Positions 1 through 64,000 of a stretch of 64,000 nucleotides of DNA are shown in pieces. The stretch is from Rhodopirellula sp. P2. GTDB lineage: Bacteria > Planctomycetota > Planctomycetia > Pirellulales > Pirellulaceae. The notes beneath the pieces are model-generated. The model was not told the origin of the DNA and searched no databases. It saw only the letters and a program-made list of their open reading frames with translations. Position 1 is the first letter of the stretch, and every line of letters begins with the position of its first letter. A program made the position numbers and the translations under genes. The stretch lies in the NCBI RefSeq assembly GCF_028768465.1, contig NZ_CP118225.1, positions 5,933,001-5,997,000 of the forward strand. The letters run 5' to 3'.

Positions 1-675
1 TTTGACTTGGACCCGAACGGGCGAGCCCTGTCCGGTCGCATTGGCGTGCAGGTCCATGTCGGGCCGCCAATGGAGGTTCGCTATCGCAATTTCTTCGTCA
101 AACGCTTGACGCCCACCACCCAACCCAAGGAATCGATCGAGATTCCCGCCGACGCAGAAAAGATCGTCCCACAAGGCGGCTGGAAGAACGCGGGGCAACG
201 CGACAGCAACCACAAACTGGTAGCAGCGGAACTCCCCGGCACCCGCAACGTCCACCGTGCCGGCCCCATTTGGCTGGCCTCACAACCCGATGCGGAAGGC
301 CTGGCCGCCGCCAAAAAAGCCGGCGTGACCCGAGTGATCACGCTGCGAAGTGAACGCGAGCTGGACTTTGACGACGAAGCCTTGGTGAAGGAAGCGGGAT
401 TGGAATTTCACGCGATCCGATTTGGTGGTCACCAACAAATGACGGATCAAAAGATCGATCAAATTCGCGAATTGCTCCAAACCGCTCGGCACGATGCCCA
501 AATCCTCCTGCACTGCGCGTCCGCCAATCGTGTGGGTGCCGTCTGGATCGCTCACCGTGTCCTGGATGGCCGCCAAGCAATCGAGAACGCGTTGCTGGAG
601 GGCAAGCAAATCGGACTGCTGGATCCCGATCTTGGCACGACCGCCATGGAATACGTGAACCAGCGAAAACGTTGA
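1..675 (+). CDS. DUF1080 / CX4R phosphatase fusion protein, C-terminal part (5' end outside window)
   Basis: The frame is open from base 1, so only the C-terminal ~224 residues are visible. The first ~35 residues (GRIGVQVHVGPPMEVRYRN, then FFVKRL) match the last strands of the DUF1080 (3-keto-disaccharide hydrolase, concanavalin-like) fold. A short linker follows, then a dual-specificity/tyrosine phosphatase-like domain with a V-T-R-V-I-T-L-R-S-E strand and the loop LLHCASANRVGAVW. The active-site spacing is C-x4-R, as in the DUF442/DSP-PTPase-like group, not the usual C-x5-R. The domain could act on a phospho-ester or have lost activity. Any signal peptide would lie upstream. Confidence is good for the two-domain reading and low for substrate. 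Confidence 0.8.
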   Translation, partial: FDLDPNGRALSGRIGVQVHVGPPMEVRYRNFFVKRLTPTTQPKESIEIPADAEKIVPQGGWKNAGQRDSNHKLVAAELPGTRNVHRAGPIWLASQPDAEGLAAAKKAGVTRVITLRSERELDFDDEALVKEAGLEFHAIRFGGHQQMTDQKIDQIRELLQTARHDAQILLHCASANRVGAVWIAHRVLDGRQAIENALLEGKQIGLLDPDLGTTAMEYVNQRKR

Positions 676-825
676 TGGCAGCCGCCGGGGAACCGCCCAA
701 TGCTTGATCCACCCTCAGTTCCTCCCGTTCCGTGTTCGCTCGTGACCTAACGTGTCACGGCGGTGGCGATGATACCAACATCGAAGTTTGATTCACCGCC
801 GCCCAGTTCCATCGGACCGCCCACC

Positions 826-1191
826 ATGTCAGTTGCAACGCTTTCCCCCGCCGCATCGACCGCATCTTTCGCACCCGCCAGCGAAACCTTCGCCCGTGCT
901 CACGGCCGCGTCTGCCAACGAGCCAACACGAAGTGGAGCCCCGCAAAAGTCTTGCGAACCGCGATGGCGGACAGCGATCGCTTTGTCGTGCAACTGGATT
1001 ACGTCGACTCGAAAGGCAAGCGAACTCGTCGAACCATCAGCCCAATCCGGTTCGGAGCCGCGGACCGCTTTCTCGGCCTGTGTCTGTGCCGCGAAGAACC
1101 TCGCCAGTTTCACTTGTCTCGTTGCAGCAACTTTCAGCTGCTCGACGCCGACGACGTGATCATGCCGGTTGAAATGGTCGAGCTGGACTGA
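826..1191 (+). CDS. Small WYL-like protein
   Basis: About 121 residues from the ATG at 826; in-frame starts also exist at 769 (ATG) and 763 (GTG). The second half reads like the end of a WYL domain: the stretch RTISPIRFGAADRFLGLCLC followed by R-E-E-P-R-Q-F-H-L-S-R resembles WYL strands that normally end transcriptional regulators. No helix-turn-helix is visible, so this would be a stand-alone sensor-like domain or a protein of other function. It has no operon partner: the neighbour upstream ends 150 bases away and a repeat array follows. The family link is an inference from pattern only. Confidence 0.55.
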   Translation: MSVATLSPAASTASFAPASETFARAHGRVCQRANTKWSPAKVLRTAMADSDRFVVQLDYVDSKGKRTRRTISPIRFGAADRFLGLCLCREEPRQFHLSRCSNFQLLDADDVIMPVEMVELD

Positions 1192-1423
1192 TTGAGCTGG
1201 ACTGATTGCGGCCACTCGACGCGATTTTGGGTGTTGGATCGACGGAGCGATTCAAAGCCCATGATGCAGGACAGGTCACAACTGGAATTGGTCAACGGCC
1301 GACCAATGACGGGCTCGCGAGGCCCGTGGACCGCTCGCAACGCCTCCCTCCCCCCAAGCATTGCACACGGTTGCCAGTTGCGACCTGGCCTACAGATTTG
1401 CCCCTTCCTTGCCAATGGATCAA
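1192..1423. other. Intergenic stretch before the repeat array
   Basis: No gene can be supported here. Short open frames on both strands have no recognisable motif. The interval leads directly into the repeat array that begins near 1424. Confidence 0.5.
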
Positions 1424-2560
1424 TGCAAATTGCAAATTGGTTGCCCCCTAAACCTGAGCCGCTTGACGCTCGCCACGGCTGTCGTCCAGAACCTGAGCCG
1501 CTGGCGCTCGCCACGACTGTCGCGCGCAACCGAGGCTAACGCCAACGGCTCACATGGTGGCTGTCGTTTCTGCCAGCCCAGCCAATTTCAGATCGGCAAT
1601 GTTCACCTTGCAATTTGCAATCGACCAGGACGCACCAGGCCCGGACGGGCCGACACAACCATTGCCGGGGTCGCCAGGCCCCGGAAGCAGGCATGTTCTC
1701 CAAGCATCAAAACCCCGAAGGGGTGACAGAGGCTGCGCACCCAACCTGAGCCGCTGGCGTTAGCCACGGTTGCTACACCCAACCTGAGCCGTTTGGCGCT
1801 CGCCACGGTTGTCGCGCGCAACCGAGGCGAACGCCAACGGCTCACATGGCTGTCCTCGCCTCCCCCAAAATCAGATCTGCAATGCCCACTTTGCAATTTG
1901 CAATCGACCAGGACGCACCAGGCCCGGATGGGCCGACACAACCATTGCCGGGGTCGCCAGGCCCCGGAAGCAGGCATGTTCTCCAGGCATCAAAACCCCG
2001 AAGGGGTGACAGAGGCTGTGCACCCAACCTGAGCCGCTGGCGTTAGCCACGGTTGCTACACCCAACCTGAGCCGTTTGACGCTCGCCACGACTGTCGCAC
2101 GCAACCGAGGCGAACGCCAACGGCTCACATGGTGGCACTCGTTTCTGCCAGCCCAGCCAATTTCAGATCGGCAATGTTCACCTTGCAATTTGCAATCGAC
2201 CAGGACGCACCAGGCCCGGACGGGCCGACACAACCATTGCCGGGGTCGTTAGGCCCCGGAAGCAGGCATGTTCTCCAGGCATCAAAACCCCGAAGGGGTG
2301 ACAGAGGCTGTGCACCCAACCTGAGCCGCTGGCGTTAGCCACGGTTGCTACACCCAACCTGAGCCGCTGGCGTTAGCCACGGTTGTCGTACTGAACCTGA
2401 GCCGTTTGACGCTCGCCACGGTTGTCGCGCGCAACCGAGGCGAACGCCAACGGCTCACATGGTGGCTCTCGTTTCTGCCAGCCCAGCCAAAATCAGATCT
2501 GCAATGCCCACTTTGCAATTTGCAATCGGCCAGGACGCACCCCACCACCCAAGTCTGCCG
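1424..2560. repeat. Tandem array of ~283-330 bp units
   Basis: Units begin with CTCACATGG at 1549, 1841, 2124 and 2454 (spacings 292, 283, 330), preceded by a partial unit from about 1424. Each unit holds a block containing TTGCAATTTGCAATCG, a palindromic block around CCGGGGTCGCCAGGCCCCGG, a block with AAACCCCGAAGGGG, and several copies of a ~28-base sub-repeat AACCTGAGCCG-(C/T)TGGCG-TTAGCC/CTCGCC-ACGG. The extra length between units 3 and 4 comes from one more sub-repeat. The last unit is truncated around 2550. No coding function is suggested; open frames through the units are by-products of the repeat. Confidence 0.9.
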
Positions 2561-2684
2561 ACGATTCCCGTCGCCCGCTCCCTTGGGTTATCATTCCCCC
2601 TGCAAGCGGCAGGGAGCGGCGGCTTCAATGCCAAACACGCTCCCGTCCCACCTCGCCCCCCGACCTTCACCCGGAGCCCATTTG

Positions 2685-4067
2685 ATGCAACCTTCACGCC
2701 GTGGATTCTTGAAAACCAGCGCCCTGGCAGGCGCCGTCGCTGGTTCCACCATGACCGCCACTTCCAAGTTGATCGCGGCAGAGGAGACCAAAAAACTCCG
2801 TCTGGCAGCCATCGGCGTCGGCGGCAGTCGCGGGCGATACAACCGCGGTGGCTCGATCGCCAATGACGCGGCCAAGTACGCGACGATGGTCGCCGTTTGC
2901 GACGTGGATGACCTGCACACCGAAGAATTCAGCCAAAAACACGGCGGCAACCTGAACAAGTACCGCGACTACCGCGAGCTGCTGGAAAAGGAAAAACCCG
3001 ATGTGGTCACGATCGGAACCCCGGACCATTGGCATGTGCCCATTGCGATCGCCTGCCTGCGAAGTGGTGCGGATGTGTACTGCGAAAAACCACTGACGCT
3101 GACGATCGACGAAGGCAAACAAATCCGCAAAGTCGTCGAAGAAACCGGCCGCGTGTTCCAAGTCGGAACCCAACAACGCAGCTCGGGCGGCCTGTTCCAA
3201 AAAGCGATCGCGATGGTTCAGTCGGGCCACGTGGGTGACAACGTCAACGCTTACATCGCCATCGGCGGCGCCCCCGGCGACGGACCTTTCGAAACCGCGG
3301 AAGCCCCCGAGGACCTGGACTGGAACATGTGGGTCGGCCCAGCAGCCAAGGCCGACTACTGCGAAGAACGCCGCAAGTACTTCCGTTGGTTCTTCGAATA
3401 TTCAGGCGGCAAAATGACTGATTGGGGCGCTCACCACATCGACATCGCTCAGTGGGCATTGGCTCCCGGCGAAAACGGCCCCACCACGATCAAGGGCACC
3501 GGCGAATTCCCCCCAACCGTCCCTGCGGATTTCAACTGGAATTCGTTCTTCGACGGCGAAGCCTCGCTGCCCAATGGCTACAACACGGCGACCAAGTTCA
3601 ACATCGAACTGACGTTCGAAAGCGGATCCAAGATGGTCGTCACCGACCATTACAAACGCGAAGAAGGGAACATCGATTTCCCCAACGGAATCCTGTTCGA
3701 AGGCGACAAGGGCCGAATCTTTGTCAATCGCGGCAAACTGACGGGTGCTCCCGTGGACAATTTGACGGCCGAGGACAACGCGAATCTGGACGCGAAAATC
3801 GCAGAACTTCGCAAAGGGAAAAAGGCAATGAGCCACATGGCCAACTTTTTTGCCTGCATTGAGGACGGCGGTCAGCCGATCTCAGACGTGTGGTCGCACC
3901 ACCGCACAATGACGTCCTGTCACCTGTGCAACCTTGCGTTGATGTTGGGCCGTGAATTGAAATGGGACCCGAAAGCCGAGCGATTTGTCGACGACGAGCA
4001 AGCCAACGGGCTGATGAGTCGCAAGTCACGAGCAGGATTTTCAGCCGAAACCCAAGCGACGAGCTGA
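2685..4067 (+). CDS. Gfo/Idh/MocA family oxidoreductase with Tat signal
   Basis: 460 residues, starting at the ATG at 2685 with a GGAG eight bases upstream; the open frame extends further back into the repeat array, but the Tat motif fixes the start. Residues 5-12 (RRGFLKTS) and the hydrophobic run after it form a twin-arginine signal, so the enzyme is probably exported folded. A Rossmann region follows (LRLAAIGVGGSRGRYN), with the family's nucleotide-side motif VYCEKPLTL. The C-terminal half has the alpha/beta dimerisation fold typical of glucose-fructose oxidoreductase-like proteins. NAD(P)-dependent oxidation of a sugar or cyclitol is likely; the substrate is unknown. It stands alone between a repeat array and rpsD. 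Confidence 0.92.
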   Translation: MQPSRRGFLKTSALAGAVAGSTMTATSKLIAAEETKKLRLAAIGVGGSRGRYNRGGSIANDAAKYATMVAVCDVDDLHTEEFSQKHGGNLNKYRDYRELLEKEKPDVVTIGTPDHWHVPIAIACLRSGADVYCEKPLTLTIDEGKQIRKVVEETGRVFQVGTQQRSSGGLFQKAIAMVQSGHVGDNVNAYIAIGGAPGDGPFETAEAPEDLDWNMWVGPAAKADYCEERRKYFRWFFEYSGGKMTDWGAHHIDIAQWALAPGENGPTTIKGTGEFPPTVPADFNWNSFFDGEASLPNGYNTATKFNIELTFESGSKMVVTDHYKREEGNIDFPNGILFEGDKGRIFVNRGKLTGAPVDNLTAEDNANLDAKIAELRKGKKAMSHMANFFACIEDGGQPISDVWSHHRTMTSCHLCNLALMLGRELKWDPKAERFVDDEQANGLMSRKSRAGFSAETQATS

Positions 4068-4265
4068 AATCCGGTCGATTCTGCGATCGATTGACTTTCA
4101 TTCCTCTTGTCAAAACGGGACCCAACGACGACACTTGCGGCCCCGTTTTCAAAATTCTGGCGTGAACACGTGAGTCCAAAGGCGGACATCACGAAGGAAC
4201 ACGCCGCAATTCCCCGCTGCACGTCTCGATCAGTCGCGACGTCTAGCACAACCGTGAAAGTCACG

Positions 4266-4874
4266 ATGGCACGTTACACAGGACCAAAAGCCCGCATCAA
4301 CCGCCGCCTCGGCACGATGCTTTACGAGACAGCCGGCGCAGCCCGTGCGATGGACCGTCGTCCGCAACCACCAGGCATGCACACTCGCGGTCGTCGCCCG
4401 AGTAACTACGGTGCGGCTTTGATGGAAAAGCAAAAGATCAAACACTATTACGGATTGGGCGAACGCCAACTCCGTCGTTACTTTGAGAACGTTGGCCGTA
4501 AATCGGGCAACACCGGGGAATTGTTGTTGCTGATGTGCGAACGTCGCTTGGACAACGTTGTCCGTCGCGTCGGTTTCACCAAGACTCGCCCTCAAGCTCG
4601 TCAGGGCATCACGCACGGTCACTTCTGCGTCAACGGCGTGAAGGTCACCAAGCCCGGCTACATGCTTCGCGCTGGCGACTTGATCGAAGTTCGCGGCCGC
4701 GAAAACCTGAAGAATCTGTACCGTGGCGTGATCGCCAACTCGCCACCAGACGGACTGGATTGGGTCTCGTTCGACAGCGAAACGCTGCGTGCGACCGTCC
4801 TGTCGTTGCCTGGCGCGGTTGACATCAGCCTGCCCGTCGACGCTAACAGCGTCGTCGAATTCTTGTCTCGCTAA
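4266..4874 (+). CDS. rpsD: 30S ribosomal protein S4
   Basis: 202 residues from the ATG at 4266, giving MARYTGPKARINRRLGT; longer in-frame starts from 4107 add residues that do not fit the family. S4 binds 16S rRNA and nucleates assembly of the small-subunit body. The N-terminal four-helix region is followed by the S4 RNA-binding domain (ERRLDNVVRRVGF, then ARQGITHGHFCVNG). It is a single gene here, outside any ribosomal operon, and is followed by a strong hairpin. Confidence 0.98.
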   Translation: MARYTGPKARINRRLGTMLYETAGAARAMDRRPQPPGMHTRGRRPSNYGAALMEKQKIKHYYGLGERQLRRYFENVGRKSGNTGELLLLMCERRLDNVVRRVGFTKTRPQARQGITHGHFCVNGVKVTKPGYMLRAGDLIEVRGRENLKNLYRGVIANSPPDGLDWVSFDSETLRATVLSLPGAVDISLPVDANSVVEFLSR

Positions 4875-4902
4875 CGCGGGTCAACAACGGATTGCTACTC
4901 AT

Positions 4903-4937
4903 CGGCCGCGTGTTCTTCACGCGGCCGTTTCCTTTCC
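4903..4937 (+). terminator. Hairpin terminator after rpsD
   Basis: A perfect 10-bp stem, CGGCCGCGTG (4903-4912) pairing with CACGCGGCCG (4918-4927), has a TTCTT loop and is followed by a T-rich TTTCCTTTCC tract. It lies 28 bases after the rpsD stop. Confidence 0.75.
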
Positions 4938-4970
4938 CGCACTCGTCTCTTTTTTGCTCTGGTTTCAAAC

Positions 4971-6398
4971 ATGCACGCTCCGGTTGTCGTTCTCGGTGGT
5001 GGCCCCGGTGGATACGCGGCGGCTTTCTTGGCTGCTGACGAAGGAATGGAAGTCACAATCGTCGAAGCGGAACCTCGCCTCGGCGGCACCTGCCTGATTC
5101 GAGGCTGCATTCCCAGCAAAGCATTGCTTCACGTGGCCAAGGTCATCAGTGAAGTCGAAGAGTTGAAATCCGAGTGGGGCATCGAGTACACCGGCGGTCC
5201 CAAAATCGACGTCGACGTCGTCCGGGCTCGCAAAGACAAGGTCATCGACAACCTGACCGGCGGACTCGGCGGACTGGCCAAACGCCGCAACGTCACCGTG
5301 ATCCAAGCTCGCGGCTCGTTCGTCAGCTCCAATGAACTGCAACTTGAAGGCGATCACAAATCGATCCCCGAAGGCGGACGCCTGACCTTCGACAAGTGCA
5401 TCATTGCGACAGGCAGCGTCCCCGCCATGCCACCTGCCTTTGACATCGGCAGCGACCGAGTCATGGACAGCACCGGCGCACTCGCCCTCAAAGACATCCC
5501 CGAAAATCTGTTGGTTGTCGGTGGCGGTTACATCGGCTTGGAAATGGGAACCGTCTACGCTCACCTGGGATCCAAGGTCAGCGTCGTTGAACTGGGCGAA
5601 TCTCTGCTTCCTGGTGCCGACCGCGACCTCGTCAAACCGCTGGCGAAGAAAATCGACAAGATGTGCGACGGCCGCGTGTTCCTGAACACCAAGGTCGGCT
5701 CGCTAGCCGAAGACGGTGACAAGGTTGTGGTCAGCTTTGAAGGCCCCAGCAAGTTCGGCACCGAATCCTACGACCGCGTGCTGATCAGCATCGGACGTCG
5801 CCCCGTCACCCGCGGGCTCGGCTTGGAAAACACAAAAGTCGAAGTCAACGAACGTGGTTTCATCGTTTGCGATGAACAACAACGCACGGCCGACCCCAAC
5901 ATCATGGCCATTGGCGATGTCGCCGGTGACCCCATGCTGGCTCACAAAGCCACCCACGAAGGCCGCGTCGCCGCAGAAGTGTTGGCCGGCAAGAACGTCG
6001 CCTTCGACAAAGCGGCGATCCCCGCCGTCGTGTTCACCGATCCCGAAATCGCTTGGGCCGGCCTGACCGAAGGCGAAGCCAAAGCCGCCGGCCGCAAGGT
6101 CGACGTCGAGGTCTACCCTTGGGCCGCCAGCGGTCGTGCACAAGCCATTGGCGTGACCAACGGCTTGACCAAATGGTTGGTCGACCCGGAAACCCATCGC
6201 GTGCTGGGCTGCGGCATCGTCGGCACCGGAGCCGGCGAACTGATCGCCGAAGCCGTGCTGGCAATCGAAATGGGCTGCGAAGTCACCGACATCACCGAGA
6301 CCGTTCACCCTCACCCCACACTCAGCGAAACGCTGATGAACGCCGGCGAAGTCCACTTCGGAACCGCCACCGAGATCTACAAGCCGAAACGGAAGTAG
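4971..6398 (+). CDS. lpdA: Dihydrolipoyl dehydrogenase (E3)
   Basis: 475 residues, the normal E3 length. The FAD-binding GxGxxG is [13 protein letters not shown] at the N-terminus. The redox-active disulfide is C41-C46 in [13 protein letters not shown], where LIRG replaces the commoner LNVG. The NAD-binding motif is [12 protein letters not shown], and the C-terminal interface has the catalytic HPHPTLSE. The enzyme reoxidises dihydrolipoamide for pyruvate, 2-oxoglutarate or branched-chain dehydrogenases or the glycine cleavage system. No E1/E2 genes lie next to it, so it probably serves several complexes. Confidence 0.97.
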
Positions 6399-6709
6399 GT
6401 GGGAGGGGGAAAGTGGCCCAGGAACACAGGGCCACAGGTGGAACCAAGCATGCCACCACCAATCACCAATTTGCAATTTGCAATCCTCCCCCCAACCCTC
6501 GCTTGCAACCCGCAGAAACAATCGCGGGCCATTTCCCCCAGGGCCGTACGACCAAGCATCCAACTGATGCGACGCGTCATGCCGTTCACCATCGGTGGCG
6601 ATTGCCGGCTTGGTTTCTTCCGCTGCCCCGGTTTCTTTGGCAAACACTGGAAATGGCGAGGGGGACAAGGCAAACTGGATGCCTTCTCTCCCGACCACAA
6701 AGGTGTTGC
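6399..6709. other. Intergenic spacer
   Basis: No gene recognised. It contains ACCAATTTGCAATTTGCAAT near 6466, which resembles the TTGCAATTTGCAAT block of the array at 1.4-2.55 kb. Confidence 0.5.
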
Positions 6710-9205
6710 ATGCTCGTCCGCCGACGTTTTGTCCTGACCGCCACGCTTGCCCTGACCGCTGGCTTCTTTGGTCACCTTCCCGGCACAATCTCGCCAGCGA
6801 TGGCAGATTCGACCGAGCAAACTCAAGCACCTCCAGCACCGCCGAAGAAAGATCCAGCGGTCCTATCGCTCCGCCGGCTCTTCAAGACATCCGACTTCCG
6901 ATCGAAAACTCGAACCCTAGTTTGGGACGACACTCAAGACATCCTTTGGGAACGCCAAACCGGCAAAGAAGGCCCTGCCCTGAACCAACTCTCGGTTCCG
7001 GATCGGGAGCCAAGCACGATCGTCCCTCGCGAGATCTTTTTGTTGCCAGCGGAGCCAGCCTCCCCGGAATCCAACGAGAACGAGGCGGCCCCAGCCGACC
7101 CCAAGCCGATCGAGATCAGCCAGTGGACGCTCTCGGCCGACGACCGGTACCTGCTCGTCTACAACAACACCCGCCGAGTCTGGCGACAACACACACGCGG
7201 CGACTACTGGTTGCGAGACGTCAGCGTTGACTCGCCGAACGCAGCCTGGCGAAAAGTGGGTGGCGACGACGCCGCGGAAGCCCAAACCATGTTTGCGACC
7301 TTCGCACCCGATGGACAATCCATCGCCTTCGTTCGCGACAACGACCTGCACTTGGAAGATTGCCAAACAGGCGATCTTCAGATGGTCGCTGGCTCGGACG
7401 ATCCCAAGCTGATCAGCGGAACATTTGACTGGGTTTACGAAGAGGAACTCGGCCTGCGAAACGGATTGCGTTTCAGCCCGAACAGCCAAAAGCTGGCGTT
7501 CTGGCAACTGGACAGCAACGGGGTGCCGATCCAAACCATGATCGACAACACCTCGGAGCGATACGCCCAAACAATTGAGTTTGCTTACCCCAAAGTTGGT
7601 CAAACCAACTCCGCCGCTAAAGTCGGCGTCTGGGACCGAACCAACCAAAAAACCGTGTGGTTGGATCTACCTGGCGACCCGCGTGAGAACTACATCGCCG
7701 CGGTTGACTGGTTGCCCAGTGAGTTCGCACACGCGAATCAGCGATTGCTGATTCAGCAACTCAACCGAAAACAAAATCAAAACCACGTCTTCCTCTGCGA
7801 TGCTGAAACGGGCCACTGCGTCAACATTCACACCGAAGTCAGCGACGCTTGGGTGCGGCACCTAAGAGAACTGCACTGGCTGCCCAGCTCCGTCTTCGGA
7901 AGCGATGCATCGGGCAACTCATCGCCACGTTTGCTGTGGTTGTCAGAACGATCGGGATGGCAACACATCGAAGCCATCGAAATCCCGTCCCCCGATTCCC
8001 TTGAAGAAGAATCCAACCTGCCTTCGCGAATCACGCCGGTGACGGGTGGCTCGTGGGACGTGATCTCGATTGCGGCCGTCGCGAAGGACGGCAGCCACAT
8101 CGACTTCATCGCGTCGCCGGAACAGCCTTCCCAACGAGCGCTCTATCGCGTGTCCCTCCAGCAAGGTTTGGGCGGACAGCTCGCGACGACCCCGCAACGC
8201 GTCTCCCCGGAAAAAGGCGGCACCTACTCCTATTCATTCAGCCCCACCGCTCAATACGCCGTGGAATCGTGGTCGGACTTCAACTCCGCTCCGGTGCAAA
8301 GACTCGTCCAACTGCATCCCTACAAACAACTGAAAACGTTCGACGACAACGAGAAGCTGGAAGACGCCCTTGAGAAGCTCGCTCCGGTCCACACGGAATT
8401 TGTGCGACTGCCCATCGGTGAATTCACGGCTGATCCTGCCTCCAAGGATGTGGAACTGGATGTGTGGATCATGATGCCGGTCGGGAAGGATGGAACCACC
8501 AAGACCCTGGATCCGAAGAGCACACCGCTGCTGGTTCATGTCTACGGTGAGCCCGCGGGCCAGACCGTCTTGGATCAATACGGCGGAACCACTTACCTGT
8601 GGCATCGCCTGCTGACTCAGCATGGCATTGCTGTTGCAAGTGTCGACAATCGCGGCGCCAACGCGCCTCGCGGAAAATCCTTCCGCCAATCGATCTACAA
8701 AAAAATTGGGCGTCTTTCGATCTCGGATCAAGCCCACGCGACGCAAGCGATGCTGAAGCACTTTGCTGCTCTTGATCCCGAGCGAGTTGGATTGTGGGGC
8801 TGGAGCGGCGGCGGCTCCTCAACCCTCAACGGGCTGTTCCAATTCCCAGAGCTGTACTCGATGGGAATCGCCGTCGCGCCTGTTCCGGACCAACTGGATT
8901 ACGACACGATCTACCAAGAACGCTACATGGGATTGGTCACCGAAAACCGCGACGCGTTTGTGGCGGGGTCACCGATCACGCATGCCAGCGGTTTGTCCGA
9001 CCCCTTGCTGCTGATCCACGGAACAGCCGATGACAACGTGCACTACGCGTCGTCGGCGCGTCTGATCAATCGCTTGATCGCAGAGAACAAGCAGTTCCAG
9101 ATGATGGCGTATCCCGGACGCACCCACTCGGTCAGCGAAGGCGAAGGCACACGCTATCACCCGCGGACGATGATGACTAACTTCATCCTCCAGCACCTGA
9201 AGTAA
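6710..9205 (+). CDS. S9 family prolyl oligopeptidase / dipeptidyl peptidase IV-like
   Basis: 831 residues from the ATG at 6710; the frame is open much further upstream inside lpdA, but the signal peptide (MLVRRRFVLTATLALTAGFF, cleaved after ...MADS) sets the start. The N-terminal beta-propeller resembles DPPIV (YLLVYNNTRRVWRQHTRGDY; FDWVYEEELGLRNGLRFSP). The C-terminal alpha/beta hydrolase has S699 in GWSGGGSS, the acid in HGTADDNVHY (D774/D775) and H806 in GRTHSVS. The double Glu (YEEELG) that binds the substrate N-terminus in DPPIV is present, favouring dipeptidyl release from secreted peptides. It stands alone, followed by a repeat array. Confidence 0.93.
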   Translation: MLVRRRFVLTATLALTAGFFGHLPGTISPAMADSTEQTQAPPAPPKKDPAVLSLRRLFKTSDFRSKTRTLVWDDTQDILWERQTGKEGPALNQLSVPDREPSTIVPREIFLLPAEPASPESNENEAAPADPKPIEISQWTLSADDRYLLVYNNTRRVWRQHTRGDYWLRDVSVDSPNAAWRKVGGDDAAEAQTMFATFAPDGQSIAFVRDNDLHLEDCQTGDLQMVAGSDDPKLISGTFDWVYEEELGLRNGLRFSPNSQKLAFWQLDSNGVPIQTMIDNTSERYAQTIEFAYPKVGQTNSAAKVGVWDRTNQKTVWLDLPGDPRENYIAAVDWLPSEFAHANQRLLIQQLNRKQNQNHVFLCDAETGHCVNIHTEVSDAWVRHLRELHWLPSSVFGSDASGNSSPRLLWLSERSGWQHIEAIEIPSPDSLEEESNLPSRITPVTGGSWDVISIAAVAKDGSHIDFIASPEQPSQRALYRVSLQQGLGGQLATTPQRVSPEKGGTYSYSFSPTAQYAVESWSDFNSAPVQRLVQLHPYKQLKTFDDNEKLEDALEKLAPVHTEFVRLPIGEFTADPASKDVELDVWIMMPVGKDGTTKTLDPKSTPLLVHVYGEPAGQTVLDQYGGTTYLWHRLLTQHGIAVASVDNRGANAPRGKSFRQSIYKKIGRLSISDQAHATQAMLKHFAALDPERVGLWGWSGGGSSTLNGLFQFPELYSMGIAVAPVPDQLDYDTIYQERYMGLVTENRDAFVAGSPITHASGLSDPLLLIHGTADDNVHYASSARLINRLIAENKQFQMMAYPGRTHSVSEGEGTRYHPRTMMTNFILQHLK

Positions 9206-9220
9206 ACACCTTCGCGACCC

Positions 9221-10185
9221 TGTGAGCCGACGGCCGTTAGGCCCGGTTACCACGCACTCGTTCAAGCCAGCGATGCAGTGGCGAAAGAACACTGCGATCG
9301 GCGTGAGCACCACGTCGGCATGCCTGCGGTCACAATTGAAAAAGTAAAATTGACAATTGTAAATTGAAAAAGGGCGGTCGTAGGTTCTCGACTACCGCAC
9401 CAACCCTGTGAGCCGCAGGCCGTTAGGCCCGGTTAACACGCACTCGTTCAAGCCGGCGATGCAGTGGCGAAAGAACACTGCGATCGGCGTGAGCACCACG
9501 TCGGCATGCCTGCGGTCACAATTGAAAAAGTAAAATTGACAATTGTAAATTGATAAACGGCGGTCGCAGGTTCTCGACTACCGCACCGACCATGTGAGCC
9601 GACGGCCGTTAGGCCCGGTTACCACGCACTCGTTCAAGCCGGCGATGCAGTGGCGAAAGAATGCTGCGATCGGCATGAGCACCACGTCGGCATGCCTGCG
9701 GTCACAATTGAAAAAGTAAAATTGACAATTGTAAATTGATAAACGGCGGTCGTAGGTTCTCGACTACCGCACCGACCACGTGAGCCGCAGGCCGTTAGGC
9801 CCGGTTAACACGCACTCGTTCAAGCCGGCGATGCAGTGGCGAAAGAACACTGCGATCGGCGTGAGCTCCACGTCGGCATGCCTGCGGCTGTCATTGAAAA
9901 AGTAAAATTGACAATTGCAAATTGAAAAATGGCCGTCGCAGGTTCTCGACTACCGCACCGAGCATGTGAGCCGACGGCCGTTAGGCCCGGTTAACACGCA
10001 CTCGTTCAAGCCGGCGATGCTGTGGCGAAAGAATGCTGCGATCGCCGTGAGCACCACGTCGGTATGCCTGCGGTCACAATTGAAAAAGTGAAATTGACAA
10101 TTGCAAATTGATAAACGGTGGTCGTAGGTCTCGACTACCGCACCGACCATGTGAGCCGACGGCCGTTAGGCCCGGTTACCACGCA
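9221..10185. repeat. Tandem array, five 186-bp units plus a partial sixth
   Basis: Units start with TGTGAGCCG (CGTGAGCCG in the fourth) at 9221, 9407, 9593, 9779, 9965 and 10150, a constant 186-base step (185 for the last). Each carries CCGTTAGGCCCGGTTA, a middle block around CACGTCGGCATGCCTG, an AT-rich block CAATTGAAAAAGTAAAATTG followed by ACAATTG, and GGTTCTCGACTACCGC. The AT-rich block forms inverted repeats (CAATTG...CAATTG). Copies differ at few positions, so the array is young or homogenised. No gene is present. Confidence 0.92.
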
Positions 10186-10536
10186 CGAAGGAGTCTTCGG
10201 GATATGCGAGCCGCTTGGCGGTCGCCACGGTTCCCAAACACAGCCCAGGCCAATGCTGACCTGCTAGACGTTCGGGGTTTCAGAGGATGCCGGTTTGCGA
10301 AAGTTTCATCCCGAAGGGATTGCAGACGGTAGCCGGTGGTTTGAACGCAGTGAACACCACCGGATTCAAGCACCCGACAATCCCCGCCCCTGAAAGGGTC
10401 GAAGACTCTGCGACCCTTTCAGAGTCGGTGTGAGCTTTTCGTTTCCGGGGGTGCGCTGCGAGGCAGCAACCCCCGGCTACAAAGCAAATTTCAAATTTCA
10501 AATTTTCAATTTAACTTTTTCAATGCCCAAAACCAA
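10186..10536. other. Repeat-derived intergenic stretch
   Basis: No gene supported. It contains GAGCCGCTTGGCGGTCGCCACGG-type sequence near 10208, the palindrome-like TTTCATCCCGAAGGGATTG near 10306, a GGGTCGAAGACTCTGCGACCC inverted repeat near 10397, and AT-rich direct repeats of CAAATTTCAAATT near 10488. These look like fragments of the dispersed repeats seen elsewhere in the window. Confidence 0.5.
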
Positions 10537-11610
10537 TCAACCAGCTTCCACGCCAAATCGGTGCACGGTGGTTTCCTTCAAGGTGTCACCTGGACGCAGC
10601 AGCGTGCTCTTGAAGTTTGGATGATTGCAGGCATCGGGAGAGTGCTGCGTTTCCAAGCAGAACGCCTCGTGCGACTTGTGACCGGCCGACGAATCGTTGC
10701 CGCCCAAGTGATTGGCGGTGTACAGCTGCATGCCGGGCTGAGTCGTTTCAATCTCGAACGTTCGCCCTGTCTTGGGATCGACCACGCGAGCTGCCGGGCG
10801 AAGCGTGCCGGGTTCTCCCGCGACCACGTAGCAATGGTCGTAACCCTTCGTCGCAGGCAACTGGTCGATGCGTTTGCCGATCGTTTCAGGATGCAAGAAA
10901 TCGAACGGCGTGCCCTCCACCGGCGACGTCGATCCGGTTGGGATCAAATCGTCATCGACATCCAACGTCTCGTTGCAGTGCAGCAACATCAGGTAGTCAT
11001 GCACGGAACTGGCTCCCCCGTCGCCTGGTGAAATCCCAGTCAAATTCCAATAGCTGTGATTGGTCAAATTCACATGCGTTGGCTTGGTCGTCGTCGCGGT
11101 GAACTCGATCGTCAGTTCGCTGGCGTCGTTCCAGCGATACTCCGCTGTCACGGTCACTTCACCGGGAAAGCCTTCGTCGCCGTCGGGGCTGACCAAGCTG
11201 TACCGAACACCAATTTCAGGGCTGCCGTTGGCGTCCTTTCCAGAAACCAAATCGGCATCCCACCACTTGTGCGAAAAATTGACTTCGCCGCCATGCAAGC
11301 AATGCTTGCCATGATTGACGGTGACTTGGTACGCCTCGCCGTCGATCTCAAATTTGCCGAAACCAATCCGATTGCAGAACCGACCGATCGAGCTTCCGAA
11401 ACCGGGATGCGAGCCCAGGTAGCGATCGAGCGAGTCAAACACCATGTTGACGTTTGCCAATTTCCCATCGCGATCCGGGACCTCCACCTCGAGCAGCGAT
11501 GCTCCCCAGTTCATGACCGAGACACGATGGCCGTGCGAATTGGTCAGCGTGATTTTCTGGACTGGTTTCCCGTCCTTGGTTTGGCCGAATGGAGTCGTGA
11601 CGAGGCTCAT
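10537..11610 (-). CDS. galM: Aldose 1-epimerase (mutarotase)
   Basis: 357 residues from the ATG at 11610; an in-frame start 14 codons earlier adds nothing family-like. The enzyme interconverts alpha and beta anomers of aldoses such as galactose or glucose. Family marks: FGSSIGRFCNRIGFGKF near the N-terminus, the catalytic-base region with HCLHGGEVNFSHKWW, the conserved histidine in NLTNHSYWNL, and the catalytic glutamate in FCLETQHSPDACNHP near the C-terminus. No signal peptide is visible, so it is probably cytoplasmic. It has no operon partner. Confidence 0.95.
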   Translation of the reverse strand: MSLVTTPFGQTKDGKPVQKITLTNSHGHRVSVMNWGASLLEVEVPDRDGKLANVNMVFDSLDRYLGSHPGFGSSIGRFCNRIGFGKFEIDGEAYQVTVNHGKHCLHGGEVNFSHKWWDADLVSGKDANGSPEIGVRYSLVSPDGDEGFPGEVTVTAEYRWNDASELTIEFTATTTKPTHVNLTNHSYWNLTGISPGDGGASSVHDYLMLLHCNETLDVDDDLIPTGSTSPVEGTPFDFLHPETIGKRIDQLPATKGYDHCYVVAGEPGTLRPAARVVDPKTGRTFEIETTQPGMQLYTANHLGGNDSSAGHKSHEAFCLETQHSPDACNHPNFKSTLLRPGDTLKETTVHRFGVEAG

Positions 11611-11783
11611 AAATCGCTGCAAAAGGTGAAAGGAAACGGACGTCCATCGCAAATTCGCGAGCTCGGTAGACTGTCATTTTCGCGGGCTGGCCGCAAGGTG
11701 CGACACCGATCTGAGACAAGCGTTTTCGAACCTCACCCGCGTCCCGCGTCCCTGTGGCTCTGTGGCTCTGTCCCCCGTCCCAT

Positions 11784-12412
11784 GCAGGCACGCAGGTGTC
11801 ATCGGGTATGTGAGCCGTTGGCGTTAGCCACGGTTTTCACTCGCAACCGGGGCGAACGCTGGACTGCGAAATGTTCGGTGTTGTGGAGCGTCTTCGTTTG
11901 CGCAAGTTTTCATCCCGGTAGGGATGACAGATGGTAGCCGGAATAAAATTGGCATCCGCTATCAGAGCGTCAAATGTTGACGGCTTGTCGACTCAGTCGC
12001 CAACGACGTTTCAACGAATGGAGGACTGGCACTCTTGCCGTCAGAGGCGGCCAAGACCACCCATCACAACCCGAAGCGTGAGCGAGGGACGCCCCCAACT
12101 CCCACGACGGCCCCATCCGGGGCGACCGTTTGTTTTCCGGCATCGGTCTCTCGGGGCTTCCGCCCCGAGCTAAGCACGACGGCCCCATCCGGGGCGAAAC
12201 CCAGACGCCAGCCACCATTGATTCTTCGAACGTCCCACGCAGCGTCCCCCGGCTACCATCCGACATCCCTACCGGGATGGAGAAAGACAGAAGCCAAAAG
12301 AAAATTTGCATCCGCTATCAGAGCGTCAATAGCAAACATTTCGCAACCGGGGCTGACGTCCAAATGGCTCACATGGTTGTGCCCGATCATTCCAGCCGAC
12401 CTGCTGAATGCT
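11784..12412 (-). repeat. 127-bp palindromic element, copy A, split by an insertion
   Basis: The left part (about 11784-11860, GCAGGCACGCAGG through AACCGGGGCGAACGC) and the right part (about 12343-12412, CGCAACCGGGGC through GCCGACCTGCT) together make one copy of the dispersed element seen intact at 24208-24334. Between them lie ~480 bases. The left terminal TAAG is lost. The right end lies inside the last codons of the ABC permease gene. Confidence 0.75.
11861..12342. mobile_element. Possible old MITE-like insertion inside repeat copy A
   Basis: The ends look inverted: TGCGAAATGTTCGGTGTTG on the left (from ~11875) against TGCGAAATGTTTGCTATTG as the complement of the right end (~12335-12353). 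The host-repeat sequence ACCGGGGC occurs on both sides, as expected of a duplicated target. A 22-base direct repeat GCATCCGCTATCAGAGCGTC(AA) occurs at 11952 and 12308, and the ACGACGGCCCCATCCGGGGC block occurs twice (12103, 12178). No transposase is present. The boundaries are approximate. Confidence 0.4.
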
Positions 12413-14150
12413 TCGGACGCAATTTCCAAGCGATCAGGCAGGCCGCCAACGCAACGATCAGCAAACTGCAGACGAAGTACCCGATCACCAACACCGGCTG
12501 CCCCGCATAAGACGAATCACCGCGCATCAAGGGCGGTCCGATCGGCAGCGAAAACAACGCCGAGAAGGGACTGGCCACCCCCGCCCATTCAATCCACTGC
12601 TGAACAGTCGATGACAGCCCCAACGTCGATGCCAACACCCGAGCGCCCGGCGGAACCACGTACAACACGATCAACGCCAGGTAGGTGGTCATCAACGCCA
12701 TCGACGTGCGTTCTTGATACAGCGACGCAGTCATCGCGATCACCGCGTTGACGACGCTGACCACAACGGGGATCGCGAACATGCCAACGATCAAGGGCCA
12801 ACTGGAATAAAAATCCGTGTTCAGCCCCACGCCCAACAGCATCGGCCAAACCAAGAAACTTGTCAGCACAAATGCGACCCTAAAACCGACGATGAACTTC
12901 CCCCAGAAGATCTTCCAAGGCGACAGCGTGGTTGTGATCAGCAGATCCAACGTCTGCCGCTCACGTTCGCTGGTCATCGTCCCGGCCAGAAACACCGGCC
13001 CCACCAGCATGTTGAACACGATCACGTAGACCGCAAACCATGGGGCGTGCGGGGTTTGCCAAAACAACAAAGCGCCCATCAACGGAATCGCGAGCAAGAT
13101 GCTGATCTGAATCACCAACCGCAGCATCAACGTGCCCTGGCTGAAGATCTCGCCGTGAATCTCTTTGTCGTAGACCGGGTTGGCACCATCGGCCATCAAC
13201 GTTTCTCGTCGAGGTGGCGCGAACAACCGATCCGGGAATTGATCGGGCTGAATCACCAACCCAACCGCCTCCGCCGCTTCCTGTTCCAAGTCCACCACCT
13301 CCTTGCCTTCGCTGCCCACATCCGGCGGATACAACATGCGAGAAGCCGCCGCGGCACACATCAGCGTGACGGCCGCCAGAGCAAACGCGGGCACCACCAA
13401 CACGACCACTTTGAGCCGCAACAAACCATCCCCGGCCAGCATCTGCCACATCAACACGCCACCGATCACCAACGGCAGAATCAGCAAGTAACTGACGACC
13501 AACGAGTTGCTGGTCCGCGAAAAGTAGCTGCTGCAGAACACCCCGATTGCGCCAAACAGCACCACCGAGATGAACAACCCCAGATACGCTGCGGCGACCT
13601 CGTAGACGCTGACTCCACCGAGCGGCAAGAACAGCACGATGATGGGCAACGACGCGACAATCAACAGCGCCAAATGAGTGAGCGCGGCGACCAGTTTGCC
13701 CAGCACGATCGCACTCGGCTTCAGCGGGCTGGCCAGCAACATCTCATAGGTTTGCCGCTCCTTCTCGCCGGAAATGGTCCCCGCCGCGAAACTGGGGGCC
13801 ATCAACGATGCGATCACGTATTGGCCCAGAAAAAACAAATCGACCAATCGACGCGCCGAGGGCGGGTCCTTGCTGAGATCCAATCGCTCGTCGGCAGGCC
13901 AGGCCACCAAGGTGACCGCGGCCAACACCAATTGGTAAACCAGCAACAGCAGGAACGATCGGTTCGTTCGCAAATTGACCAGCAACTCGCGTTGCAGGAC
14001 CGGGTTGTTGCGAAACGCTGCGACAGGATTGAAGTGCAAGGCGTTCACGACCGACGCAAACGACGTTTGCAGCCAGGCTGAGACCGGATTGGGAACACTG
14101 CCGGAAGTTGCGGCAGAGGAAATCGGCGAATCAGCGCTCGGCTTGTTCAA
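12387..14150 (-). CDS. ABC-2 type transporter permease, two-module
   Basis: 587 residues with about a dozen hydrophobic segments in two halves. The first half has FNPVLQRELLVNLRTNRSFLL and GTISGEKERQTYEMLLASPL; the second has GPVFLAGTMTSERERQTLDL. The repeated (S/G)-E-(R/K)-E-R-Q-T motif is typical of ABC-2/NatB-like export permeases. No ATPase gene is next to it, so it must pair with one elsewhere. epmB lies 79 bases upstream on the same strand. The last residues S-A-G-R-L-E and the TGA stop are encoded by the end of the dispersed palindromic element, so the original C-terminus was probably different. Confidence 0.88.
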   Translation of the reverse strand: MNKPSADSPISSAATSGSVPNPVSAWLQTSFASVVNALHFNPVAAFRNNPVLQRELLVNLRTNRSFLLLLVYQLVLAAVTLVAWPADERLDLSKDPPSARRLVDLFFLGQYVIASLMAPSFAAGTISGEKERQTYEMLLASPLKPSAIVLGKLVAALTHLALLIVASLPIIVLFLPLGGVSVYEVAAAYLGLFISVVLFGAIGVFCSSYFSRTSNSLVVSYLLILPLVIGGVLMWQMLAGDGLLRLKVVVLVVPAFALAAVTLMCAAAASRMLYPPDVGSEGKEVVDLEQEAAEAVGLVIQPDQFPDRLFAPPRRETLMADGANPVYDKEIHGEIFSQGTLMLRLVIQISILLAIPLMGALLFWQTPHAPWFAVYVIVFNMLVGPVFLAGTMTSERERQTLDLLITTTLSPWKIFWGKFIVGFRVAFVLTSFLVWPMLLGVGLNTDFYSSWPLIVGMFAIPVVVSVVNAVIAMTASLYQERTSMALMTTYLALIVLYVVPPGARVLASTLGLSSTVQQWIEWAGVASPFSALFSLPIGPPLMRGDSSYAGQPVLVIGYFVCSLLIVALAACLIAWKLRPKHSAGRLE

Positions 14151-14229
14151 TGCAGTTCTCGATGAGTGGCGATCGACCCAGAAACACGAACGAAACGCCC
14201 TGGCTTTGCCTCACCGGAACGAACTCGCA

Positions 14230-15252
14230 TCAAAGCCGTGTCTTGGATGCTCGGCCGGCTTGCTCGCACACAAATCGGGGAACGGCGAAACCGGGCAAAC
14301 GCGATTCTAACTCACTGATCAGCGCGCGACCACGATCCTGGTCGACTTCGAAGTGAGCCGCCCCGCGAACTTTGTCCAGTTGATGCAAGTAGTACGGCAT
14401 CACTCGCAAATCAATCAGCCTCCGGCACAACGATTCCAGCACCTCGGCGTCGTCGTTGACGCCTCGCAACAACACGGCTTGGTTCAAAACTGGAACCCCC
14501 GCGTCGACCAATCGCATCAACGCCGCCCCCGTTTCGGCATCCAGTTCGGCCGGGTGATTGCAATGTACAACCACCCACGACGTCAATCGAGACGCGCGCA
14601 TTCGTTCGACCCATGCCTCCGTGACTCGAGAGGGAATCACAATCGGCATCCGCGTGTGCCACCGCAACCGGCGGACGTGTGGGATCGCCTCGATTCGCTG
14701 CATCAAATCGGCCACCGAATCATCGGTCAACGTCAGCGGATCGCCACCGCTGAGCAGGACCTCTTCGATCGAATCCTGCTCCCGTAGGTACTTCAGGGCC
14801 AACTCGAGGTGGTCACCACGACTGCTGTTTTCGCTGTACGGAAATTCGCGACGGAAGCAATATCGACAGTGAATGCCGCAGGCGCCCGTCGTGATCGCGA
14901 GTGCACGACCGTGGTACTTGTGCAGCAACCCGGGCGCGACAGTCGCGTGCAAATCGCCCACCGGATCGCTGCTGAATCCTGCGGGCGAGACGGCTTCCTC
15001 GGCCACAGGCAACACTTGCCGCAACAGCGGGTCGTTGGGATCGCCGGGCTTCATTCGCGAGGCAAATTCCAGCGGCACAAACACGGGAAAACCGTGGTCT
15101 TCCGCGACCGGCGAATTCTCAAGCACACCCGCGGGAGGGTCCAAATTCAGGTGTCGGCGCAATTCTCCCACCGAGCGAAGGGCTCGCTTCATCGAGCCAC
15201 GCCAATTCGCCGTTTCGGGTTGTGCGTTGGTTTGCAAGGACTCTCGTTTCAA
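14230..15252 (-). CDS. epmB: EF-P beta-lysylation protein (lysine 2,3-aminomutase-like radical SAM enzyme)
   Basis: I chose the TTG at 15252, preceded by AAAAGG seven bases away; it gives 340 residues, close to the 342 of the E. coli enzyme, and keeps the N-terminal NWRGSMKRALRSVGELRRHL region. An ATG at 15192 would cut into that region. The radical-SAM cluster ligands are C125, C129 and C132 in ACGIHCRYCFRR. DPNDPLLRQVLP and LLSGGDPLTL are typical of the KamA/EpmB family. EpmB makes (R)-beta-lysine for attachment to EF-P, and the gene lies head to head with efp. A general lysine 2,3-aminomutase is less likely on context. Confidence 0.93.
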   Translation of the reverse strand: MKRESLQTNAQPETANWRGSMKRALRSVGELRRHLNLDPPAGVLENSPVAEDHGFPVFVPLEFASRMKPGDPNDPLLRQVLPVAEEAVSPAGFSSDPVGDLHATVAPGLLHKYHGRALAITTGACGIHCRYCFRREFPYSENSSRGDHLELALKYLREQDSIEEVLLSGGDPLTLTDDSVADLMQRIEAIPHVRRLRWHTRMPIVIPSRVTEAWVERMRASRLTSWVVVHCNHPAELDAETGAALMRLVDAGVPVLNQAVLLRGVNDDAEVLESLCRRLIDLRVMPYYLHQLDKVRGAAHFEVDQDRGRALISELESRLPGFAVPRFVCEQAGRASKTRL

Positions 15253-15424
15253 CTCATCGCCTTTTTGGACAAAAACATCGTCGGAACCTTGGTTTTGGGG
15301 CGGTTCCCCCACCGGGACAAATTCGGTTTTGGCCGCTAAACTGCCCCCACGAACGTTTCCTCCCAGGACTCGGTTCACTGACTTATTTTCCGTTTGGCTT
15401 TTCCGATTGATAGTGGAGCCCACC

Positions 15425-15994
15425 GTGGCAACGTACAACACCAGCGATTTTCGCAAAGGACTGAAGGTTCAAATCGACGGCGAACCTTATTTGATAACCG
15501 AAATGAACTTCGTCAAACCCGGCAAGGGCAACGCGATGTACAAGTGCAAGATGAAAAACTTGATTCGCGGCACCTCGCTGGACCGGACGTACAAAGGCGG
15601 TGACTCGCTGGAAGCCGCCGACGTGGAAACGACCACCGTGCAGTTTTTGTATCGCCAAGGCCAAGACTACGTGTTCATGGACGGCACCACCTTTGAACAG
15701 TACGAAGTCCCCAACGAAGTCGCTGGCGACATTTGGAAGTACCTCAAGGACGGCACCGAGTGCTCGATGACGCTGTACAACGGCGCCGCGATCGTGGTTG
15801 AACCGCCTCAGCACGTTCACCTGGAAGTCACCGAGTGTGGCCCCGGAACCAAGGGCGACACGGCAACCAACGTCACCAAACCCGCGCTCGTCGAAACCGG
15901 TGCCGAATTCAACGTGCCGGGATTCATCAAAGAAGGCAACGTGATCAAGATCAACACCATCAACAACGAATACGTCGAACGCGTCAACAACTGA
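15425..15994 (+). CDS. efp: Translation elongation factor P
   Basis: 189 residues from the GTG at 15425. Counting from this start, the modified lysine falls exactly at K34 in FVKPGKGNAMYKCKMKNL, which supports it. EF-P relieves ribosome stalling at polyproline motifs by entering the E site. The KOW-like N-domain and the two OB domains are present, ending PGFIKEGNVIKINTINNEYV. epmB lies divergently 172 bases away, which suggests beta-lysylation of K34. The spacer between them must hold both promoters. Confidence 0.98.
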   Translation: MATYNTSDFRKGLKVQIDGEPYLITEMNFVKPGKGNAMYKCKMKNLIRGTSLDRTYKGGDSLEAADVETTTVQFLYRQGQDYVFMDGTTFEQYEVPNEVAGDIWKYLKDGTECSMTLYNGAAIVVEPPQHVHLEVTECGPGTKGDTATNVTKPALVETGAEFNVPGFIKEGNVIKINTINNEYVERVNN

Positions 15995-16091
15995 CGTCGC
16001 ATCGTTCGGCAACGTGGTTGCTGGGAGGAAATGACGCTCGGAACATCACCGATGCAACGGGATTCGACGAATTCAGTCTCTCGAGGTCCAG

Positions 16092-17441
16092 ATGGTCAAC
16101 ACGCTCTTCCTGCCCGAACTTCGCGAAATGCTGCAACTCGGTCAGGAGACTGACCTGCGGGAGTTCTGCGTGACGCTGAACCCTGGCCGCACGGCCGAGT
16201 TCATGGAAGGGCTGGAAGACGCCGAGGTCTGGGCGGTGTTGCAACACGCCGAACCCTACCGGCGAGCCGAGATCTTCGGCTACTTCGAAGAGGACCGAAA
16301 GCTGAACATGTTGACTCGGGAACCGGCCGATCAGGCCGCCGAGTTGATCGAGGAAATTCCACCCGATGACCGGGTCGACTTGATCCACGCTTTGCCTGCG
16401 GCAACGGTCGAAAAGATCCTGCCGCTGTTGCCAGTGATCGATCGCCGTGACATCGAGCGATTGCGTTCGTATGTCGAGGGCACCGCGGGCTCGTTGATGA
16501 CGACCGACGTGGCCAAGCTGGCCGAACGCTTCACCGCTCGCGAAGCACTCGAAGAACTCGGTCGCCAAGCCAGCGACTTGGAAACGATTTACTACCTCTA
16601 CGTCGTCGACGACAACAACTTGCTCCGCGGCATCGTGTCGGCTCGGCAACTGGTTTCCGCGATCAGCAACACCACCAAGACGCTGGGCGATTTGATGGAA
16701 ACTGACGTCGTCGTCGCGCTCGTCGGCGAAGACCAAGAGTCCGTGGCCAACAAAGTCGAACGGTTCAACTTGCTGGCCATTCCGGTGGTCGATTCGGGAC
16801 GTCAGCTGCTGGGCATCATCACTCACGACGATGTCATCGACGTCGTGCGAGAAGAATTGACGGAAGATGCCCAGCGAATCGCCGCTGTCGCGCCACTGGA
16901 AGATGACTTCTTGCGAATCGGGCTGATCAAACTGTCTTACAAACGGGGCATCTGGTTGACGATCCTGTTCTTCGCCGCGTTGCTGACCGCGTTTGCACTG
17001 CGGTCCTACGAGGACGAACTGAATTCCTTCGCCTGGCTGGTTTGGTTCATCCCGCTGATCATCAGCGCCGGCGGCAACTCAGGCAGCCAATCGGCGACCT
17101 TGGTGATCACTGCGATGACCGGTGGCGAAGTCAAAAACAGCGATCTGCCGCGAGTGCTTTCGCGAGAGTTCGTTGTTTCGCTGCTCCTGGGCAGCTTCCT
17201 CTCCCTGATCGGTTTTTTGGTTGCTCTGGCGATTGCCCCGACCGCCCTGGCAGCCCTCGTGATTCCCTGCACGCTGTTGTCAGTCATCTTCTGCGGCTGC
17301 ATGTGCGGTGTCACGCTGCCAATCCTATTCAAACGCATGGGTTTGGACCCGGCTTTGATGAGCAACCCCTTTGTGGCCGGAATAGTTGATATCTTAGGCA
17401 TCGTGATCTACATCAACGTCGCTCGCGTGCTGCTCAGCTGA
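16092..17441 (+). CDS. mgtE: Magnesium transporter MgtE
   Basis: 449 residues with the full MgtE layout: an N-terminal superhelical domain (~1-125, with FCVTLNPGRTAEFMEGL), a CBS pair (~135-250; LMTTDVAKL and LMETDVVVAL start the two repeats), a connecting helix, and five membrane helices from ~280. The signature pore sequence is PLIISAGGNSGSQSATLVI. CBS and N domains close the channel when cytosolic Mg2+ is high, so regulation is built into the protein. It follows efp by 97 bases on the same strand. Confidence 0.96.
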   Translation: MVNTLFLPELREMLQLGQETDLREFCVTLNPGRTAEFMEGLEDAEVWAVLQHAEPYRRAEIFGYFEEDRKLNMLTREPADQAAELIEEIPPDDRVDLIHALPAATVEKILPLLPVIDRRDIERLRSYVEGTAGSLMTTDVAKLAERFTAREALEELGRQASDLETIYYLYVVDDNNLLRGIVSARQLVSAISNTTKTLGDLMETDVVVALVGEDQESVANKVERFNLLAIPVVDSGRQLLGIITHDDVIDVVREELTEDAQRIAAVAPLEDDFLRIGLIKLSYKRGIWLTILFFAALLTAFALRSYEDELNSFAWLVWFIPLIISAGGNSGSQSATLVITAMTGGEVKNSDLPRVLSREFVVSLLLGSFLSLIGFLVALAIAPTALAALVIPCTLLSVIFCGCMCGVTLPILFKRMGLDPALMSNPFVAGIVDILGIVIYINVARVLLS

Positions 17442-17542
17442 AAACGGCTCGGCAGACGCAGCCTCTTCCGCGGAGGCACGGGTGGCAGCCCCTGATATCC
17501 CGCCTCACACATCTTCGACCTACTCTCTGAAAGGACCGTTTT

Positions 17543-18388
17543 ATGTCTTCATGGCCCCTTGGTGTATTTGCTTCCATCGACGCGGGACTGGGAGTCGCTT
17601 GGCCAGTCATTCGTGAACTGGGAGTGCCAACGATTCAGCTGCACGCCCCACACGCTGGCAACCGAACCGCCGAAGCCGCTCAAAAATTCAAAGCCCAGTT
17701 GGATCAATACGGCGTCCAGTGCACTGCCGTCTTCGGTGGGTTCGAAGGCGAAAGCTACGCCGACATTCCAACCGTGATCAAAACCGTCGGCCTGGTTCCC
17801 CCCGCGACACGCCAATCTCGCTTGAAAGAGATGATGGAAATCAGCGACTTCGCTCGCCTGCTGGGCGTCGACTGCGTGGCGCTGCATGTGGGATTTGTCC
17901 CGCATGATCCATCCGATGAAGACTACGAAGGCATCGTGGAAGTCACCCAGCAACTGTGCGACCACTGCCGGTCCAACGAACAGTTTCTGCACCTGGAAAC
18001 CGGGCAAGAAACCGCGGACGGACTGCTGACGTTCATCGACTCGGTCGAACGCGACAACCTGAAGATCAACTTCGATCCCGCCAACATGATCCTGTACGGA
18101 TCCGGCGACCCAATCGAAGCCCTGCGAAAAGTCGGCTCGCACGTTCGCAGCGTTCACTGCAAAGACGGCCTGTGGAGCGATCAGCCTGGCGTCACGTTCG
18201 GACGCGAGGTCCCGCTGGGACAAGGCGATGTGGGCATGGAAACCTACCTGCAGACTCTGCGCGAAATCGGATACGCCGGCCCCCTGACCATCGAACGTGA
18301 AATCCCAGAAGATCCCGCGCGTCAAAAAGCGGAGATCGGTGACGCGATCGAACTGCTCACCAAAATTCGCGGCGAAGTCCTGGTTTAG
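17543..18388 (+). CDS. Sugar phosphate isomerase/epimerase-like TIM barrel
   Basis: 281 residues of the xylose isomerase-like TIM barrel superfamily (AP endonuclease 2 fold). Typical metal-site strands are visible: VALHVGFVPHD, FLHLETGQET, NLKINFDPANMILYGSGDP, VRSVHCKDG and GPLTIEREI. Such proteins isomerise or epimerise keto-sugars, often next to Gfo/Idh/MocA oxidoreductases; here the nearest one is 13 kb away. A GAAAGG stretch lies 10 bases before the ATG. The exact substrate cannot be told. Confidence 0.9.
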   Translation: MSSWPLGVFASIDAGLGVAWPVIRELGVPTIQLHAPHAGNRTAEAAQKFKAQLDQYGVQCTAVFGGFEGESYADIPTVIKTVGLVPPATRQSRLKEMMEISDFARLLGVDCVALHVGFVPHDPSDEDYEGIVEVTQQLCDHCRSNEQFLHLETGQETADGLLTFIDSVERDNLKINFDPANMILYGSGDPIEALRKVGSHVRSVHCKDGLWSDQPGVTFGREVPLGQGDVGMETYLQTLREIGYAGPLTIEREIPEDPARQKAEIGDAIELLTKIRGEVLV

Positions 18389-18651
18389 CGTCGCTTGAAC
18401 GGCCATCGCCGTGGCAGATGCACTCAGGCCTCGCGTTGGTGAGGCTCTTCCCCGTCATGAAATCGATTTCGTGAGGGATCGATTTCTCAGGTAGGCCGGA
18501 TCAAGCCGCTTCGGCGCTGCTCCGGCAGATGAGCGGATCTTTCCTGGCAAGCCATTGCCGGATGGGCGTCGCCAAGCCTCCTCCATCCGGCCGACGTCGT
18601 TCGAGATCACATTCCGCCCGTCAAAATCCCCATCCGAGGAGAGGCCTCCCA
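18389..18651. other. Spacer with a dispersed repeat fragment
   Basis: No gene. Around 18491 the sequence TAGGCCGGATCAAGCCGCTT and CTCCGGCAG resembles the GGCCGGACCAAGCG-AAGCGCAGTTCCGGCAG repeat at ~20706 and in the 234-bp array at 48.8-50 kb. Confidence 0.5.
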
Positions 18652-20016
18652 ATGACACGCGTCCTTCTATCTCTAATCTTTTTGGTTGCCTGGCAAACAA
18701 CCAACGCCGTCTTTGCCCAGCACGAGACGAAGAAGCAACCCAATGTCTTGATGGTCGCAGTCGATGACCTCAATCATTGGCTGACGTTCATGGGCCGGAA
18801 CCCTCAAGCCCAGACACCCAACTTCGATCGACTGGCCAAGATGGGCGTGGCGTTCACCAACGCCTACTGCGCCGTGCCAGCCTGCGAACCTTCGCGTTGC
18901 GCCTTGATGGGCGGACGCCGGCCCTGGACGACTGGATGCTACAAAAATGGCGACCAGTGGAAACAGCACCAGCCCGCTGGCGATGGCCTGTCCGCTCAAT
19001 TCCTAAAAGCGGGCTACAACGTTTTCGGTGCGGGCAAGATCTATCATTCGATGGACTACCATCCCTCCGAATGGACCGCTTACATGTCCAAGAAAGGACT
19101 TTCGGCCAACGGTCCTGGCGTCGAAAAGATGGATGGATTTCACAATGACAAAGTCCATCCCGACCTGAAGGATGAAGACCTGATCGATTGGCACACCACG
19201 AACTACTGCATTGAACGATTGACCGAGGATTCCGACCAACCATTCTTCATCGCCTGCGGCTTGTACAAACCGCATTTGCCATTTGTGGCACCTCGCAAGT
19301 ACTACGACGCCTTTCCGCTGGAATCCATCCAGCTTCCACCCCACCGTGACAATGACCTGGATGACTTGCCACCGGCCGGACTGCGGATGGCGGGCGCCGA
19401 CAAGGACCACAAGAAATTCTTGAAATCTGGCCGCTGGAAGGCTGCGATCCAGTCCTACCTGGCGACCTGCGCGTACACCGACATGAACCTGGGCCGGTTG
19501 CTCGACGCCTACGAAAGCAGCCCGCAAAAGGACAACACGATCCTGGTTCTATGGACCGATCACGGCTGGTCACTTGGCGAAAAACAACACTGGCGCAAGT
19601 TTGCTCTGTGGGAGGAACCGACGCGAACACCGATGATCTGGGTCGTCCCCGGAATGACGTCACCGGGAACCCGTTGCGAACGGACCGTGGATTTGATGTC
19701 AGTTTATCCCACGCTGTGCAAGCTGGCCGGCGTGCCCATCCCGGATCACGTCGAAGGCCGCGAAATCACATCGCTGTTGGAGAACCCGAGTGCGGCTTGG
19801 GACGCTCCTGCGATCACAACGCACGGGTACGAGAACCATGCCGTTCGAAGCGAACAGTATCGCTACATCCGATACGCCAACGGCGACGAGGAACTGTACG
19901 ACAGCCAAAACGATCCGTATGAGTACGAAAACTTGGCCGGCAAGCCGGAGCTCCAAATCGTCAAGGATGAGATGGCGAAATGGTTGCCCAAGGATGCCGC
20001 GAAGCCCACGCGCTAA
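18652..20016 (+). CDS. Secreted sulfatase (iduronate-2-sulfatase-like)
   Basis: 454 residues from the ATG at 18652, preceded by GAGGAGAGG. A signal peptide (MTRVLLSLIFLVAWQTTNAV, cleaved near FAQ) directs export. The type I sulfatase core is clear: metal-binding VAVDDL near the N-terminus and the formylglycine cysteine C78 in ACEPSRCALMGGRRP. LWTDHGWSLGEKQHWRKF is typical of iduronate-2-sulfatase-like members. It probably removes sulfate esters from algal polysaccharides after activation of C78 by a formylglycine-generating enzyme not seen here. Its TAA stop is the first triplet of a dispersed palindromic element. Confidence 0.95.
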   Translation: MTRVLLSLIFLVAWQTTNAVFAQHETKKQPNVLMVAVDDLNHWLTFMGRNPQAQTPNFDRLAKMGVAFTNAYCAVPACEPSRCALMGGRRPWTTGCYKNGDQWKQHQPAGDGLSAQFLKAGYNVFGAGKIYHSMDYHPSEWTAYMSKKGLSANGPGVEKMDGFHNDKVHPDLKDEDLIDWHTTNYCIERLTEDSDQPFFIACGLYKPHLPFVAPRKYYDAFPLESIQLPPHRDNDLDDLPPAGLRMAGADKDHKKFLKSGRWKAAIQSYLATCAYTDMNLGRLLDAYESSPQKDNTILVLWTDHGWSLGEKQHWRKFALWEEPTRTPMIWVVPGMTSPGTRCERTVDLMSVYPTLCKLAGVPIPDHVEGREITSLLENPSAAWDAPAITTHGYENHAVRSEQYRYIRYANGDEELYDSQNDPYEYENLAGKPELQIVKDEMAKWLPKDAAKPTR

Positions 20017-20476
20017 GCAGGGCGGCAGGAATGATCGGGTGCAACGAAGTGAGCCGTTTGGGCGTTAGCCTGGGCTGTCAAAAGGTTGGTATTGACACCG
20101 CTTTGGACTGCGCAGGTTTTGTTCCTCGACTTCGCCCCAACGGGGCAGCCCTATGCCAGCCCAGGGCAACGCCCTGGGTTGTGGCGGGACCAAGATTACA
20201 AAGCCCCAACGGGGGCGGTCCTAGCGGGTTTTGGGGAGTCTTTCTTAGGGCCGCCCCGTTGGGGCTGGTGTCGGAATCTCCGTAACGAAACCCCAGGCGA
20301 TGCCTGGGGCTATCTTAGAGCTGCCCCGTTGGGGCGTAGGACAGAATAAAAATCAACGTCGCATTTTCCGTGTCAACACCAACCTTTTGACAGCCTAGCG
20401 TTAGCCCCGGTTGCGCGTGAAAACCGTGGCTAACGCCAACGGCTCACATACCCGATGACACCTGCGTACCTGCTTA
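20014..20476 (+). repeat. 127-bp palindromic element, copy B, interrupted by a MITE
   Basis: The copy starts TAAGCAGG at 20014, runs to GCGTTAGCC at 20070, and resumes at 20398 with a second GCGTTAGCC, ending CCTGCTTA at 20476. Its first TAA is the stop codon of the sulfatase gene. Confidence 0.88.
20071..20397. mobile_element. 327-bp MITE-like element with 28-bp inverted ends and 9-bp target duplication
   Basis: The left end (20071-20098) starts TGGGCTGTCAAAAGGTTGGT; the complement of the right end (20370-20397) starts TAGGCTGTCAAAAGGTTGGT. The 28-base ends match at 26 positions. GCGTTAGCC directly flanks both sides (20062-20070 and 20398-20406) and occurs once at this place in uninterrupted repeat copies, so it is a target duplication. 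The interior holds three GCCCCAACGGGGC-type palindromes and no gene, so it must rely on a transposase elsewhere. A diverged relative of the left half lies reversed at about 51720-51815. Confidence 0.85.
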
Positions 20477-20802
20477 GGACGAGCGACTCCGTTCAGGCAT
20501 ACGCGAGGGTGAGGGGCGGGCATGGGAAGCGACTCGTGATGCCGCTCCTCCGAAAATCTCGCTGAACGCCCGTTTTCCGCTCCCTCCCGCTGCGGCTTGT
20601 TGATTCGCCAACGAAACTGCACTTCAATACTGCACGACCTCCTGCCCCAAGGACGCATTGCTATTTCAGCCAGGGCTACGCTCTGGGAATCCGCTCGCAA
20701 CAAAGTAGGCCGGACCAAGCGAAGCGCAGTTCCGGCAGAAGCAAATTTGTCATTGCCTGGCGAAGACGAGGGGACGGGGTCATTGTTTGTTTATCCGTCC
20801 GT
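20477..20802. other. Intergenic stretch with decayed repeats
   Basis: No gene supported. Bases ~20480-20600 resemble, in opposite orientation, ~28830-28940 (shared CCGTTCAGGC and AATCTCGCTGAACGC). CTGCACGACCTCCT near 20632 recurs near 28812. GGCCGGACCAAGCGAAGCGC near 20706 matches the 234-bp array family. Confidence 0.5.
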
Positions 20803-21141
20803 CTATGACCATCGCCCCCCTCTGTTGGCCCTATTCGCACGCCAGTTTCGAGATGCCCATGCACAAAAAAGAATAGAGGACAAAGCGAACATGACTGCGA
20901 TTCCGATGAAGCACCGTCTCGCCGAAGAACTTGAGACTGATTGGCCATTGACCTCGATTCCGTAGATCCCTGATTGCGTCGGGAACCAACCGTACTCCTG
21001 ATTCAGAAGCGTTAGTCCAGGGATTGCCGCCAATACAGCGAACGTTGCGAGCATTGCGGACATGACGAAGTACGGTTTTACGAACCGACAACGCGGCACA
21101 GATTCGCGATTGCTCGCAGCAGTAAGGTACGGGTTGATCAT
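20803..21141 (-). CDS. Small membrane protein, unknown
   Basis: 112 residues from the ATG at 21141 (MINPYLTAASNRES). Two hydrophobic segments are visible, about residues 26-45 (VMSAMLATFAVLAAIPGLTL) and 75-95 (CFIGIAVMFALSSILFCAWA), separated by an external loop with YGWFPTQSGIYGIEV. No family is recognised; small two-helix proteins beginning M-N-P-Y are common in planctomycetes. It is the last of a minus-strand run of small genes from 24110 downwards. Confidence 0.5.
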   Translation of the reverse strand: MINPYLTAASNRESVPRCRFVKPYFVMSAMLATFAVLAAIPGLTLLNQEYGWFPTQSGIYGIEVNGQSVSSSSARRCFIGIAVMFALSSILFCAWASRNWRANRANRGGRWS

Positions 21142-21219
21142 AAATGGATGATGTCGGCGGGTTCGGTCGGTTCGTGGATTGGACAGGCTCGGCGACTCGG
21201 CGTTCATGCCATGGTCCGC

Positions 21220-21586
21220 CTACTTCTTTCGCTTCAAAACGAGGCGCACCTCACCGTCGGTTGGATCGTCGTCGAATGACGATGGCGGCCGGAAATCGCG
21301 AAAAGGTTGGCCCTCGAGTCCTTGTCCACAGTATTTCATGGCCAGATGAAGCTCCTCGTCTGTCCATTTGTAGATTCCGACAAACCAGAAAGCCATGATT
21401 TGATTGTCGACGTCGACAATGTCGTCGAGTTTCTTTCCGCCCCGTCTTTGAAGCTCACGGTACGGATTTTCGTGATTGTCTCTGGGAATTCTAAACTCAA
21501 GGGGTTGGGGAACGCCTTCCGGGACGCCCGAACCGCTGAGCGTGAACCGATCGCCTTCTACATTGACGAGGATTTCTGGTGGCTTA
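21220..21586 (-). pseudogene. C-terminal half of a lipocalin-like (TIGR03067-type) secreted protein split by an IS
   Basis: Read on the minus strand, this stretch encodes about 120 residues without a start codon: PPEILVNVEGDRFTLSGSG through DDDPTDGEVRLVLKRKK and a TAG stop at 21220. The opening resembles the ...V-x-G-D-R-F-T strand of planctomycete TIGR03067 proteins. It ends exactly at the left end of the IS at 21587. Removing the IS and one TTA copy joins it in frame to the fragment at 22915-23120, giving a 189-residue secreted protein (junction ...DRSDK-PPEILV...). Confidence 0.82.
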
Positions 21587-22914
21587 GCAACGCACGATCA
21601 ATTAGTGTCGGAGATACTGGGCGTATCTGATAGACTGCTGTGAGTTCAATTCGATCCCCACATGGCGGAGCCACGGATGGCCATCAGTTTACGCGAAGCC
21701 GATTCACAGACCGAGCAACGCTTGCGTGATTTTGCAGGAACTTTATCGGAGAAGGATCGCAGGCGATTTGCAGCCATCGAAGCGACACAGCGTGGGCATG
21801 GCGGGATCACTTACATCGCCGGTGTGCTTAGGATTTCGACCCGAACGATTGAACGGGGCATCGCGGAACTTGATCACCTGAAGGATGACCCGGCGGCTGG
21901 ACGCGTACGTCGGCCCGGTGCCGGTCGAAAAAAAAGATCGATTCCGAAACGCCGGAAGAAGCCAACCTGATCGAGTGCCTCGAGTTCCGTACCGCCGGAG
22001 ACCCCGACGAAGAGGACATCATTTACACCGACTTGTCGCCGCAGGATCTGTCGGAGCGTCTGGCGAAGATGGGAACCCCCGTGGGCAAAGACGCGATCGC
22101 TCAGTGGCTCGATGACGCGGGAATCCGTCGACGGCAAATTCGCAAAGACATCCCTGGCGGCGAACATCCCGACCGAGACTGCCAGTTTGAACGCATCGCC
22201 GAACTGGTCTCGCAATACGAAACAGCCGGCGAGCCCTGGTTCTCGATCGACACCAAAGCGAAGGAGCATTTGGGGCTTCTGTATCGTAAGGGGCGAGTTC
22301 GCGGCAACCGTTCGTTCGAAGCGTTTGATCATGACTTTCCTTCCTGGGCCGATGGCGCTTTGATCCCACACGGGATCTTTGACCCGAAGGCCAATTTGGG
22401 GCATATCAACCTGGGACTGTCCCGCGACACAAGCGAATTTGCCTGTGAGTCGTTCAGGCGTTTTTGGAACAAGTTCGGCCACCGACGTTATCCGGACGCG
22501 ACGTCGATTCTGCTGACTTGTGACGGGGGCGGCAGCAATTCAGCGAGCAAGTACATCTTCAAATACGACCTGGAGCGACTGAGTGATGCGATCGGTTTGC
22601 CGATTCGCATTGCTCACTATCCACCGTACTGTTCGAAGTACAACCAGATCGAGCGCCGCTTCTTTCCGCACATCGGACGGGCGTGCAGTGGAATGCTGTT
22701 TGATTGTCTCGACACGGCCGTGTCGCTGATGCGCGGGGCGAAGACGAGAACTGGACTGCGAACGACCGTCGCTGTCATCAAACGCGTCTTTGAAACCGGA
22801 AGGACTGCCACCCAAGATATGAAAGACAACCTAACAATCGTCTACGATGATCTTCTGCCAAAGTGGAACTATGTCGCAAATCCCAGAACATGACAGTTAT
22901 TCACCGTGCGTTGC
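21587..22914 (+). mobile_element. ISAzo13-type insertion sequence
   Basis: The element is 1328 bases. Its ends carry perfect 9-bp inverted repeats, GCAACGCAC (21587-21595) and GTGCGTTGC (22906-22914), which continue imperfectly for ~30 bases (TGTC and CTGGG blocks on both sides). The flanking triplets are TTA (21584-21586) and TTA (22915-22917), a 3-bp target duplication. It carries one transposase in two frames and interrupts a minus-strand gene. Confidence 0.88.
21662..22893 (+). CDS. ISAzo13 family transposase, expressed by -1 frameshift
   Basis: The first frame (21662-21970) encodes a helix-turn-helix part (GHGGITYIAGVLRISTRTIE) and ends shortly after GAGRKK. The second frame continues from the same place to 22893 and carries the DDE domain: WFSIDTKAKEHLG (first D), LLTCDGGGSNS (second D) and PPYCSKYNQIERR (E). 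The frames overlap at a run of eight A (21928-21935), codons CGA-AAA-AAA-AGA, an A-AAA-AAA slippery site for a -1 shift. The joined protein of ~410 residues has the usual length of the family (Pfam DDE_Tnp_ISAZ013). Either a programmed shift or an inactivating deletion fits; intact domains on both sides favour the former. Confidence 0.88.
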
Positions 22915-23120
22915 TTATCTGAGCGATCGGTTTCCGTTTGCAACGACGCGACCACCCAATCGCCTTGGAACTTTGAGTACCGCTTTGGAGTTTCATCCGG
23001 CTTTGGACCCTGCGCAAATCCGATGCACGTTAATGTCAGAAGGAGGACGATCGCTGCAAGTCTCACCGGTGAATTCCTGTAGGCGAACGTAGAGACCACT
23101 TTATTTCGGTGCAACGCCAT
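22915..23120 (-). pseudogene. N-terminal half of the IS-split lipocalin-like secreted protein
   Basis: On the minus strand from the ATG at 23120, 69 residues precede the IS: a signal peptide (AAIVLLLTLTCIGFAQG) and the first strand FQGDWVVASLQTETDRSDK, typical of the start of TIGR03067-type domains. The frame then runs 14 residues into the IS and stops, so a truncated peptide could be made. The start overlaps the end of the upstream gene (stop at 23101), which suggests translational coupling. Confidence 0.8.
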
Positions 23121-23631
23121 CGTTACCCGCCCATTTCGCCCCGCCCTCGAACGTGGATGGCGTGTACCCTACGATCGCCACATCGGGCTTGAGGTGGGCA
23201 ATCGCATCGATGACAAGATGAACCGGATTGCCGTAGTAAAACGTCAGGTCGTACTCGCGTCCATCAGTTGTGATCAGCGTGCACCGCTGGCCTCCTTCGT
23301 GCAAGGCGTCCATTCGGACGGAGTCCAGTTCGTGCAACGGAAGTGTGAATGATGAGCCACGCAGAGGAATGGGACAGAAGCATTCGATGAGGCGTGAAGT
23401 AACACGGCAGACGAATGATTGGCGTCGAACCAACATCCAGAAGACCCACCAAAGCCAGATCGCCGCGTTCCCGGCGAAAAGGATTGCGATGATGGAAATC
23501 GCGAACGTCCTAAGCGGTGTCACATCGATCGAGCGTGCGGAATAGGCCAGGAATCCACAGAGCGCCGAAACAGATGTGAGCGCAAAGACAGAGATGGCGA
23601 GGTCGCGAAGCCAAGACCGTTGGTATTCCAT
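23101..23631 (-). CDS. Membrane protein, unknown
   Basis: 176 residues. Two N-terminal membrane helices (about 10-30, LAISVFALTSVSALCGFLAY, and 43-68, FAISIIAILFAGNAAIWLWW) are followed by a soluble ~100-residue domain with SSFTLPLHELDSVRMDAL and RCTLITTDGREYDLTFYYGNP, a beta-rich pattern like a PH-type domain. Its end overlaps the start of the next gene by 20 bases, so the two were a pair before the IS insertion. No family is recognised. Confidence 0.6.
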   Translation of the reverse strand: MEYQRSWLRDLAISVFALTSVSALCGFLAYSARSIDVTPLRTFAISIIAILFAGNAAIWLWWVFWMLVRRQSFVCRVTSRLIECFCPIPLRGSSFTLPLHELDSVRMDALHEGGQRCTLITTDGREYDLTFYYGNPVHLVIDAIAHLKPDVAIVGYTPSTFEGGAKWAGNDGVAPK

Positions 23632-23753
23632 TCGGCTGTGCAGGTTCCATGGGTTTCAGTCGGGGAACGGCAGCCGTCACCAGGCACGGAAAGACGACTT
23701 TCTATTTCTGAAACTTCGCAAGCCGTGCTCCGTGTGCACGGCTTTGTTCTTCC

Positions 23754-24110
23754 TCAGTCTTCGCGAGTTTTGACGCCATCAACTTCAACCACCTGAAGCG
23801 TTACGATTCCATCGTACGGTTCGGAAGTGAACGTCACGTTGTTCAATTCGGCTACTTTCTTGAACTCGCCATAAGCTTGACTCTCCATTGCGTATTCGCC
23901 ACACGACGCACCGAAGTCACACATGATGTCCCGAAAAGTGACAGTGTCAATTCGACAGTCTTCAGCGTCGCTAAAGCTCCGGAGCAAGATCGCACGAGCG
24001 CTGTCTTTCGAGTCTGCGATCATGCATGCGTTTTCATTATACTCGTAGCATGTCTCGAACTTATCGTAGACAGCGTATCCTACTACAGCTTCCGACTCGC
24101 GGTGATTCAT
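23754..24110 (-). CDS. Small acidic cysteine-containing protein, unknown
   Basis: 118 residues from the ATG at 24110. It is acidic, with five cysteines (CYEYNENAC, AEDC, MCDFGASCGEY) and no signal peptide or membrane segment. The composition and even codon use suggest a real gene, but no family is recognised. It heads a minus-strand run with the genes below it; the gap to the next one is 122 bases. Confidence 0.5.
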   Translation of the reverse strand: MNHRESEAVVGYAVYDKFETCYEYNENACMIADSKDSARAILLRSFSDAEDCRIDTVTFRDIMCDFGASCGEYAMESQAYGEFKKVAELNNVTFTSEPYDGIVTLQVVEVDGVKTRED

Positions 24111-24207
24111 GGATGTTGACTATTCCGCGTAAGGGAGTAAGTGATTCGTGTAAATGGAAGAACGGTGGAATTCACGTGGCTCGCGCGGGCGATGTTCAAA
24201 CGACCAC

Positions 24208-24334
24208 TAAGCAGGTACGCAGGTGTCATCGGGTATGTGAGCCGTTGGCGTTAGCCACGGTTTTCACGCGCAACCGGGGCGAACGCCCAAAAGGCCCACA
24301 TGGTTGTGCCCGATCATTCCAGCCGACCTGCTTA
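24208..24334 (-). repeat. 127-bp palindromic element, copy C (intact)
   Basis: It begins TAAGCAGGTACGCAGG and ends GCCGACCTGCTTA; orientation is opposite to copies B, D, E and F. The two ~60-base arms are imperfect inverted repeats sharing GAGCCGTT-GGCGTTAGCC-CGGTT. Confidence 0.9.
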
Positions 24335-24509
24335 ACCTAGCTCGCGATCTCCCGTGCGATTCTCTGGTTCAAGTTAGCCGCTAGCGCGGCGGTTTCGTAT
24401 TGGTGGTGGAACGTGCGCGTGACGAATTGTTGGAAGCATCCTTTCAGAAGGATGCTGTTCGCTGGGAACAGCTCCTCCTGAAAAGGAAACCAACATATCC
24501 ACGTTTAGT
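24335..24509. other. Spacer in the accessory zone
   Basis: No feature supported apart from a TCCTTTCAGAAGGATG inverted repeat near 24439. Confidence 0.4.
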
Positions 24510-25016
24510 TCAAACGATTCGCAAGTTGCACCTGGATCCCACTTCCCGGAAAGTCTTCGCCTGAGACTCTCCGAAGACTTGCACCTGACCGGCAAGGGAG
24601 CCAAGGACCGGTATGTCCCGCTGCCGACGACGACCGTTCGACTTCTGCGAAACTACTGGGCAAGTCACCGGCACCCACGCCTGCTGTTTCCGGCAGATGG
24701 CCGAAACCACAGCCTTGCCAAAGACGGCGTCAGTCAAGCGACGACTCCGATGAGCGAAACGGCCGTTCAAGGAGCAATGAAGCAGATCACGAAAAACCTC
24801 CGCTTTGGCAAGAAGGTCAGCATTCATACGCTGCGTCATTCCTATGCGACGCACTTGCTCGAAGCGGGCGTGGGGCTGAAGGTGATTCAAAAGTACTTGG
24901 GGCATTCGTCGCTGCAGACCACGATGGTGTACCTGCATTTGACTGATACGGCCGAGGCCAACGCTCGCGAAGAAATCGAAAAGTTGTTCGGTAGGCTACC
25001 AGGCAGCGACGAGTAA
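24510..25016 (+). pseudogene. Tyrosine recombinase, N-terminally truncated
   Basis: Only the catalytic half remains. Starting around 24545 the frame reads LRLRLSEDLHLTGKGAKDRY, where family members have LRLSE(A)LxL before the first catalytic arginine region, with sequence missing between. The C-terminus is intact: KVSIHTLRHSYATHLLEAGV has H-x-x-R, KYLGHSSLQTTMVYLH has the last H and the nucleophile tyrosine. The N-terminal domain is absent or frame-shifted. Such recombinases often accompany IS91-type transposases, and an IS91-like C-terminal remnant follows directly. Confidence 0.75.
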
Positions 25017-25024
25017 ACAGCAAG

Positions 25025-25240
25025 GTGAAAGTCGAGGAGGTGAAGTGGTTGGTCTGGCTCGCTCTGGGCTGGACGTTCTGGTTGGGCAGCGGCTACGCCC
25101 CGCAAGCGGAACCACTGACCGCACCGATGAAATGTCGCCTGTGCGGCGGGGCGATGCGAGTGCTCGAGGTCAGTTGCACGTCATCGTCATCCCAGGGCAT
25201 CCGCCCCGAACATGGGCTGACCAACTACGACAGTGGGTAA
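25025..25240 (+). pseudogene. IS91-type transposase C-terminal remnant
   Basis: A 71-residue open frame ends with a CxxC-containing stretch, APMKCRLCGGAMRVLEVSC, resembling the zinc-like tail after the catalytic region of IS91 family transposases. No catalytic residues remain. Its TAA stop is again the first triplet of a palindromic element (copy D). The family link is tentative. Confidence 0.45.
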
Positions 25241-25366
25241 GCAGGTCAGCAGGAATGATCGAGCAAAACCATGTGAGCCGTTTGGGCGTTAGCCCCGGTT
25301 GTACGTGGGAGCAACGACGCTACCCAAAACATTCAAAATACTGAAAGACTCCTGCCGAACTGCTTA
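25238..25366 (+). repeat. 127-bp palindromic element, copy D (right arm diverged)
   Basis: The left arm matches the others (TAAGCAGGTCAGCAGGAATG; GTGAGCCGTTTGGCGTTAGC-like). The right arm from ~25300 is replaced by unrelated sequence but still ends CTGCTTA at 25366. Confidence 0.75.
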
Positions 25367-25786
25367 ACGCATGAACCAGGGAAGTGAAATGACCGAACGA
25401 ATTCGAGCGTCTTCAGGAGGGCGAAGGGGGAAGATATGTCGCGACAGCAATCTCTTGCCTCAAAACCACCGGGCAATGAATCTCAATCGATGCCATTCAC
25501 GGCCGATCCAGCACAACCAGGGTCCGAGCAAGTGGCCAACCACCGAAGAGTTGCAGTTGGGCCGAACCATAGCCTTCACCGGAGGTCAGGAATCAGAAGC
25601 AAAGTCCAAGGGAGAACAGGCGGGCCGTTCGGCGTTCATCACCGGGCATCTTGAACAGAGGACTTGAGCTTCGGCTAGACGACGCGTTTTGAACCGCGAC
25701 GAACGAAGCAACAGAAAAGAGAAAGTGACTCAACCGTCGCATCCACGCGAAGTCAAATCCTTATTGGTTATCTGGCGATTCGGATA
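25367..25786. other. Accessory-zone spacer
   Basis: No gene can be supported. Two overlapping open frames between 25371 and 25667 are rich in S, R, P and Q and carry no motif. Confidence 0.4.
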
Positions 25787-26203
25787 TTAGTTCGCAGTTG
25801 GTTTTCTTGAGTTTAGATCTCTATTGTACCGTTCGGCGTACTGCCATGCACGATCAATCAACCGATGGTGATGGCGAGATTCGAGTGCATCCGTTGTTCC
25901 GTCGAGTGTCCAGTAGTCTTTTGCGTCACGAATTCCCTGCCATTCAGATTGTTGCACGCCGGGGAAAAATGGGCCGCCGGGTTCGCCCCAACAGCCAGCA
26001 TAACGAAAGTCACCGCCGTTGATTCGACGGGAAACATCATATTCTGGATTTGTTTCGTCAACGGAACGAAGGGCAGTTTCGAGTTGCTCAACACTGTATC
26101 CATCACCTTGATGGTCAATGTGATTCACAGTCACGATCCACGCCGCAATGGTCAGCGCGATTGCGGCGACGGCAAGCAGAGTGTGACGCAAGGTGAATTT
26201 CAT
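25787..26203 (-). CDS. Small secreted or membrane-anchored protein, unknown
   Basis: 138 residues beginning MKFTLRHTLLAVAAIALTIA, a signal-anchor of the kind common in planctomycete small proteins. The rest is soluble, acidic to neutral, with YAGCWGEPGGPFFPG and a helical tail (DALESRHHHRLIDRAWQYAE). No family is recognised. The gene is flanked by another short exported protein gene on the same strand. Confidence 0.6.
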   Translation of the reverse strand: MKFTLRHTLLAVAAIALTIAAWIVTVNHIDHQGDGYSVEQLETALRSVDETNPEYDVSRRINGGDFRYAGCWGEPGGPFFPGVQQSEWQGIRDAKDYWTLDGTTDALESRHHHRLIDRAWQYAERYNRDLNSRKPTAN

Positions 26204-26288
26204 GTAGCCAGATAACGGTAGACATCACGGGGGACGGACGATTGACTCGCCATTCTAACAAAGGCCGCAAGCCGTCCTCCCGTGCATG

Positions 26289-26912
26289 TCATGGTTCTGG
26301 CTCCCAGTCGTCCATATCCGCATTGACTGCGTTCAGATCCCGACGGAAGCGTTGTTTCATTTTCACGATGAACTTCAGATCATCCCGACACCCTGCTTGT
26401 GAGACTCGGTCGAGGCCACCATCGTCATCGAGTGTTCCGATCTCAATCAACCGTCCCTCATCTAAATTGACCGCGCGGTTGGCAATCGCAAGTACATCGG
26501 TGAATTTTCCGTCTCCGTTGTCTTTGACTTGGTAGATGAGGGTCGTGGGGTGCCCGTCTATCGTGACTCGAAATGTCCAGGCGGCGACTCCGTGCGTTTT
26601 GCTGTCGTAGACATCCGTCACTTCAGCCTTGGCATTGGCGTCATCGAGCACAATGCTGAACGCGAGGGTTGGTTGGTTACGATCAGGAGTTGAGATTAGG
26701 AGCGAGAGAAATCGCCGTTCAGTCTCGGATGTGGGTTGCGTTTTAACAGAGAAGTCAAAGTCACCACCAAAGGATCCACTCTCGATATGCGGTCCTTTGG
26801 AGTATCCACTAGCGTGATAATCGCCCGCGTGCAGCTGTCCTACAGCTAGGCAAACAAGCGTCGATATCGTTAAGAACGGTCGGGAGGGATTGAAGTACAT
26901 CCGAGTGTCCAT
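26289..26912 (-). CDS. Secreted protein, unknown
   Basis: I chose the ATG at 26912 (MDTRMYFNPSRPFLTISTLV), which puts a signal peptide first, cleaved near VGQLHAGD; earlier in-frame starts reach 27050. The mature ~180 residues contain FDFSVKTQPTSETERRFLSL and WTFRVTIDGHPTTLIYQV, with the Ca-binding-like run KDNGDGKFTDV and LDDDGGLD. The D-x-D-G-D-G pattern recalls calcium-binding loops, but one short motif is weak evidence. No family is assigned. Confidence 0.6.
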   Translation of the reverse strand: MDTRMYFNPSRPFLTISTLVCLAVGQLHAGDYHASGYSKGPHIESGSFGGDFDFSVKTQPTSETERRFLSLLISTPDRNQPTLAFSIVLDDANAKAEVTDVYDSKTHGVAAWTFRVTIDGHPTTLIYQVKDNGDGKFTDVLAIANRAVNLDEGRLIEIGTLDDDGGLDRVSQAGCRDDLKFIVKMKQRFRRDLNAVNADMDDWEPEP

Positions 26913-27046
26913 GCGCGGTAACAGCGAGAATGATCGTAGATGCGTTTCGGTTGCCAGAACAATAGATTCAACCCTACTCAGTAGGGTCGTATTCGGGAAA
27001 TTGCATGATACGGGGTAAGTGAGTTGGGGTGTTTGACCAATATCAC

Positions 27047-27418
27047 TCAACTCGCTTCCATGCTCAGAATCTTACCTGCTGCGTGTCGCTGTAGCAATGT
27101 TGCGTGCCGGGCGGGGGAGTCATTCTGACAGCACCTGCAGACTTTGAGACTGCCGTGGCATCGGCGGATGGTGTCAGCGAACGTGACCGAACATGGTTTT
27201 CGAAGTGACTTCGGCGGTACGCACTCACGCATTCCAAGGGCAAGGCGATTGCCTGTGGAGTGTCGCAATCGCCCTGGTGTCCACCCCGGTGGCAGTTGAA
27301 TCCTGCCAGAGAACAACTGCTCTCGCAGCAAGGCTTGGAAGATGCCGCGGAACTTGGTCAACACAACCTTGCATGGTAGCAGGCACTTCCTCTTGCCCGC
27401 CCCATGTCCCGTCTTCAA
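27047..27418 (-). pseudogene. Possible IS91-type transposase fragment
   Basis: On the minus strand, AGKRKCLLPCKVVLTKFRGI followed by FQALLREQ resembles the F-L-F-P-V-x-x-L-S-x-x-F-R-G-K-F region of IS91 family transposases. Sequence past that stretch shows no further match. It is probably an internal fragment with frameshifts. Confidence 0.35.
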
Positions 27419-27857
27419 TCAGTCGCCTTCCGGGCACTTGTTCTCGTCAGTCGACGCGGACTTCGTCCATCTGGGTGACTTATTCTCACCGTGATGACGC
27501 CTGGAAGGTGCGGCATGTCTTCCACCGGTGGGACAGATTTCCTTGACAACTTTCGCGCTGCGAAGGATCGCCTTCTCTTTCTCAAGAATGTGTCCAGTGA
27601 AAGTCCCATCTTATTTTTGGGGATCCATTCCCCGCATGCAAGCATTTTTGCATCTGATGAACAAAACCGCACGCTTTGAGCGGTGGTTTCAGCGAGTTTC
27701 CCGCCTCGCTTGTTCACGCACGCGAGACAGTTTTGGTGGCTGACGTGGAGGCGTTGCGTCTGGTTGCGTTGGAGCGTTTTGGGAAGCGTTTTATGTTTGA
27801 TCGGCAGGAGGAGATGCTGGGAGGCCTTGCTTCGAACCACGTGAACAACAAGTGACG
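27419..27857. other. Accessory-zone debris
   Basis: No whole gene is recognised. Around 27725-27855 the plus strand encodes VALERFGKRFMFDRQEEMLG and a stop, apparently the end of a protein whose beginning is lost. It is followed at once by palindromic element E. Confidence 0.35.
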
Positions 27858-27984
27858 TAAGCAGGTCGGGTGGAATGATCGGGCACAACCATGTGAGCCG
27901 TCTGGGCGTTCGCCCCGGTTGCGAGTGAAAACCGTGGCTAACGCCAACGGCTCACATACCCGATGACACCTGCGTACCTGCTTA
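27858..27984 (+). repeat. 127-bp palindromic element, copy E (intact)
   Basis: It runs from TAAGCAGGTCGGGTGG to TGCGTACCTGCTTA, 127 bases, in the same orientation as copies B, D and F. Confidence 0.92.
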
Positions 27985-28298
27985 GCGGAAGGACGCGAGC
28001 CCTCCGGTTCCTCACCGGGCGGCTTGCGCCACACCGCTAAACAGGTCGGCAGTAGTCTTTCGGCATTTGAAATGTCTTGGCAAGCGTGGTTGCTTCCACT
28101 TCCAACTCCGGTTCCTCACCGGGCGGCTTGCGCCGCACCGCTAACATCGTGACTTGTTGTTTACGCGGCGGGTTGGGAGGGAGGATTCTCAGGCTAACAG
28201 CCACTTGGGTTGCAGAACGACGGGGTGAGCGACTTGCTGAGGTGGCAGGTTGGATGACACGAATTGCATTGACACGGTTCAGGTGCGGGAGTTGAGTT
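27985..28298. other. Accessory-zone spacer with a short direct repeat
   Basis: No gene. CCTCACCGGGCGGCTTGCGC-CGCACCGCTAA occurs twice (near 28010 and 28113). Confidence 0.45.
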
Positions 28299-28549
28299 GT
28301 GATGGGGACGTTTTCGAAACCGGCGAGTGCCGAACAGAAGCAGCGTTGGGCGAAGAGATGGTTCCAAAAGCTTTGCCAATTTCACCGGCGGAAGACGGAA
28401 CCGGATTGGAAGTTTTCGGCCGATGATGTGATTGCTTTCTTGCGATCACCTTCCCGACGCATTTGCGACGCGCAGTGGAGCAGGCGGGGATTTGGAAGCA
28501 TGTGACAAGCCACACGTTTCGCCATTGCTTTGCGACGCATCTGCTATGA
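28299..28549 (+). pseudogene. Integrase remnant: N-terminus joined to C-terminus of an IntI/Xer-like recombinase
   Basis: The first part (from 28299) encodes KQRWAKRWFQKLCQFHRRK followed by [12 protein letters not shown], an N-terminal SAM-like core-binding domain. A different frame (28460-28549) then encodes [20 protein letters not shown] and RHCFATHLL before a stop, the H-x-x-R region of integron-type integrases. Some 150 residues between them, including most catalytic residues, are missing. It is not functional. Confidence 0.65.
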
Positions 28550-29196
28550 CAGTCCACTTGAAACCGTTCGCGTGATGCTGCTCGACGATAGCGACTGGGC
28601 ACGCAAACATTTGAGGACAAATGTTCTCCTCTCGTTCCAGGTTTGATTGGGAGGTCGTGCCGTTTTACTTCACTCTCCCTTCGGGAGGTTCGGCCCGTTT
28701 CGGGCCGGGGAGGGTTACGCGCTGGATTCAATGCTGAGCCCTCCCCTCGCTTCGCTCGACCCTCCCAGGCGGAGGGTGCTGACAATCGCCTGGCAGTACA
28801 GCATCTATAAACTGCACGACCTCCGCAGTTGGGGAGGGGCGGAATGCGAGCGTTCAGCGAGATTTCCGGGGGAGGGCAATCCGCGCCGCTTTCCATGCTC
28901 GGCTCCCTCCCTCACGTACGCCTGAACGGCGTCGCTTGACCTCTGCCCAAACTTCGTTTCGGGAGAGGTACACCATGTGGAAATCTGCCGAAAAGCGAAA
29001 TCAAAAAACTGCACGAGCTCCTTGGCGGCGGTGGGGTGTGCGCGACCGACTGTGGGCGTCTGTCGGTTACGGGCGAGATTGAAGTTGCAGGCATTCTCGC
29101 GATTCGGAGCAGTTGATAGGAAAAGACTGTCGCTACGAAAAAACCCAGTTGGGGATTCCAACTGGGTTTCGTGTTTGGGATTGATGCGACGGAGAA
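28550..29196. other. Repeat-rich intergenic region
   Basis: No gene is recognised. It holds repeat modules also found near 51.46-51.9 kb (CCTCCC...GGGAGG hairpin with TTCGGCCCGTTTCGGGCCGG; CCCTCCCCTCGCTTCGCTCG) and near 20.5 kb (CTGCACGACCTCC; AACGCTCGC...GAACGGCG block, reversed). A CCCAGTTGGGGATTCCAACTGGG inverted repeat near 29146-29168, followed by TTTCG, could be a terminator for the gene ending at 29197. Confidence 0.5.
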
Positions 29197-29664
29197 TCAA
29201 CCGTCCGTCTTTTCGGCTTTCTTTTGGAAACCTTTGCTGAACGCTTTGTCGTTGAAGACCAATTCCGCTTGCTTCTTGTCTTCGGTGCTTTCGACTTTGC
29301 CTTTGCAGTTGTTGCAGCAGAAAGCGACTTTGGCACCGTCGACGGTGATCAATGTTTCGGCGTTCAGTTCGCCGCCACTGAAGGGGCAGGCCTTCTGTTC
29401 GTACTGCTTGGTTTGCACCAGCTGACGATTGGCCTGAGCTGAAAACTTCTCGGGTGTCTTGGCGAACTTGCCTGCACAGCCGTTGCAGCAGAAGAACACC
29501 TTGCCTGCTTTGTATTCCGCCGATTTACTGGCTTGGGCGTCGCGAGGTGCGACGACGCATTTGACGTCTTTCAGGTCCACCGTTTTCTCGGCGACATCGG
29601 CGGCGACCACGGTGGTGGCGGCGACCAACAGGACAGCCAGAGCTGAGATCCAACGTTTAGCCAT
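29197..29664 (-). CDS. Secreted protein with two CC-x2-C metal-binding-like repeats
   Basis: 155 residues from the ATG at 29664. The signal peptide is KRWISALAVLLVAATTVVAA. Two related modules follow: VKCVVAPRDAQ...AGKVFFCCNGCAGKF and KACPFSGGELN...GAKVAFCCNNCKGKV. Each pairs an upstream single Cys with a F-C-C-N-x-C motif, like TRASH/YHS-type heavy-metal-binding domains. This suggests binding of copper, zinc or iron in the periplasm. No metal transport genes are adjacent. Function beyond likely metal binding is not known. Confidence 0.85.
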   Translation of the reverse strand: MAKRWISALAVLLVAATTVVAADVAEKTVDLKDVKCVVAPRDAQASKSAEYKAGKVFFCCNGCAGKFAKTPEKFSAQANRQLVQTKQYEQKACPFSGGELNAETLITVDGAKVAFCCNNCKGKVESTEDKKQAELVFNDKAFSKGFQKKAEKTDG

Positions 29665-29748
29665 CGTTTGACTCTTTCCAATCAAAGGGAACGGAACGCC
29701 GCCCAAAGTGGTCGAGCGGCGAATTGACGCAGTTTGTCAACGCTCAGG

Positions 29749-30600
29749 CTAAGTCGTGGGGGGGCCCGATGTCAAATCCGGATCGCTGGGTTTCGCTTCC
29801 GATTTGGCTTTCATTCGGGCTCGGGCGGCCTCCCAAGGGCTGAGTGGGGCCGCGGGGGCTTCCTCCGCCACTGCAGGTGCGGCAGGCGACTCAGGCTCAG
29901 CGGCTCGTTCGGGCTCGACTGCCGGTGTCGGCTCCACTGCAGGAGCAGGCACGGCTGCGAGCGTAGGAACAGCCGGCGGTGCAGGTGCAGGCTGCGTTTC
30001 GGGTTCCGGTTGAGCTTCTCGTTCCGCTTCAGGAGCCGCGGCTTCCGCAACGGGCGCCTCGGGCTCGGACACTGCTTCAGGCTCGGACACCGCTTCCGAC
30101 TCAGGATCGAACACAGAAAGCTCTGGTTTCGCTTGCGGAGCGGCGACTTCAGCAATCGGTTCGGCGGCCGGTTCTGGTTTGGTTTCGGTCATGGAAGCCA
30201 GTTCTGGCTCACCGGCGACCTCCTTGGTCGCTTCGGAATCCGAGCTCGGCCAAACCGATTCGGAATCGTCGCCCGCAAACTTCTCCGCGGCCATTCGCTC
30301 TTGTTTCTCTTGCTTTTTCGCCAATCGACGAGCGACATGCTGAGCGGCCAGGTCCTCCATCGAGTGCACGGTTTCAGGTTGCTCCCGGCCGGTTTGCTTC
30401 AAGTACAACTCGGCGATGAATTCCTTCAGAGGCTTTTTCCAAGGCTGGTCCTTGATATTCGCGTAGCTTGGAAATCGGCGTGGTTCCAGCCCCAATTCCC
30501 GAGCCATTTGGACCTCAGCGTGCGTCAAACTGTATTGTTTTCGGATCGTAATCCAGGGCAGAAATTTGTGCGGGATTCTGGCTTTTTTGTTCTTCGCCAT
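29749..30600 (-). CDS. Protein with conserved N-terminal domain and long Ala/Glu/Pro tail
   Basis: 283 residues from the ATG at 30600. The first ~90 residues (MAKNKKARIPHKFLPWITIR; HAEVQMARELGLEPRRF; WKKPLKEFIAELYLK) look folded, basic and cytoplasmic. A lysine-rich helix (VARRLAKKQEKQERMAAEKF) and ~150 residues of low-complexity A/E/P sequence follow, then a helix near the end (SPWEAARARMKAKSEAK). The tail is probably disordered. I do not recognise a named function. It is divergent from the aminotransferase gene at 30776. Confidence 0.75.
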   Translation of the reverse strand: MAKNKKARIPHKFLPWITIRKQYSLTHAEVQMARELGLEPRRFPSYANIKDQPWKKPLKEFIAELYLKQTGREQPETVHSMEDLAAQHVARRLAKKQEKQERMAAEKFAGDDSESVWPSSDSEATKEVAGEPELASMTETKPEPAAEPIAEVAAPQAKPELSVFDPESEAVSEPEAVSEPEAPVAEAAAPEAEREAQPEPETQPAPAPPAVPTLAAVPAPAVEPTPAVEPERAAEPESPAAPAVAEEAPAAPLSPWEAARARMKAKSEAKPSDPDLTSGPPTT

Positions 30601-30656
30601 GTGGTTTTCGTGAAATTGTGGGGAGAATCTTGGAGTGCGTCGTCGGTGGGTCGGTC

Positions 30657-30686
30657 TTGACGTTTGACGTGGAAGCACCGTATTGA
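30657..30686 (+). promoter_or_regulatory. Candidate sigma70-type promoter for the aminotransferase gene
   Basis: TTGACG (30657-30662) and TATTGA (30681-30686) are separated by 18 bases, 90 bases before the ATG at 30776 in the divergent spacer. This is a pattern match only. Confidence 0.25.
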
Positions 30687-30775
30687 AGCAGAAGTGTTTC
30701 AACGCGTCAGTGCGTCGACACTGTCGAAAATGGACTTTCGACTATCCCGCATCAATTTCACGGAAGAGTCTCGCC

Positions 30776-31936
30776 ATGACTGCTGGTACCCCCGGCGTCC
30801 CTCTGCTGGATGTCAATCGCGACAACGCCCCGCACCGCGACGAGTTTCTCGAAGCGTTGACCGAAGTGCTCGACAGCGGCCGTTTCCTGTTTGGCCCGGA
30901 CGTCACCGAGTTGGAAAACGAAGTGGCAGCTTACACTCAAACGCCCAACGCGGTCGGATGTGCCTCCGGAAGCGACGCATTGTTGCTTGCGTTGATGGCC
31001 CTGGACATTCAACCGGGCGACGAAGTCATCGTGCCCAGCTTCACGTTCTTTGCGTCGGTCAGTTGCATCACCCGACTGGGTGCGACACCGGTCTTCGCCG
31101 ACATTCTACCCGATACCTACAACGTCGATCCAGAATCAATCGCCTCGTTGATCACCGAAAAAACAGCCGCGATTATTCCGGTTCATTTGTTCGGTCAGTG
31201 TGCCCAAATCGATCGGATCTGCGAAATCGCGGCCGAACACAAGATTCCGGTCGTCGAAGACGCCGCTCAAGCCATCGGTGCGGCCTACAAAGACCGGCCT
31301 GCCGGCAATTGGGGAACCGTGGGTTGCTTCAGTTTCTATCCCACCAAGAATCTTGGCGGGATGGGTGACGGCGGAATCCTGACGGCCAGCGACGCCGGCT
31401 TTGCCGATCGTCTGCGATTGTTCGCCGGTCACGGCATGCGTCCGCGTTACTACCACCAAGTCGTCGGGATCAACAGCCGTTTGGACACGTTCCAAGCCGC
31501 CATTCTTCGCGTCAAACTGCGTCATCTCGATGCCGCCGTGGAAGCCCGCACGATCAACGCCAATCGCTACACCCGTTTGCTAACGGAAGCCGGTTTGGTG
31601 AGCGATGACCAGTTGATCACGCCCTACCACGACCCCCACGCTCGCCACGTTTGGAACCAGTACACGCTGCGAGTCCCCGGCGGTCGACGGGATGCCTTGC
31701 GAGCTCATTTGTCCGAACGCAGCATCGGATCGGAGATCTACTATCCGGTGCCGATGCATCACCAAGAATGCTTCCAAGACGTTCCCTTCCGTCACGACGG
31801 ATTGAAACACACCGAAGCGGCCAGCGCGGAAGTGCTGAACCTGCCGATCTTCCCCTCGTTGACCGAAGACGAACAGATTCGCGTCGTCGAGTCGGTGGCG
31901 TCGTACTTCCAACAAGCCAACCGCGCCGCGGCTTGA
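30776..31936 (+). CDS. DegT/DnrJ/EryC1/StrS family aminotransferase
   Basis: 386 residues from the ATG at 30776; an upstream in-frame start at 30683 would add a poor N-terminus. PLP-enzyme marks: GCASGSDALLLALMALDI (phosphate-binding), VVEDAAQAIGAAYKDRPAG, and the internal aldimine lysine K191 in SFYPTKNLGGMGDGG. RHVWNQYTLRVPG and the substrate loop near the C-terminus are typical. These enzymes aminate keto-sugars for lipopolysaccharide, exopolysaccharide or antibiotic sugars. The next gene is 180 bases downstream on the same strand. Confidence 0.94.
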   Translation: MTAGTPGVPLLDVNRDNAPHRDEFLEALTEVLDSGRFLFGPDVTELENEVAAYTQTPNAVGCASGSDALLLALMALDIQPGDEVIVPSFTFFASVSCITRLGATPVFADILPDTYNVDPESIASLITEKTAAIIPVHLFGQCAQIDRICEIAAEHKIPVVEDAAQAIGAAYKDRPAGNWGTVGCFSFYPTKNLGGMGDGGILTASDAGFADRLRLFAGHGMRPRYYHQVVGINSRLDTFQAAILRVKLRHLDAAVEARTINANRYTRLLTEAGLVSDDQLITPYHDPHARHVWNQYTLRVPGGRRDALRAHLSERSIGSEIYYPVPMHHQECFQDVPFRHDGLKHTEAASAEVLNLPIFPSLTEDEQIRVVESVASYFQQANRAAA

Positions 31937-32115
31937 ACGAAGCGGAACCTCTGAACGGGCGAGTTTCCAAAGTCACCCGACTTCTGGTGCCTCGCCCGAT
32001 CTTCGTCCAACACGGCTCTCTGAATCCCTCCTCTCGATCTTTCGATTCAGCCATGACTGTGACTCACAATCAGTCGAACCTCCTCCGCCTCCCTCACCCT
32101 TCCCGTCCATTCCCA

Positions 32116-34017
32116 ATGCCGTTTCGCTGGAAACGACTGGGCAGGTGGGTGATCGTGAGCGCGCTGTTGCTGCCCTCGTTCGCCCTTGCTGATGATTCCA
32201 AACTGGCCTCCTCCACAGGCCTGCTGTTGCAACAAACGCACGGTGCGGAATGGGAAGAAGCAATTGCCACGGCGCGCACCATCGCCGCCAACGAGAGCTC
32301 CTCGATTCGGTCCATCGCAGCGTTGGTTCAATTGGCTCGCCGCTTGGACGCCACCGGCAACCAAGCCGAAAGTGCAGCGGACGTGCACGACATGGCCGCC
32401 TACGCCGTGATGCGTCTGAAGGAAAACGATCCCGATGCGCTGACCGCGGATCAAGCCGCCAATTTGTTGCTCAGCGCCGCCAACGGTTTGTCGCGATCCG
32501 GCCGTCACCTGGACGCACACCGCTGGCTCGACGAAGTCCAGCAGTTCGGCGTGACCACCCCGGAATGGACAGCGACCTGCATGACCGTGGCCTCGGGATT
32601 GCTGGACGAAGGCCATCTCGACCAGGCTCAATCGACCTACCAGATGGTCATCCAAAGCGGCGACAGCCCGCAACTGGCGACCGCCCGATTGGGTCTCGCT
32701 TGGTGCACTGCCATGTCGGGCGAAGACGACCTGGCTGCCCTGACTGCGATCGACCAGTTCTTGCAGCACCATGCCGATCATGCGGATGTGCCTTCCGCTT
32801 TGCTGATGAAGATGTCCTGCCAGTTTCGGACCGGTCAGTCCGACCCGGCCGATCAAACCCTGCAGCAACTGCTCACTGAGCATGCGGATTCAGGGGCCTG
32901 CTTGCAAGCCATCGTCGCGCATTGCAACAACCATCCCTTGGAACCGTGCGACGGTCCCCTGGCAGAGCATTTGATCCAGCACGCTGATCGACTCGTCGCC
33001 TCACCCCAGTTCACATCGCTGTTGAAACCTGCCGCCATAGGGTTGTTGGTGGCAGCCGAACAAGAGCACGCCGACGCTGAGCAAGCGTTTGCCAATGCGA
33101 TCGCAACCCGCGACGAATCGGGCGACACGACCGCCGCGGTCCTCGAACACCTGACCCGCAACGACCGAGACGCGGCCGCGCAACGGATCGCGCTGCGTTG
33201 GATCTCACCCGTCGCCACCACCAGTCCAAATTCGGACCAAGACGCCGAACCCGTCATCACCGCCGGTGTTCGCGAATCAGCGTGCCGCTGGGCGGGTCGA
33301 ACCTCGAACTGGTCCATTCTCGCGATGGCCGCCCAGGACGAAGAATCGTACTTGGATGGAAACGCCCAAACCTCCCAACTTCGCGGACGCAACCTGCACG
33401 TCGAACGCCTCTTCGCAGAAGCCTTGTTGCAAACCGGCGATGCCAAGTCGTCGCTGAAATGGTGGCAACGCATCGTCGACGAAGGCGGCGCGGACGACTT
33501 CCCGACCCTGCTTCGCCTGGCCGAAACCGCCTCCTCATCTGGCTCGATCACCGAAGCCGCTCAGCGACTCGCCGCCGCTCGTGCAGCCATCTCTCCCACA
33601 TCGCCTCAGTCGGCCTTGGTGAACTTGCTGGCTGCGGATGTGGAAATTCGCCAGTTGAACTTTGACCGCGGGCGTTCGCTGCTCGAAAGCGTCGTGAGAC
33701 TCGGGTCGGCCGACGAAGACGCTCGAGGCCGAGCCCAATGGATGATTGGCGAAACGTACTACATGCAAGAACGTTTTGGCGAAGCGATTGATGCCTACCG
33801 ATTGGTCGAAGGCATCGGTGGCGAAGGCCAATGGACGGCCGCGGCCCTGGTGCAAGCCGGCAAATCGTTTGAACAATTGGGGCGGACACGCGAAGCCGCC
33901 GTCTGCTATTCCACTTTGGTGCGTCGCTTTGCGAACAGCCAACATGCGACCGGAGCCCGCCGCCGATTGGCCGCGTTGTCACCGGACGCCTCCTCTGAAT
34001 CCCCACTTCGACGATGA
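32116..34017 (+). CDS. Exported TPR-repeat protein
   Basis: 633 residues from the ATG at 32116, which starts a clean signal peptide (WKRLGRWVIVSALLLPSFAL, cleaved near ADD); an earlier ATG at 32053 is possible. The body is all helical with repeated ~34-residue units (for example LDEGHLDQAQSTYQMVIQSG; AQWMIGETYYMQERFGEAID; LVQAGKSFEQLGRTREAAVC). This is a periplasmic scaffold like CpoB/YbgF-type TPR proteins that work beside Tol systems. Its stop overlaps the next gene's start by 4 bases (ATGA), so it is translationally coupled to the ExbB-like gene. Confidence 0.88.
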   Translation: MPFRWKRLGRWVIVSALLLPSFALADDSKLASSTGLLLQQTHGAEWEEAIATARTIAANESSSIRSIAALVQLARRLDATGNQAESAADVHDMAAYAVMRLKENDPDALTADQAANLLLSAANGLSRSGRHLDAHRWLDEVQQFGVTTPEWTATCMTVASGLLDEGHLDQAQSTYQMVIQSGDSPQLATARLGLAWCTAMSGEDDLAALTAIDQFLQHHADHADVPSALLMKMSCQFRTGQSDPADQTLQQLLTEHADSGACLQAIVAHCNNHPLEPCDGPLAEHLIQHADRLVASPQFTSLLKPAAIGLLVAAEQEHADAEQAFANAIATRDESGDTTAAVLEHLTRNDRDAAAQRIALRWISPVATTSPNSDQDAEPVITAGVRESACRWAGRTSNWSILAMAAQDEESYLDGNAQTSQLRGRNLHVERLFAEALLQTGDAKSSLKWWQRIVDEGGADDFPTLLRLAETASSSGSITEAAQRLAAARAAISPTSPQSALVNLLAADVEIRQLNFDRGRSLLESVVRLGSADEDARGRAQWMIGETYYMQERFGEAIDAYRLVEGIGGEGQWTAAALVQAGKSFEQLGRTREAAVCYSTLVRRFANSQHATGARRRLAALSPDASSESPLRR

Positions 34018-35081
34018 ATTCACATCGAAACGAGACTCGTCCCAACGTCAACCGGGTGCGTCCAACGCTCGCGGTTGCGTCGCGATTTTTACCGGTCGTC
34101 GTGCTGACGATGGGGTTGTCGATTTGGTCGAACTGGCATGGCGCCGTCATCGCTCAAAACTACGGCAACCAAGGTTTCAACCAACCGCGAAGCAACAACG
34201 GGTTCGGGAACAACTACAACGCGCCCTACAACTCCGGCGGAACTCAAAACTCCTTTGGCGGGGGGCAATTTGGTGCCTCCCAACCCGTCGCCCAAATTGC
34301 ATCGAACAACACCGGCGGCAACGCGGGTGGCATGTCGATCCCAGAAGCCCCCGCGACGGATCAACTCGCGGGAGAAGGCGAAGCGGCCGACGCATCCGAA
34401 GCCAGTTGGGAACCACCCGCATTCATCAGCAAGATCGCTGAAGGCGGCATGCTGATGATCCCATTGGCGGTCTGCTCCCTGATCGTGTTGGGGCTGTCGA
34501 TGGAACGCATGATCGCACTGCGTCGCAGTCGCGTGATCCCCAAACCATTCGTTCGTCGATTCACCGAATGCGTCGAAGACGGCCAACTCAGCTATGAAGA
34601 AGCCACTTCGATCTGTGACGAATTTGATTGCCCGGTGGCGGAAGTCTTCCATGCCGCGGTCCGTCGATGGGGCCGACCGATGATGGAAATCGAACAAGCC
34701 GTGATTGATGCGGGCGACCGTGTGGGCGATTCACTGCGTCGTTTCCTAAGAGTCTTCCATGCGATCAGCAACGTGACACCGCTGATCGGATTGCTCGGCA
34801 CCGTCCTGGGAATGATTCAAGCCTTTGAAACCATTGCGGACCCCAGTGCGGGCGAAAGCGATCTGCTCGCTTCAGGAATCAGCACCGCGCTCATGACCAC
34901 CGCCGGCGGACTGAGCGTCGCGATTCCCGCGTACTTGGCCTACATGTACTTCGGCGCCAAATCAGATGGCTACCTGGGCGAGATCGACAAACTCTGCCAA
35001 CGAGTGATCGATTGCATTTCCGCCGAAGGACTGGAAAACGCAGGCACGGCCAAGGCTCCTCGTAAACGACGGGCCGCCTGA
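34014..35081 (+). CDS. MotA/TolQ/ExbB proton channel protein with long N-terminal extension
   Basis: 355 residues. A signal-like helix (LPVVVLTMGLSIWSNWHGAV) is followed by ~110 residues rich in N, G and Q (NYGNQGFNQPRSNNGFGNN) and then the ExbB/TolQ core: helix MLMIPLAVCSLIVLGLSMER, the cytoplasmic loop, and two helices with TPLIGLLGTVLGMIQAFETI and ALMTTAGGLSVAIPAYLAYM. This core forms the pentameric, proton-driven stator that powers TonB or TolA. The N/G/Q-rich insert is unusual. The gene overlaps its upstream neighbour by 4 bases and its downstream neighbour by 1. Confidence 0.93.
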   Translation: MNSHRNETRPNVNRVRPTLAVASRFLPVVVLTMGLSIWSNWHGAVIAQNYGNQGFNQPRSNNGFGNNYNAPYNSGGTQNSFGGGQFGASQPVAQIASNNTGGNAGGMSIPEAPATDQLAGEGEAADASEASWEPPAFISKIAEGGMLMIPLAVCSLIVLGLSMERMIALRRSRVIPKPFVRRFTECVEDGQLSYEEATSICDEFDCPVAEVFHAAVRRWGRPMMEIEQAVIDAGDRVGDSLRRFLRVFHAISNVTPLIGLLGTVLGMIQAFETIADPSAGESDLLASGISTALMTTAGGLSVAIPAYLAYMYFGAKSDGYLGEIDKLCQRVIDCISAEGLENAGTAKAPRKRRAA

Positions 35082-35479
35082 TGAAACGCAATCGCGGAAC
35101 CGAAGAGGCCACGATCAACCTGACACCGATGATCGATGTGGTGTTCCTGCTGGTGATCTTTTTCATGGTCAGCAGCAAAATGGATTCCAACGACAGCGGC
35201 GTGCAAGTCAACGTGGCTTCTGCCGACATGCAGTCGATGGCCCGCACACCCGATCAACGGATTGTCGAAGTCCGCAACGATGGTTCGCTGTTGTTGGACG
35301 GCACGCCAATGTCGTCCGAACAATTGACGGAAACGTTGAGGCAACAACATTCGGTCTATCCCGGCCTGCAAGTGTCCGTGCGTGGCGACAGCGACAGTTC
35401 GCTCCATCACGTCGTGAAAGTCATGCGTCAAATTGAACTCGCTGGCGTGCAAAAGATGGGCGTCAGCGAACGACGCTAA
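35081..35479 (+). CDS. ExbD/TolR family protein
   Basis: 132 residues: a short cytoplasmic N-terminus, one membrane helix with the proton-carrying aspartate (INLTPMIDVVFLLVIFFMVS) and a periplasmic ~90-residue domain (RIVEVRNDGSLLLDG...LQVSVRGDSDSSLHHVVKVM). It forms the stator with the ExbB-like protein and couples proton flow to movement of a third partner. Its start overlaps the ExbB stop (TGATG). The next gene follows after 18 bases. Confidence 0.95.
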   Translation: MKRNRGTEEATINLTPMIDVVFLLVIFFMVSSKMDSNDSGVQVNVASADMQSMARTPDQRIVEVRNDGSLLLDGTPMSSEQLTETLRQQHSVYPGLQVSVRGDSDSSLHHVVKVMRQIELAGVQKMGVSERR

Positions 35480-35497
35480 CCCATTTTCGATTCGCTC

Positions 35498-37396
35498 ATG
35501 CCAACCGTTTCCTCCCCACCGATGATCCCGGTCGCCGACGCATCCGACGCGCCGCCGATCGCTTCGTGGGACAACTTGGAAACCCTTTGGGCCGACCCCA
35601 ACATCGTGCGGGTGGTCGCCCTCATCGCGGTGACGTTCTTGGTCATCACAATCGTTCTGTTCCGCCGCCGCAAAGCCAGCGGTCGCGGGGCGGCGATTGT
35701 TTGCTTGATTTTGTCCGTTGTTTTGCACGGCGTGTTGATCCTCTACGTGCCCAAGCTGTCCGTGTTTTGGTCCGGTGGTGGTCCGGCATCGGATTCCGCC
35801 GCCAACGCCGGTGCGGCTGACATTGCGGTGTCGATGTTCGATCCCGAGATGTTGGAAACGCTGCAGGATTCCGCTGAAACGCTCGCCCAACCATCGCCGC
35901 TGGCAGCACTCAAACTGCCCGAACCGTTGATCCCGGAACGCGAGATTGAAGCGGACTCGTCCGAGCCCCTCGCGGCAGACGAGGTCGCCCCCGAACCGGA
36001 ATCCGATCCCACCCCGACGCCCACTGAGATCCCCTTGCCGTCGATGCCGGCCGTCCTCGCTTCTGCCGCGCTGCCCACGCAACCCGCACCGACCGAGTCA
36101 AGCGAAACCGTCCCGGCCGACGTTCTGGATTCCAGCATCGACGATTGGTTGCAAACGGCCTTGGCAGACCCTATCGCGGAACCCGATCAAGAATCCACTC
36201 AGCCATCCTCGCCGGAAATGGCTGCCCCGCCATCAGAGGCTGGCGAATCCAACACGATTCGCTCCACCGAGACCGAAGCCATCGCCCAGATCGCCTCGGT
36301 TCGTCCAGCTGCTTCCCTGCCCGAAGAACGTTCCGCTGGAACGATCGATGAGGACTTCGCCTCACGAACCGGAGCGGCCAAAGCACATGCCCTGATTCAA
36401 AATGGTGGCGACGCCGACACGGAAGCCGCTGTCGAAGCCGCACTGAAGTACTTGGCGTCGCAACAACGCAGTGACGGAGCCTGGGACCCCAAAACAACCG
36501 GCGCCGGTCAAGAGCGTGCCCCCCTGGGACTGCATCGAGGCGGAGCGGGTCGCAATGCAGAGACCGCGATCACGGGACTCGCCTTGCTGTCGATGCTGGG
36601 TTCTGGCCACACCCACCAAGAGGGCGAACATCGCGACACCGTCTACCGAGGCCTCGCGTTCCTGCTGTCCCGGCAACGCGCCGATGGCTCTCTGGCCAGC
36701 AACGCGTCCGTGTACGCGGCACACTACAGCCACGCAATGGCAGGTCTGGCTCTTGCCGAAACCGCTGCGATGACTGCCGATCCCTCCGCCATGGAAGCCG
36801 CCCGCCGAGCGGTTGCTTACACCCGTTCGATGCAACATCCCGTCACCGGCGGATGGCGGTACAACCGTGGCGACGCCGGCGACCTCAGCCAACTTGGATG
36901 GCAAGCCCTCCTGATCGACTCGGCGGATCGTTCGGGTGCCGCCCCTCTCAATCGTCGCATGTCCGACGGCATTGCCCGCTTCTTGGATTCGGTTCGACGC
37001 GGTCGTGCCGGCGGGCAAGCTTGCTATCGTCCGGGTGAACCCACATCGCCGACGATGACGGCGGAGGCTCTGGCAACACGTTTGTTGATCGGGCAAAAGC
37101 TTCCCGACGCCACGATCCGCGAAGCCGAATCGGTCTTGCTGACCAACCTGCCCGGCCAAGGCACCGACAACTATTACTACTGGTACTACGCCACGATGGC
37201 GCTGCACCAACTCCAGGACGACGCCTGGGAAACCTGGAACGCAGCTCTCAAGCAACGTCTGCTTTCGACGCAGCTACCCGATGGGTCCTGGTCCGATCAA
37301 TCCCTGTGGGGCGGCTACGGCGGCACCGTCTACACCACGGCGATGGCGACGCTGTGCCTGGAAAGCTACTACCGACACTCTCGCCGGCCCGAATAG
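35498..37396 (+). CDS. TonB-like membrane anchor fused to a prenyltransferase/squalene-oxidase-fold domain
   Basis: 632 residues. Two membrane helices come first (~38-55, VRVVALIAVTFLVITIVLF; ~67-86, AAIVCLILSVVLHGVLILYV). The second carries S-V-V-L-H, the S-x3-H arrangement that TonB uses to contact ExbB/ExbD. A ~220-residue acidic, proline-rich linker follows. From ~305 come alpha/alpha repeats of the squalene cyclase/prenyltransferase fold: ALKYLASQQRSDGAWDPKTT, GLAFLLSRQRADGSLASN, MQHPVTGGWRYNRGDAGDLS and LSTQLPDGSWSDQSLWGGYG. No DxDD cyclase motif is seen, so a catalytic role is doubtful. Position directly after exbB/exbD is where tonB usually lies. Confidence 0.88.
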   Translation: MPTVSSPPMIPVADASDAPPIASWDNLETLWADPNIVRVVALIAVTFLVITIVLFRRRKASGRGAAIVCLILSVVLHGVLILYVPKLSVFWSGGGPASDSAANAGAADIAVSMFDPEMLETLQDSAETLAQPSPLAALKLPEPLIPEREIEADSSEPLAADEVAPEPESDPTPTPTEIPLPSMPAVLASAALPTQPAPTESSETVPADVLDSSIDDWLQTALADPIAEPDQESTQPSSPEMAAPPSEAGESNTIRSTETEAIAQIASVRPAASLPEERSAGTIDEDFASRTGAAKAHALIQNGGDADTEAAVEAALKYLASQQRSDGAWDPKTTGAGQERAPLGLHRGGAGRNAETAITGLALLSMLGSGHTHQEGEHRDTVYRGLAFLLSRQRADGSLASNASVYAAHYSHAMAGLALAETAAMTADPSAMEAARRAVAYTRSMQHPVTGGWRYNRGDAGDLSQLGWQALLIDSADRSGAAPLNRRMSDGIARFLDSVRRGRAGGQACYRPGEPTSPTMTAEALATRLLIGQKLPDATIREAESVLLTNLPGQGTDNYYYWYYATMALHQLQDDAWETWNAALKQRLLSTQLPDGSWSDQSLWGGYGGTVYTTAMATLCLESYYRHSRRPE

Positions 37397-37468
37397 TGTT
37401 TGCCTCCCTCGGCACCTCCAATGATTCGCAGCCCAAACGATTGCAACTGGAGTTCCTTCCCCACCGGG

Positions 37469-37696
37469 TCACTCGACCAAGAAGACATCCTGGGCTGCTG
37501 GAAACAAGTTGTTCGGAGCCAGCCGAGTGGTTCCCAGCGTGACCACGCGAGCCGTCCCCGCCGCGATCTTAAGGTCGTACTCCGCCGCGGCTCCGACCAA
37601 CAGGACATGCCCCCACTTGGCGTAAATCGTGCCCGCCAGATCATTGTTGCCGATCAGCTGCTTCCCCCCACGCCGCTTGACGCACTCCCCAACCAA
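37469..37696 (-). CDS. Small protein, unknown, TTG start
   Basis: 75 residues from a TTG at 37696 with AAGGA four bases upstream. The sequence (KQLIGNNDLAGTIYAKWGHV; LLVGAAAEYDLKIAAGTARV) looks protein-like, with no signal or membrane helix. It follows the regulator gene on the same strand and is in frame with the regulator's TGA: nine sense codons separate that stop from the TTG. A short coupled gene or a remnant of a longer C-terminal domain both fit. Confidence 0.45.
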   Translation of the reverse strand: MVGECVKRRGGKQLIGNNDLAGTIYAKWGHVLLVGAAAEYDLKIAAGTARVVTLGTTRLAPNNLFPAAQDVFLVE

Positions 37697-37723
37697 CTCG
37701 TCCTTCGAACACTCCCAATTTGA

Positions 37724-38116
37724 TCATCCCGTGATCAATTTCAGCAGGTCTCCGATGTGCCGATGGGCTTCGATCGGGTGCCGCAACGCTTGGTCAGTCA
37801 GCACCTCATAGTGGTTCTTGCGGCCAACCTTCTCCCGGCGAATGAATCCTTCGTCTTCTAAATCCTGAACGATTCGCTGGACCGCTCGTTCCGTGATCCC
37901 CACCTGAACCGCGACCTCGCGAAGAACCAGATCGGGCTGGGCGTGCAAGACAATCAACACGTGCGCGTGATTGGTCAGAAACGTCCACCGTGCGGTGGGC
38001 CGTGTTTCCGCTGCTTTTGGCTCCGGGGATGTTGCCGTCTTCGGCACTTTGGGTTTGGCGTCTGGTTCGGGCGACCGTGTTGCTCGAGTACCACGAGTGA
38101 CTTTCTTCGCTGCCAT
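37724..38116 (-). CDS. Winged-helix transcriptional regulator (MarR/ArsR-like)
   Basis: 130 residues from the ATG at 38116. A basic, proline-rich N-terminal tail of ~40 residues precedes the winged helix: [20 protein letters not shown], the recognition part [20 protein letters not shown] and the wing [15 protein letters not shown]. No effector-binding motif is evident. It is divergent from the DabB gene across a 289-base spacer with two perfect palindromes, so it may control the inorganic-carbon transporter and itself. The ligand is unknown. Confidence 0.85.
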
Positions 38117-38214
38117 GGATCCATTCCGCCTGGGCCGCGGTTCCCTTCGAAATCGGTGTTGGAAAGCAGAGCACGCCACTGCGTGCCTTGCAAAGCTGAA
38201 TTGTACCATCGAAA

Positions 38215-38232
38215 CACGAAAATTTATTCGTG
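38215..38232. promoter_or_regulatory. Candidate operator 1: CACGAA-n6-TTCGTG
   Basis: Perfect 6-bp inverted repeat with a 6-base AT-only centre, 99 bases from the regulator start and in the divergent spacer before dabB. The size suits a dimeric winged-helix protein. Confidence 0.4.
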
Positions 38233-38342
38233 ACTTCAAAAACACGTCAAACCCCGCTTTTTCAACGGTTCCAAGACGAAACCGCCGTGAACCGAGGCGA
38301 TTCGGACTCATCCTCCATCCTGAATCGGACGAAACACAATTG

Positions 38343-38358
38343 ACGACAATATTGTCGT
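38343..38358. promoter_or_regulatory. Candidate operator 2: ACGACAATATTGTCGT
   Basis: A perfect 16-bp palindrome 48 bases before the dabB ATG, where a repressor or activator would act on the dab promoter. Its sequence differs from the palindrome at 38215. Confidence 0.45.
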
Positions 38359-38405
38359 GCTTTAGTGTTCGCGTATTCCACTTCCGCTTTGAGGAGACTT
38401 GAGAG

Positions 38406-39989
38406 ATGCCTGATTGGTTGACATTGCTGCCGGTGATCCTGCCAACGTTCCTCGTGCTCGCGGCGTTGGTTCCCGACGTGGTTGGCCGCCGGCATGGCTT
38501 TCGATGGCGGCAGTGGATCACTTTCATGGTCGCAGCGCAGTGCTTGGTGGCCGTCGCCATGCTTTTGATTCACCTGGTCACGTGGGTTCCCAGTCCGATC
38601 GCGGAATTGAGAATTGTCGAGGTGTTCCAGCCGACCACTTGGGTCCTCTACGACGGTCTCTCAGGTCTGATGCTGATTCTGGTCAGCTTCATCGGCTGGG
38701 CCACCTGCCAGTACTCGATTCGATATCTCGAGGGGGACATCCACCAAGCTCGCTACTTTCGATTCAGTGCGGTCTCGATCGGAGCGGTCAGTTGGATGAT
38801 CGCCTCGGGAAACCTGATCGGATTCGCCTTTGGCTGGGTGGCCATGAACTTGGGTTTGCACTCCTTGCTGTTGCTGAAACCAGACCAATCTGGTGCAACT
38901 CGCGCCGCCTGGACCAAGTTCGCTATCAACCGGATTGGCGATCTGGCCTTGTTCGCAGCCTTCGGTCTGCTCTCGGTCAAGTTCGACTCGCTGGTGCTGG
39001 TCGACATCTTTGAATCCGCCCAGGCGATGCAACTCGAGGCTGGATCCCCACCGCCAATCTTAGTGGCCGCCTGCTTCCTGCTGTTCATTGCCGCAGCCAG
39101 CCAATCGGTGCAGTTCCCATTTCACTCTTGGCTCCCGGAGACGCTTGGTTCGCCCACCCCAGTCTCCGCGCTGATGCATGCGGGTATCGTGAACGCCGGC
39201 GGATACCTGGTGATTCGATTCGCAAATGTGTTCGCACTGTCACCGCTGTCGATGAACACGATGGCGGTGGTGGGACTGATCACGACGCTGGTCGCTGTGA
39301 CGGTGCTGATGACCCAGACCAGCATCAAGAAGTCACTGGCCCATTCCACCATCGCACAGATGGGATTCATGATGCTGCAGTGCGGTTTGGGAGCCTCTGT
39401 CCCTGCGACCGTCCATCTGGTCGCACACTCGCTGTACAAATCCAACGCCTTCCTACGCTCCGGCAGCGTTATCAGCGATCGAAAAGCGATTGCCGGTGCC
39501 CGGGAATGGAATCGATCGCTCGCTTGGTACGAAACTGGATTCGCCTTCACGGTCAGCTGCACGCTCTTTGCCGCCACATGGATACTGTTCGGTCTCTCGC
39601 CCACTGAAAAGCCCGGCGGCTGGATCCTTGGCAGCATTCTGTGTTTGGCTTTGACGCACTGGATCGCCGAAGCCATGCGGTCGGGATCCCGACGCTTGGT
39701 GCTGCAGTCGACGGCCACGGCGGCGTTGATCTGCTTTCTCTATGTCACCGGATTCCTCGCAACCGACGCTTTGATTTCCAACGGCCTCCCCACATCAACT
39801 TCGCTCCTGAGCAGCCGCGTCGTGGGAACCGTGGTCGTGCTGGGATTCGTCGGCCTCACCTTCTTGCAGACCCGTCTCGGTTCCACCACTCAGCCTGCGT
39901 GGGCTCAAACCATGCAAGTTCACGCGTCCAACGGCTTTTACATCGAACATGGAATTCGTCGCGTGTTCCGGTTGCTCGCCACCTCCTGA
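38406..39989 (+). CDS. dabB: DabB: NuoL-like proton channel subunit of the DAB inorganic-carbon transporter
   Basis: 527 residues, about 13-14 membrane helices, of the complex I NuoL/MrpA family. [20 protein letters not shown] is the hallmark P-V-S-A-L-(M/I)-H loop, and the lysine-bearing helices ([27 protein letters not shown]) are present. Alone such a protein could be a Na+/H+ antiporter part, but the gene directly downstream (72 bases) encodes the DUF2309 protein, so this is DabB. It supplies proton-motive force to drive CO2 hydration by DabA. The ATG follows GAGGAGACTTGAGAG. Confidence 0.92.
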
Positions 39990-40061
39990 GCAACGCCCTG
40001 TCCACCGACTCGAGTTCCAATCGCATCCCGAATTCACACATCCACCCCAGACAGACATGCC

Positions 40062-42773
40062 ATGAAGACCATCCATCACCAACCGAAGTCCGCTTCCAGT
40101 CACGCGTCGAACGACCAACCGCTCAGCGTGTTCATGCCCGCCGCGTACGAAGACCCACATGTCTATCGACAACTCGAGGAGTTGCTGAATCAAGTCTGTG
40201 ACGCGGTCTCTCCGGTTTGGCCGCTCAAAGATTGGGTCGCAGTCAATCCGTACGCAGGTTTCACGGAACGCTCCTTCTTCGAATCCCGAGACCACCTGCA
40301 AGTCTTCTCGCAGTGTGAACTGTTGCCGACGATGGAACACTTTGCCTCGCAATTTCAATCCGGAGCACTGCTGCCGACGCACATCGAAGCGGCGGTGAAC
40401 GAGACCGCCACGGCAGTCCAGAATCATGGATCCGACGAGGTTTCGTGTGTTGTGGATGAGGTCCTGGAAGCATTGACGAAGTCTTCGTCTCCAACGGCAT
40501 CGAAAGATCCCTTCCCAGCGAAATCCAAACCGCTTCCAAAGATCGCGACCATTGCCGCACGACTGACGGCCCACGGACCGGTGGACTGGACCGAAATGGT
40601 TCACCAAGAGATCGGCAAGCATTGCTCGGCTCACTACGACGAAGGCCAAGCGAAGTGGGGCAGTCCCTGGCAAAACCTGCCTCTGTATCAAGCCTGGCGA
40701 AACACCGCACGGTGTGATCGGGGAATCGAAATCCTGGGACTGCCTGGCTTTCGAAAGTTTGTGAACGACCTGCCTCACACGGCCGAAGCGACCATCGTTC
40801 ATTTGCTGCAACGAATGAATCTTCCCCGATCGCTTTGGGAAACGTTTCTGTTGGCACATGCCTTTTCGATGCCTGGTTGGAGCGGTTGGACCAAGTACCA
40901 AGGATTGCAAACGGACCCCATCGGAACCGGCAAATTCCAACACGACGACTTCCGTGGCTTCTTGGCGATGTCATTGGCCTACGACGTCGCGATCTCAGAA
41001 GCCTTTGCCTTTGAAGTCGATTGGGAATCGCTGCTGAATGCTCAAAAGCTAAACGCTGCTTCCTCCGACGACTCCTGCAAAGCGTTCCGAAAGATCCTTC
41101 TGCGAGCGACGGAGATTGCCTATCGAGATCAGCTGCTCGACTCGCTGCCGTCGCTGCCACCACACGGCCCCGATGCGTCCGAATCGGCCGGCAATCTCGA
41201 TCAACCGGCGTCGCGTCCGATCGCACAGATGGCGTTTTGCATTGACGTTCGATCCGAGCGATTGCGAAGGCACCTAGAAGGCGTCTCCGCTGACATCGAA
41301 ACGATTGGTGTGGCAGGGTTCTTTGGGCTGCCATTCGAATACATTCCGCTGGGCCAAGATTCCGGCGATGTCCACGCCCCCGTCTTGCTGAAATCGAGCT
41401 TTTCACTGCAGGAAAAGGCATCCGACTGCACCGCCTCTTGCTCCGCCCAGAATCCTCTTGCCCCGCACAATTCCACCTCCACGTCCGCTGAGGCAGCACG
41501 TCGAACAGAAACCAGCACCTGGAAGAAACGGTGGAAGCAATTCCAAACGTCCGCCGTGGGCTGCTTTTCGTTCGTGGAAACTCTGGGACTGCTCGATGGC
41601 GTCGAGTTGGTCGGTCGGTTGCTGGGGAAGAACCTCCGTCAGTCGGGTCACCCCAACCAAGCTGGAGTGACCGCGGAGGGACAAACGCTCTCGTTGGATC
41701 TGGATGGACTGTTGCAACAAGGCATCGATCTGGAACAACAAACGGACATGGCCGAAGGCCTGCTGACCGCGATGGGGCTGACCAACCACTTCGCCCCGCT
41801 CGTTGTTTTATGCGGGCACGCCAGCCAAACCGACAACAACGCGATGTCCGCTGGATTGGACTGCGGCGCCTGCGGCGGACACTCCGGTGCCCCCAACGCT
41901 CGGTTGGCCGCCACGCTCTTGAACGATCGACGAATTCAAACGCGATTGGCCGAACGAGGCATTGAGATTGGTGCCGACACTCATTTCCTGGCCGCCTGGC
42001 ACAACACCACCACCGACCAAATCGAATGGCTCGACACCGAAACCATTCCCCCCTCGCATCAATCTCGAGTTGCTCAGTTGCAAAGCCTTGGCAACGAAGG
42101 CAGCGAATTGACTCGCTGCGAGCGGCAGCCACTGTTGGACGAAAGTTCTTCGGAATCGTTGGCCGCTCGGGCCACCGACTGGTCGCAAACACGCCCCGAA
42201 TGGGGACTGGCGGGCAACGCCAGCATGTTGATCGGCCCGCGAAGTTTGACCCGAGAAATCGCCTTGGACGGTCGAGCCTTCCTACACAGCTACCATGCCG
42301 CGTCCGACCCCAGCGGTCGTGTTCTGGAATCCATCCTGACCGCCCCGATGGTCGTCGCACACTGGATCAACATGCAGTACTACGCCTCGACCGTGGATTC
42401 GCATCATTTCGGCAGCGGTTGCAAAACCGTCCACAACGTGGTCGGCCAATTTGGAATCTTCTCCGGCGACGGTGGCGATCTGCAGGCTGGTCTGCCGGAA
42501 CAATCCCTCCGAAATGGCGAGCACATCGAACACATTCCGTTGCGACTGCAGACCGTGGTGGTTGCCACGCGAGAGGCCATCGATCGAGTGATCGCCGCTC
42601 ACACCACGGTACGCAATTTGGTGCAAAACGGTTGGGTGCACTTGGTCGCTATCGAAAACGATCAAAAGTACCGCTACCAACCAACCGGATCTTGGGTTCA
42701 ACTGCCGACCAACACCGCCTCCTGCACCTCTCAGCGTGAAAAAACATGGCAGCTCGTGGGGTCGGCGGAATGA
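40062..42773 (+). CDS. dabA: DabA (DUF2309): zinc carbonic-anhydrase-like subunit of the DAB transporter
   Basis: 903 residues. The DUF2309 zinc-site residues described for DabA are all present: C393 and D395 in MAFCIDVRSERLRRHLE, H586 in VVLCGHASQTDNN and C601 in LDCGACGGHSGAPNAR, with the same 15-residue step from H to the last C. WKDWVAVNP-like (LKDWVAVNPYAGF) marks the N-terminus and QNLVQNGWVHLVAIE-like sequence the C-terminus. DabA hydrates CO2 to bicarbonate one way in the cytoplasm, coupled to DabB. It gives CO2 concentration for anaplerotic carboxylation in heterotrophs or for autotrophy. Confidence 0.95.
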   Translation: MKTIHHQPKSASSHASNDQPLSVFMPAAYEDPHVYRQLEELLNQVCDAVSPVWPLKDWVAVNPYAGFTERSFFESRDHLQVFSQCELLPTMEHFASQFQSGALLPTHIEAAVNETATAVQNHGSDEVSCVVDEVLEALTKSSSPTASKDPFPAKSKPLPKIATIAARLTAHGPVDWTEMVHQEIGKHCSAHYDEGQAKWGSPWQNLPLYQAWRNTARCDRGIEILGLPGFRKFVNDLPHTAEATIVHLLQRMNLPRSLWETFLLAHAFSMPGWSGWTKYQGLQTDPIGTGKFQHDDFRGFLAMSLAYDVAISEAFAFEVDWESLLNAQKLNAASSDDSCKAFRKILLRATEIAYRDQLLDSLPSLPPHGPDASESAGNLDQPASRPIAQMAFCIDVRSERLRRHLEGVSADIETIGVAGFFGLPFEYIPLGQDSGDVHAPVLLKSSFSLQEKASDCTASCSAQNPLAPHNSTSTSAEAARRTETSTWKKRWKQFQTSAVGCFSFVETLGLLDGVELVGRLLGKNLRQSGHPNQAGVTAEGQTLSLDLDGLLQQGIDLEQQTDMAEGLLTAMGLTNHFAPLVVLCGHASQTDNNAMSAGLDCGACGGHSGAPNARLAATLLNDRRIQTRLAERGIEIGADTHFLAAWHNTTTDQIEWLDTETIPPSHQSRVAQLQSLGNEGSELTRCERQPLLDESSSESLAARATDWSQTRPEWGLAGNASMLIGPRSLTREIALDGRAFLHSYHAASDPSGRVLESILTAPMVVAHWINMQYYASTVDSHHFGSGCKTVHNVVGQFGIFSGDGGDLQAGLPEQSLRNGEHIEHIPLRLQTVVVATREAIDRVIAAHTTVRNLVQNGWVHLVAIENDQKYRYQPTGSWVQLPTNTASCTSQREKTWQLVGSAE

Positions 42774-42942
42774 ACCTTTGCTGCGGATCCAAGAGGGCAG
42801 TCCTTGGCAATCCGCCCTGCTGCGGGCATTCCTTTTCCCTTTCAGTTTTCACTGCCTGGTCATCCATTGTGGCGACTTCTCACACGATGAATGATGACGT
42901 GACGATTGCAATCCGACCTCCGTTGGCACCTTTTTGATTCGC

Positions 42943-45045
42943 ATGGATTCCCCCTCATTCTCTGACGCGATTGCACCGGACGACCAGTCCATCTTGCGAT
43001 CCTTGACTCGGATCGGGCAAAGCCTTGGTCTGCCAATCGATTTGGCGGACGTCCTGTCCAACGAATCGATGCCGGAGGACGAAGACCCACTGTGGGTGCT
43101 GCAAACCAGCGCCATGCAGGCCGGCGTCGTGCTGGACGAAACCCATGTGGAATCGGGCGCCGAAGCCTTTGGCTTTCTCAGCGAAGGCAACCCGATCGTC
43201 CTGGCCTACAACGACGGGTCCCTGCGAGTCCTAGAAAAGGCGAACTGGCGATCGGTCGAAATGTTCACCACGAACGACCAAGTCAATTCCAAGGTGATCA
43301 GTCGTTACAAACTCGGCCAACTGTTCACCACCTCGCCCGCGCCGCGGATGCTGATCGCCCGCAAGCAATTTGAATGTGACTCCGTTTCGGCCACCTCCCA
43401 CGGCCACGCCGGACATCATGCGGCCCCCACACCGATGCGTCGGTTCATCGCCTTGTTGAATCTGGATCGCCGCGACGTTTGGATGGTGGTGCTGTTTGCA
43501 CTCGTCGCCGGGGTGCTGTCCTTGGCCACGCCGCTGGCGGTCGAGTCCTTGGTCAACGTGGTCAGTTGGGGCACCCAGTTCCAACCGCTGATTGTCTTGG
43601 GGCTGATGCTGCTGACCTGCCTGGCAATCGCCGGTGTGCTCCGTCTGCTGCAAACCGTGGTCGTGGAAATCATCCAGCGTCGGCAATTTGTTCGCATCGC
43701 CAGTGACCTCGCTCACCGATTTCCTCGCGCCAATCAAGAACACCTCCGGGGCGAATGCCCACGCGAACTCGCCAACCGTTTCTTTGACATCATGACGATT
43801 CAGAAGGCGACCGCGGTGCTCTTGCTCGACGGGGTCTCGATTGTCCTGACAACGGTTTTGGGCATGATCGTGCTGGCGTTCTACCATCCGTTTCTGCTGG
43901 GATTCGACATCGTGCTGGTCATCGCGATGGTCTCCTTCATCTGGGTGCTTGGTCGCGGCGGCATTCGCACATCAATCGAAGAATCGATTGCCAAGTACCA
44001 CGTCGCGCATTGGTTGCAGGACGTGATCGCACAACCCTCGGTGTTCAAAACCAGTGGTGGCGAAGGGTTGGCGATTCAGCGCACCGACCGTCTGACCGCC
44101 GACTACATCGCCGCCCGCCAACGACAATTTCGAGTCGTGATTCGGCAAGTCGGTTTCGCAATCACAGTGCAGGTCATCGCCTCCACTGCGGTTTTAGCGC
44201 TCGGTGGTTGGTTGGTGATCGGCGGAGCCCTGACGCTGGGACAACTGGTCGCCAGTGAACTGATCGTGACCGTCGTCGTGGGTGCATTTGCCAAGGCAGG
44301 CAAATCATTGGAGAAGTTTTATGACCTGATGGCGGGCGTCGATAAAGTCGGCCACTTGGTCGACATTCCCGCGGATCAAAAGATCGAAATCGGACCGGTC
44401 GACGACGGACCTGCCCAGGTGACTTGGTCCAACCTCTCGTTTCGTGGCACCGCTTGGTCATCAAAGATCCCTGCCGCGACGATCCAACCGGGGGAACGAG
44501 TCGCGATCACCGGGGACGACATCAGCGGTCGCGCATGCCTGGCTCGGTCCCTCGCCGGCCTGATGGATGTCCCAGAAGGTCTGATTCAAATCGCTGGCAT
44601 CGAAGCGGCTCAGGCAGCCACCTCCGGCATGGGGAAACTGGTCAGCTACGCGGGCGCCCGGGATATCTTTCGAGGAACCGTTCGCGAAAACATTGACCTC
44701 GGACGTCGCGGCATCGGGCAGCACCGCGTGCGGGAAGTGACCGGACAAGTCGGACTCACCGCCACGATCGAACAACTCGAAAACGGTCTGCAAACAACCT
44801 TGCAAACCGGTGGCTACCCGCTCTCGGAAGAACAAATTCTCCGACTGCTGATCGCCCGCGCCCTGGCCGTTCGTCCCAAACTGCTGGTCATCGATGGATT
44901 GCTGGACGATCTGGATGACTCCATGCGTGAGGGACTGTGGCCGCACCTCGCACCGGACACTCCCAGCTGGACGTTGATCGTCTTGACCAACCGCAAGGAC
45001 GTCGCCGAGCGTTGCGATCACACCTTGTTCATCCGCCGGCCATGA
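42943..45045 (+). CDS. HlyB-like ABC exporter with degenerate ATPase domain
   Basis: 700 residues from the ATG at 42943 (TTG at 42934 also possible). The N-terminal ~150 residues resemble the C39-like, non-peptidase domain of HlyB. A six-helix ABC membrane domain follows (ALVAGVLSLATPLAVESLVN; VVSGGEGLAI-like SVFKTSGGEGLAIQ). The nucleotide domain from ~480 has lost its motifs: Walker A is GDDISGRA (residues 524-531; no GK[ST]), the signature is LSEEQ, Walker B is LLVIDGLLDD with G for the catalytic E, and the H-loop reads LTNRKD. It lies with HlyD and TolC genes as a type I secretion set. ATP hydrolysis is doubtful. Confidence 0.88.
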   Translation: MDSPSFSDAIAPDDQSILRSLTRIGQSLGLPIDLADVLSNESMPEDEDPLWVLQTSAMQAGVVLDETHVESGAEAFGFLSEGNPIVLAYNDGSLRVLEKANWRSVEMFTTNDQVNSKVISRYKLGQLFTTSPAPRMLIARKQFECDSVSATSHGHAGHHAAPTPMRRFIALLNLDRRDVWMVVLFALVAGVLSLATPLAVESLVNVVSWGTQFQPLIVLGLMLLTCLAIAGVLRLLQTVVVEIIQRRQFVRIASDLAHRFPRANQEHLRGECPRELANRFFDIMTIQKATAVLLLDGVSIVLTTVLGMIVLAFYHPFLLGFDIVLVIAMVSFIWVLGRGGIRTSIEESIAKYHVAHWLQDVIAQPSVFKTSGGEGLAIQRTDRLTADYIAARQRQFRVVIRQVGFAITVQVIASTAVLALGGWLVIGGALTLGQLVASELIVTVVVGAFAKAGKSLEKFYDLMAGVDKVGHLVDIPADQKIEIGPVDDGPAQVTWSNLSFRGTAWSSKIPAATIQPGERVAITGDDISGRACLARSLAGLMDVPEGLIQIAGIEAAQAATSGMGKLVSYAGARDIFRGTVRENIDLGRRGIGQHRVREVTGQVGLTATIEQLENGLQTTLQTGGYPLSEEQILRLLIARALAVRPKLLVIDGLLDDLDDSMREGLWPHLAPDTPSWTLIVLTNRKDVAERCDHTLFIRRP

Positions 45046-45138
45046 TTCCCCGCCTGCCGACTCCCACTCGGCTCGCCTCCGTTCCTCGCTCCCTCTTGAG
45101 CGTCTTGAATCGCCGAACCATCCACCCCCGACGACCTC

Positions 45139-46488
45139 ATGATCCACGGCCATCACTCGTCTGACGACTTCGCGTCCATGCAACTGGTCCGCACGGGCAA
45201 TTGGATTCGGTTTGTCGGCAAACTCACGTTTGCAGGCTTGCTGCTGTCGATCATCGCAATGGTGTTTGTCCCATGGCAACAAACCGCGAAAGGCATTGGC
45301 ACCGTGGTGGCGATCGATCCGCAAGAGCGCCCGCAACCCGTTCGCAGCCCTTCCAAAGGCGTGGTGGAATTCGTCAAAGCGGGTCTGCGCGAAGGCAGCT
45401 ACGTCGAACAAGATGAACTGCTGCTGCGATTGTCCCCTTTCTCCGTCGACGGCGTCTCACAAATGGACACGCAAATCATCGCGATGGAATCCAAAGAAGC
45501 CGCTGCGATGTCCGGGCTCGAAGTCGCCAAGCAAGCCGTCATGCTGCAGGAAAGCGGCGGGCGGAGCCTGACCGAATCACTGAAGCAGGACCTCGAGGCG
45601 TCCAAGCAAAAATGGGAACAGGCCAAGAACGAGGTGACATCGATGGAGGCGGAACTGCAAGACAAACGCAATCAACTGCGGATCGCCGAAGACGTGGCGG
45701 GCAAAGGCTTGGTGTCACGCGAAGAATTGTTCAGCAAACGACAGGCGGTCGAATCCCAAAATGCGAAAGTCCTGAAGTCTCAGAACGCGGTCCATGAACT
45801 GTCCGCCGCGTTGATCTCCAAGGAAGAAGAAATCGAAGCCAAATTGCAGGACATCGCGATCAAAAATCGAGACGCCGAACAAAAGGTGCTCGACGCCATG
45901 CAAAAGATCAACACGATCGAAAAGGAGATCTTGGATATCCGGAACAAACGTGGCGAACTGGATCGACTTGAAATCCGAGCCCCTCGTTCGGGACGAATCC
46001 AAGATTGGTTTGGCGTCGAAGGCAGCGACACCATCAAAGAAGGCGACCAACTGTTTGTGATCGTTCCCGACACCGATGAGCTGGCCGTGGAAATGAAAGT
46101 CAGCGGCAATGACATGCCTTTGATCCGAGAAGGCGCCCAAGTTCGGCTGCAATTTGAGGGTTGGCCGGCCGTCCAATTTGTCGGTTGGCCGTCCGTCGCC
46201 GTCGGCACGTTTGGCGGCAAAGTCAACCGAGTTTTCCCGACCGACGATGGCAGAGGCAATTTTCGAGTGCTGGTGACCCCGGACAATCATTTTGATCGGG
46301 AGAATGGTTGGCCAGATGACCGATATCTCCGACAAGGCGTCCGTGCAAATGGTTGGGTGCTACTCAAACGCGTTCCCTTGGGACAAGAGATATGGCGTCA
46401 ACTCAATGGATTCCCACCGGTCGTGGCCAACGAGGAACCCGAAAAATCAAAAGACAAAGCATCCAAGATCAAATTGCCCAAGGCTTAA
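45139..46488 (+). CDS. HlyD family periplasmic adaptor
   Basis: 449 residues with one N-terminal membrane helix (LTFAGLLLSIIAMVFVPW). A biotinyl-lipoyl-like half follows (IDPQERPQPVRSPSKGVVEF), then a long coiled-coil hairpin (~105-290; EASKQKWEQAKNEVTSMEAE), the second lipoyl half (EIRAPRSGRIQDWFGVEGSD) and a beta-barrel domain. It links an inner-membrane ABC protein to the TolC-like channel. It starts 93 bases after the ABC gene, and its end overlaps the likely start of the TolC gene. Confidence 0.92.
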   Translation: MIHGHHSSDDFASMQLVRTGNWIRFVGKLTFAGLLLSIIAMVFVPWQQTAKGIGTVVAIDPQERPQPVRSPSKGVVEFVKAGLREGSYVEQDELLLRLSPFSVDGVSQMDTQIIAMESKEAAAMSGLEVAKQAVMLQESGGRSLTESLKQDLEASKQKWEQAKNEVTSMEAELQDKRNQLRIAEDVAGKGLVSREELFSKRQAVESQNAKVLKSQNAVHELSAALISKEEEIEAKLQDIAIKNRDAEQKVLDAMQKINTIEKEILDIRNKRGELDRLEIRAPRSGRIQDWFGVEGSDTIKEGDQLFVIVPDTDELAVEMKVSGNDMPLIREGAQVRLQFEGWPAVQFVGWPSVAVGTFGGKVNRVFPTDDGRGNFRVLVTPDNHFDRENGWPDDRYLRQGVRANGWVLLKRVPLGQEIWRQLNGFPPVVANEEPEKSKDKASKIKLPKA

Positions 46489-48173
46489 AGTCCGCCTGCG
46501 CCGCAAACTCGGCCAGCTCACCTGCGAACCGACACCGCACTCGGCTCACATTCGCGATCGTGGCTGCCCTTGCGTCCTGGCATCTCGTGATGCCCAGCCT
46601 CTGCCTCGCTCAGGATCCTGCGGCGGGGACGATGATCGAATCCGATTCCATGTCGTTCAAGCAGTTTCTCAGCGTCGCGCAGAGTGAACAGGCGGAGCCC
46701 GCTGCGGCGACCAACGACTCCGCCGCCACTTCCGCTGCGGAAGTCACCGACGACGACGCACTGGTTTTGGCCGATGTCATCGCCAGCGTTTATCGGTCTT
46801 ACCCAGCGATCCTGCAGGCTCGCCAGGAATCCGGTTTGACCACCGGGGAACTGCTTTCCGCTCGCGGTGCCTACGACGTCAAACTCAACGCCTACTCGTT
46901 GTCCGAACCAAGCGGGTACTACGAAAACTACCGCAACGGATTGAAACTTGCCCGGCAAACATGGTGGGGCGGCTACGTCGAAGCCGGGTACCGGATCGGA
47001 CGCGGTTACTACCAACCTTGGTACAAAGAACGCCAGACCGATGACGCGGGCGAATTCAAAACCTCGCTGATCCAGCCGCTGTTGCAAGGCCGGGCGATTG
47101 ACCCGCAACGCGTTGCCGTCTTCCAAGCCTCTTTGGCACGGCAAGCCGTGGGACCAACGATTCAACAAGCGTTGCTGGAGGTGTCCCTCGACGCCACCAC
47201 CAACTACTGGCAATGGGTCGCCGCCGGCTCGGCTCTGCAAGCCCAGCAGGAACTCCTGAAATTGGCCGAGGAACGCGGCGAGCAATACGAAGCCGGTGTG
47301 GAAGCAGGCAAGTTCCCCGAGATCGATTTGATTCTCAACCAACAACTCATCGCGGAACGCGCCACCAAGGTTCTGGAAACCGAACGCAAGTATCGTGAAA
47401 CCGCGTTCAAACTGGGCCTGTTCCTACGAGACGACGGGGGCCGTCCGATCGTTCCCGATGACCAATGGATCCCGCGGAAATTCCCTGCCATCCAGCCACC
47501 ACCACCGGGTGACTTCCAGGCCGACCTCGCCGCCGCCCTGTCCCGACGTCCCGAACCACAGATCCTGCAGTACCAAATTCGCGGCATCCAACTCGATCGC
47601 CAACTCGCCTGCAACGAAATGCTGCCGCGGTTGGACTTCGTCGCCGAAGCCTCGCAGGACATGGGTGAGCCAGCGACCAAGTCCGACGACAAGGGCGAAT
47701 TCGAATTGGTGATCGGTTTCACCAGCGAAGTCCCGATCCAACGGCGCAAGGCGCGTGGCAAAGTTCAATCGACCACGGCGAAGATCGCACAAACGAATCA
47801 GAAGCTGCGTTTCGTTCGCGACAAGATCGGCGTCGAACTGCAAACCGCCTACAATGCCCTCTCGTTGTCCGGTCAAATCGTCGAGCAATCCGAAGCGTCG
47901 TTGCGGGCCAGCATCGACACGCTGGGGCGATATCGATTCGCGTTCGAACGAGGCAAGATCGATCTGATCTACTTGAACCTGCTGGAAACCAAGGCCAACG
48001 AGACCGAAATCAAGCTGATCGAGGCCCAGCAAAACTGGTTCGCCGCCCTGGCTCAAATGCAGATCGCGCTCGGTTTGGATCCACTCGAACAAGCGATGAC
48101 GGTTTCCCAACTCCCCCCCAGCGACCTGCCCACTTCACTGGACTTGCAAGACACAGTGTCCAGCCAAGAGTAG
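46392..48173 (+). CDS. TolC family outer membrane efflux protein
   Basis: 593 residues if the ATG at 46392 is used, giving a 97-base overlap with the hlyD gene; the signal segment (LTFAIVAALASWHLVMPSLC, cleaved near LAQD) sits ~45 residues in, so the true start may be a later non-ATG codon. The OEP domain shows two repeats with long helices (LEVSLDATTNYWQWVAAGSA; SLRASIDTLGRYRFAFERGK) and PRLDFVAEASQD. It forms the outer-membrane trimer through which the ABC/HlyD set exports. Confidence 0.88.
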   Translation: MASTQWIPTGRGQRGTRKIKRQSIQDQIAQGLKSACAANSASSPANRHRTRLTFAIVAALASWHLVMPSLCLAQDPAAGTMIESDSMSFKQFLSVAQSEQAEPAAATNDSAATSAAEVTDDDALVLADVIASVYRSYPAILQARQESGLTTGELLSARGAYDVKLNAYSLSEPSGYYENYRNGLKLARQTWWGGYVEAGYRIGRGYYQPWYKERQTDDAGEFKTSLIQPLLQGRAIDPQRVAVFQASLARQAVGPTIQQALLEVSLDATTNYWQWVAAGSALQAQQELLKLAEERGEQYEAGVEAGKFPEIDLILNQQLIAERATKVLETERKYRETAFKLGLFLRDDGGRPIVPDDQWIPRKFPAIQPPPPGDFQADLAAALSRRPEPQILQYQIRGIQLDRQLACNEMLPRLDFVAEASQDMGEPATKSDDKGEFELVIGFTSEVPIQRRKARGKVQSTTAKIAQTNQKLRFVRDKIGVELQTAYNALSLSGQIVEQSEASLRASIDTLGRYRFAFERGKIDLIYLNLLETKANETEIKLIEAQQNWFAALAQMQIALGLDPLEQAMTVSQLPPSDLPTSLDLQDTVSSQE

Positions 48174-48255
48174 GTCCGCGAGAACTCGCTCCAAACTTTC
48201 ACGCTCGATGCTGCCACCAGCTTCCAACGCAACCGAGTCTGACCAAGGGAACATC

Positions 48256-48681
48256 ATGTTGACGGAACTTGTTTACTGCAGTGTGGCAACCCGCGACATG
48301 TCTGCGGAGGACCTGAAAGGTTTGCTGGACCAGTCTCGCCAAAAGAACGCTCGTTTGAGCGTGACCGGCATTCTGCTTTACAGCGACCAAAGCCGGGAAT
48401 TCATTCAGTTGCTCGAAGGGGAGCAGGACGCCATCGAGCAACTGATGGAAGTCATCACCGTCGATGATCGCCACACCTCCGTCGACGTCATGTACCAAGG
48501 GAACATCAAAACCCGAAGTTTCGATGGTTGGTCGATGGCATTTCGAAAGCTCGATGACGTGGATCCAAAGCTGCTGGAAGGCTCCCCGACCTTCAACGCC
48601 AACTCACTGCCGCCCGCTCTGCTGAATGGTCGCAACAGCCGAGCCCGATCGATCGTCATGTCCCTCAGCGAAAAGATGTGA
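48256..48681 (+). CDS. BLUF-domain blue-light photoreceptor
   Basis: 141 residues from the ATG at 48256 with AAGGGAACATC upstream. The BLUF fold is complete and carries the flavin-site residues: Y7 in ELVYCS, N31 in KNARLSVTGILLY, Q51 in FIQLLEG, and W92 and M94 in FDGWSMAFR. DDRHTSVDV and R87 also match. Blue light rearranges the hydrogen bonds around FAD and changes the C-terminal helices. There is no fused output domain, so it must act through a partner protein. It follows the tolC gene by 82 bases on the same strand, an unusual context. Confidence 0.95.
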   Translation: MLTELVYCSVATRDMSAEDLKGLLDQSRQKNARLSVTGILLYSDQSREFIQLLEGEQDAIEQLMEVITVDDRHTSVDVMYQGNIKTRSFDGWSMAFRKLDDVDPKLLEGSPTFNANSLPPALLNGRNSRARSIVMSLSEKM

Positions 48682-48780
48682 GCACGCGACGACCGCTAGC
48701 ATCGGCCCCATCTTGCTGCCCCCAAAGCGTCCCAACCACCCCCGTCCGCTGGATCCAAACGCAGTCCGGATCAAGGATCC

Positions 48781-49976
48781 AAGGGACGCAGCGACGGCAG
48801 CCATCCCCCTTCACCCTCCTGGCAGGAGCGTCGAGCGAAGCGAGGGGAGGTCGAACCGTGATCCACCAGCCAACACGATCCTGCCGAAACAAACGCTGCG
48901 TTCTATCGCCCACTGGTGGTGCTGCGCCTGCTTGCTGCCGGAACAGCGCTCCGCTTGGTCCGGCCTACATTGATCCGCCGATTTCGCAAGCCACGTAGGC
49001 CGTATCAAGGACCGAAGGGACGCAGCGACGGCAGCCATCCACCTTCACCCTCCTGGCAGGAGGGTCGAGCGAAGCGAGGGGAGGTCGAACCGTGATCCAC
49101 CAGCCAACACGATCCTGCCGGAACAAACGCTGCGTTCTATCGCCTACTGGTGGTGCTGCGCCTGCCTGTTGCCGGAACAGCGCTCCGCTTGGTCCGGCCT
49201 ACGTTGATCCGCCGATTTCGCAAGCCACGGAGGCCGTATCAAGGACCGAAGGGACGCAGCGACGGCAGCACTCCACCTTCACCCTCCTGGCAGGAGGGTC
49301 GAGCGAAGCGAGGGGAGGTCGAACGGGGATCCACCAGCCAACACGATCCTGCCGGAACAAACGCTGCGTTCTATCGCCTACTGGTGGTGCTGCGCCTGCT
49401 TGCTGCCGGAACAGCGCTCCGCTTGGTCCGGCCTACATTGATCCGCCGGCTTCGCAAGCCAAGGAGGCCGTACCAAGGAACGGAGTGACGCAGCGACGGC
49501 AGCCATCCACCTTCACCCTCCTGGCAGGAGGGTCGAGCGAAGCGAGGGGAGGTCGAACGGGGATCCACCAGCCAACACGATCCTGCCGGAACAAACGCTG
49601 CGTTCTATCGCCTACTAGTGGTGCTGCGCCTGCTTGCTGCCGGAACAGCGCTCCGCTTGGTCCGGCCTACATTGATCCGCCGGCTTCGCAAGCCAAGGAG
49701 GCCGTACCAAGGAACGGAGTGACGCAGCGACGGCAGCCATCCACCTTCACCCTCCTGGCAGGAGGGTCGAGCGAAGCGAGGGGAGGTCGAACGGGGATCC
49801 ACCAGCCAACACGATCCTGCCGGAACAAACGCTGCGTTCTATCGCCTACTAGTGGTGCTGCGCCTGCTTGCTGCCGGAACAGCGCTCCGCTTGGTCCGGC
49901 CTACTCTGACCCGCCGATTTCGCAAGCCAAGGAGGCCGTATCAAGGACCGAAGGGACGCAGCGACGGCAGCAGCAT
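48781..49976. repeat. Tandem array, five 234-bp units plus a short partial
   Basis: AAGGGACGCAGCGACGGCAG (or its variant with ACGGAGTGACGC) recurs at 48781, 49015, 49249, 49483, 49717 and 49951, an exact 234-base step. Each unit contains CACCCTCCTGGCAGGAGGGT (hairpin), GGTCGAGCGAAGCGAGGGGA, a GATCCACCAGCCAACACGAT block and GGAACAGCGCTCCGCTTGGT-CCGG. One plus-strand frame stays open through the array because 234 is a multiple of 3; it is not a gene. Units 3-5 are nearly identical. Confidence 0.93.
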
Positions 49977-50055
49977 GGATCCGAGTGCGGCGATTGGCAG
50001 GCTCGCTGCCGGAACTCCCCTTCGTTTCGGTCCGGCCGACTTTGGGTCGGCGCAT
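49977..50055. other. Spacer between array and tRNA terminator
   Basis: A diverged piece of the same repeat family (CTGCCGGAACTCCCCTTCG; GGTCCGGCCGAC) forms an inverted repeat. No gene. Confidence 0.45.
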
Positions 50056-50084
50056 AAAAAAAGCCCGGGCCAGTTGGTCCAGGC
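50056..50084 (-). terminator. Intrinsic terminator after tRNA-Leu
   Basis: On the minus strand GCCTGG pairs with CCGGGC around a 10-base partly self-paired loop and is followed by seven T. It begins 15 bases past the tRNA 3' end. Confidence 0.7.
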
Positions 50085-50098
50085 AATGTTCGAAGAAG

Positions 50099-50182
50099 TA
50101 CCGAAGGAGGGACTCGAACCCTCACTGGATTGCTCCAACTGGATTTTGAATCCAGCGCGTCTGCCAATTCCGCCACTTCGGC
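50099..50182 (-). tRNA. tRNA-Leu (anticodon CAA)
   Basis: 84 bases on the minus strand. The acceptor stem is GCCGAAG/CTTCGGT (one G-U pair), discriminator A; the anticodon arm is CTGGA-TTCAAAA-TCCAG, anticodon CAA, decoding UUG. A long variable arm typical of leucine tRNAs precedes the T arm AGGGTTCGAGTCCCT. The CCA end is not encoded. Confidence 0.96.
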
Positions 50183-50620
50183 TTCTTCTGAAAATGTCGA
50201 TGAGGCCGCTGGCGACCACACGAAAATGGTTTCGCGGGGGGATGTCTCCACAGGGAAGACGTGCCTGGCTCCATCGAGACGCGAATTATGTCGAAGCGGC
50301 CTGGATCCCGCAAGACGGGTTCAGGCGATCTTTGCCGCCACCGGGGCGATTGATCCCGACCAGCCAAAGCATTGAAACGAAGATGCAAATTATCCGGCCG
50401 AAAGGGCCCGGTGGCGGGGACACCCGAAGGACGTCGCCGATCAACGGCACTCAAAGATCGCGAGGTCCGCGATCGATCACATGGAATCGACCAGCACCCC
50501 CAAACCCCAGCATCCTGATGCCCGCGAATTCCGTCGTCCCAATCTTTCCCCCAGCGAAAATCGTTCGGCTAGAATGGACGCGACCGATTCCCACCTCGTT
50601 TCCTCCCTGAACCAAACACC
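50183..50620. other. Intergenic stretch upstream of tRNA-Leu and of the DUF1080 gene
   Basis: No gene is supported. It must hold the divergent promoters; no clear -35/-10 pair stands out. Confidence 0.4.
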
Positions 50621-51433
50621 ATGCTTCACCGCCGTTTTGCCACGCTCGCACTCACACTCGCCGCTTGGTCCCTGCCCGCGGTTTGCCCGTCCAGTTTTGG
50701 GGAAGAGTACCTCAACGGGATCACCTGGCAGGCACCACCGATCGTCACGCCGGGTGCCACCGCGGCTGATCCGCCGTCCGACGCGACCGTCCTGTTCAGA
50801 ACGGCCGAGGACGTGAAAAACTGGAAGAACATCAAAGGCTGGAAGACAGACGGCAATGAGTTGGTCGCCGGCACAGGAGCGATTGTCAGCAAGGAAGAAT
50901 TTGGCGACTGCCAGGTTCACGTGGAGTGGTCGGCACCGTCGCCTCCCAAGGGCAGCGGGCAAGGTCGCGGCAACAGCGGCATTTTCTTGATGGGTCGCTA
51001 TGAAATTCAGGTGCTGGATTCGTACGAGAACGAAACCTATCACGACGGCCAGGCTGGCGCGATCTACAAACAAACCCCGCCCGCCGCCAACGTCATGCGT
51101 CCGCCAGGCGAATGGAACACCTACGACATCTTCTGGACCGCGCCGCGTTTCACCGAATCAGGTGAACTGGAAAGCCCCGCTTACATCACCGCGGTTCACA
51201 ACGGCGTGCTGATCCTGAACCATTTCGAATTGAAAGGCGACACGCCTTATCACCGCCCACCAGAGTATTCGGCCCATGGCCCTCGAGGTCCGATTTCAAT
51301 CCAAGACCATGGCAACCCAGTCCGCTTTCGCAACCTGTGGGTGCGAGAGTTCCAACCGGCGTCGGGCGAACAAACCCGCGAGCCCTTCCTTCGTGACGGC
51401 GAGAAAGAAACGCCCATCAGCGAAACGAAGTGA
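50621..51433 (+). CDS. Secreted DUF1080 protein (3-keto-disaccharide hydrolase-like)
   Basis: 270 residues with a signal peptide (FATLALTLAAWSLPAVCPSS). The DUF1080 concanavalin-like domain spans nearly the whole protein: VSKEEFGDCQVHVEWSAPSP, GNSGIFLMGRYEIQVLDSYE, GAIYKQTPPAANVMRPPGEW, NTYDIFWTAPRF and GPISIQDHGNPVRFRNLWVR. Known members hydrolyse 3-keto-glucosides made by Gfo/Idh/MocA oxidoreductases, so it may act with the exported oxidoreductase type seen at 2685. It has no operon partner. Confidence 0.92.
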   Translation: MLHRRFATLALTLAAWSLPAVCPSSFGEEYLNGITWQAPPIVTPGATAADPPSDATVLFRTAEDVKNWKNIKGWKTDGNELVAGTGAIVSKEEFGDCQVHVEWSAPSPPKGSGQGRGNSGIFLMGRYEIQVLDSYENETYHDGQAGAIYKQTPPAANVMRPPGEWNTYDIFWTAPRFTESGELESPAYITAVHNGVLILNHFELKGDTPYHRPPEYSAHGPRGPISIQDHGNPVRFRNLWVREFQPASGEQTREPFLRDGEKETPISETK

Positions 51434-51520
51434 GCCTCACCCCAGGGCGCTGCCCGAATGGCACTTACTTCACCCTCCCTCAGGGAGGGTCGGCCCGCTT
51501 CGGGCCGGGGAGGGCGAACC
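51434..51520. repeat. GGGAGGGT...GGGGAGGG repeat module
   Basis: CACCCTCCCTCAGGGAGGGT and TCGGCCCGCTTCGGGCCGGG match the module at ~28670-28710. No gene. Confidence 0.6.
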
Positions 51521-51647
51521 TAAGCAGGTCGGCTGGAATGATCGGGCACAACCATGTGAGCCGTTTGGGCGTTAGCCCCGGTTGCGCGTGAAAACCGTGG
51601 CTAACGCCAACGGCTCACATACCCGATGACACCTGCGTACCTGCTTA
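51521..51647 (+). repeat. 127-bp palindromic element, copy F (intact)
   Basis: It runs from TAAGCAGGTCGGCTGG to GCGTACCTGCTTA, exactly 127 bases, and is nearly identical to copy E. It is the clearest copy for folding: arms of ~60 bases around a GCGCGTGAAA centre. Confidence 0.93.
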
Positions 51648-52624
51648 AAACCCGGTGTGTAGCCCTCCCCTCGCTTCGCTCGACCCTCCCAGGGGGAGGG
51701 TGAATTTGTAAAGTAAGTGCCATTGGGCGTTGCCCTGGGCTGGCATCGGGCTGCCCCGTTGGGACCAAGTCGTCGAACAAAACCTGCGCAGTCCAAAGCA
51801 GCGTCAATCCCAAACATGGAGCAGCCCAGGGTTACGCGCTGGATCCAATGCTGAGCTCTCCCCACGCTTCGCTCGCCTCTCCGAAGGGGAGGGCATGACA
51901 AACGCTTGGCAATGCAAGACTTCAAAACGGCACGACCTCTTGGGCGGGCGGGGTTCTCAGGACGCTGCTGCAGCGTCCGATTTCTGGCGAATCCGGCTAC
52001 GGCGTCTGATCCACCTGGCGACATTGCGGTCCACTGGGTGGCGGCTGGGCGAGCCTGCACGCGTCGCTGAAACATCTTGTTCTGGCGTATGCAGAACGCT
52101 CTTGAAAGGCAAACCATTTGGTCGATCATTGAGCAGACGGATCGCTGATCAGCGACCACGTTGAGCGATTCGAAACCAGGGGGATTCAGCCTCGCTCGTG
52201 GAGGGTTGCCCATCGCTTTCAGCCATCGCCTCCTCGGCTTGCCTTTCCACCGCGACACTTGAGCATCAACGGGGACGGGGACGTCTTCCAAATTCTTATC
52301 AGCGGATGCCAACCGTCGATTAGACCCTGTGCTTGGGTGCCCAGATTGCCATTGGACGATTCCAAGAGAAATTCACGGGAATGCTCTTTACTCGGACCGC
52401 GGCGAAATAATAATTCTCGCGATATCCAAAAACCAAACGGAGATTGCTGACTCCGGTTCTTGGCCTTTTCTTCAGCATCGGATGTTACTCCCCCATCTGC
52501 AGGGATCCCCAGCAGGCATTCCACGCCTTGCCAGTTTTGACGTTAACGCCCTGACTTTTCTGATGGTCGATTCCGGCCTGAGTGAGGTTGCGTCCATCCC
52601 CCACCCCAATCGAAAGATCCGTTC
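51648..52624. other. Repeat-derived region without a recognised gene
   Basis: Bases ~51660-51710 repeat the CCCTCCCCTCGCTTCGCTCG module. Bases ~51720-51815, reversed, match the left half of the MITE at 20071 (CTTTGGACTGCGCAGGTTTT) but not its terminal repeat. Bases ~51838-51960 contain further copies of the 28.7-kb modules. From ~52160 to 52620 no repeat or gene is recognised; small open frames there have no motif. Confidence 0.5.
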
Positions 52625-53944
52625 GTGAACGGCACGTTTGCATTGGTGGCATTTGCCGCCTCCGTGTGCGCTACCGCTATGGTCGAAGCGTACTGGTATC
52701 GTCGTCAACTTCTCAAAATCCCTTTTCGAATCCACGTCAACGGAACTCGCGGCAAGTCCTCGGTGACACGTTTGATCGCCGCAGGCCTGCGTTCCGGCGG
52801 CCTCCGAACATGTGCTAAAACCACTGGCACACTGGCGCGAATGATCCTTCCCGATGGGAAAGAGCTTCCGATTTTTCGACCGGACCGCGCCAACGTCATC
52901 GAACAGAAGCGAATCGTTCAAACCGCAGTCGGGCACAACGCCGATGCGCTCGTGATTGAGTGCATGGCGCTGCAACCATTGCTGCAATCGGTTTGTGAAC
53001 TGAAACTGGTTCGCTCGACCCATGGTGTCATCACCAACGCTCGCGCCGATCACTTGGACGTGATGGGGCCGACGCGTTTGGATGTGGCCCGCGCCTTGTC
53101 AGCGACCACCCCCATCAGCGGCAACATGTTCACCGCCGAAGACCGCGCGGACAGTTTGTCCGTGATGAAAGAGGCCTGCGACGACCGCGGAAGCGAGTTG
53201 TTGGTCACCACGGCAGACGACGCGAACGAGATCAGCCAAGACGAACTGGCCCAGTTCAGCTACCTGGAACACGCCGAGAACGTTGCCTTGGCACTGAAAG
53301 TGTGCCAATCGATGGGCATCGCTCGCGACGTCGCTTTGCATGGCATGTGGGAAGCTCAACCGGACCCGGGTGCGATGCGTGTGCACGCTCAAACCGTTCA
53401 CGGCAACACCTGGCACTTCGTCAACGCGTTTGCTGCCAACGACCCAGAATCCACCACCCGAATCTGGGACGCGGCTTACAACTATTTCCCAGGTGTCACA
53501 CAGCGTGTGTTGGTGATGAACTGCCGCGTCGACCGCGCCGACCGTTCGACCACCATGGCTGAGGCCGTGGCGACCTGGGCCCCCGCGGATCGCTACGTGA
53601 TCATCGGATCGGGCACCGACATCTTCCTTCGACGATTGCTCAAACGCGGGATTCATCCTGACAAAGTCATCTGCTTGGGAAATGCAGCCGGACCGGAACT
53701 GGTCGAGTCGGTGTTGGAATCACTCCGCCGCGAACAACGCGTGGCAACCGCTCCTCAACCACACTTCCAAATGGGCACGGCAGTCGCAGAAAAAGAACAG
53801 GAACCCTCGGCCATGATGCTGATGGGAATCGGCAACGTTGCCGGTCCCGGCATGGAATTGGCCGATCACTTCGGACAGGACCAGGGGTGGGAACGTTTCC
53901 GCACGCCTGTGACACATCCGGCACGAGTCTTGGAGATGGTTTGA
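52625..53944 (+). CDS. pgsB: PgsB/CapB: poly-gamma-glutamate synthase ligase subunit
   Basis: 439 residues from the GTG at 52625. An N-terminal membrane helix (FALVAFAASVCATAMVEAYW) precedes a Mur-ligase-like ATP-binding core: the P-loop is HVNGTRGKSSVTR, followed by RTCAKTTGTLARMILPDG, ADALVIECMALQP and GVITNARADHLDVMGP. With PgsC it joins glutamates through gamma-carboxyl groups using ATP and feeds the chain across the membrane. The next gene starts 1 base after its stop. Confidence 0.95.
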   Translation: MNGTFALVAFAASVCATAMVEAYWYRRQLLKIPFRIHVNGTRGKSSVTRLIAAGLRSGGLRTCAKTTGTLARMILPDGKELPIFRPDRANVIEQKRIVQTAVGHNADALVIECMALQPLLQSVCELKLVRSTHGVITNARADHLDVMGPTRLDVARALSATTPISGNMFTAEDRADSLSVMKEACDDRGSELLVTTADDANEISQDELAQFSYLEHAENVALALKVCQSMGIARDVALHGMWEAQPDPGAMRVHAQTVHGNTWHFVNAFAANDPESTTRIWDAAYNYFPGVTQRVLVMNCRVDRADRSTTMAEAVATWAPADRYVIIGSGTDIFLRRLLKRGIHPDKVICLGNAAGPELVESVLESLRREQRVATAPQPHFQMGTAVAEKEQEPSAMMLMGIGNVAGPGMELADHFGQDQGWERFRTPVTHPARVLEMV

Positions 53945-53945
53945 G

Positions 53946-54446
53946 ATGGAATGGCTCGCTTTGTCGATCGGCATTGGCCTGATCGTCAGTTTGATTTTCA
54001 CCGAAGCGTTTGGCCTCAGCGTCGGCGGGATGATTGTCCCAGGTTACTTGGCGCTGGCTTTCGATCAACCGGCGACGATCATCGCCACGATCGCTGCCGC
54101 TTTGGTGACGGCGTGGGTCGTTTACCAGATCGATCGTTGGGCGATCCTGTTCGGTCGTCGACGAGTGGTGCTGACGATGGTGGTTGGATTCGCGATCGCA
54201 GCGTTGCTGCGGCAGATGATCGAACTGGCTTTCCCAGCGCTGCCAGTGGGCGTCGCCTTGGAAGCGGGCACGTCCGCCGCCTCGATGATGATGGCCGGAA
54301 CCACGGTCATCGGTTTTGTCATTCCAGGGTTGGTCGCTCTCTGGATTGCTCGCAGTGGCGTGGTGCAAACCCTGTCACCGCTGGTGATTGCGACGTCTTT
54401 GGTCTACTTGGTCCTCGTGACCGCAGGTGTTGAAACGCTGGTATGA
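53946..54446 (+). CDS. pgsC: PgsC/CapC: poly-gamma-glutamate synthase membrane subunit
   Basis: 166 residues and about five membrane helices. LIFTEAFGLSVGGMIVPGYL and TSAASMMMAGTTVIGFVIPG are typical CapC stretches. It anchors and helps the ligase subunit. It begins right after pgsB and overlaps the next gene by 4 bases. Confidence 0.93.
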   Translation: MEWLALSIGIGLIVSLIFTEAFGLSVGGMIVPGYLALAFDQPATIIATIAAALVTAWVVYQIDRWAILFGRRRVVLTMVVGFAIAALLRQMIELAFPALPVGVALEAGTSAASMMMAGTTVIGFVIPGLVALWIARSGVVQTLSPLVIATSLVYLVLVTAGVETLV

Positions 54447-55657
54447 AGAAACTGTATTACCGTCCCCAGAAGATCTCTTCGGGTTCCCTGTTGTTCCTCG
54501 CCGCTCTGTCGATGGCAACGGTTCTCGCCCTGCGTGCCATGCCCCATCAGATGGGCGGATGGAGCACGATGGTGGCGGGCCTGTACGGCATCCCGGATCT
54601 GAAAGACCGCATGCTGGAAGCGTCGGAACGTGCCGACATCGCATTCGACGCGATTCACGCCAAGCGTTTGGAACTCGGCCATCCGCTGTTGGATGCGCAG
54701 GACCCAGCCGACACCGGCATGGTTGGCCCCTCGATGTCCGCCGTGACCACCTTGCCTGGTCACCTGCCTGCCAAGCAAACCTCAATCAATCCAAACTTTG
54801 CCGCAGTCGCAATGCGATTGCTGGTCGATGCAGGCGTTCGGCCAGGCGATCGCATTGCCATTGGTTGCACCGGATCCTTCCCCGCTCTGAACATCGCGGT
54901 CTACAGTGCGGCCGAATCGTTGGGAGCTCATCCGACCATCATCAGCAGTGCAGCCTCCAGCCAATTTGGCGCGAATTCACCGGACATGATGTGGCCGGAC
55001 ATGGAAAAACTGCTGGCCGACCAAGGCATCTTGGCTTACCGCAGCTTGGAAATTTCACGCGGCGGTTTTCGTGACCGCGCTGCGGGGATGACCGATGACA
55101 CGCGCGAGATCTTGGACGCCGCGATCCAACGGAGCGGTGTTCCGATCATGGACAGTGTCGACGACGCCGATGCCATTGAGCGGCGCATGGTTGCGTATTC
55201 CAAAGCCGCGGAAGACGAAACCTACGCGGTCTACATCAACGTCGGTGGTGGTGACGCATCGGTCGGCGGCACCGAAGGCAACAACAGCATCGGCGAAGGC
55301 CTGATCACCCCCAACCAGCTCACAACCATCCAAAAGAAGGCTGGTTCCCCCGAGGCCGTCGACTGTGTCGCAACGCGGTTCCTGGCATCGGGTGTGCCAG
55401 TGATCAACATGATCAACGTGGTGGCATTGGCAAACCAATACGGGTTGCCAATCGCATCGACGACCAAGGTCGAAGTCGGCCAAGGGATGGTTTACACCAT
55501 CATCGATCCACGCCGAGTGTTGGCGTTGATCGGGATCTTCTTCATCACGGCGGCCACCGCGATTGTCGTCAAACCACCTCACCGATTGACGAAGTGGTTG
55601 CAACGAAAAGGTTGGTTCGGCGACCAGCCCAAAGATCAGCCGCAATACATGGTTTGA
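54443..55657 (+). CDS. pgsW: PgsW: poly-gamma-glutamate system protein
   Basis: 404 residues with one N-terminal (SGSLLFLAALSMATVLALRA) and one C-terminal (VLALIGIFFITAATAIVVKP) membrane helix around a large extracytoplasmic domain containing GDRIAIGCTGSFPALNIAVY, NVGGGDASVGGTEGNNSIGE and RFLASGVPVINMINV. It matches the TIGR04332-type protein that replaces the CapA/CapE arrangement in some Gram-negatives. It probably takes part in polymer export or anchoring. The operon ends here, facing a convergent gene. Confidence 0.88.
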   Translation: MKKLYYRPQKISSGSLLFLAALSMATVLALRAMPHQMGGWSTMVAGLYGIPDLKDRMLEASERADIAFDAIHAKRLELGHPLLDAQDPADTGMVGPSMSAVTTLPGHLPAKQTSINPNFAAVAMRLLVDAGVRPGDRIAIGCTGSFPALNIAVYSAAESLGAHPTIISSAASSQFGANSPDMMWPDMEKLLADQGILAYRSLEISRGGFRDRAAGMTDDTREILDAAIQRSGVPIMDSVDDADAIERRMVAYSKAAEDETYAVYINVGGGDASVGGTEGNNSIGEGLITPNQLTTIQKKAGSPEAVDCVATRFLASGVPVINMINVVALANQYGLPIASTTKVEVGQGMVYTIIDPRRVLALIGIFFITAATAIVVKPPHRLTKWLQRKGWFGDQPKDQPQYMV

Positions 55658-55678
55658 TTGGGCGACGACAACGTGTTC

Positions 55679-57253
55679 CTACAACGGGAACGCGTCTTCC
55701 TCTTCCTGCTCGGCGTACAGTGGCATGTGCCGGTAATAGACCTCAAGGATCATGGTCGCGAACGAAGTGGCGGCCAATCGGCCGCCTTCTTTGGGACCGG
55801 TGTGCGTGCCGGCTTGTGGGAAGTACCAACTGCCTTTGCTGCCACCGGATTGGGATTGAGTTTCCACCAACCAATCCCGCAGCTCCGCGTTGAACTTGTC
55901 CCATTCCGGGCCACCGACATGCCGAAGCACTTGGGCAGCGTAGTAGTCGTAATAGATGTTGTCTTTGCGAACGCCGATGTCGACCAACGTCTCCACACCC
56001 TTTTGCAATCCGGGGTGATTTTTGTCCCACCCCAAGTACATGCGGCACAACAACCCCGCGGCGGTGCAAGCCGGGCGGACTCGTGTGGAAGGCGATTGAT
56101 AACCGTACATCGCACCGCCGTTGGATTGAACCTTGTCCAAAAACAACGTGGATCCATTGATCGTTTGTGGCGGCACAATCAGGTGCCCCATGTAAGCACT
56201 CTTCAGCGCCATCACTTGCCACCCCACCACGGACGTGTCACCGCCCGAAGCATCGCGGGGCTGATAGCGCCAGCCACCGTCAGCACACTGAGCGGTGACG
56301 ATGTAGTTGATCGCTTGCTGAGTCGGAACGGCCAGAGCGGGGTCCTCGGTCATTGCGTAGGCTTCGCTCAGAACAATCGCCGCCAAACCGTGCGAGTACA
56401 TTCCGTTGCCAGCTGATTCCGACAAATCCAACACAGGCAACCCGCGGACCGTGCCTTTCTTTCCGTTGGCGATCAAGAACAACAAACCACCTCGAACGAC
56501 GTTCTTGAAGTCACCGGCATAGTGTGTTTGCCCGGCACCTAAGAACGGCAGCAAGGCCATCGCGGTCGCTGCGTTGACCGCTCCGACTCGCTTGGGTTCA
56601 CCGGGATCGCCGCATTTGCCGTTGCAAACCAGGTTGTGTTGAAACGTCCATCCGCCGTTGGGGGCTTGGTGCAGTGCCAACCACTTGAGCGCCTCGGTCA
56701 CCGCTGCTTCGCTGGCGGCCGACCCCCCATACTCACGCAACAGCTTCTTCTTCATGTCCACCGAACGGCTGTCCATCGCGGTCATCGAAACCGACGACAA
56801 CGTTTGCAACGTCTGCGCGACGGGAGCCATGTCGGACGCCAAATCGGTCATCTCCATTGGCACCGAGGGCACGTCCATCGCCATCTCAACCTGCATCGTT
56901 TCGGTTGTGTCGAGTGCTTCGGAAAGCTCCACCGGTTCGGAGAACTCTTCCATCTCGACCATGTCACCGGGATCGATCTGTTCGATTTGGAACTCTTCGA
57001 TCTCGGGGCCTTCTTCGCCGTTCGATGTGGCCGACAACACGTTCACGATTTTGACCGGGTCGGCAAACGTGACCAAACCAAGAATCAAAATCACTCCGAT
57101 GTGGAACAACGTGCTGATCAACCACGCGGGAGCGGCCTTCAAGAATCCCAAGCGACGACGAGGGGCAGCCTCTTCCGCGCCTGGCGCTTCATCTGCCAAT
57201 GTTGCGTCAACAAGGTCGTGATCTGGCAAGGACGTTTCCGAAACCGTGGCCAT
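55679..57253 (-). CDS. TonB-like membrane anchor fused to a prenyltransferase/squalene-oxidase-fold domain (paralogue)
   Basis: 524 residues from the ATG at 57253. One membrane helix (~43-64, WLISTLFHIGVILILGLVTF) contains S-T-L-F-H, the TonB-type S-x3-H. A strongly acidic linker follows (EEFQIEQIDPGDMVEMEEFS). From ~180 the alpha/alpha repeats appear: ALKWLALHQAPNGGWTFQHN, INYIVTAQCADGGWRYQPRD and VETLVDIGVRKDNIYYDYYA. No DxDD motif is seen. It has the same design as the protein at 35498 but no adjacent exbB/exbD, so it may share that stator. Confidence 0.88.
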   Translation of the reverse strand: MATVSETSLPDHDLVDATLADEAPGAEEAAPRRRLGFLKAAPAWLISTLFHIGVILILGLVTFADPVKIVNVLSATSNGEEGPEIEEFQIEQIDPGDMVEMEEFSEPVELSEALDTTETMQVEMAMDVPSVPMEMTDLASDMAPVAQTLQTLSSVSMTAMDSRSVDMKKKLLREYGGSAASEAAVTEALKWLALHQAPNGGWTFQHNLVCNGKCGDPGEPKRVGAVNAATAMALLPFLGAGQTHYAGDFKNVVRGGLLFLIANGKKGTVRGLPVLDLSESAGNGMYSHGLAAIVLSEAYAMTEDPALAVPTQQAINYIVTAQCADGGWRYQPRDASGGDTSVVGWQVMALKSAYMGHLIVPPQTINGSTLFLDKVQSNGGAMYGYQSPSTRVRPACTAAGLLCRMYLGWDKNHPGLQKGVETLVDIGVRKDNIYYDYYAAQVLRHVGGPEWDKFNAELRDWLVETQSQSGGSKGSWYFPQAGTHTGPKEGGRLAATSFATMILEVYYRHMPLYAEQEEEDAFPL

Positions 57254-57560
57254 CAATCATCCCAAATGAAGAGGAGTCAAATCGTTGTCCCGACAAGTGG
57301 AACGCATGGACCTTGGTCGATGACGATCAAGACTTGTCGTTCCAGCTAACACACGGCACGGCATCGATGAACTCAATCAACGATCAATCCAAGATGCGAG
57401 AAGGTGCCGTTTTCGAACACTCTCATTGTAGCTGAAACCGCATGAATCGCCGTCAAACGATTCCTGTGTGAAAATAGAACGCAGCAATCAATGGAATGTA
57501 CCCGTCGCAATCGATGCGTCCGGCCCCCCGGGTGGCTCCACCAGACAGGCAAGCCACCCC
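57254..57560. other. Intergenic spacer
   Basis: No gene or repeat is recognised. It should contain the promoter of the cyclase-fold gene (minus strand) and the terminator of the dehydrogenase gene. Confidence 0.4.
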
Positions 57561-58751
57561 CTATTGGAGCGACTTGAGTTTCGGAAAGCGGTCCGCAAGC
57601 GGAAGCAAACGCTGCTCCCGGATCGCGTTCATGTGCCCTCGCCAACTCGCATTGGACTCGGGTGCGACATAGCCCAGCCCACCCGACATGGCGAGCTCAA
57701 TGGTTTCCTCATCGGCAACGCCAGTCGCAGCAATCGCCTGAGCCTCACGCCACATGGCCGCCGCGAACAGATCGGCGACCAAGGGAACATCGCCGCCAAT
57801 TTCCGCCGCACCAAAGTCATCGCGAGCATAGCGGTCGACCAACTCAGATACCTCTGCAGAGAGCTCGTCCCCTTTCCGCACGCCATCCTCTGCGTAGTCA
57901 TAAAACCCTTTGCCACCAGCGACACCGAGCAGAGAACGTTTGACCATCGCAGGCAACAACGGGGAAGGATCCATCCGGTGCGGGAACGATTGCCAAACCA
58001 CTCGCCCGCCATCAAACGCGGTCCGCGGTCCAATCAAGTCAATCAATTCCAACGGCGACATCGGCATGCCATAACGCAGCGCCGCTGCGCGAATGGTGGT
58101 GGCCGACAGGCCAGCGCACAACAACTGCATCGCGAGATTCAAGTAGGGAGCCAGCATGCGATTGACGACAAAGCCCGGCGAATCCAAGACTCGCAACGGA
58201 GCCTTTTTCAAACCGCGAACATGTTCTTCGCAAACCGCGATGACCGCGTCCTCGGTACCGGGATGGACAATGATTTCCGCTGCGTGGCGTCCCACCACCG
58301 GCATGAAAAAATGCATCCCACAAAACCGTGATGGATGAATGTGCATCGCACTGGCGATCTGGCCGATCGGCAACGTCGACGTGTTGGTGGTCAAAATCGG
58401 TGAGCGTGAAAACCAGTTTTCAACCTCGGCGAAAAACGCCTGTTTGATCGCCAGCTTTTCGGCGATCGACTCGATCACCAACCAAACCGGCACGGCATCC
58501 GTGTCGACCGGATGATCGTCCAGTCCCTTGGGCATCAGATGCACGATCGGGATCGGCACCAACGCTCCCCATGGCGACGCCGAATCGGCCCTCCCGTCGG
58601 TCCGCTGGAGCACTGCATCGCAGGCTTCTGACAGCACGGCTTCGTCCCGGTCCGCCAGCCAGACTTCACATCCTGCCAACAGATGATCTGTCGCGATCGC
58701 GCGGCCGACGACTCCCGCGCCGACCAACAGAACTTGAATCGATTCCGCCAC
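57561..58751 (-). CDS. 3-hydroxyacyl-CoA dehydrogenase family protein
   Basis: 396 residues. The NAD-binding Rossmann motif is VLLVGAGVVGRAIATDHLLA. The catalytic-dyad region follows the family pattern: NTSTLPIGQIASAMHIHPSR, FCGMHFFMPV (catalytic His) and the downstream Glu. The C-terminal helical domains have DSPGFVVNRMLAPYLNLAMQ and MPMSPLELIDLIGPRTAF. It oxidises L-3-hydroxyacyl-CoA to the keto form in beta-oxidation or a related pathway. The family usually fuses to a hydratase; here the hydratase half is absent. It follows the YdjY-like gene by 2 bases on the same strand. Confidence 0.9.
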   Translation of the reverse strand: MAESIQVLLVGAGVVGRAIATDHLLAGCEVWLADRDEAVLSEACDAVLQRTDGRADSASPWGALVPIPIVHLMPKGLDDHPVDTDAVPVWLVIESIAEKLAIKQAFFAEVENWFSRSPILTTNTSTLPIGQIASAMHIHPSRFCGMHFFMPVVGRHAAEIIVHPGTEDAVIAVCEEHVRGLKKAPLRVLDSPGFVVNRMLAPYLNLAMQLLCAGLSATTIRAAALRYGMPMSPLELIDLIGPRTAFDGGRVVWQSFPHRMDPSPLLPAMVKRSLLGVAGGKGFYDYAEDGVRKGDELSAEVSELVDRYARDDFGAAEIGGDVPLVADLFAAAMWREAQAIAATGVADEETIELAMSGGLGYVAPESNASWRGHMNAIREQRLLPLADRFPKLKSLQ

Positions 58752-58753
58752 GA

Positions 58754-59833
58754 TCAGCGAGTTCCTGCGGCGTTTCCGCTCGACTCGGGTTTGGCTTTGA
58801 CTTCGCCTGCCTTTTCAGCGGATTCTGGGGTGGGCTTCTTCACCAATGGCAAGACGGTTTCGTCGGGTGGCGTGGTCGCGTTGGGATCGTTTTCAAACTG
58901 CGGCACCAGCACCAACCGAACCGACGTCGCTTGTTCGGGAATGCGTTCGGTGAACGCGACGAACAACAAATTGCCGGCTTGGGCACTGCTGGAAAACGGC
59001 ACATCCAACATCGCACTGCTGAAATTGGACACGCAGATCATGTCACCTGAATCAGCGGAATAGTGCGTGACCTTGTCGACCGGGTCCGTCCAGAGCTGGC
59101 TGCCTGCGAAAACCCATTGGTCAGTCAATGACTCTTTGGATTCGTTGTTTTGGACCCAAGTTCTCGCGTCGGCCACTTTGAACCTTCCCTGTTCATCTCG
59201 CCATGTCACCCAGACGGCGACCGGTTGGCCGGTTGGCGGTTTGAATTCAGGGTCGTAAGAAACCGGCGTCCCAGACTTGGTTCCCAATGCCAGCAACGCC
59301 GCATGAACTTCTTTGCTCTTGGCGAAGGCAGCGACGACCGATTCGTGTTCCTTGGTTCCAACCGGGCAAGCGAACATTTCCAACCCTCCGTTTCGCATCG
59401 TCACATAACCGTCCAGGTAAACCCGCTTGGCTTTGGGATCGATCCACAAATCGGGAAGTTGGGTGATTTGTTTGGCGTTGGGAGGCGCCGCGTACTTGTC
59501 CGCCATCGCTCGCATCTGCCGATCCCACTCTTCCAACTCGGCTTGAATGGCTGCGTCATCGTTCGGATCGGGATCATCCGCCGACGGAATCCCGAGCGAA
59601 CGTTCATTCACCTTTTCTGTGGCGGGCTCGGTTTTGCCCGAGTCGTCTTGAGCCGGAGCGTTGGACGCACCCGCGTTCCCGAGCAACGCGACCAGAATCA
59701 CGGCCAACCACCCGCAGCCCCCCCGAGAAGGTCTCAACGGGCCGTTCGGGACCGCTTCCCCGCTCACCATGGCAGGCGAGATCCATGGATTGGATGCCAA
59801 ACGAGACCGGCGAACGTCTGAAACAGATTTCAT
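58754..59833 (-). CDS. Secreted YdjY-domain protein
   Basis: 359 residues from the ATG at 59833. A membrane or signal helix (CGWLAVILVALLGNAG) lies ~45 residues in. The YdjY-like domain follows: LWIDPKAKRVYLDGYVTMRN, LEMFACPVGTKEHESVVAAF, KSKEVHAALLALGTKSGTPV and WVFAGSQLWTDPVDKVTHYS. The tail is charged and low in complexity. The function of YdjY is not established. It forms an operon with the dehydrogenase, but a functional link is not obvious. Confidence 0.8.
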   Translation of the reverse strand: MKSVSDVRRSRLASNPWISPAMVSGEAVPNGPLRPSRGGCGWLAVILVALLGNAGASNAPAQDDSGKTEPATEKVNERSLGIPSADDPDPNDDAAIQAELEEWDRQMRAMADKYAAPPNAKQITQLPDLWIDPKAKRVYLDGYVTMRNGGLEMFACPVGTKEHESVVAAFAKSKEVHAALLALGTKSGTPVSYDPEFKPPTGQPVAVWVTWRDEQGRFKVADARTWVQNNESKESLTDQWVFAGSQLWTDPVDKVTHYSADSGDMICVSNFSSAMLDVPFSSSAQAGNLLFVAFTERIPEQATSVRLVLVPQFENDPNATTPPDETVLPLVKKPTPESAEKAGEVKAKPESSGNAAGTR

Positions 59834-59957
59834 GAACATGAATTTTTCAATCACTCAAATGCGGGGAGTCTACAACTGGCGCCGCCCGGTTAGACTGCGT
59901 GGCCAGTCGATTCGTCGATCGTTCCATCGATTATTCCCTGCCTAGCACCTCGGGTCC

Positions 59958-61979
59958 ATGACACTGACCAAACCGCCATCCAAATCGAACTCGCCCCGAA
60001 AAAAGGCCTCGGAGTCTGGCTCCACGTCCACGGACGGGACCACCAGTCTCACGCCGATGCCTGATGCCGCGGCTTGGCAGAGCCTGCGGCAAAAGATCGA
60101 GTTTCGCCGCCAACGTCAAAACGCCTCCAAACTGTACGGCGACGATGCCCTCGACGGCCAAATCTACCAGTGGGGATTGGCTGCGTTACTCAACGGCCCC
60201 GTCGATGCGCTCAGCCATCAACTGGCGATTTTAGCAACCGCCGAGGCGGACCAATCGTCATCCACCGACACGGATTTGATTCCCGCGGCGGAACTTTTCT
60301 TGGAAGCCTCGCGAGACGGGCGTTCGGACTTGGCCGGCGATGTCGGCTGCATCCTGTGGGCTTCCTCGCTTCCTGCCCTGACCTCGATTTTGCCGTTGGA
60401 ACTATGGTGGAACCTGCTGGCAGAACTGCAGCGACGGGTCGCTTCCACCCTGGCCCAAGACGAACCTCAGTCGCCCCATCACTTGTTGCTGGCTGGTGAA
60501 GTGGGCTTGACCCTGGCACATCGATTGGCGGATCTCCCCAACTGTGCCGCGCGCGGCAAACCATCCTCTTCGGCCGTCCAAGCCTACTTGGATCACGAAG
60601 AAACGATCGACGAGGCCTTGCGAACACCGCACGCTTTACGAGCCATCATGGCATCGATCATCCGCTGCGAAGAAGCGATGCGAGCTGTCAGCAAACGCAA
60701 ATTCAACGCCACGCATCGGTCCACCGCCGAAGAACTGGCGGGTTGGATTGCCGCGACTTCGCGTGTCGATGGATCGCCTGTGCTGTCAGAGACAACGTCG
60801 CAAGATGTCGCTCTGGATCACGTCGGTTTGGTTTCGCGAACCAAGCCGCCAACCAAGAAAAAGAAGTCGACATCGAAAACGAAAAAGGCCGTTCGCCCGA
60901 TCGCGCCCGCCGGTTTGATGGGACGAGCGATGCAGTACGACACTGATTCCCTGCTGCCGGCGTTCTCTGCCTCCTTGGGGCAAAGCCAAAGTGGCGGCCG
61001 ATTGGCCTGGGAAATCTCGCTCCCCGAATCGATGTGGCACAGCGATGTGGCCGGTTTGGTCGCGATGTTGCCCGAGTGGGATGTGCGTCGCGGCCGCACC
61101 TTCATCGACTACAGCGATGAAGTCATGCAAATCGAAATCATGGGCGGACGCCGCACGATTTTTCGGGGGCCACTGCAAACCACCGTCGAACTGGACGGGG
61201 TCAGCCAACATCCCAAAGGGGCTTGGCAAGCGACGTGCGAATACACCGATGATGACGTTCACTACCTGGAACTGGAACAATCCTTCACCGGTGGCGTCGT
61301 GCTGCAGCGACAATTCATGGTCATCCGCGATGACCGATGCGTGATGGTTTCCGACACCGTGTTGCCGGCCCAATCGGATTCCAACTCCACCGCAACGGCT
61401 TCCTCGGAGGCAACCGATCAGGGAGCCAGCGAGACAACCAATCCCTTCGGTTCCCTGGCTGATGTTCAGATCCGCTGCGTGACCCGGTTCCCGGTTTGCG
61501 AAGATGTCTCCGCGATTCCGGACGAACAAACTCGCGAAGTCTATTTCCACGACAACAAACGTCGTGCAATGATGTTGCCATTGCCAGCAGCGGAATGGCG
61601 AATCGGGCCCACCGACTGCACGGCTGCCCCCAGCGACAGCGAGCACGAATCCAACTCGGTGATCGTGACGACGACGGGAATCGGGGCGGTCTACAGCCCG
61701 ATTTGGTTCGATTTCCAATCTCGCCGCTTCCACCGCCAACGAACATGGCGAACACTCACCGTCGCCGATGAGTTGCAACTGATTCCTCGCAACATCGCCA
61801 CTGGATTCCGAATTCAAATCGGCAGCGAACAATGGATGATTTACCGTTCCCTGCTGGGCCGTCGGCCTCGATCCGTGCTCGGCAAACACTTGGTCGCCGA
61901 TTTCTTCGCGGGACGTTTCCATCCCGGTGACGGAGGCGTGGAAGAACTGGTCACCGTCGACGACGCGGTCCAGGAGTGA
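59958..61979 (+). CDS. Large planctomycete protein, unknown
   Basis: 673 residues with no signal peptide. The first ~280 residues are helical (WQSLRQKIEFRRQRQNASKL; LLAGEVGLTLAHRLADLPNC). A lysine-rich link (KKKKSTSKTKKAVR) joins a beta-rich C-terminal half (RTIFRGPLQTTVELDGVSQH; YLELEQSFTGGVVLQRQFMV; FRIQIGSEQWMIYRSLLGRR). The second half recalls the beta-sandwich of heparinase II/III-type lyases, but I cannot name catalytic residues. It ends 16 bases before the convergent nucleosidase gene. Confidence 0.78.
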   Translation: MTLTKPPSKSNSPRKKASESGSTSTDGTTSLTPMPDAAAWQSLRQKIEFRRQRQNASKLYGDDALDGQIYQWGLAALLNGPVDALSHQLAILATAEADQSSSTDTDLIPAAELFLEASRDGRSDLAGDVGCILWASSLPALTSILPLELWWNLLAELQRRVASTLAQDEPQSPHHLLLAGEVGLTLAHRLADLPNCAARGKPSSSAVQAYLDHEETIDEALRTPHALRAIMASIIRCEEAMRAVSKRKFNATHRSTAEELAGWIAATSRVDGSPVLSETTSQDVALDHVGLVSRTKPPTKKKKSTSKTKKAVRPIAPAGLMGRAMQYDTDSLLPAFSASLGQSQSGGRLAWEISLPESMWHSDVAGLVAMLPEWDVRRGRTFIDYSDEVMQIEIMGGRRTIFRGPLQTTVELDGVSQHPKGAWQATCEYTDDDVHYLELEQSFTGGVVLQRQFMVIRDDRCVMVSDTVLPAQSDSNSTATASSEATDQGASETTNPFGSLADVQIRCVTRFPVCEDVSAIPDEQTREVYFHDNKRRAMMLPLPAAEWRIGPTDCTAAPSDSEHESNSVIVTTTGIGAVYSPIWFDFQSRRFHRQRTWRTLTVADELQLIPRNIATGFRIQIGSEQWMIYRSLLGRRPRSVLGKHLVADFFAGRFHPGDGGVEELVTVDDAVQE

Positions 61980-61995
61980 GGAACCACCAGGCTGT

Positions 61996-62679
61996 TCAGA
62001 CCAGTTCCGCCAAGCGGCCAGCGACCGCCTGAATGGCCAAGTCGATTTGCCACTTGGAGTGGTCGCGATCTCCCGCGACATTGCTGATTCCGCGAACGAC
62101 CATGCACGGGGTCGATGTCATGCGGCACGCCATCGCGACTCCGAATGCTTCCATGTCTTCCGCGATCACCGCCTCGGTTGGAGGCGAACCGGCCAGACTT
62201 CGACGACGACTCGCCAGGGCCGCATCCGCCGACGCGGCGCCAACGCTGACCAACGTGTTGATCGCGTTGGCTGGCTTGCCAGGCTGCTCCGGCGTGACCA
62301 AATCCAACCGGTCACCGATCGGATCGGGGGACCGCCCGTCGGTGCCTGACCACTGCTTCCATGCCAGCGAGTCCGCAGAAACAAACGCGTCACCTTCTCC
62401 CACACCGATGCCATCGCAAATCACACGCTGGAACCAGTGTGCCGAACCGACCGCTGCTGAATCGGACAAACCGCCCGCGATTCCGGCCAAGAGGACTCGT
62501 TCGGGTTGATGGACCTGAATCGCTTGCATGGTCGCGGCAGCGGCAGCCACCAAACCGAACCCGCACAACTCGCAGTGCCAACGTCGGGAAGCCAGTGCCA
62601 AGGAGTCCGAATGACTCAGCAACTTCGAGCGTTCCCCCGAAGTTGGAATCAAGAGCAGAGTGGACTTAGCGTCCGCCAC
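61996..62679 (-). CDS. mqnB: Futalosine hydrolase-like nucleosidase
   Basis: 227 residues from the GTG at 62679; a TTG at 62700 is an alternative. Nucleoside phosphorylase-like fold: VLLAGIAGGL, the ribose-binding AEDMEAFGVAMACRM and VVRGISNVAGDRDHSKW. The last motif (R-G-I-S-N-x-x-G-x-R-D-x-S-x-W) is typical of futalosine hydrolase, which removes hypoxanthine from futalosine in the menaquinone pathway; 5'-methylthioadenosine nucleosidases differ there. The start overlaps the end of the kinase-like gene upstream, so the two are coupled. Confidence 0.85.
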   Translation of the reverse strand: MADAKSTLLLIPTSGERSKLLSHSDSLALASRRWHCELCGFGLVAAAAATMQAIQVHQPERVLLAGIAGGLSDSAAVGSAHWFQRVICDGIGVGEGDAFVSADSLAWKQWSGTDGRSPDPIGDRLDLVTPEQPGKPANAINTLVSVGAASADAALASRRRSLAGSPPTEAVIAEDMEAFGVAMACRMTSTPCMVVRGISNVAGDRDHSKWQIDLAIQAVAGRLAELV

Positions 62680-63973
62680 GACGAATTTCCGAGCCTGCAA
62701 ACCGAATTTGGAAGCGATAAATCTTCTTGGTCACGCAAGTGATCTTGCCCGTCTTCAAATCGAAGTGATCCGGGGTCTCGGCCAGGTTGATGTTGGCGAC
62801 CGCACGGAAACCACGCTCGGCAAACACATCGATCACCATCGCCAATGTCATTGGGTCTTCGAAGATCGGATCTTCACTGTTCACGACTGCCAAACCAGCA
62901 ATCGCGTGACGACGCACAATCGGCATGAAGCGACTTTGAATGATCTCAATCACGTGCTGGAACAATTCTTTGTGTTCCAGTTGATATCCATCCAGACGAC
63001 GGACCAATTCCTGACGAGCGTGAACGCCAAGTTCGGTGGCCAATGGCAGGTGCCGGACCGCGTCGTAGGTTTCCGGGTCCAACTCAAGTGACGACTGGTA
63101 TTCCAATTCGCTGCGGATGTTGCGTTCAACTTCCGCGATGTCGCCGCCCGCATCAATGAAGTGGTAGTGGTAGATCTTCTTCAACGACTGCAGTGCGTCC
63201 CAGGTTTTCTCCTTGAACACGCGATACCGTCGTTTTGCGGCGGTGGGATCGAGGTCCGTCAAACGCAACTCCAGGGGCTCACCGTCGTTCTCGGTTTCAA
63301 CCCGTTCATTGTGTTCCGCGATCTTCCGACCACGTAGCAACTGCCGTTCGATGCTGGTTTTTTCGTCGATGAACAACACCACCGCGTGAACGGTGGGTTT
63401 GCGGAAATTGATCGCCAACGGTGTCGAATGATACTCGCGATAAAGTTGATTCATTTTCTGAACCAACTGATGCAGACACTCCACTTGAACACGCGTTCGC
63501 GGGAACCCGTCCAAGATGCAGCCGTCGCGATACTCTTCTTCCAGCAGTTTGCGGAACAAAATCCCGACGACTTCGGTGTCGCCGACCATGCCACCGGCTT
63601 CTTTGATGCGTTGGGCCTCGGGCGTGTCGAGAAGACTGCTGACCACAATCGGATCACAGGTCAATCCGCGTGCCTTGGAGATGAAACCACTGTTGGTGCC
63701 TTTCCCCGAACCCGGTGCACCGCCCAACAGGATCAACTCTTTGGTGAACCGCAAATTCTCGCGGCCATACTCTTCTTCCAAATCGTTCCAAACGTTGGTG
63801 AAAATCACGTGCGCGTCTTTCACTTCCAGATCCTCGACGGAGTTCTGCGATGCGGCGGCGACCGCTTGATCGGTCACCAATTGAGACGCTTGGCTCTCTG
63901 CCATGCCCACGACCTCGTCGGGCAAATCCGCATCCGGGTTGGCGATTTCAGGAGGTTCGTCCAGAGGATCCAT
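62666..63973 (-). CDS. Adenylate-kinase-like P-loop protein with long C-terminal region
   Basis: 435 residues, about twice normal adenylate kinase. A ~75-residue N-terminal extension precedes the kinase core: the P-loop LLGGAPGSGKGTNSGFI, the NMP part (VVSSLLDTPEAQRIKEAGGM), CILDGFPRTRVQVECLHQLV and a LID-like segment with arginines (SIERQLLRGRKIAEHNERVE). From ~295 a separate region (LELDPETYDAVRHLPLATEL; FQHVIEIIQSRFMPIVRRHA) has no relation I recognise. It probably phosphorylates a nucleotide, possibly with a regulatory domain. It overlaps the nucleosidase gene by 14 bases or more. Confidence 0.85.
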   Translation of the reverse strand: MDPLDEPPEIANPDADLPDEVVGMAESQASQLVTDQAVAAASQNSVEDLEVKDAHVIFTNVWNDLEEEYGRENLRFTKELILLGGAPGSGKGTNSGFISKARGLTCDPIVVSSLLDTPEAQRIKEAGGMVGDTEVVGILFRKLLEEEYRDGCILDGFPRTRVQVECLHQLVQKMNQLYREYHSTPLAINFRKPTVHAVVLFIDEKTSIERQLLRGRKIAEHNERVETENDGEPLELRLTDLDPTAAKRRYRVFKEKTWDALQSLKKIYHYHFIDAGGDIAEVERNIRSELEYQSSLELDPETYDAVRHLPLATELGVHARQELVRRLDGYQLEHKELFQHVIEIIQSRFMPIVRRHAIAGLAVVNSEDPIFEDPMTLAMVIDVFAERGFRAVANINLAETPDHFDLKTGKITCVTKKIYRFQIRFAGSEIRRGGR

Positions 63974-64000
63974 GGCAACAAGCAGATTCGTGCAAGGCGG

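Follow-up and report, generated by a model that had tools for sequence, protein, structure and literature searches.

A predicted planctomycete force transducer with an alpha/alpha toroid as its putative 'hand'

To our knowledge, the only rods known to be driven by ExbBD-type motors are TonB, TolA and the vWA proteins predicted in 2025. The last of these are the closest precedent for the locus described here. Section 8 of Williams-Jones et al. 2025 (PMC12204202) describes vWA force transducers in which a TonB-like anchor carries a foreign end domain, encoded behind TPR-tolQ-tolR genes. Their shared features with our protein are a TonB-like Ser/His helix, a disordered linker, a foreign globular end, and adjoining genes for a TPR protein and for tolQ-like and tolR-like subunits; Planctomycetes are among the hosts given in that section. 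The published proteins have a vWA end and often two tolR-like genes, whereas the end found here has a cyclase fold, and the words squalene, prenyltransferase and toroid are absent from the main text of PMC12204202. A link between a cyclase and ExbBD was not found in the literature searched, at the level of abstracts. The original prediction, that this architecture has no described function, stands in the literature searched as far as the cyclase-fold end is concerned, but the combination of a TonB-like anchor and a foreign end has already been published for the vWA proteins of PMC12204202.

The window, a stretch of 64,000 nucleotides from Rhodopirellula sp. P2 (NZ_CP118225.1, positions 5,933,001 to 5,997,000), contains genes for a TPR protein, an ExbB-like protein, an ExbD-like protein and a 632-aa protein in a tight operon (Table 1). 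The last 4 bases of the TPR gene are also the first 4 of the ExbB-like gene (we chose the TPR start at 32116; 32053 is another possible start). The ExbB-like and ExbD-like genes, originally predicted to overlap, share 1 base, and the gene for the 632-aa protein starts after a gap of 18 bases. Our best reading of the sequence and the structure model is a planctomycete force transducer with an alpha/alpha toroid as its 'hand'. We consider it probable that the 632-aa protein is a motor-driven force transducer, part of a machine that uses the proton motive force. The four genes would give a trans-envelope machine in which ExbB and ExbD, judged by homology, may form the inner-membrane motor. This motor would pull, via the TonB-like membrane anchor, on a ring-shaped periplasmic domain that would substitute for the C-terminal domain of TonB or TolA. 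The TPR protein, a conserved operon partner that the original prediction cast as a scaffold, may act in the periplasm, where it might serve as the far-side clamp or adaptor. A proton-driven machine acting on a periplasmic alpha/alpha domain had been the core of the original prediction, and the conservation of Ser/His, a D-box-like strand and the motor residues support it. If so, an enzyme-fold toroid whose operon is shared by many planctomycete genera would add another kind of rod, and the motor's hand would be modular.

Table 1. Positions in the window of the operon genes and of the predicted parts of the 632-aa protein.
Feature	Position	Strand	Evidence
TPR protein	32116..34017	+	PF13174 2.1e-11; N-terminal hydrophobic stretch resembling a signal peptide
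ExbB/TolQ-like motor subunit, with N-terminal extension	34014..35081	+	MotA_ExbB E 4.7e-26
ExbD/TolR-like motor subunit	35081..35479	+	PF02472 E 1.5e-27
632-aa anchored cyclase-fold protein, proposed force transducer	35498..37396	+	
First membrane helix (aa 34-56), proposed periplasm to cytoplasm	35597..35665	+	AF2 helix
Second membrane helix (aa 62-91) with C69-x3-S73-x3-H77	35681..35770	+	AF2 helix, alignment
Codons of S73-V-V-L-H77, TonB/TolA-type Ser-x3-His	35714..35728	+	
Disordered acidic Pro-rich linker (aa 92-284)	35771..36349	+	Low pLDDT (AF2), composition
D-box-like strand I-A-V-S-M-F-D (aa 109-115, H77+32), then Pro	35822..35842	+	Pattern match
Alpha/alpha toroid, squalene cyclase/prenyltransferase fold (aa 285-627), proposed hand	36350..37378	+	AF2, Foldseek

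The loci compared are the best 80 of at least 576 confirmed, and are therefore the closest relatives; 79 have titles that name planctomycete taxa and one (L104) is titled only 'bacterium'. The order TPR-ExbB-ExbD-transducer, with all four genes, occurs in 63 of these best 80 loci. A TPR match was found in 63/80, and in 55 of the 59 with more than 4.5 kb of upstream DNA. ExbB and ExbD are present in 59/59 of the latter, the linkage to exbB/exbD or tolQ/tolR that marks a TonB/TolA-type transducer. Other conserved neighbours were sought around the operon, and the largest families occur in 12 of the best 80 loci. Outside the window's class, the TPR, ExbB, ExbD and S-x3-H transducer genes are adjacent in 11/11 loci fetched. 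Against the motor-driven reading, ten class-level loci of family f21 have no ExbB match beside the ExbD-transducer pair, and L164-L166 have no ExbD match.

The membrane anchor was compared in two alignments. A1 comprises the window and 28 of the loci L009-L038 (29 sequences; of these 30 loci, L009 is the window itself and L012 was omitted), and A2 comprises the window and 67 of the 80 loci (68 sequences; six anchor-less or cut proteins and seven near-copies were omitted). Five loci (L070, L071, L082, L098, L109) lack the helix region and stand outside the counts over 76 sequences. The S-V-V-L-H seen in the second membrane helix in the original prediction, which proposed a survey of planctomycete relatives for gene order and Ser/His and would have been undone by their non-conservation, fared well. 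His77 is kept in 76/76 aligned sequences and Ser73 in 71/76, with Ala in the remaining 5, so the protein has the membrane helix with conserved Ser-x3-His of a TonB/TolA-type transducer. Before position 290, His77 is the sole invariant column in both A1 and A2. Of the SHLS motif, the Leu and Ser that follow the His are not conserved. The inter-helix loop has a net charge of +3 to +7 in 76/76 sequences. We rejected a chance match because [S/A]-x3-H is at the aligned place in 76/76 sequences, whereas among 120 hydrophobic control segments, taken from non-cyclase frames that were called mechanically in the window and in seven regions of its own genome, S-x3-H turns up in just 2. At the sequence level, the conservation of Ser and His follows that of TonB and TolA, in which both residues contact ExbB/TolQ (PMC12215075).

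The linker, predicted from the start to be long, acidic and proline-rich, has 28 Pro, 37 Asp+Glu and 5 Lys+Arg in 193 residues. Within it, a strict D-box pattern, taken from PMC10907165, matches 26/76 sequences (including the window) at 18-49 residues past the His; at most 6 matched in 500 shuffles. These 26 matches fall in 2432 residues, versus 1 match in 12693 residues in the rest of the linker. In 16/26 matches the pattern begins at H+25, as it does in E. coli TonB (H20, with the D-box starting at I45; PMC12215075); in the window it begins at H+32. A looser pattern matches 45/76 (shuffle maximum 16), and a third, less selective variant matches 30/76 and a further 24 times elsewhere in the linker. 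The D-box/R-box-like strand of TonB/TolA-type transducers is thus found after the helix, though not in every sequence: the strict pattern is missing from 50/76 and the looser one from 31/76. This putative D-box is a second hallmark of TonB/TolA coupling, beyond those in the original prediction.

E. coli-type ExbB/TolQ motors have a Glu in the last helix and, four positions beyond the TM1 Ser, a Trp. The best solved relatives of the ExbB-like protein are TolQ (9avi) and ExbB (7ajq), and the best NCBIfam matches of the two motor genes are tolQ and tolR, both below the cut-offs. The membrane Asp19 of ExbD is found in 77/77 sequences, the pore Thr pair of ExbB in 71/71 (T263) and 72/72 (T296), and ExbB P305 in 72/72. 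The Glu position, two residues past the Gly-Ile of the last helix in the alignment to TolQ, is T291 here and is variable (Glu in 6/72). No Trp is conserved four positions beyond the residue taken as the TM1 Ser (S155, 65/70; equivalence judged by eye). The predicted motor residues of ExbD are kept, as are most of those of ExbB, and two E. coli-type ExbB residues are missing.

Similar to TonB, the 632-aa protein has a Ser-x3-His helix, a proposed in-to-out orientation, a D-box-like strand, a Pro-rich linker and a place after exbB-exbD. It differs from TonB in the extra helix that precedes the anchor and in its alpha/alpha toroid; Pfam finds cyclase-type models only, with no vWA domain and no TonB C-terminal domain (TonB_C, PF03544). 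In its own genome, model searches found no match to TonB_C or to the TonB-dependent receptor models, and there are 8 ExbD matches. For the OmpA-type domain that marks the Pal lipoprotein of strict Tol-Pal systems (PF00691), the genome has two matches, one perhaps MotB. The locus shares with Tol-Pal a TolQ/TolR-like motor and a TPR protein weakly similar to YbgF/CpoB (NCBIfam tol_pal_ybgF TIGR02795, 4.9e-19, 69.1 bits, below the cut-off of 90.1). The 632-aa protein has no TolA end domain, and the TolB N-terminal domain of strict Tol-Pal systems (TolB_N, PF04052) was found neither in this genome nor in any of 13 genus genomes (0/13). Outside the window's class, the anchor sits behind an extra N-terminal stretch, which is a PD40 propeller in 7/7 tested. 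The PD40 repeat also occurs in TolB.

The 632-aa protein could instead belong to a TonB-like importer, with the toroid docking on a non-classic outer-membrane transporter and opening it for large substrates. The tonB position after exbB-exbD, the same anchor chemistry and sugar-binding relatives of the toroid fold in the Foldseek list would fit. We regard import as unlikely, given the missing receptor matches and the lack of any outer-membrane protein family that recurs beside the operon (the largest neighbour families reach only 12 of the best 80 loci); the TPR partner and the anchor-fused PD40 propeller recall Tol more than Ton. We tentatively suggest that the force transducer has a Tol-like job, energising contact between the inner membrane and the outer envelope, rather than TonB-type import. 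Such a machine matters because none of the usual TonB, TonB-receptor or TolB parts show up in this genome; it would be a candidate for energising the outer envelope of planctomycetes in which TonB, TonB-dependent receptors and TolB go undetected.

In the AF2 model the C-terminal domain (285-627) is a toroid built entirely of helices, and most of it has a pLDDT above 90. Foldseek matches it to 49 PDB chains at E <=0.001, including AprG (9lfq, E 1.0e-5) and squalene-hopene cyclase (8paj, E 1.5e-5) at 14-18% identity. The domain shares the fold and three Q-x-G-x-W-like motifs with the toroids of 8paj, MstE (6sbd) and AprG, and differs in its attached motor anchor. Sequence comparisons alone point to the same cyclase fold, though weakly: PF13243 (E 4.1e-5) falls below its cut-off and NCBIfam TIGR01787 (4.9e-10) far below its own, and a PDB sequence search with the toroid domain gave a best E of 0.005, with scattered repeats only. 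The D-x-D-D of class II terpene cyclases is absent from 81/81 aligned sequences; the domain has an invariant D462-x-S464 instead, perhaps at a different place. The original prediction of a cyclase/prenyltransferase fold without D-x-D-D is confirmed, and we rejected a terpenoid-making cyclase because this motif is absent.

The protein might also be an ordinary membrane-tethered periplasmic enzyme acting on glycans or lipids, with helices that only tether and an ExbB/ExbD pair that serves another protein. Most of the nearest solved structures of its fold belong to enzymes (AprG, squalene-hopene cyclases, MstE, GH76 mannanases and sugar epimerases), and many polar or aromatic positions of the domain are invariant, as they would be in an active site, among them H412, R454, E523 and those of D462-x-S464. 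A mere tether, however, needs neither an invariant intramembrane His nor a D-box-like strand at TonB spacing, nor motor genes at every locus with enough DNA. Two loci outside the window's class have the same anchor and operon with a CarboxypepD_reg-like domain and no cyclase fold. Together with the missing DxDD, this makes a simple tethered enzyme very improbable; the data are compatible with an enzyme that is pulled by the motor. It is hardly credible that Ser/His is a decayed or decorative motif kept for packing between the protein's own two helices, as the additional helix, which TonB lacks, and the nearly invariant C69 (69/76) might suggest, since the motif is kept in own-genome proteins with one hydrophobic segment (L181, L182, L183) and in genuine, single-helix TonB proteins of three genus members, and its conservation follows the ExbB/TolQ-contacting pair of TonB/TolA.

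The force transducer may be one case of a wider arrangement. Planctomycetota may have an old motor-driven envelope machine of their own that replaces Ton and Tol, with a Ser-x3-His and D-box anchor, exchangeable hands (toroids, carboxypeptidase-regulatory-like domains, vWA), TolB-like propellers fused in some lineages, and some hands sharing motors in trans. The last may apply to three anchored cyclase-fold proteins in the genome of the window, which have no adjacent motor genes. In a phylum survey, 335/393 genomes had a match (any cyclase domain was counted, not operons). A sample of the other class gave matches in 23/31, many of those listed being frames of ~350-450 aa that are apparently unanchored. 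The long proteins L173-L176, from outside the window's class, have the anchor beyond the first 350 residues. We labelled 46 rows of a tree as motor-linked (including L164-L166 and L170, which are without a clear ExbD match) and 7, from one genome, as other; this label needs one change on the tree (support 91/74; 89% of 200 bootstrap trees).

As originally predicted, the window encodes an ExbB-like and then an ExbD-like protein, followed after 18 bases by the gene of a 632-aa protein, here called the transducer after its proposed role. A TPR gene precedes the ExbB gene and overlaps its start by 4 bases; its product has weak similarity to YbgF/CpoB. Pfam identifies both ExbB and ExbD clearly (4.7e-26 and 1.5e-27), and they have solved relatives among TolQ, ExbB and ExbD chains. 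The order TPR, ExbB, ExbD, transducer on one strand recurs in other planctomycetes, in 63 of the best 80 of at least 576 related loci, and eight further loci of these 80 lack the TPR match alone. Five have ExbD only and four have none of the three genes, all nine having less than 1.5 kb of upstream DNA. Where these loci have more than 4.5 kb upstream, ExbB and ExbD are present in 59/59 and TPR in 55/59. No other neighbor family recurs in more than 12 of the 80.

The proposed anchor of the transducer is its second membrane helix (helix 2), which carries S73-V-V-L-H77, a Ser-x3-His motif of the TonB/TolA type. Conservation of this pair was a check set beforehand: the His is found in 76/76 aligned sequences and the Ser in 71, with Ala in five (the window protein and 75 of the best 80 of at least 576 loci; the remaining five lack the anchor part). 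A Cys lies one turn ahead of the Ser in 69/76, and the surrounding helix positions are variable and hydrophobic. H77 is the sole invariant column ahead of residue 290 whether 29 or 68 sequences are aligned. Each of the 13 genus genomes has the gene with its motif, closely preceded by an ExbD-like frame. A wider set, L009-L038, has Ser-x3-His in 29/30 (Ala-x3-His in L025) and ExbD upstream in 29/30 (L031 has just 204 bases upstream). Genuine TonB proteins of three genus members have the helix motifs SIGLH, SLAAH and SCAVH. The inter-helix loop is positive in 76/76 (+3 to +7) and therefore predicted to be cytoplasmic by the positive-inside rule, so helix 2 would be oriented like that of TonB. 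This puts Ser and His at the predicted cytoplasmic helix end, as described for the TonB-ExbBD and TolAQR structures (PMC12215075).

ExbD Asp19 is found in 77/77 rows, and ExbB T263, T296 and P305 are kept wherever the alignment row has a letter. The Glu position of the E. coli motor is a variable column in this ExbB family. The E. coli TM1 Trp touches TonB His20, whereas ExbB here has no conserved counterpart (TM1 aligned by eye). Judged from the alignments, these two departures make the resemblance to the E. coli motor incomplete.

The TonB D-box, described as gripped by ExbD dimers, has the pattern Phi-z-Phi-z-Phi-Phi-z of hydrophobic and polar residues (PMC10907165); in E. coli it is 45-ISVTMVT-51 (PMC12215075). 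The transducer has a similar strand in its acidic, Pro-rich linker, the linker character having been correctly predicted. The strict pattern occurs 18-49 residues past the His (the D-box zone) in 26/76 sequences (shuffle mean 1.1, maximum 6; 500 shuffles), 26 times in 2432 residues versus a single time in the other 12693 linker residues. It starts at H+25, the E. coli spacing, in 16/26, at H+32 in five, including the window protein, and at H+23, H+24 or H+27 in five. The looser Phi-z-Phi-z-Phi is found in 45/76 (shuffle mean 7.8, maximum 16; 300 shuffles), with 49 matches in the zone versus nine in the remaining linker. A third pattern permitting Ala is less telling: 30/76 sequences have it, shuffles reach up to 13, and it matches 24 times elsewhere in the linker. 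By eye, a P-W-E/N-like motif recurs about 45-60 residues past the anchor His in the linker of distant orthologues such as L077, L087 and L108; it is absent from the first 60 residues after the His of the window protein.

Two membrane helices and the linker lead to an all-helical C-terminal domain (the toroid). The AlphaFold2 model has a mean pLDDT of 76.9 overall and mostly 92-99 in domain blocks. Foldseek neighbors of the domain, at 9-18% identity, include squalene-hopene cyclases, which bears out the proposed cyclase fold, as well as MstE, AprG, GH76 enzymes, sugar epimerases and a complement C4 chain.

The 16 loci L157-L172 belong to the same class and order as the window; 15 of them have Ser-x3-His in the helix, L170 not being judged. 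ExbD matches in 13 (doubtful in L170, none in L164-L166) and ExbB in five. Family f21 keeps the ExbD-transducer pair with ExbB not adjoining. All 11 loci from outside the class, picked for strong matches (L191-L197, L203-L206), have TPR, ExbB, ExbD and a Ser-x3-His transducer of 928-1755 aa, laid out as helix, extra stretch, helix, anchor helix, linker and end domain. The extra stretch is a PD40 propeller by Pfam in 7/7 tested. No cyclase fold was found in the L203 and L204 transducers, which have a CarboxypepD_reg-like domain (1.7e-6, under the cut-off, and 1.9e-10), and L205 has two cyclase-fold domains; thus the constant part is the anchor rather than the cyclase fold. In a tree of 53 domains, a single branch (support 91/74; present in 89% of 200 bootstrap trees) separates all 46 rows that were labelled motor-linked (L164-L166 and L170 among them, without clear ExbD) from the other seven, which come from one genome.

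Gene order, conservation, motifs and the domain model are observed; the mechanism given here is the most likely one. We infer that proton flow would turn ExbD inside ExbB, that ExbD would hold the D-box strand while helix 2 kept the protein at the motor rim, and that a pull on the linker would shift the toroid plus whatever it holds. The task is possibly Tol-like envelope work. We lean to this over Ton-like import, which seems somewhat less likely, because the TPR protein and the fused propellers resemble Tol more than Ton and no TonB-dependent receptor was matched in the own genome. TonB_C and TolB_N also had no match there; across 13 genomes of the genus, TonB_C matches in three, receptors in ten (eight over the cut-off) and TolB_N in none. 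Only 3/14 control genomes are matched by these models, which may therefore overlook divergent forms.

TonB-anchored transducers with foreign ends behind TPR-tolQ-tolR genes have already been proposed, with further ones still to be found (PMC12204202). Those have vWA ends, whereas the end here is cyclase-fold, which is absent from the main text of that paper. Searches of open PMC papers found neither a cyclase-fold transducer nor a described function for this architecture, in line with the original prediction. Its statement that no function is described holds for the cyclase-fold end, but not for a TonB-like anchor with a foreign end in general.

The own genome has eight ExbD matches at five places and a second TPR-ExbB-ExbD-transducer operon. 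Three anchored cyclase-fold proteins have no adjoining motor genes (SMVVH, SMVFH, STLFH). One, in the window, has S-T-L-F-H in a single membrane helix and no ExbB/ExbD next to it; it is a candidate transducer whose motor would have to act in trans. No membrane helix with Ser-x3-His was found in four unanchored cyclase-fold proteins (L043-L046), and the motif is absent from the L178 frame, which has one hydrophobic segment. An anchor-only profile gave five matches below 1e-7 in this genome, all training sequences; the next three (E 0.04, 0.16, 0.34) are each not significant by themselves. Two of these three combine a Ser-x3-His helix with a vWA-like domain (PF13768, 3.5e-9, clear; PF13519, 0.01, weak) and are apparently of the vWA-transducer kind of PMC12204202.

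Coordinates of the operon, related loci and a neighboring gene pair
Feature	Location	Strand	Remarks
ExbB, ExbD, transducer	window 34014-37396	plus	
D-box-like strand	window protein, aa 109-115		I-A-V-S-M-F-D, then Pro
Motorless anchored protein	window 55679-57253	minus	524 aa; SQHop_cyclase_C 8.7e-6
Second TPR-ExbB-ExbD-cyclase operon (L177)	G000:C1:7115000-7127000, 1668-9188		transducer 928 aa, SIFVH
Cyclase-fold frame (L178)	4229-5518	minus	divergent from ExbD gene pair; SQHop_cyclase_C 7.9e-12
vWA-like protein of the own genome (L212)	679-2265	minus	Ser-x3-His
vWA-like protein of the own genome (L214)	1333-2505	plus	Ser-x3-His
L203 transducer	5996-8779	plus	PD40 in front, CarboxypepD_reg-like end
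L204 transducer	5834-9085	plus	PD40 in front, CarboxypepD_reg-like end
L205 fusion	566-5830	minus	1755 aa; PD40 repeats, two cyclase-fold domains; behind TPR-ExbB-ExbD
Proton-antiporter-type protein	window 38406-39989	plus	Proton_antipo_M 1.2e-39
DabA	window 40062-42773	plus	PF10070 9.6e-245

The last two genes listed (38406-42773) are predicted to form a DAB-type inorganic carbon transporter.
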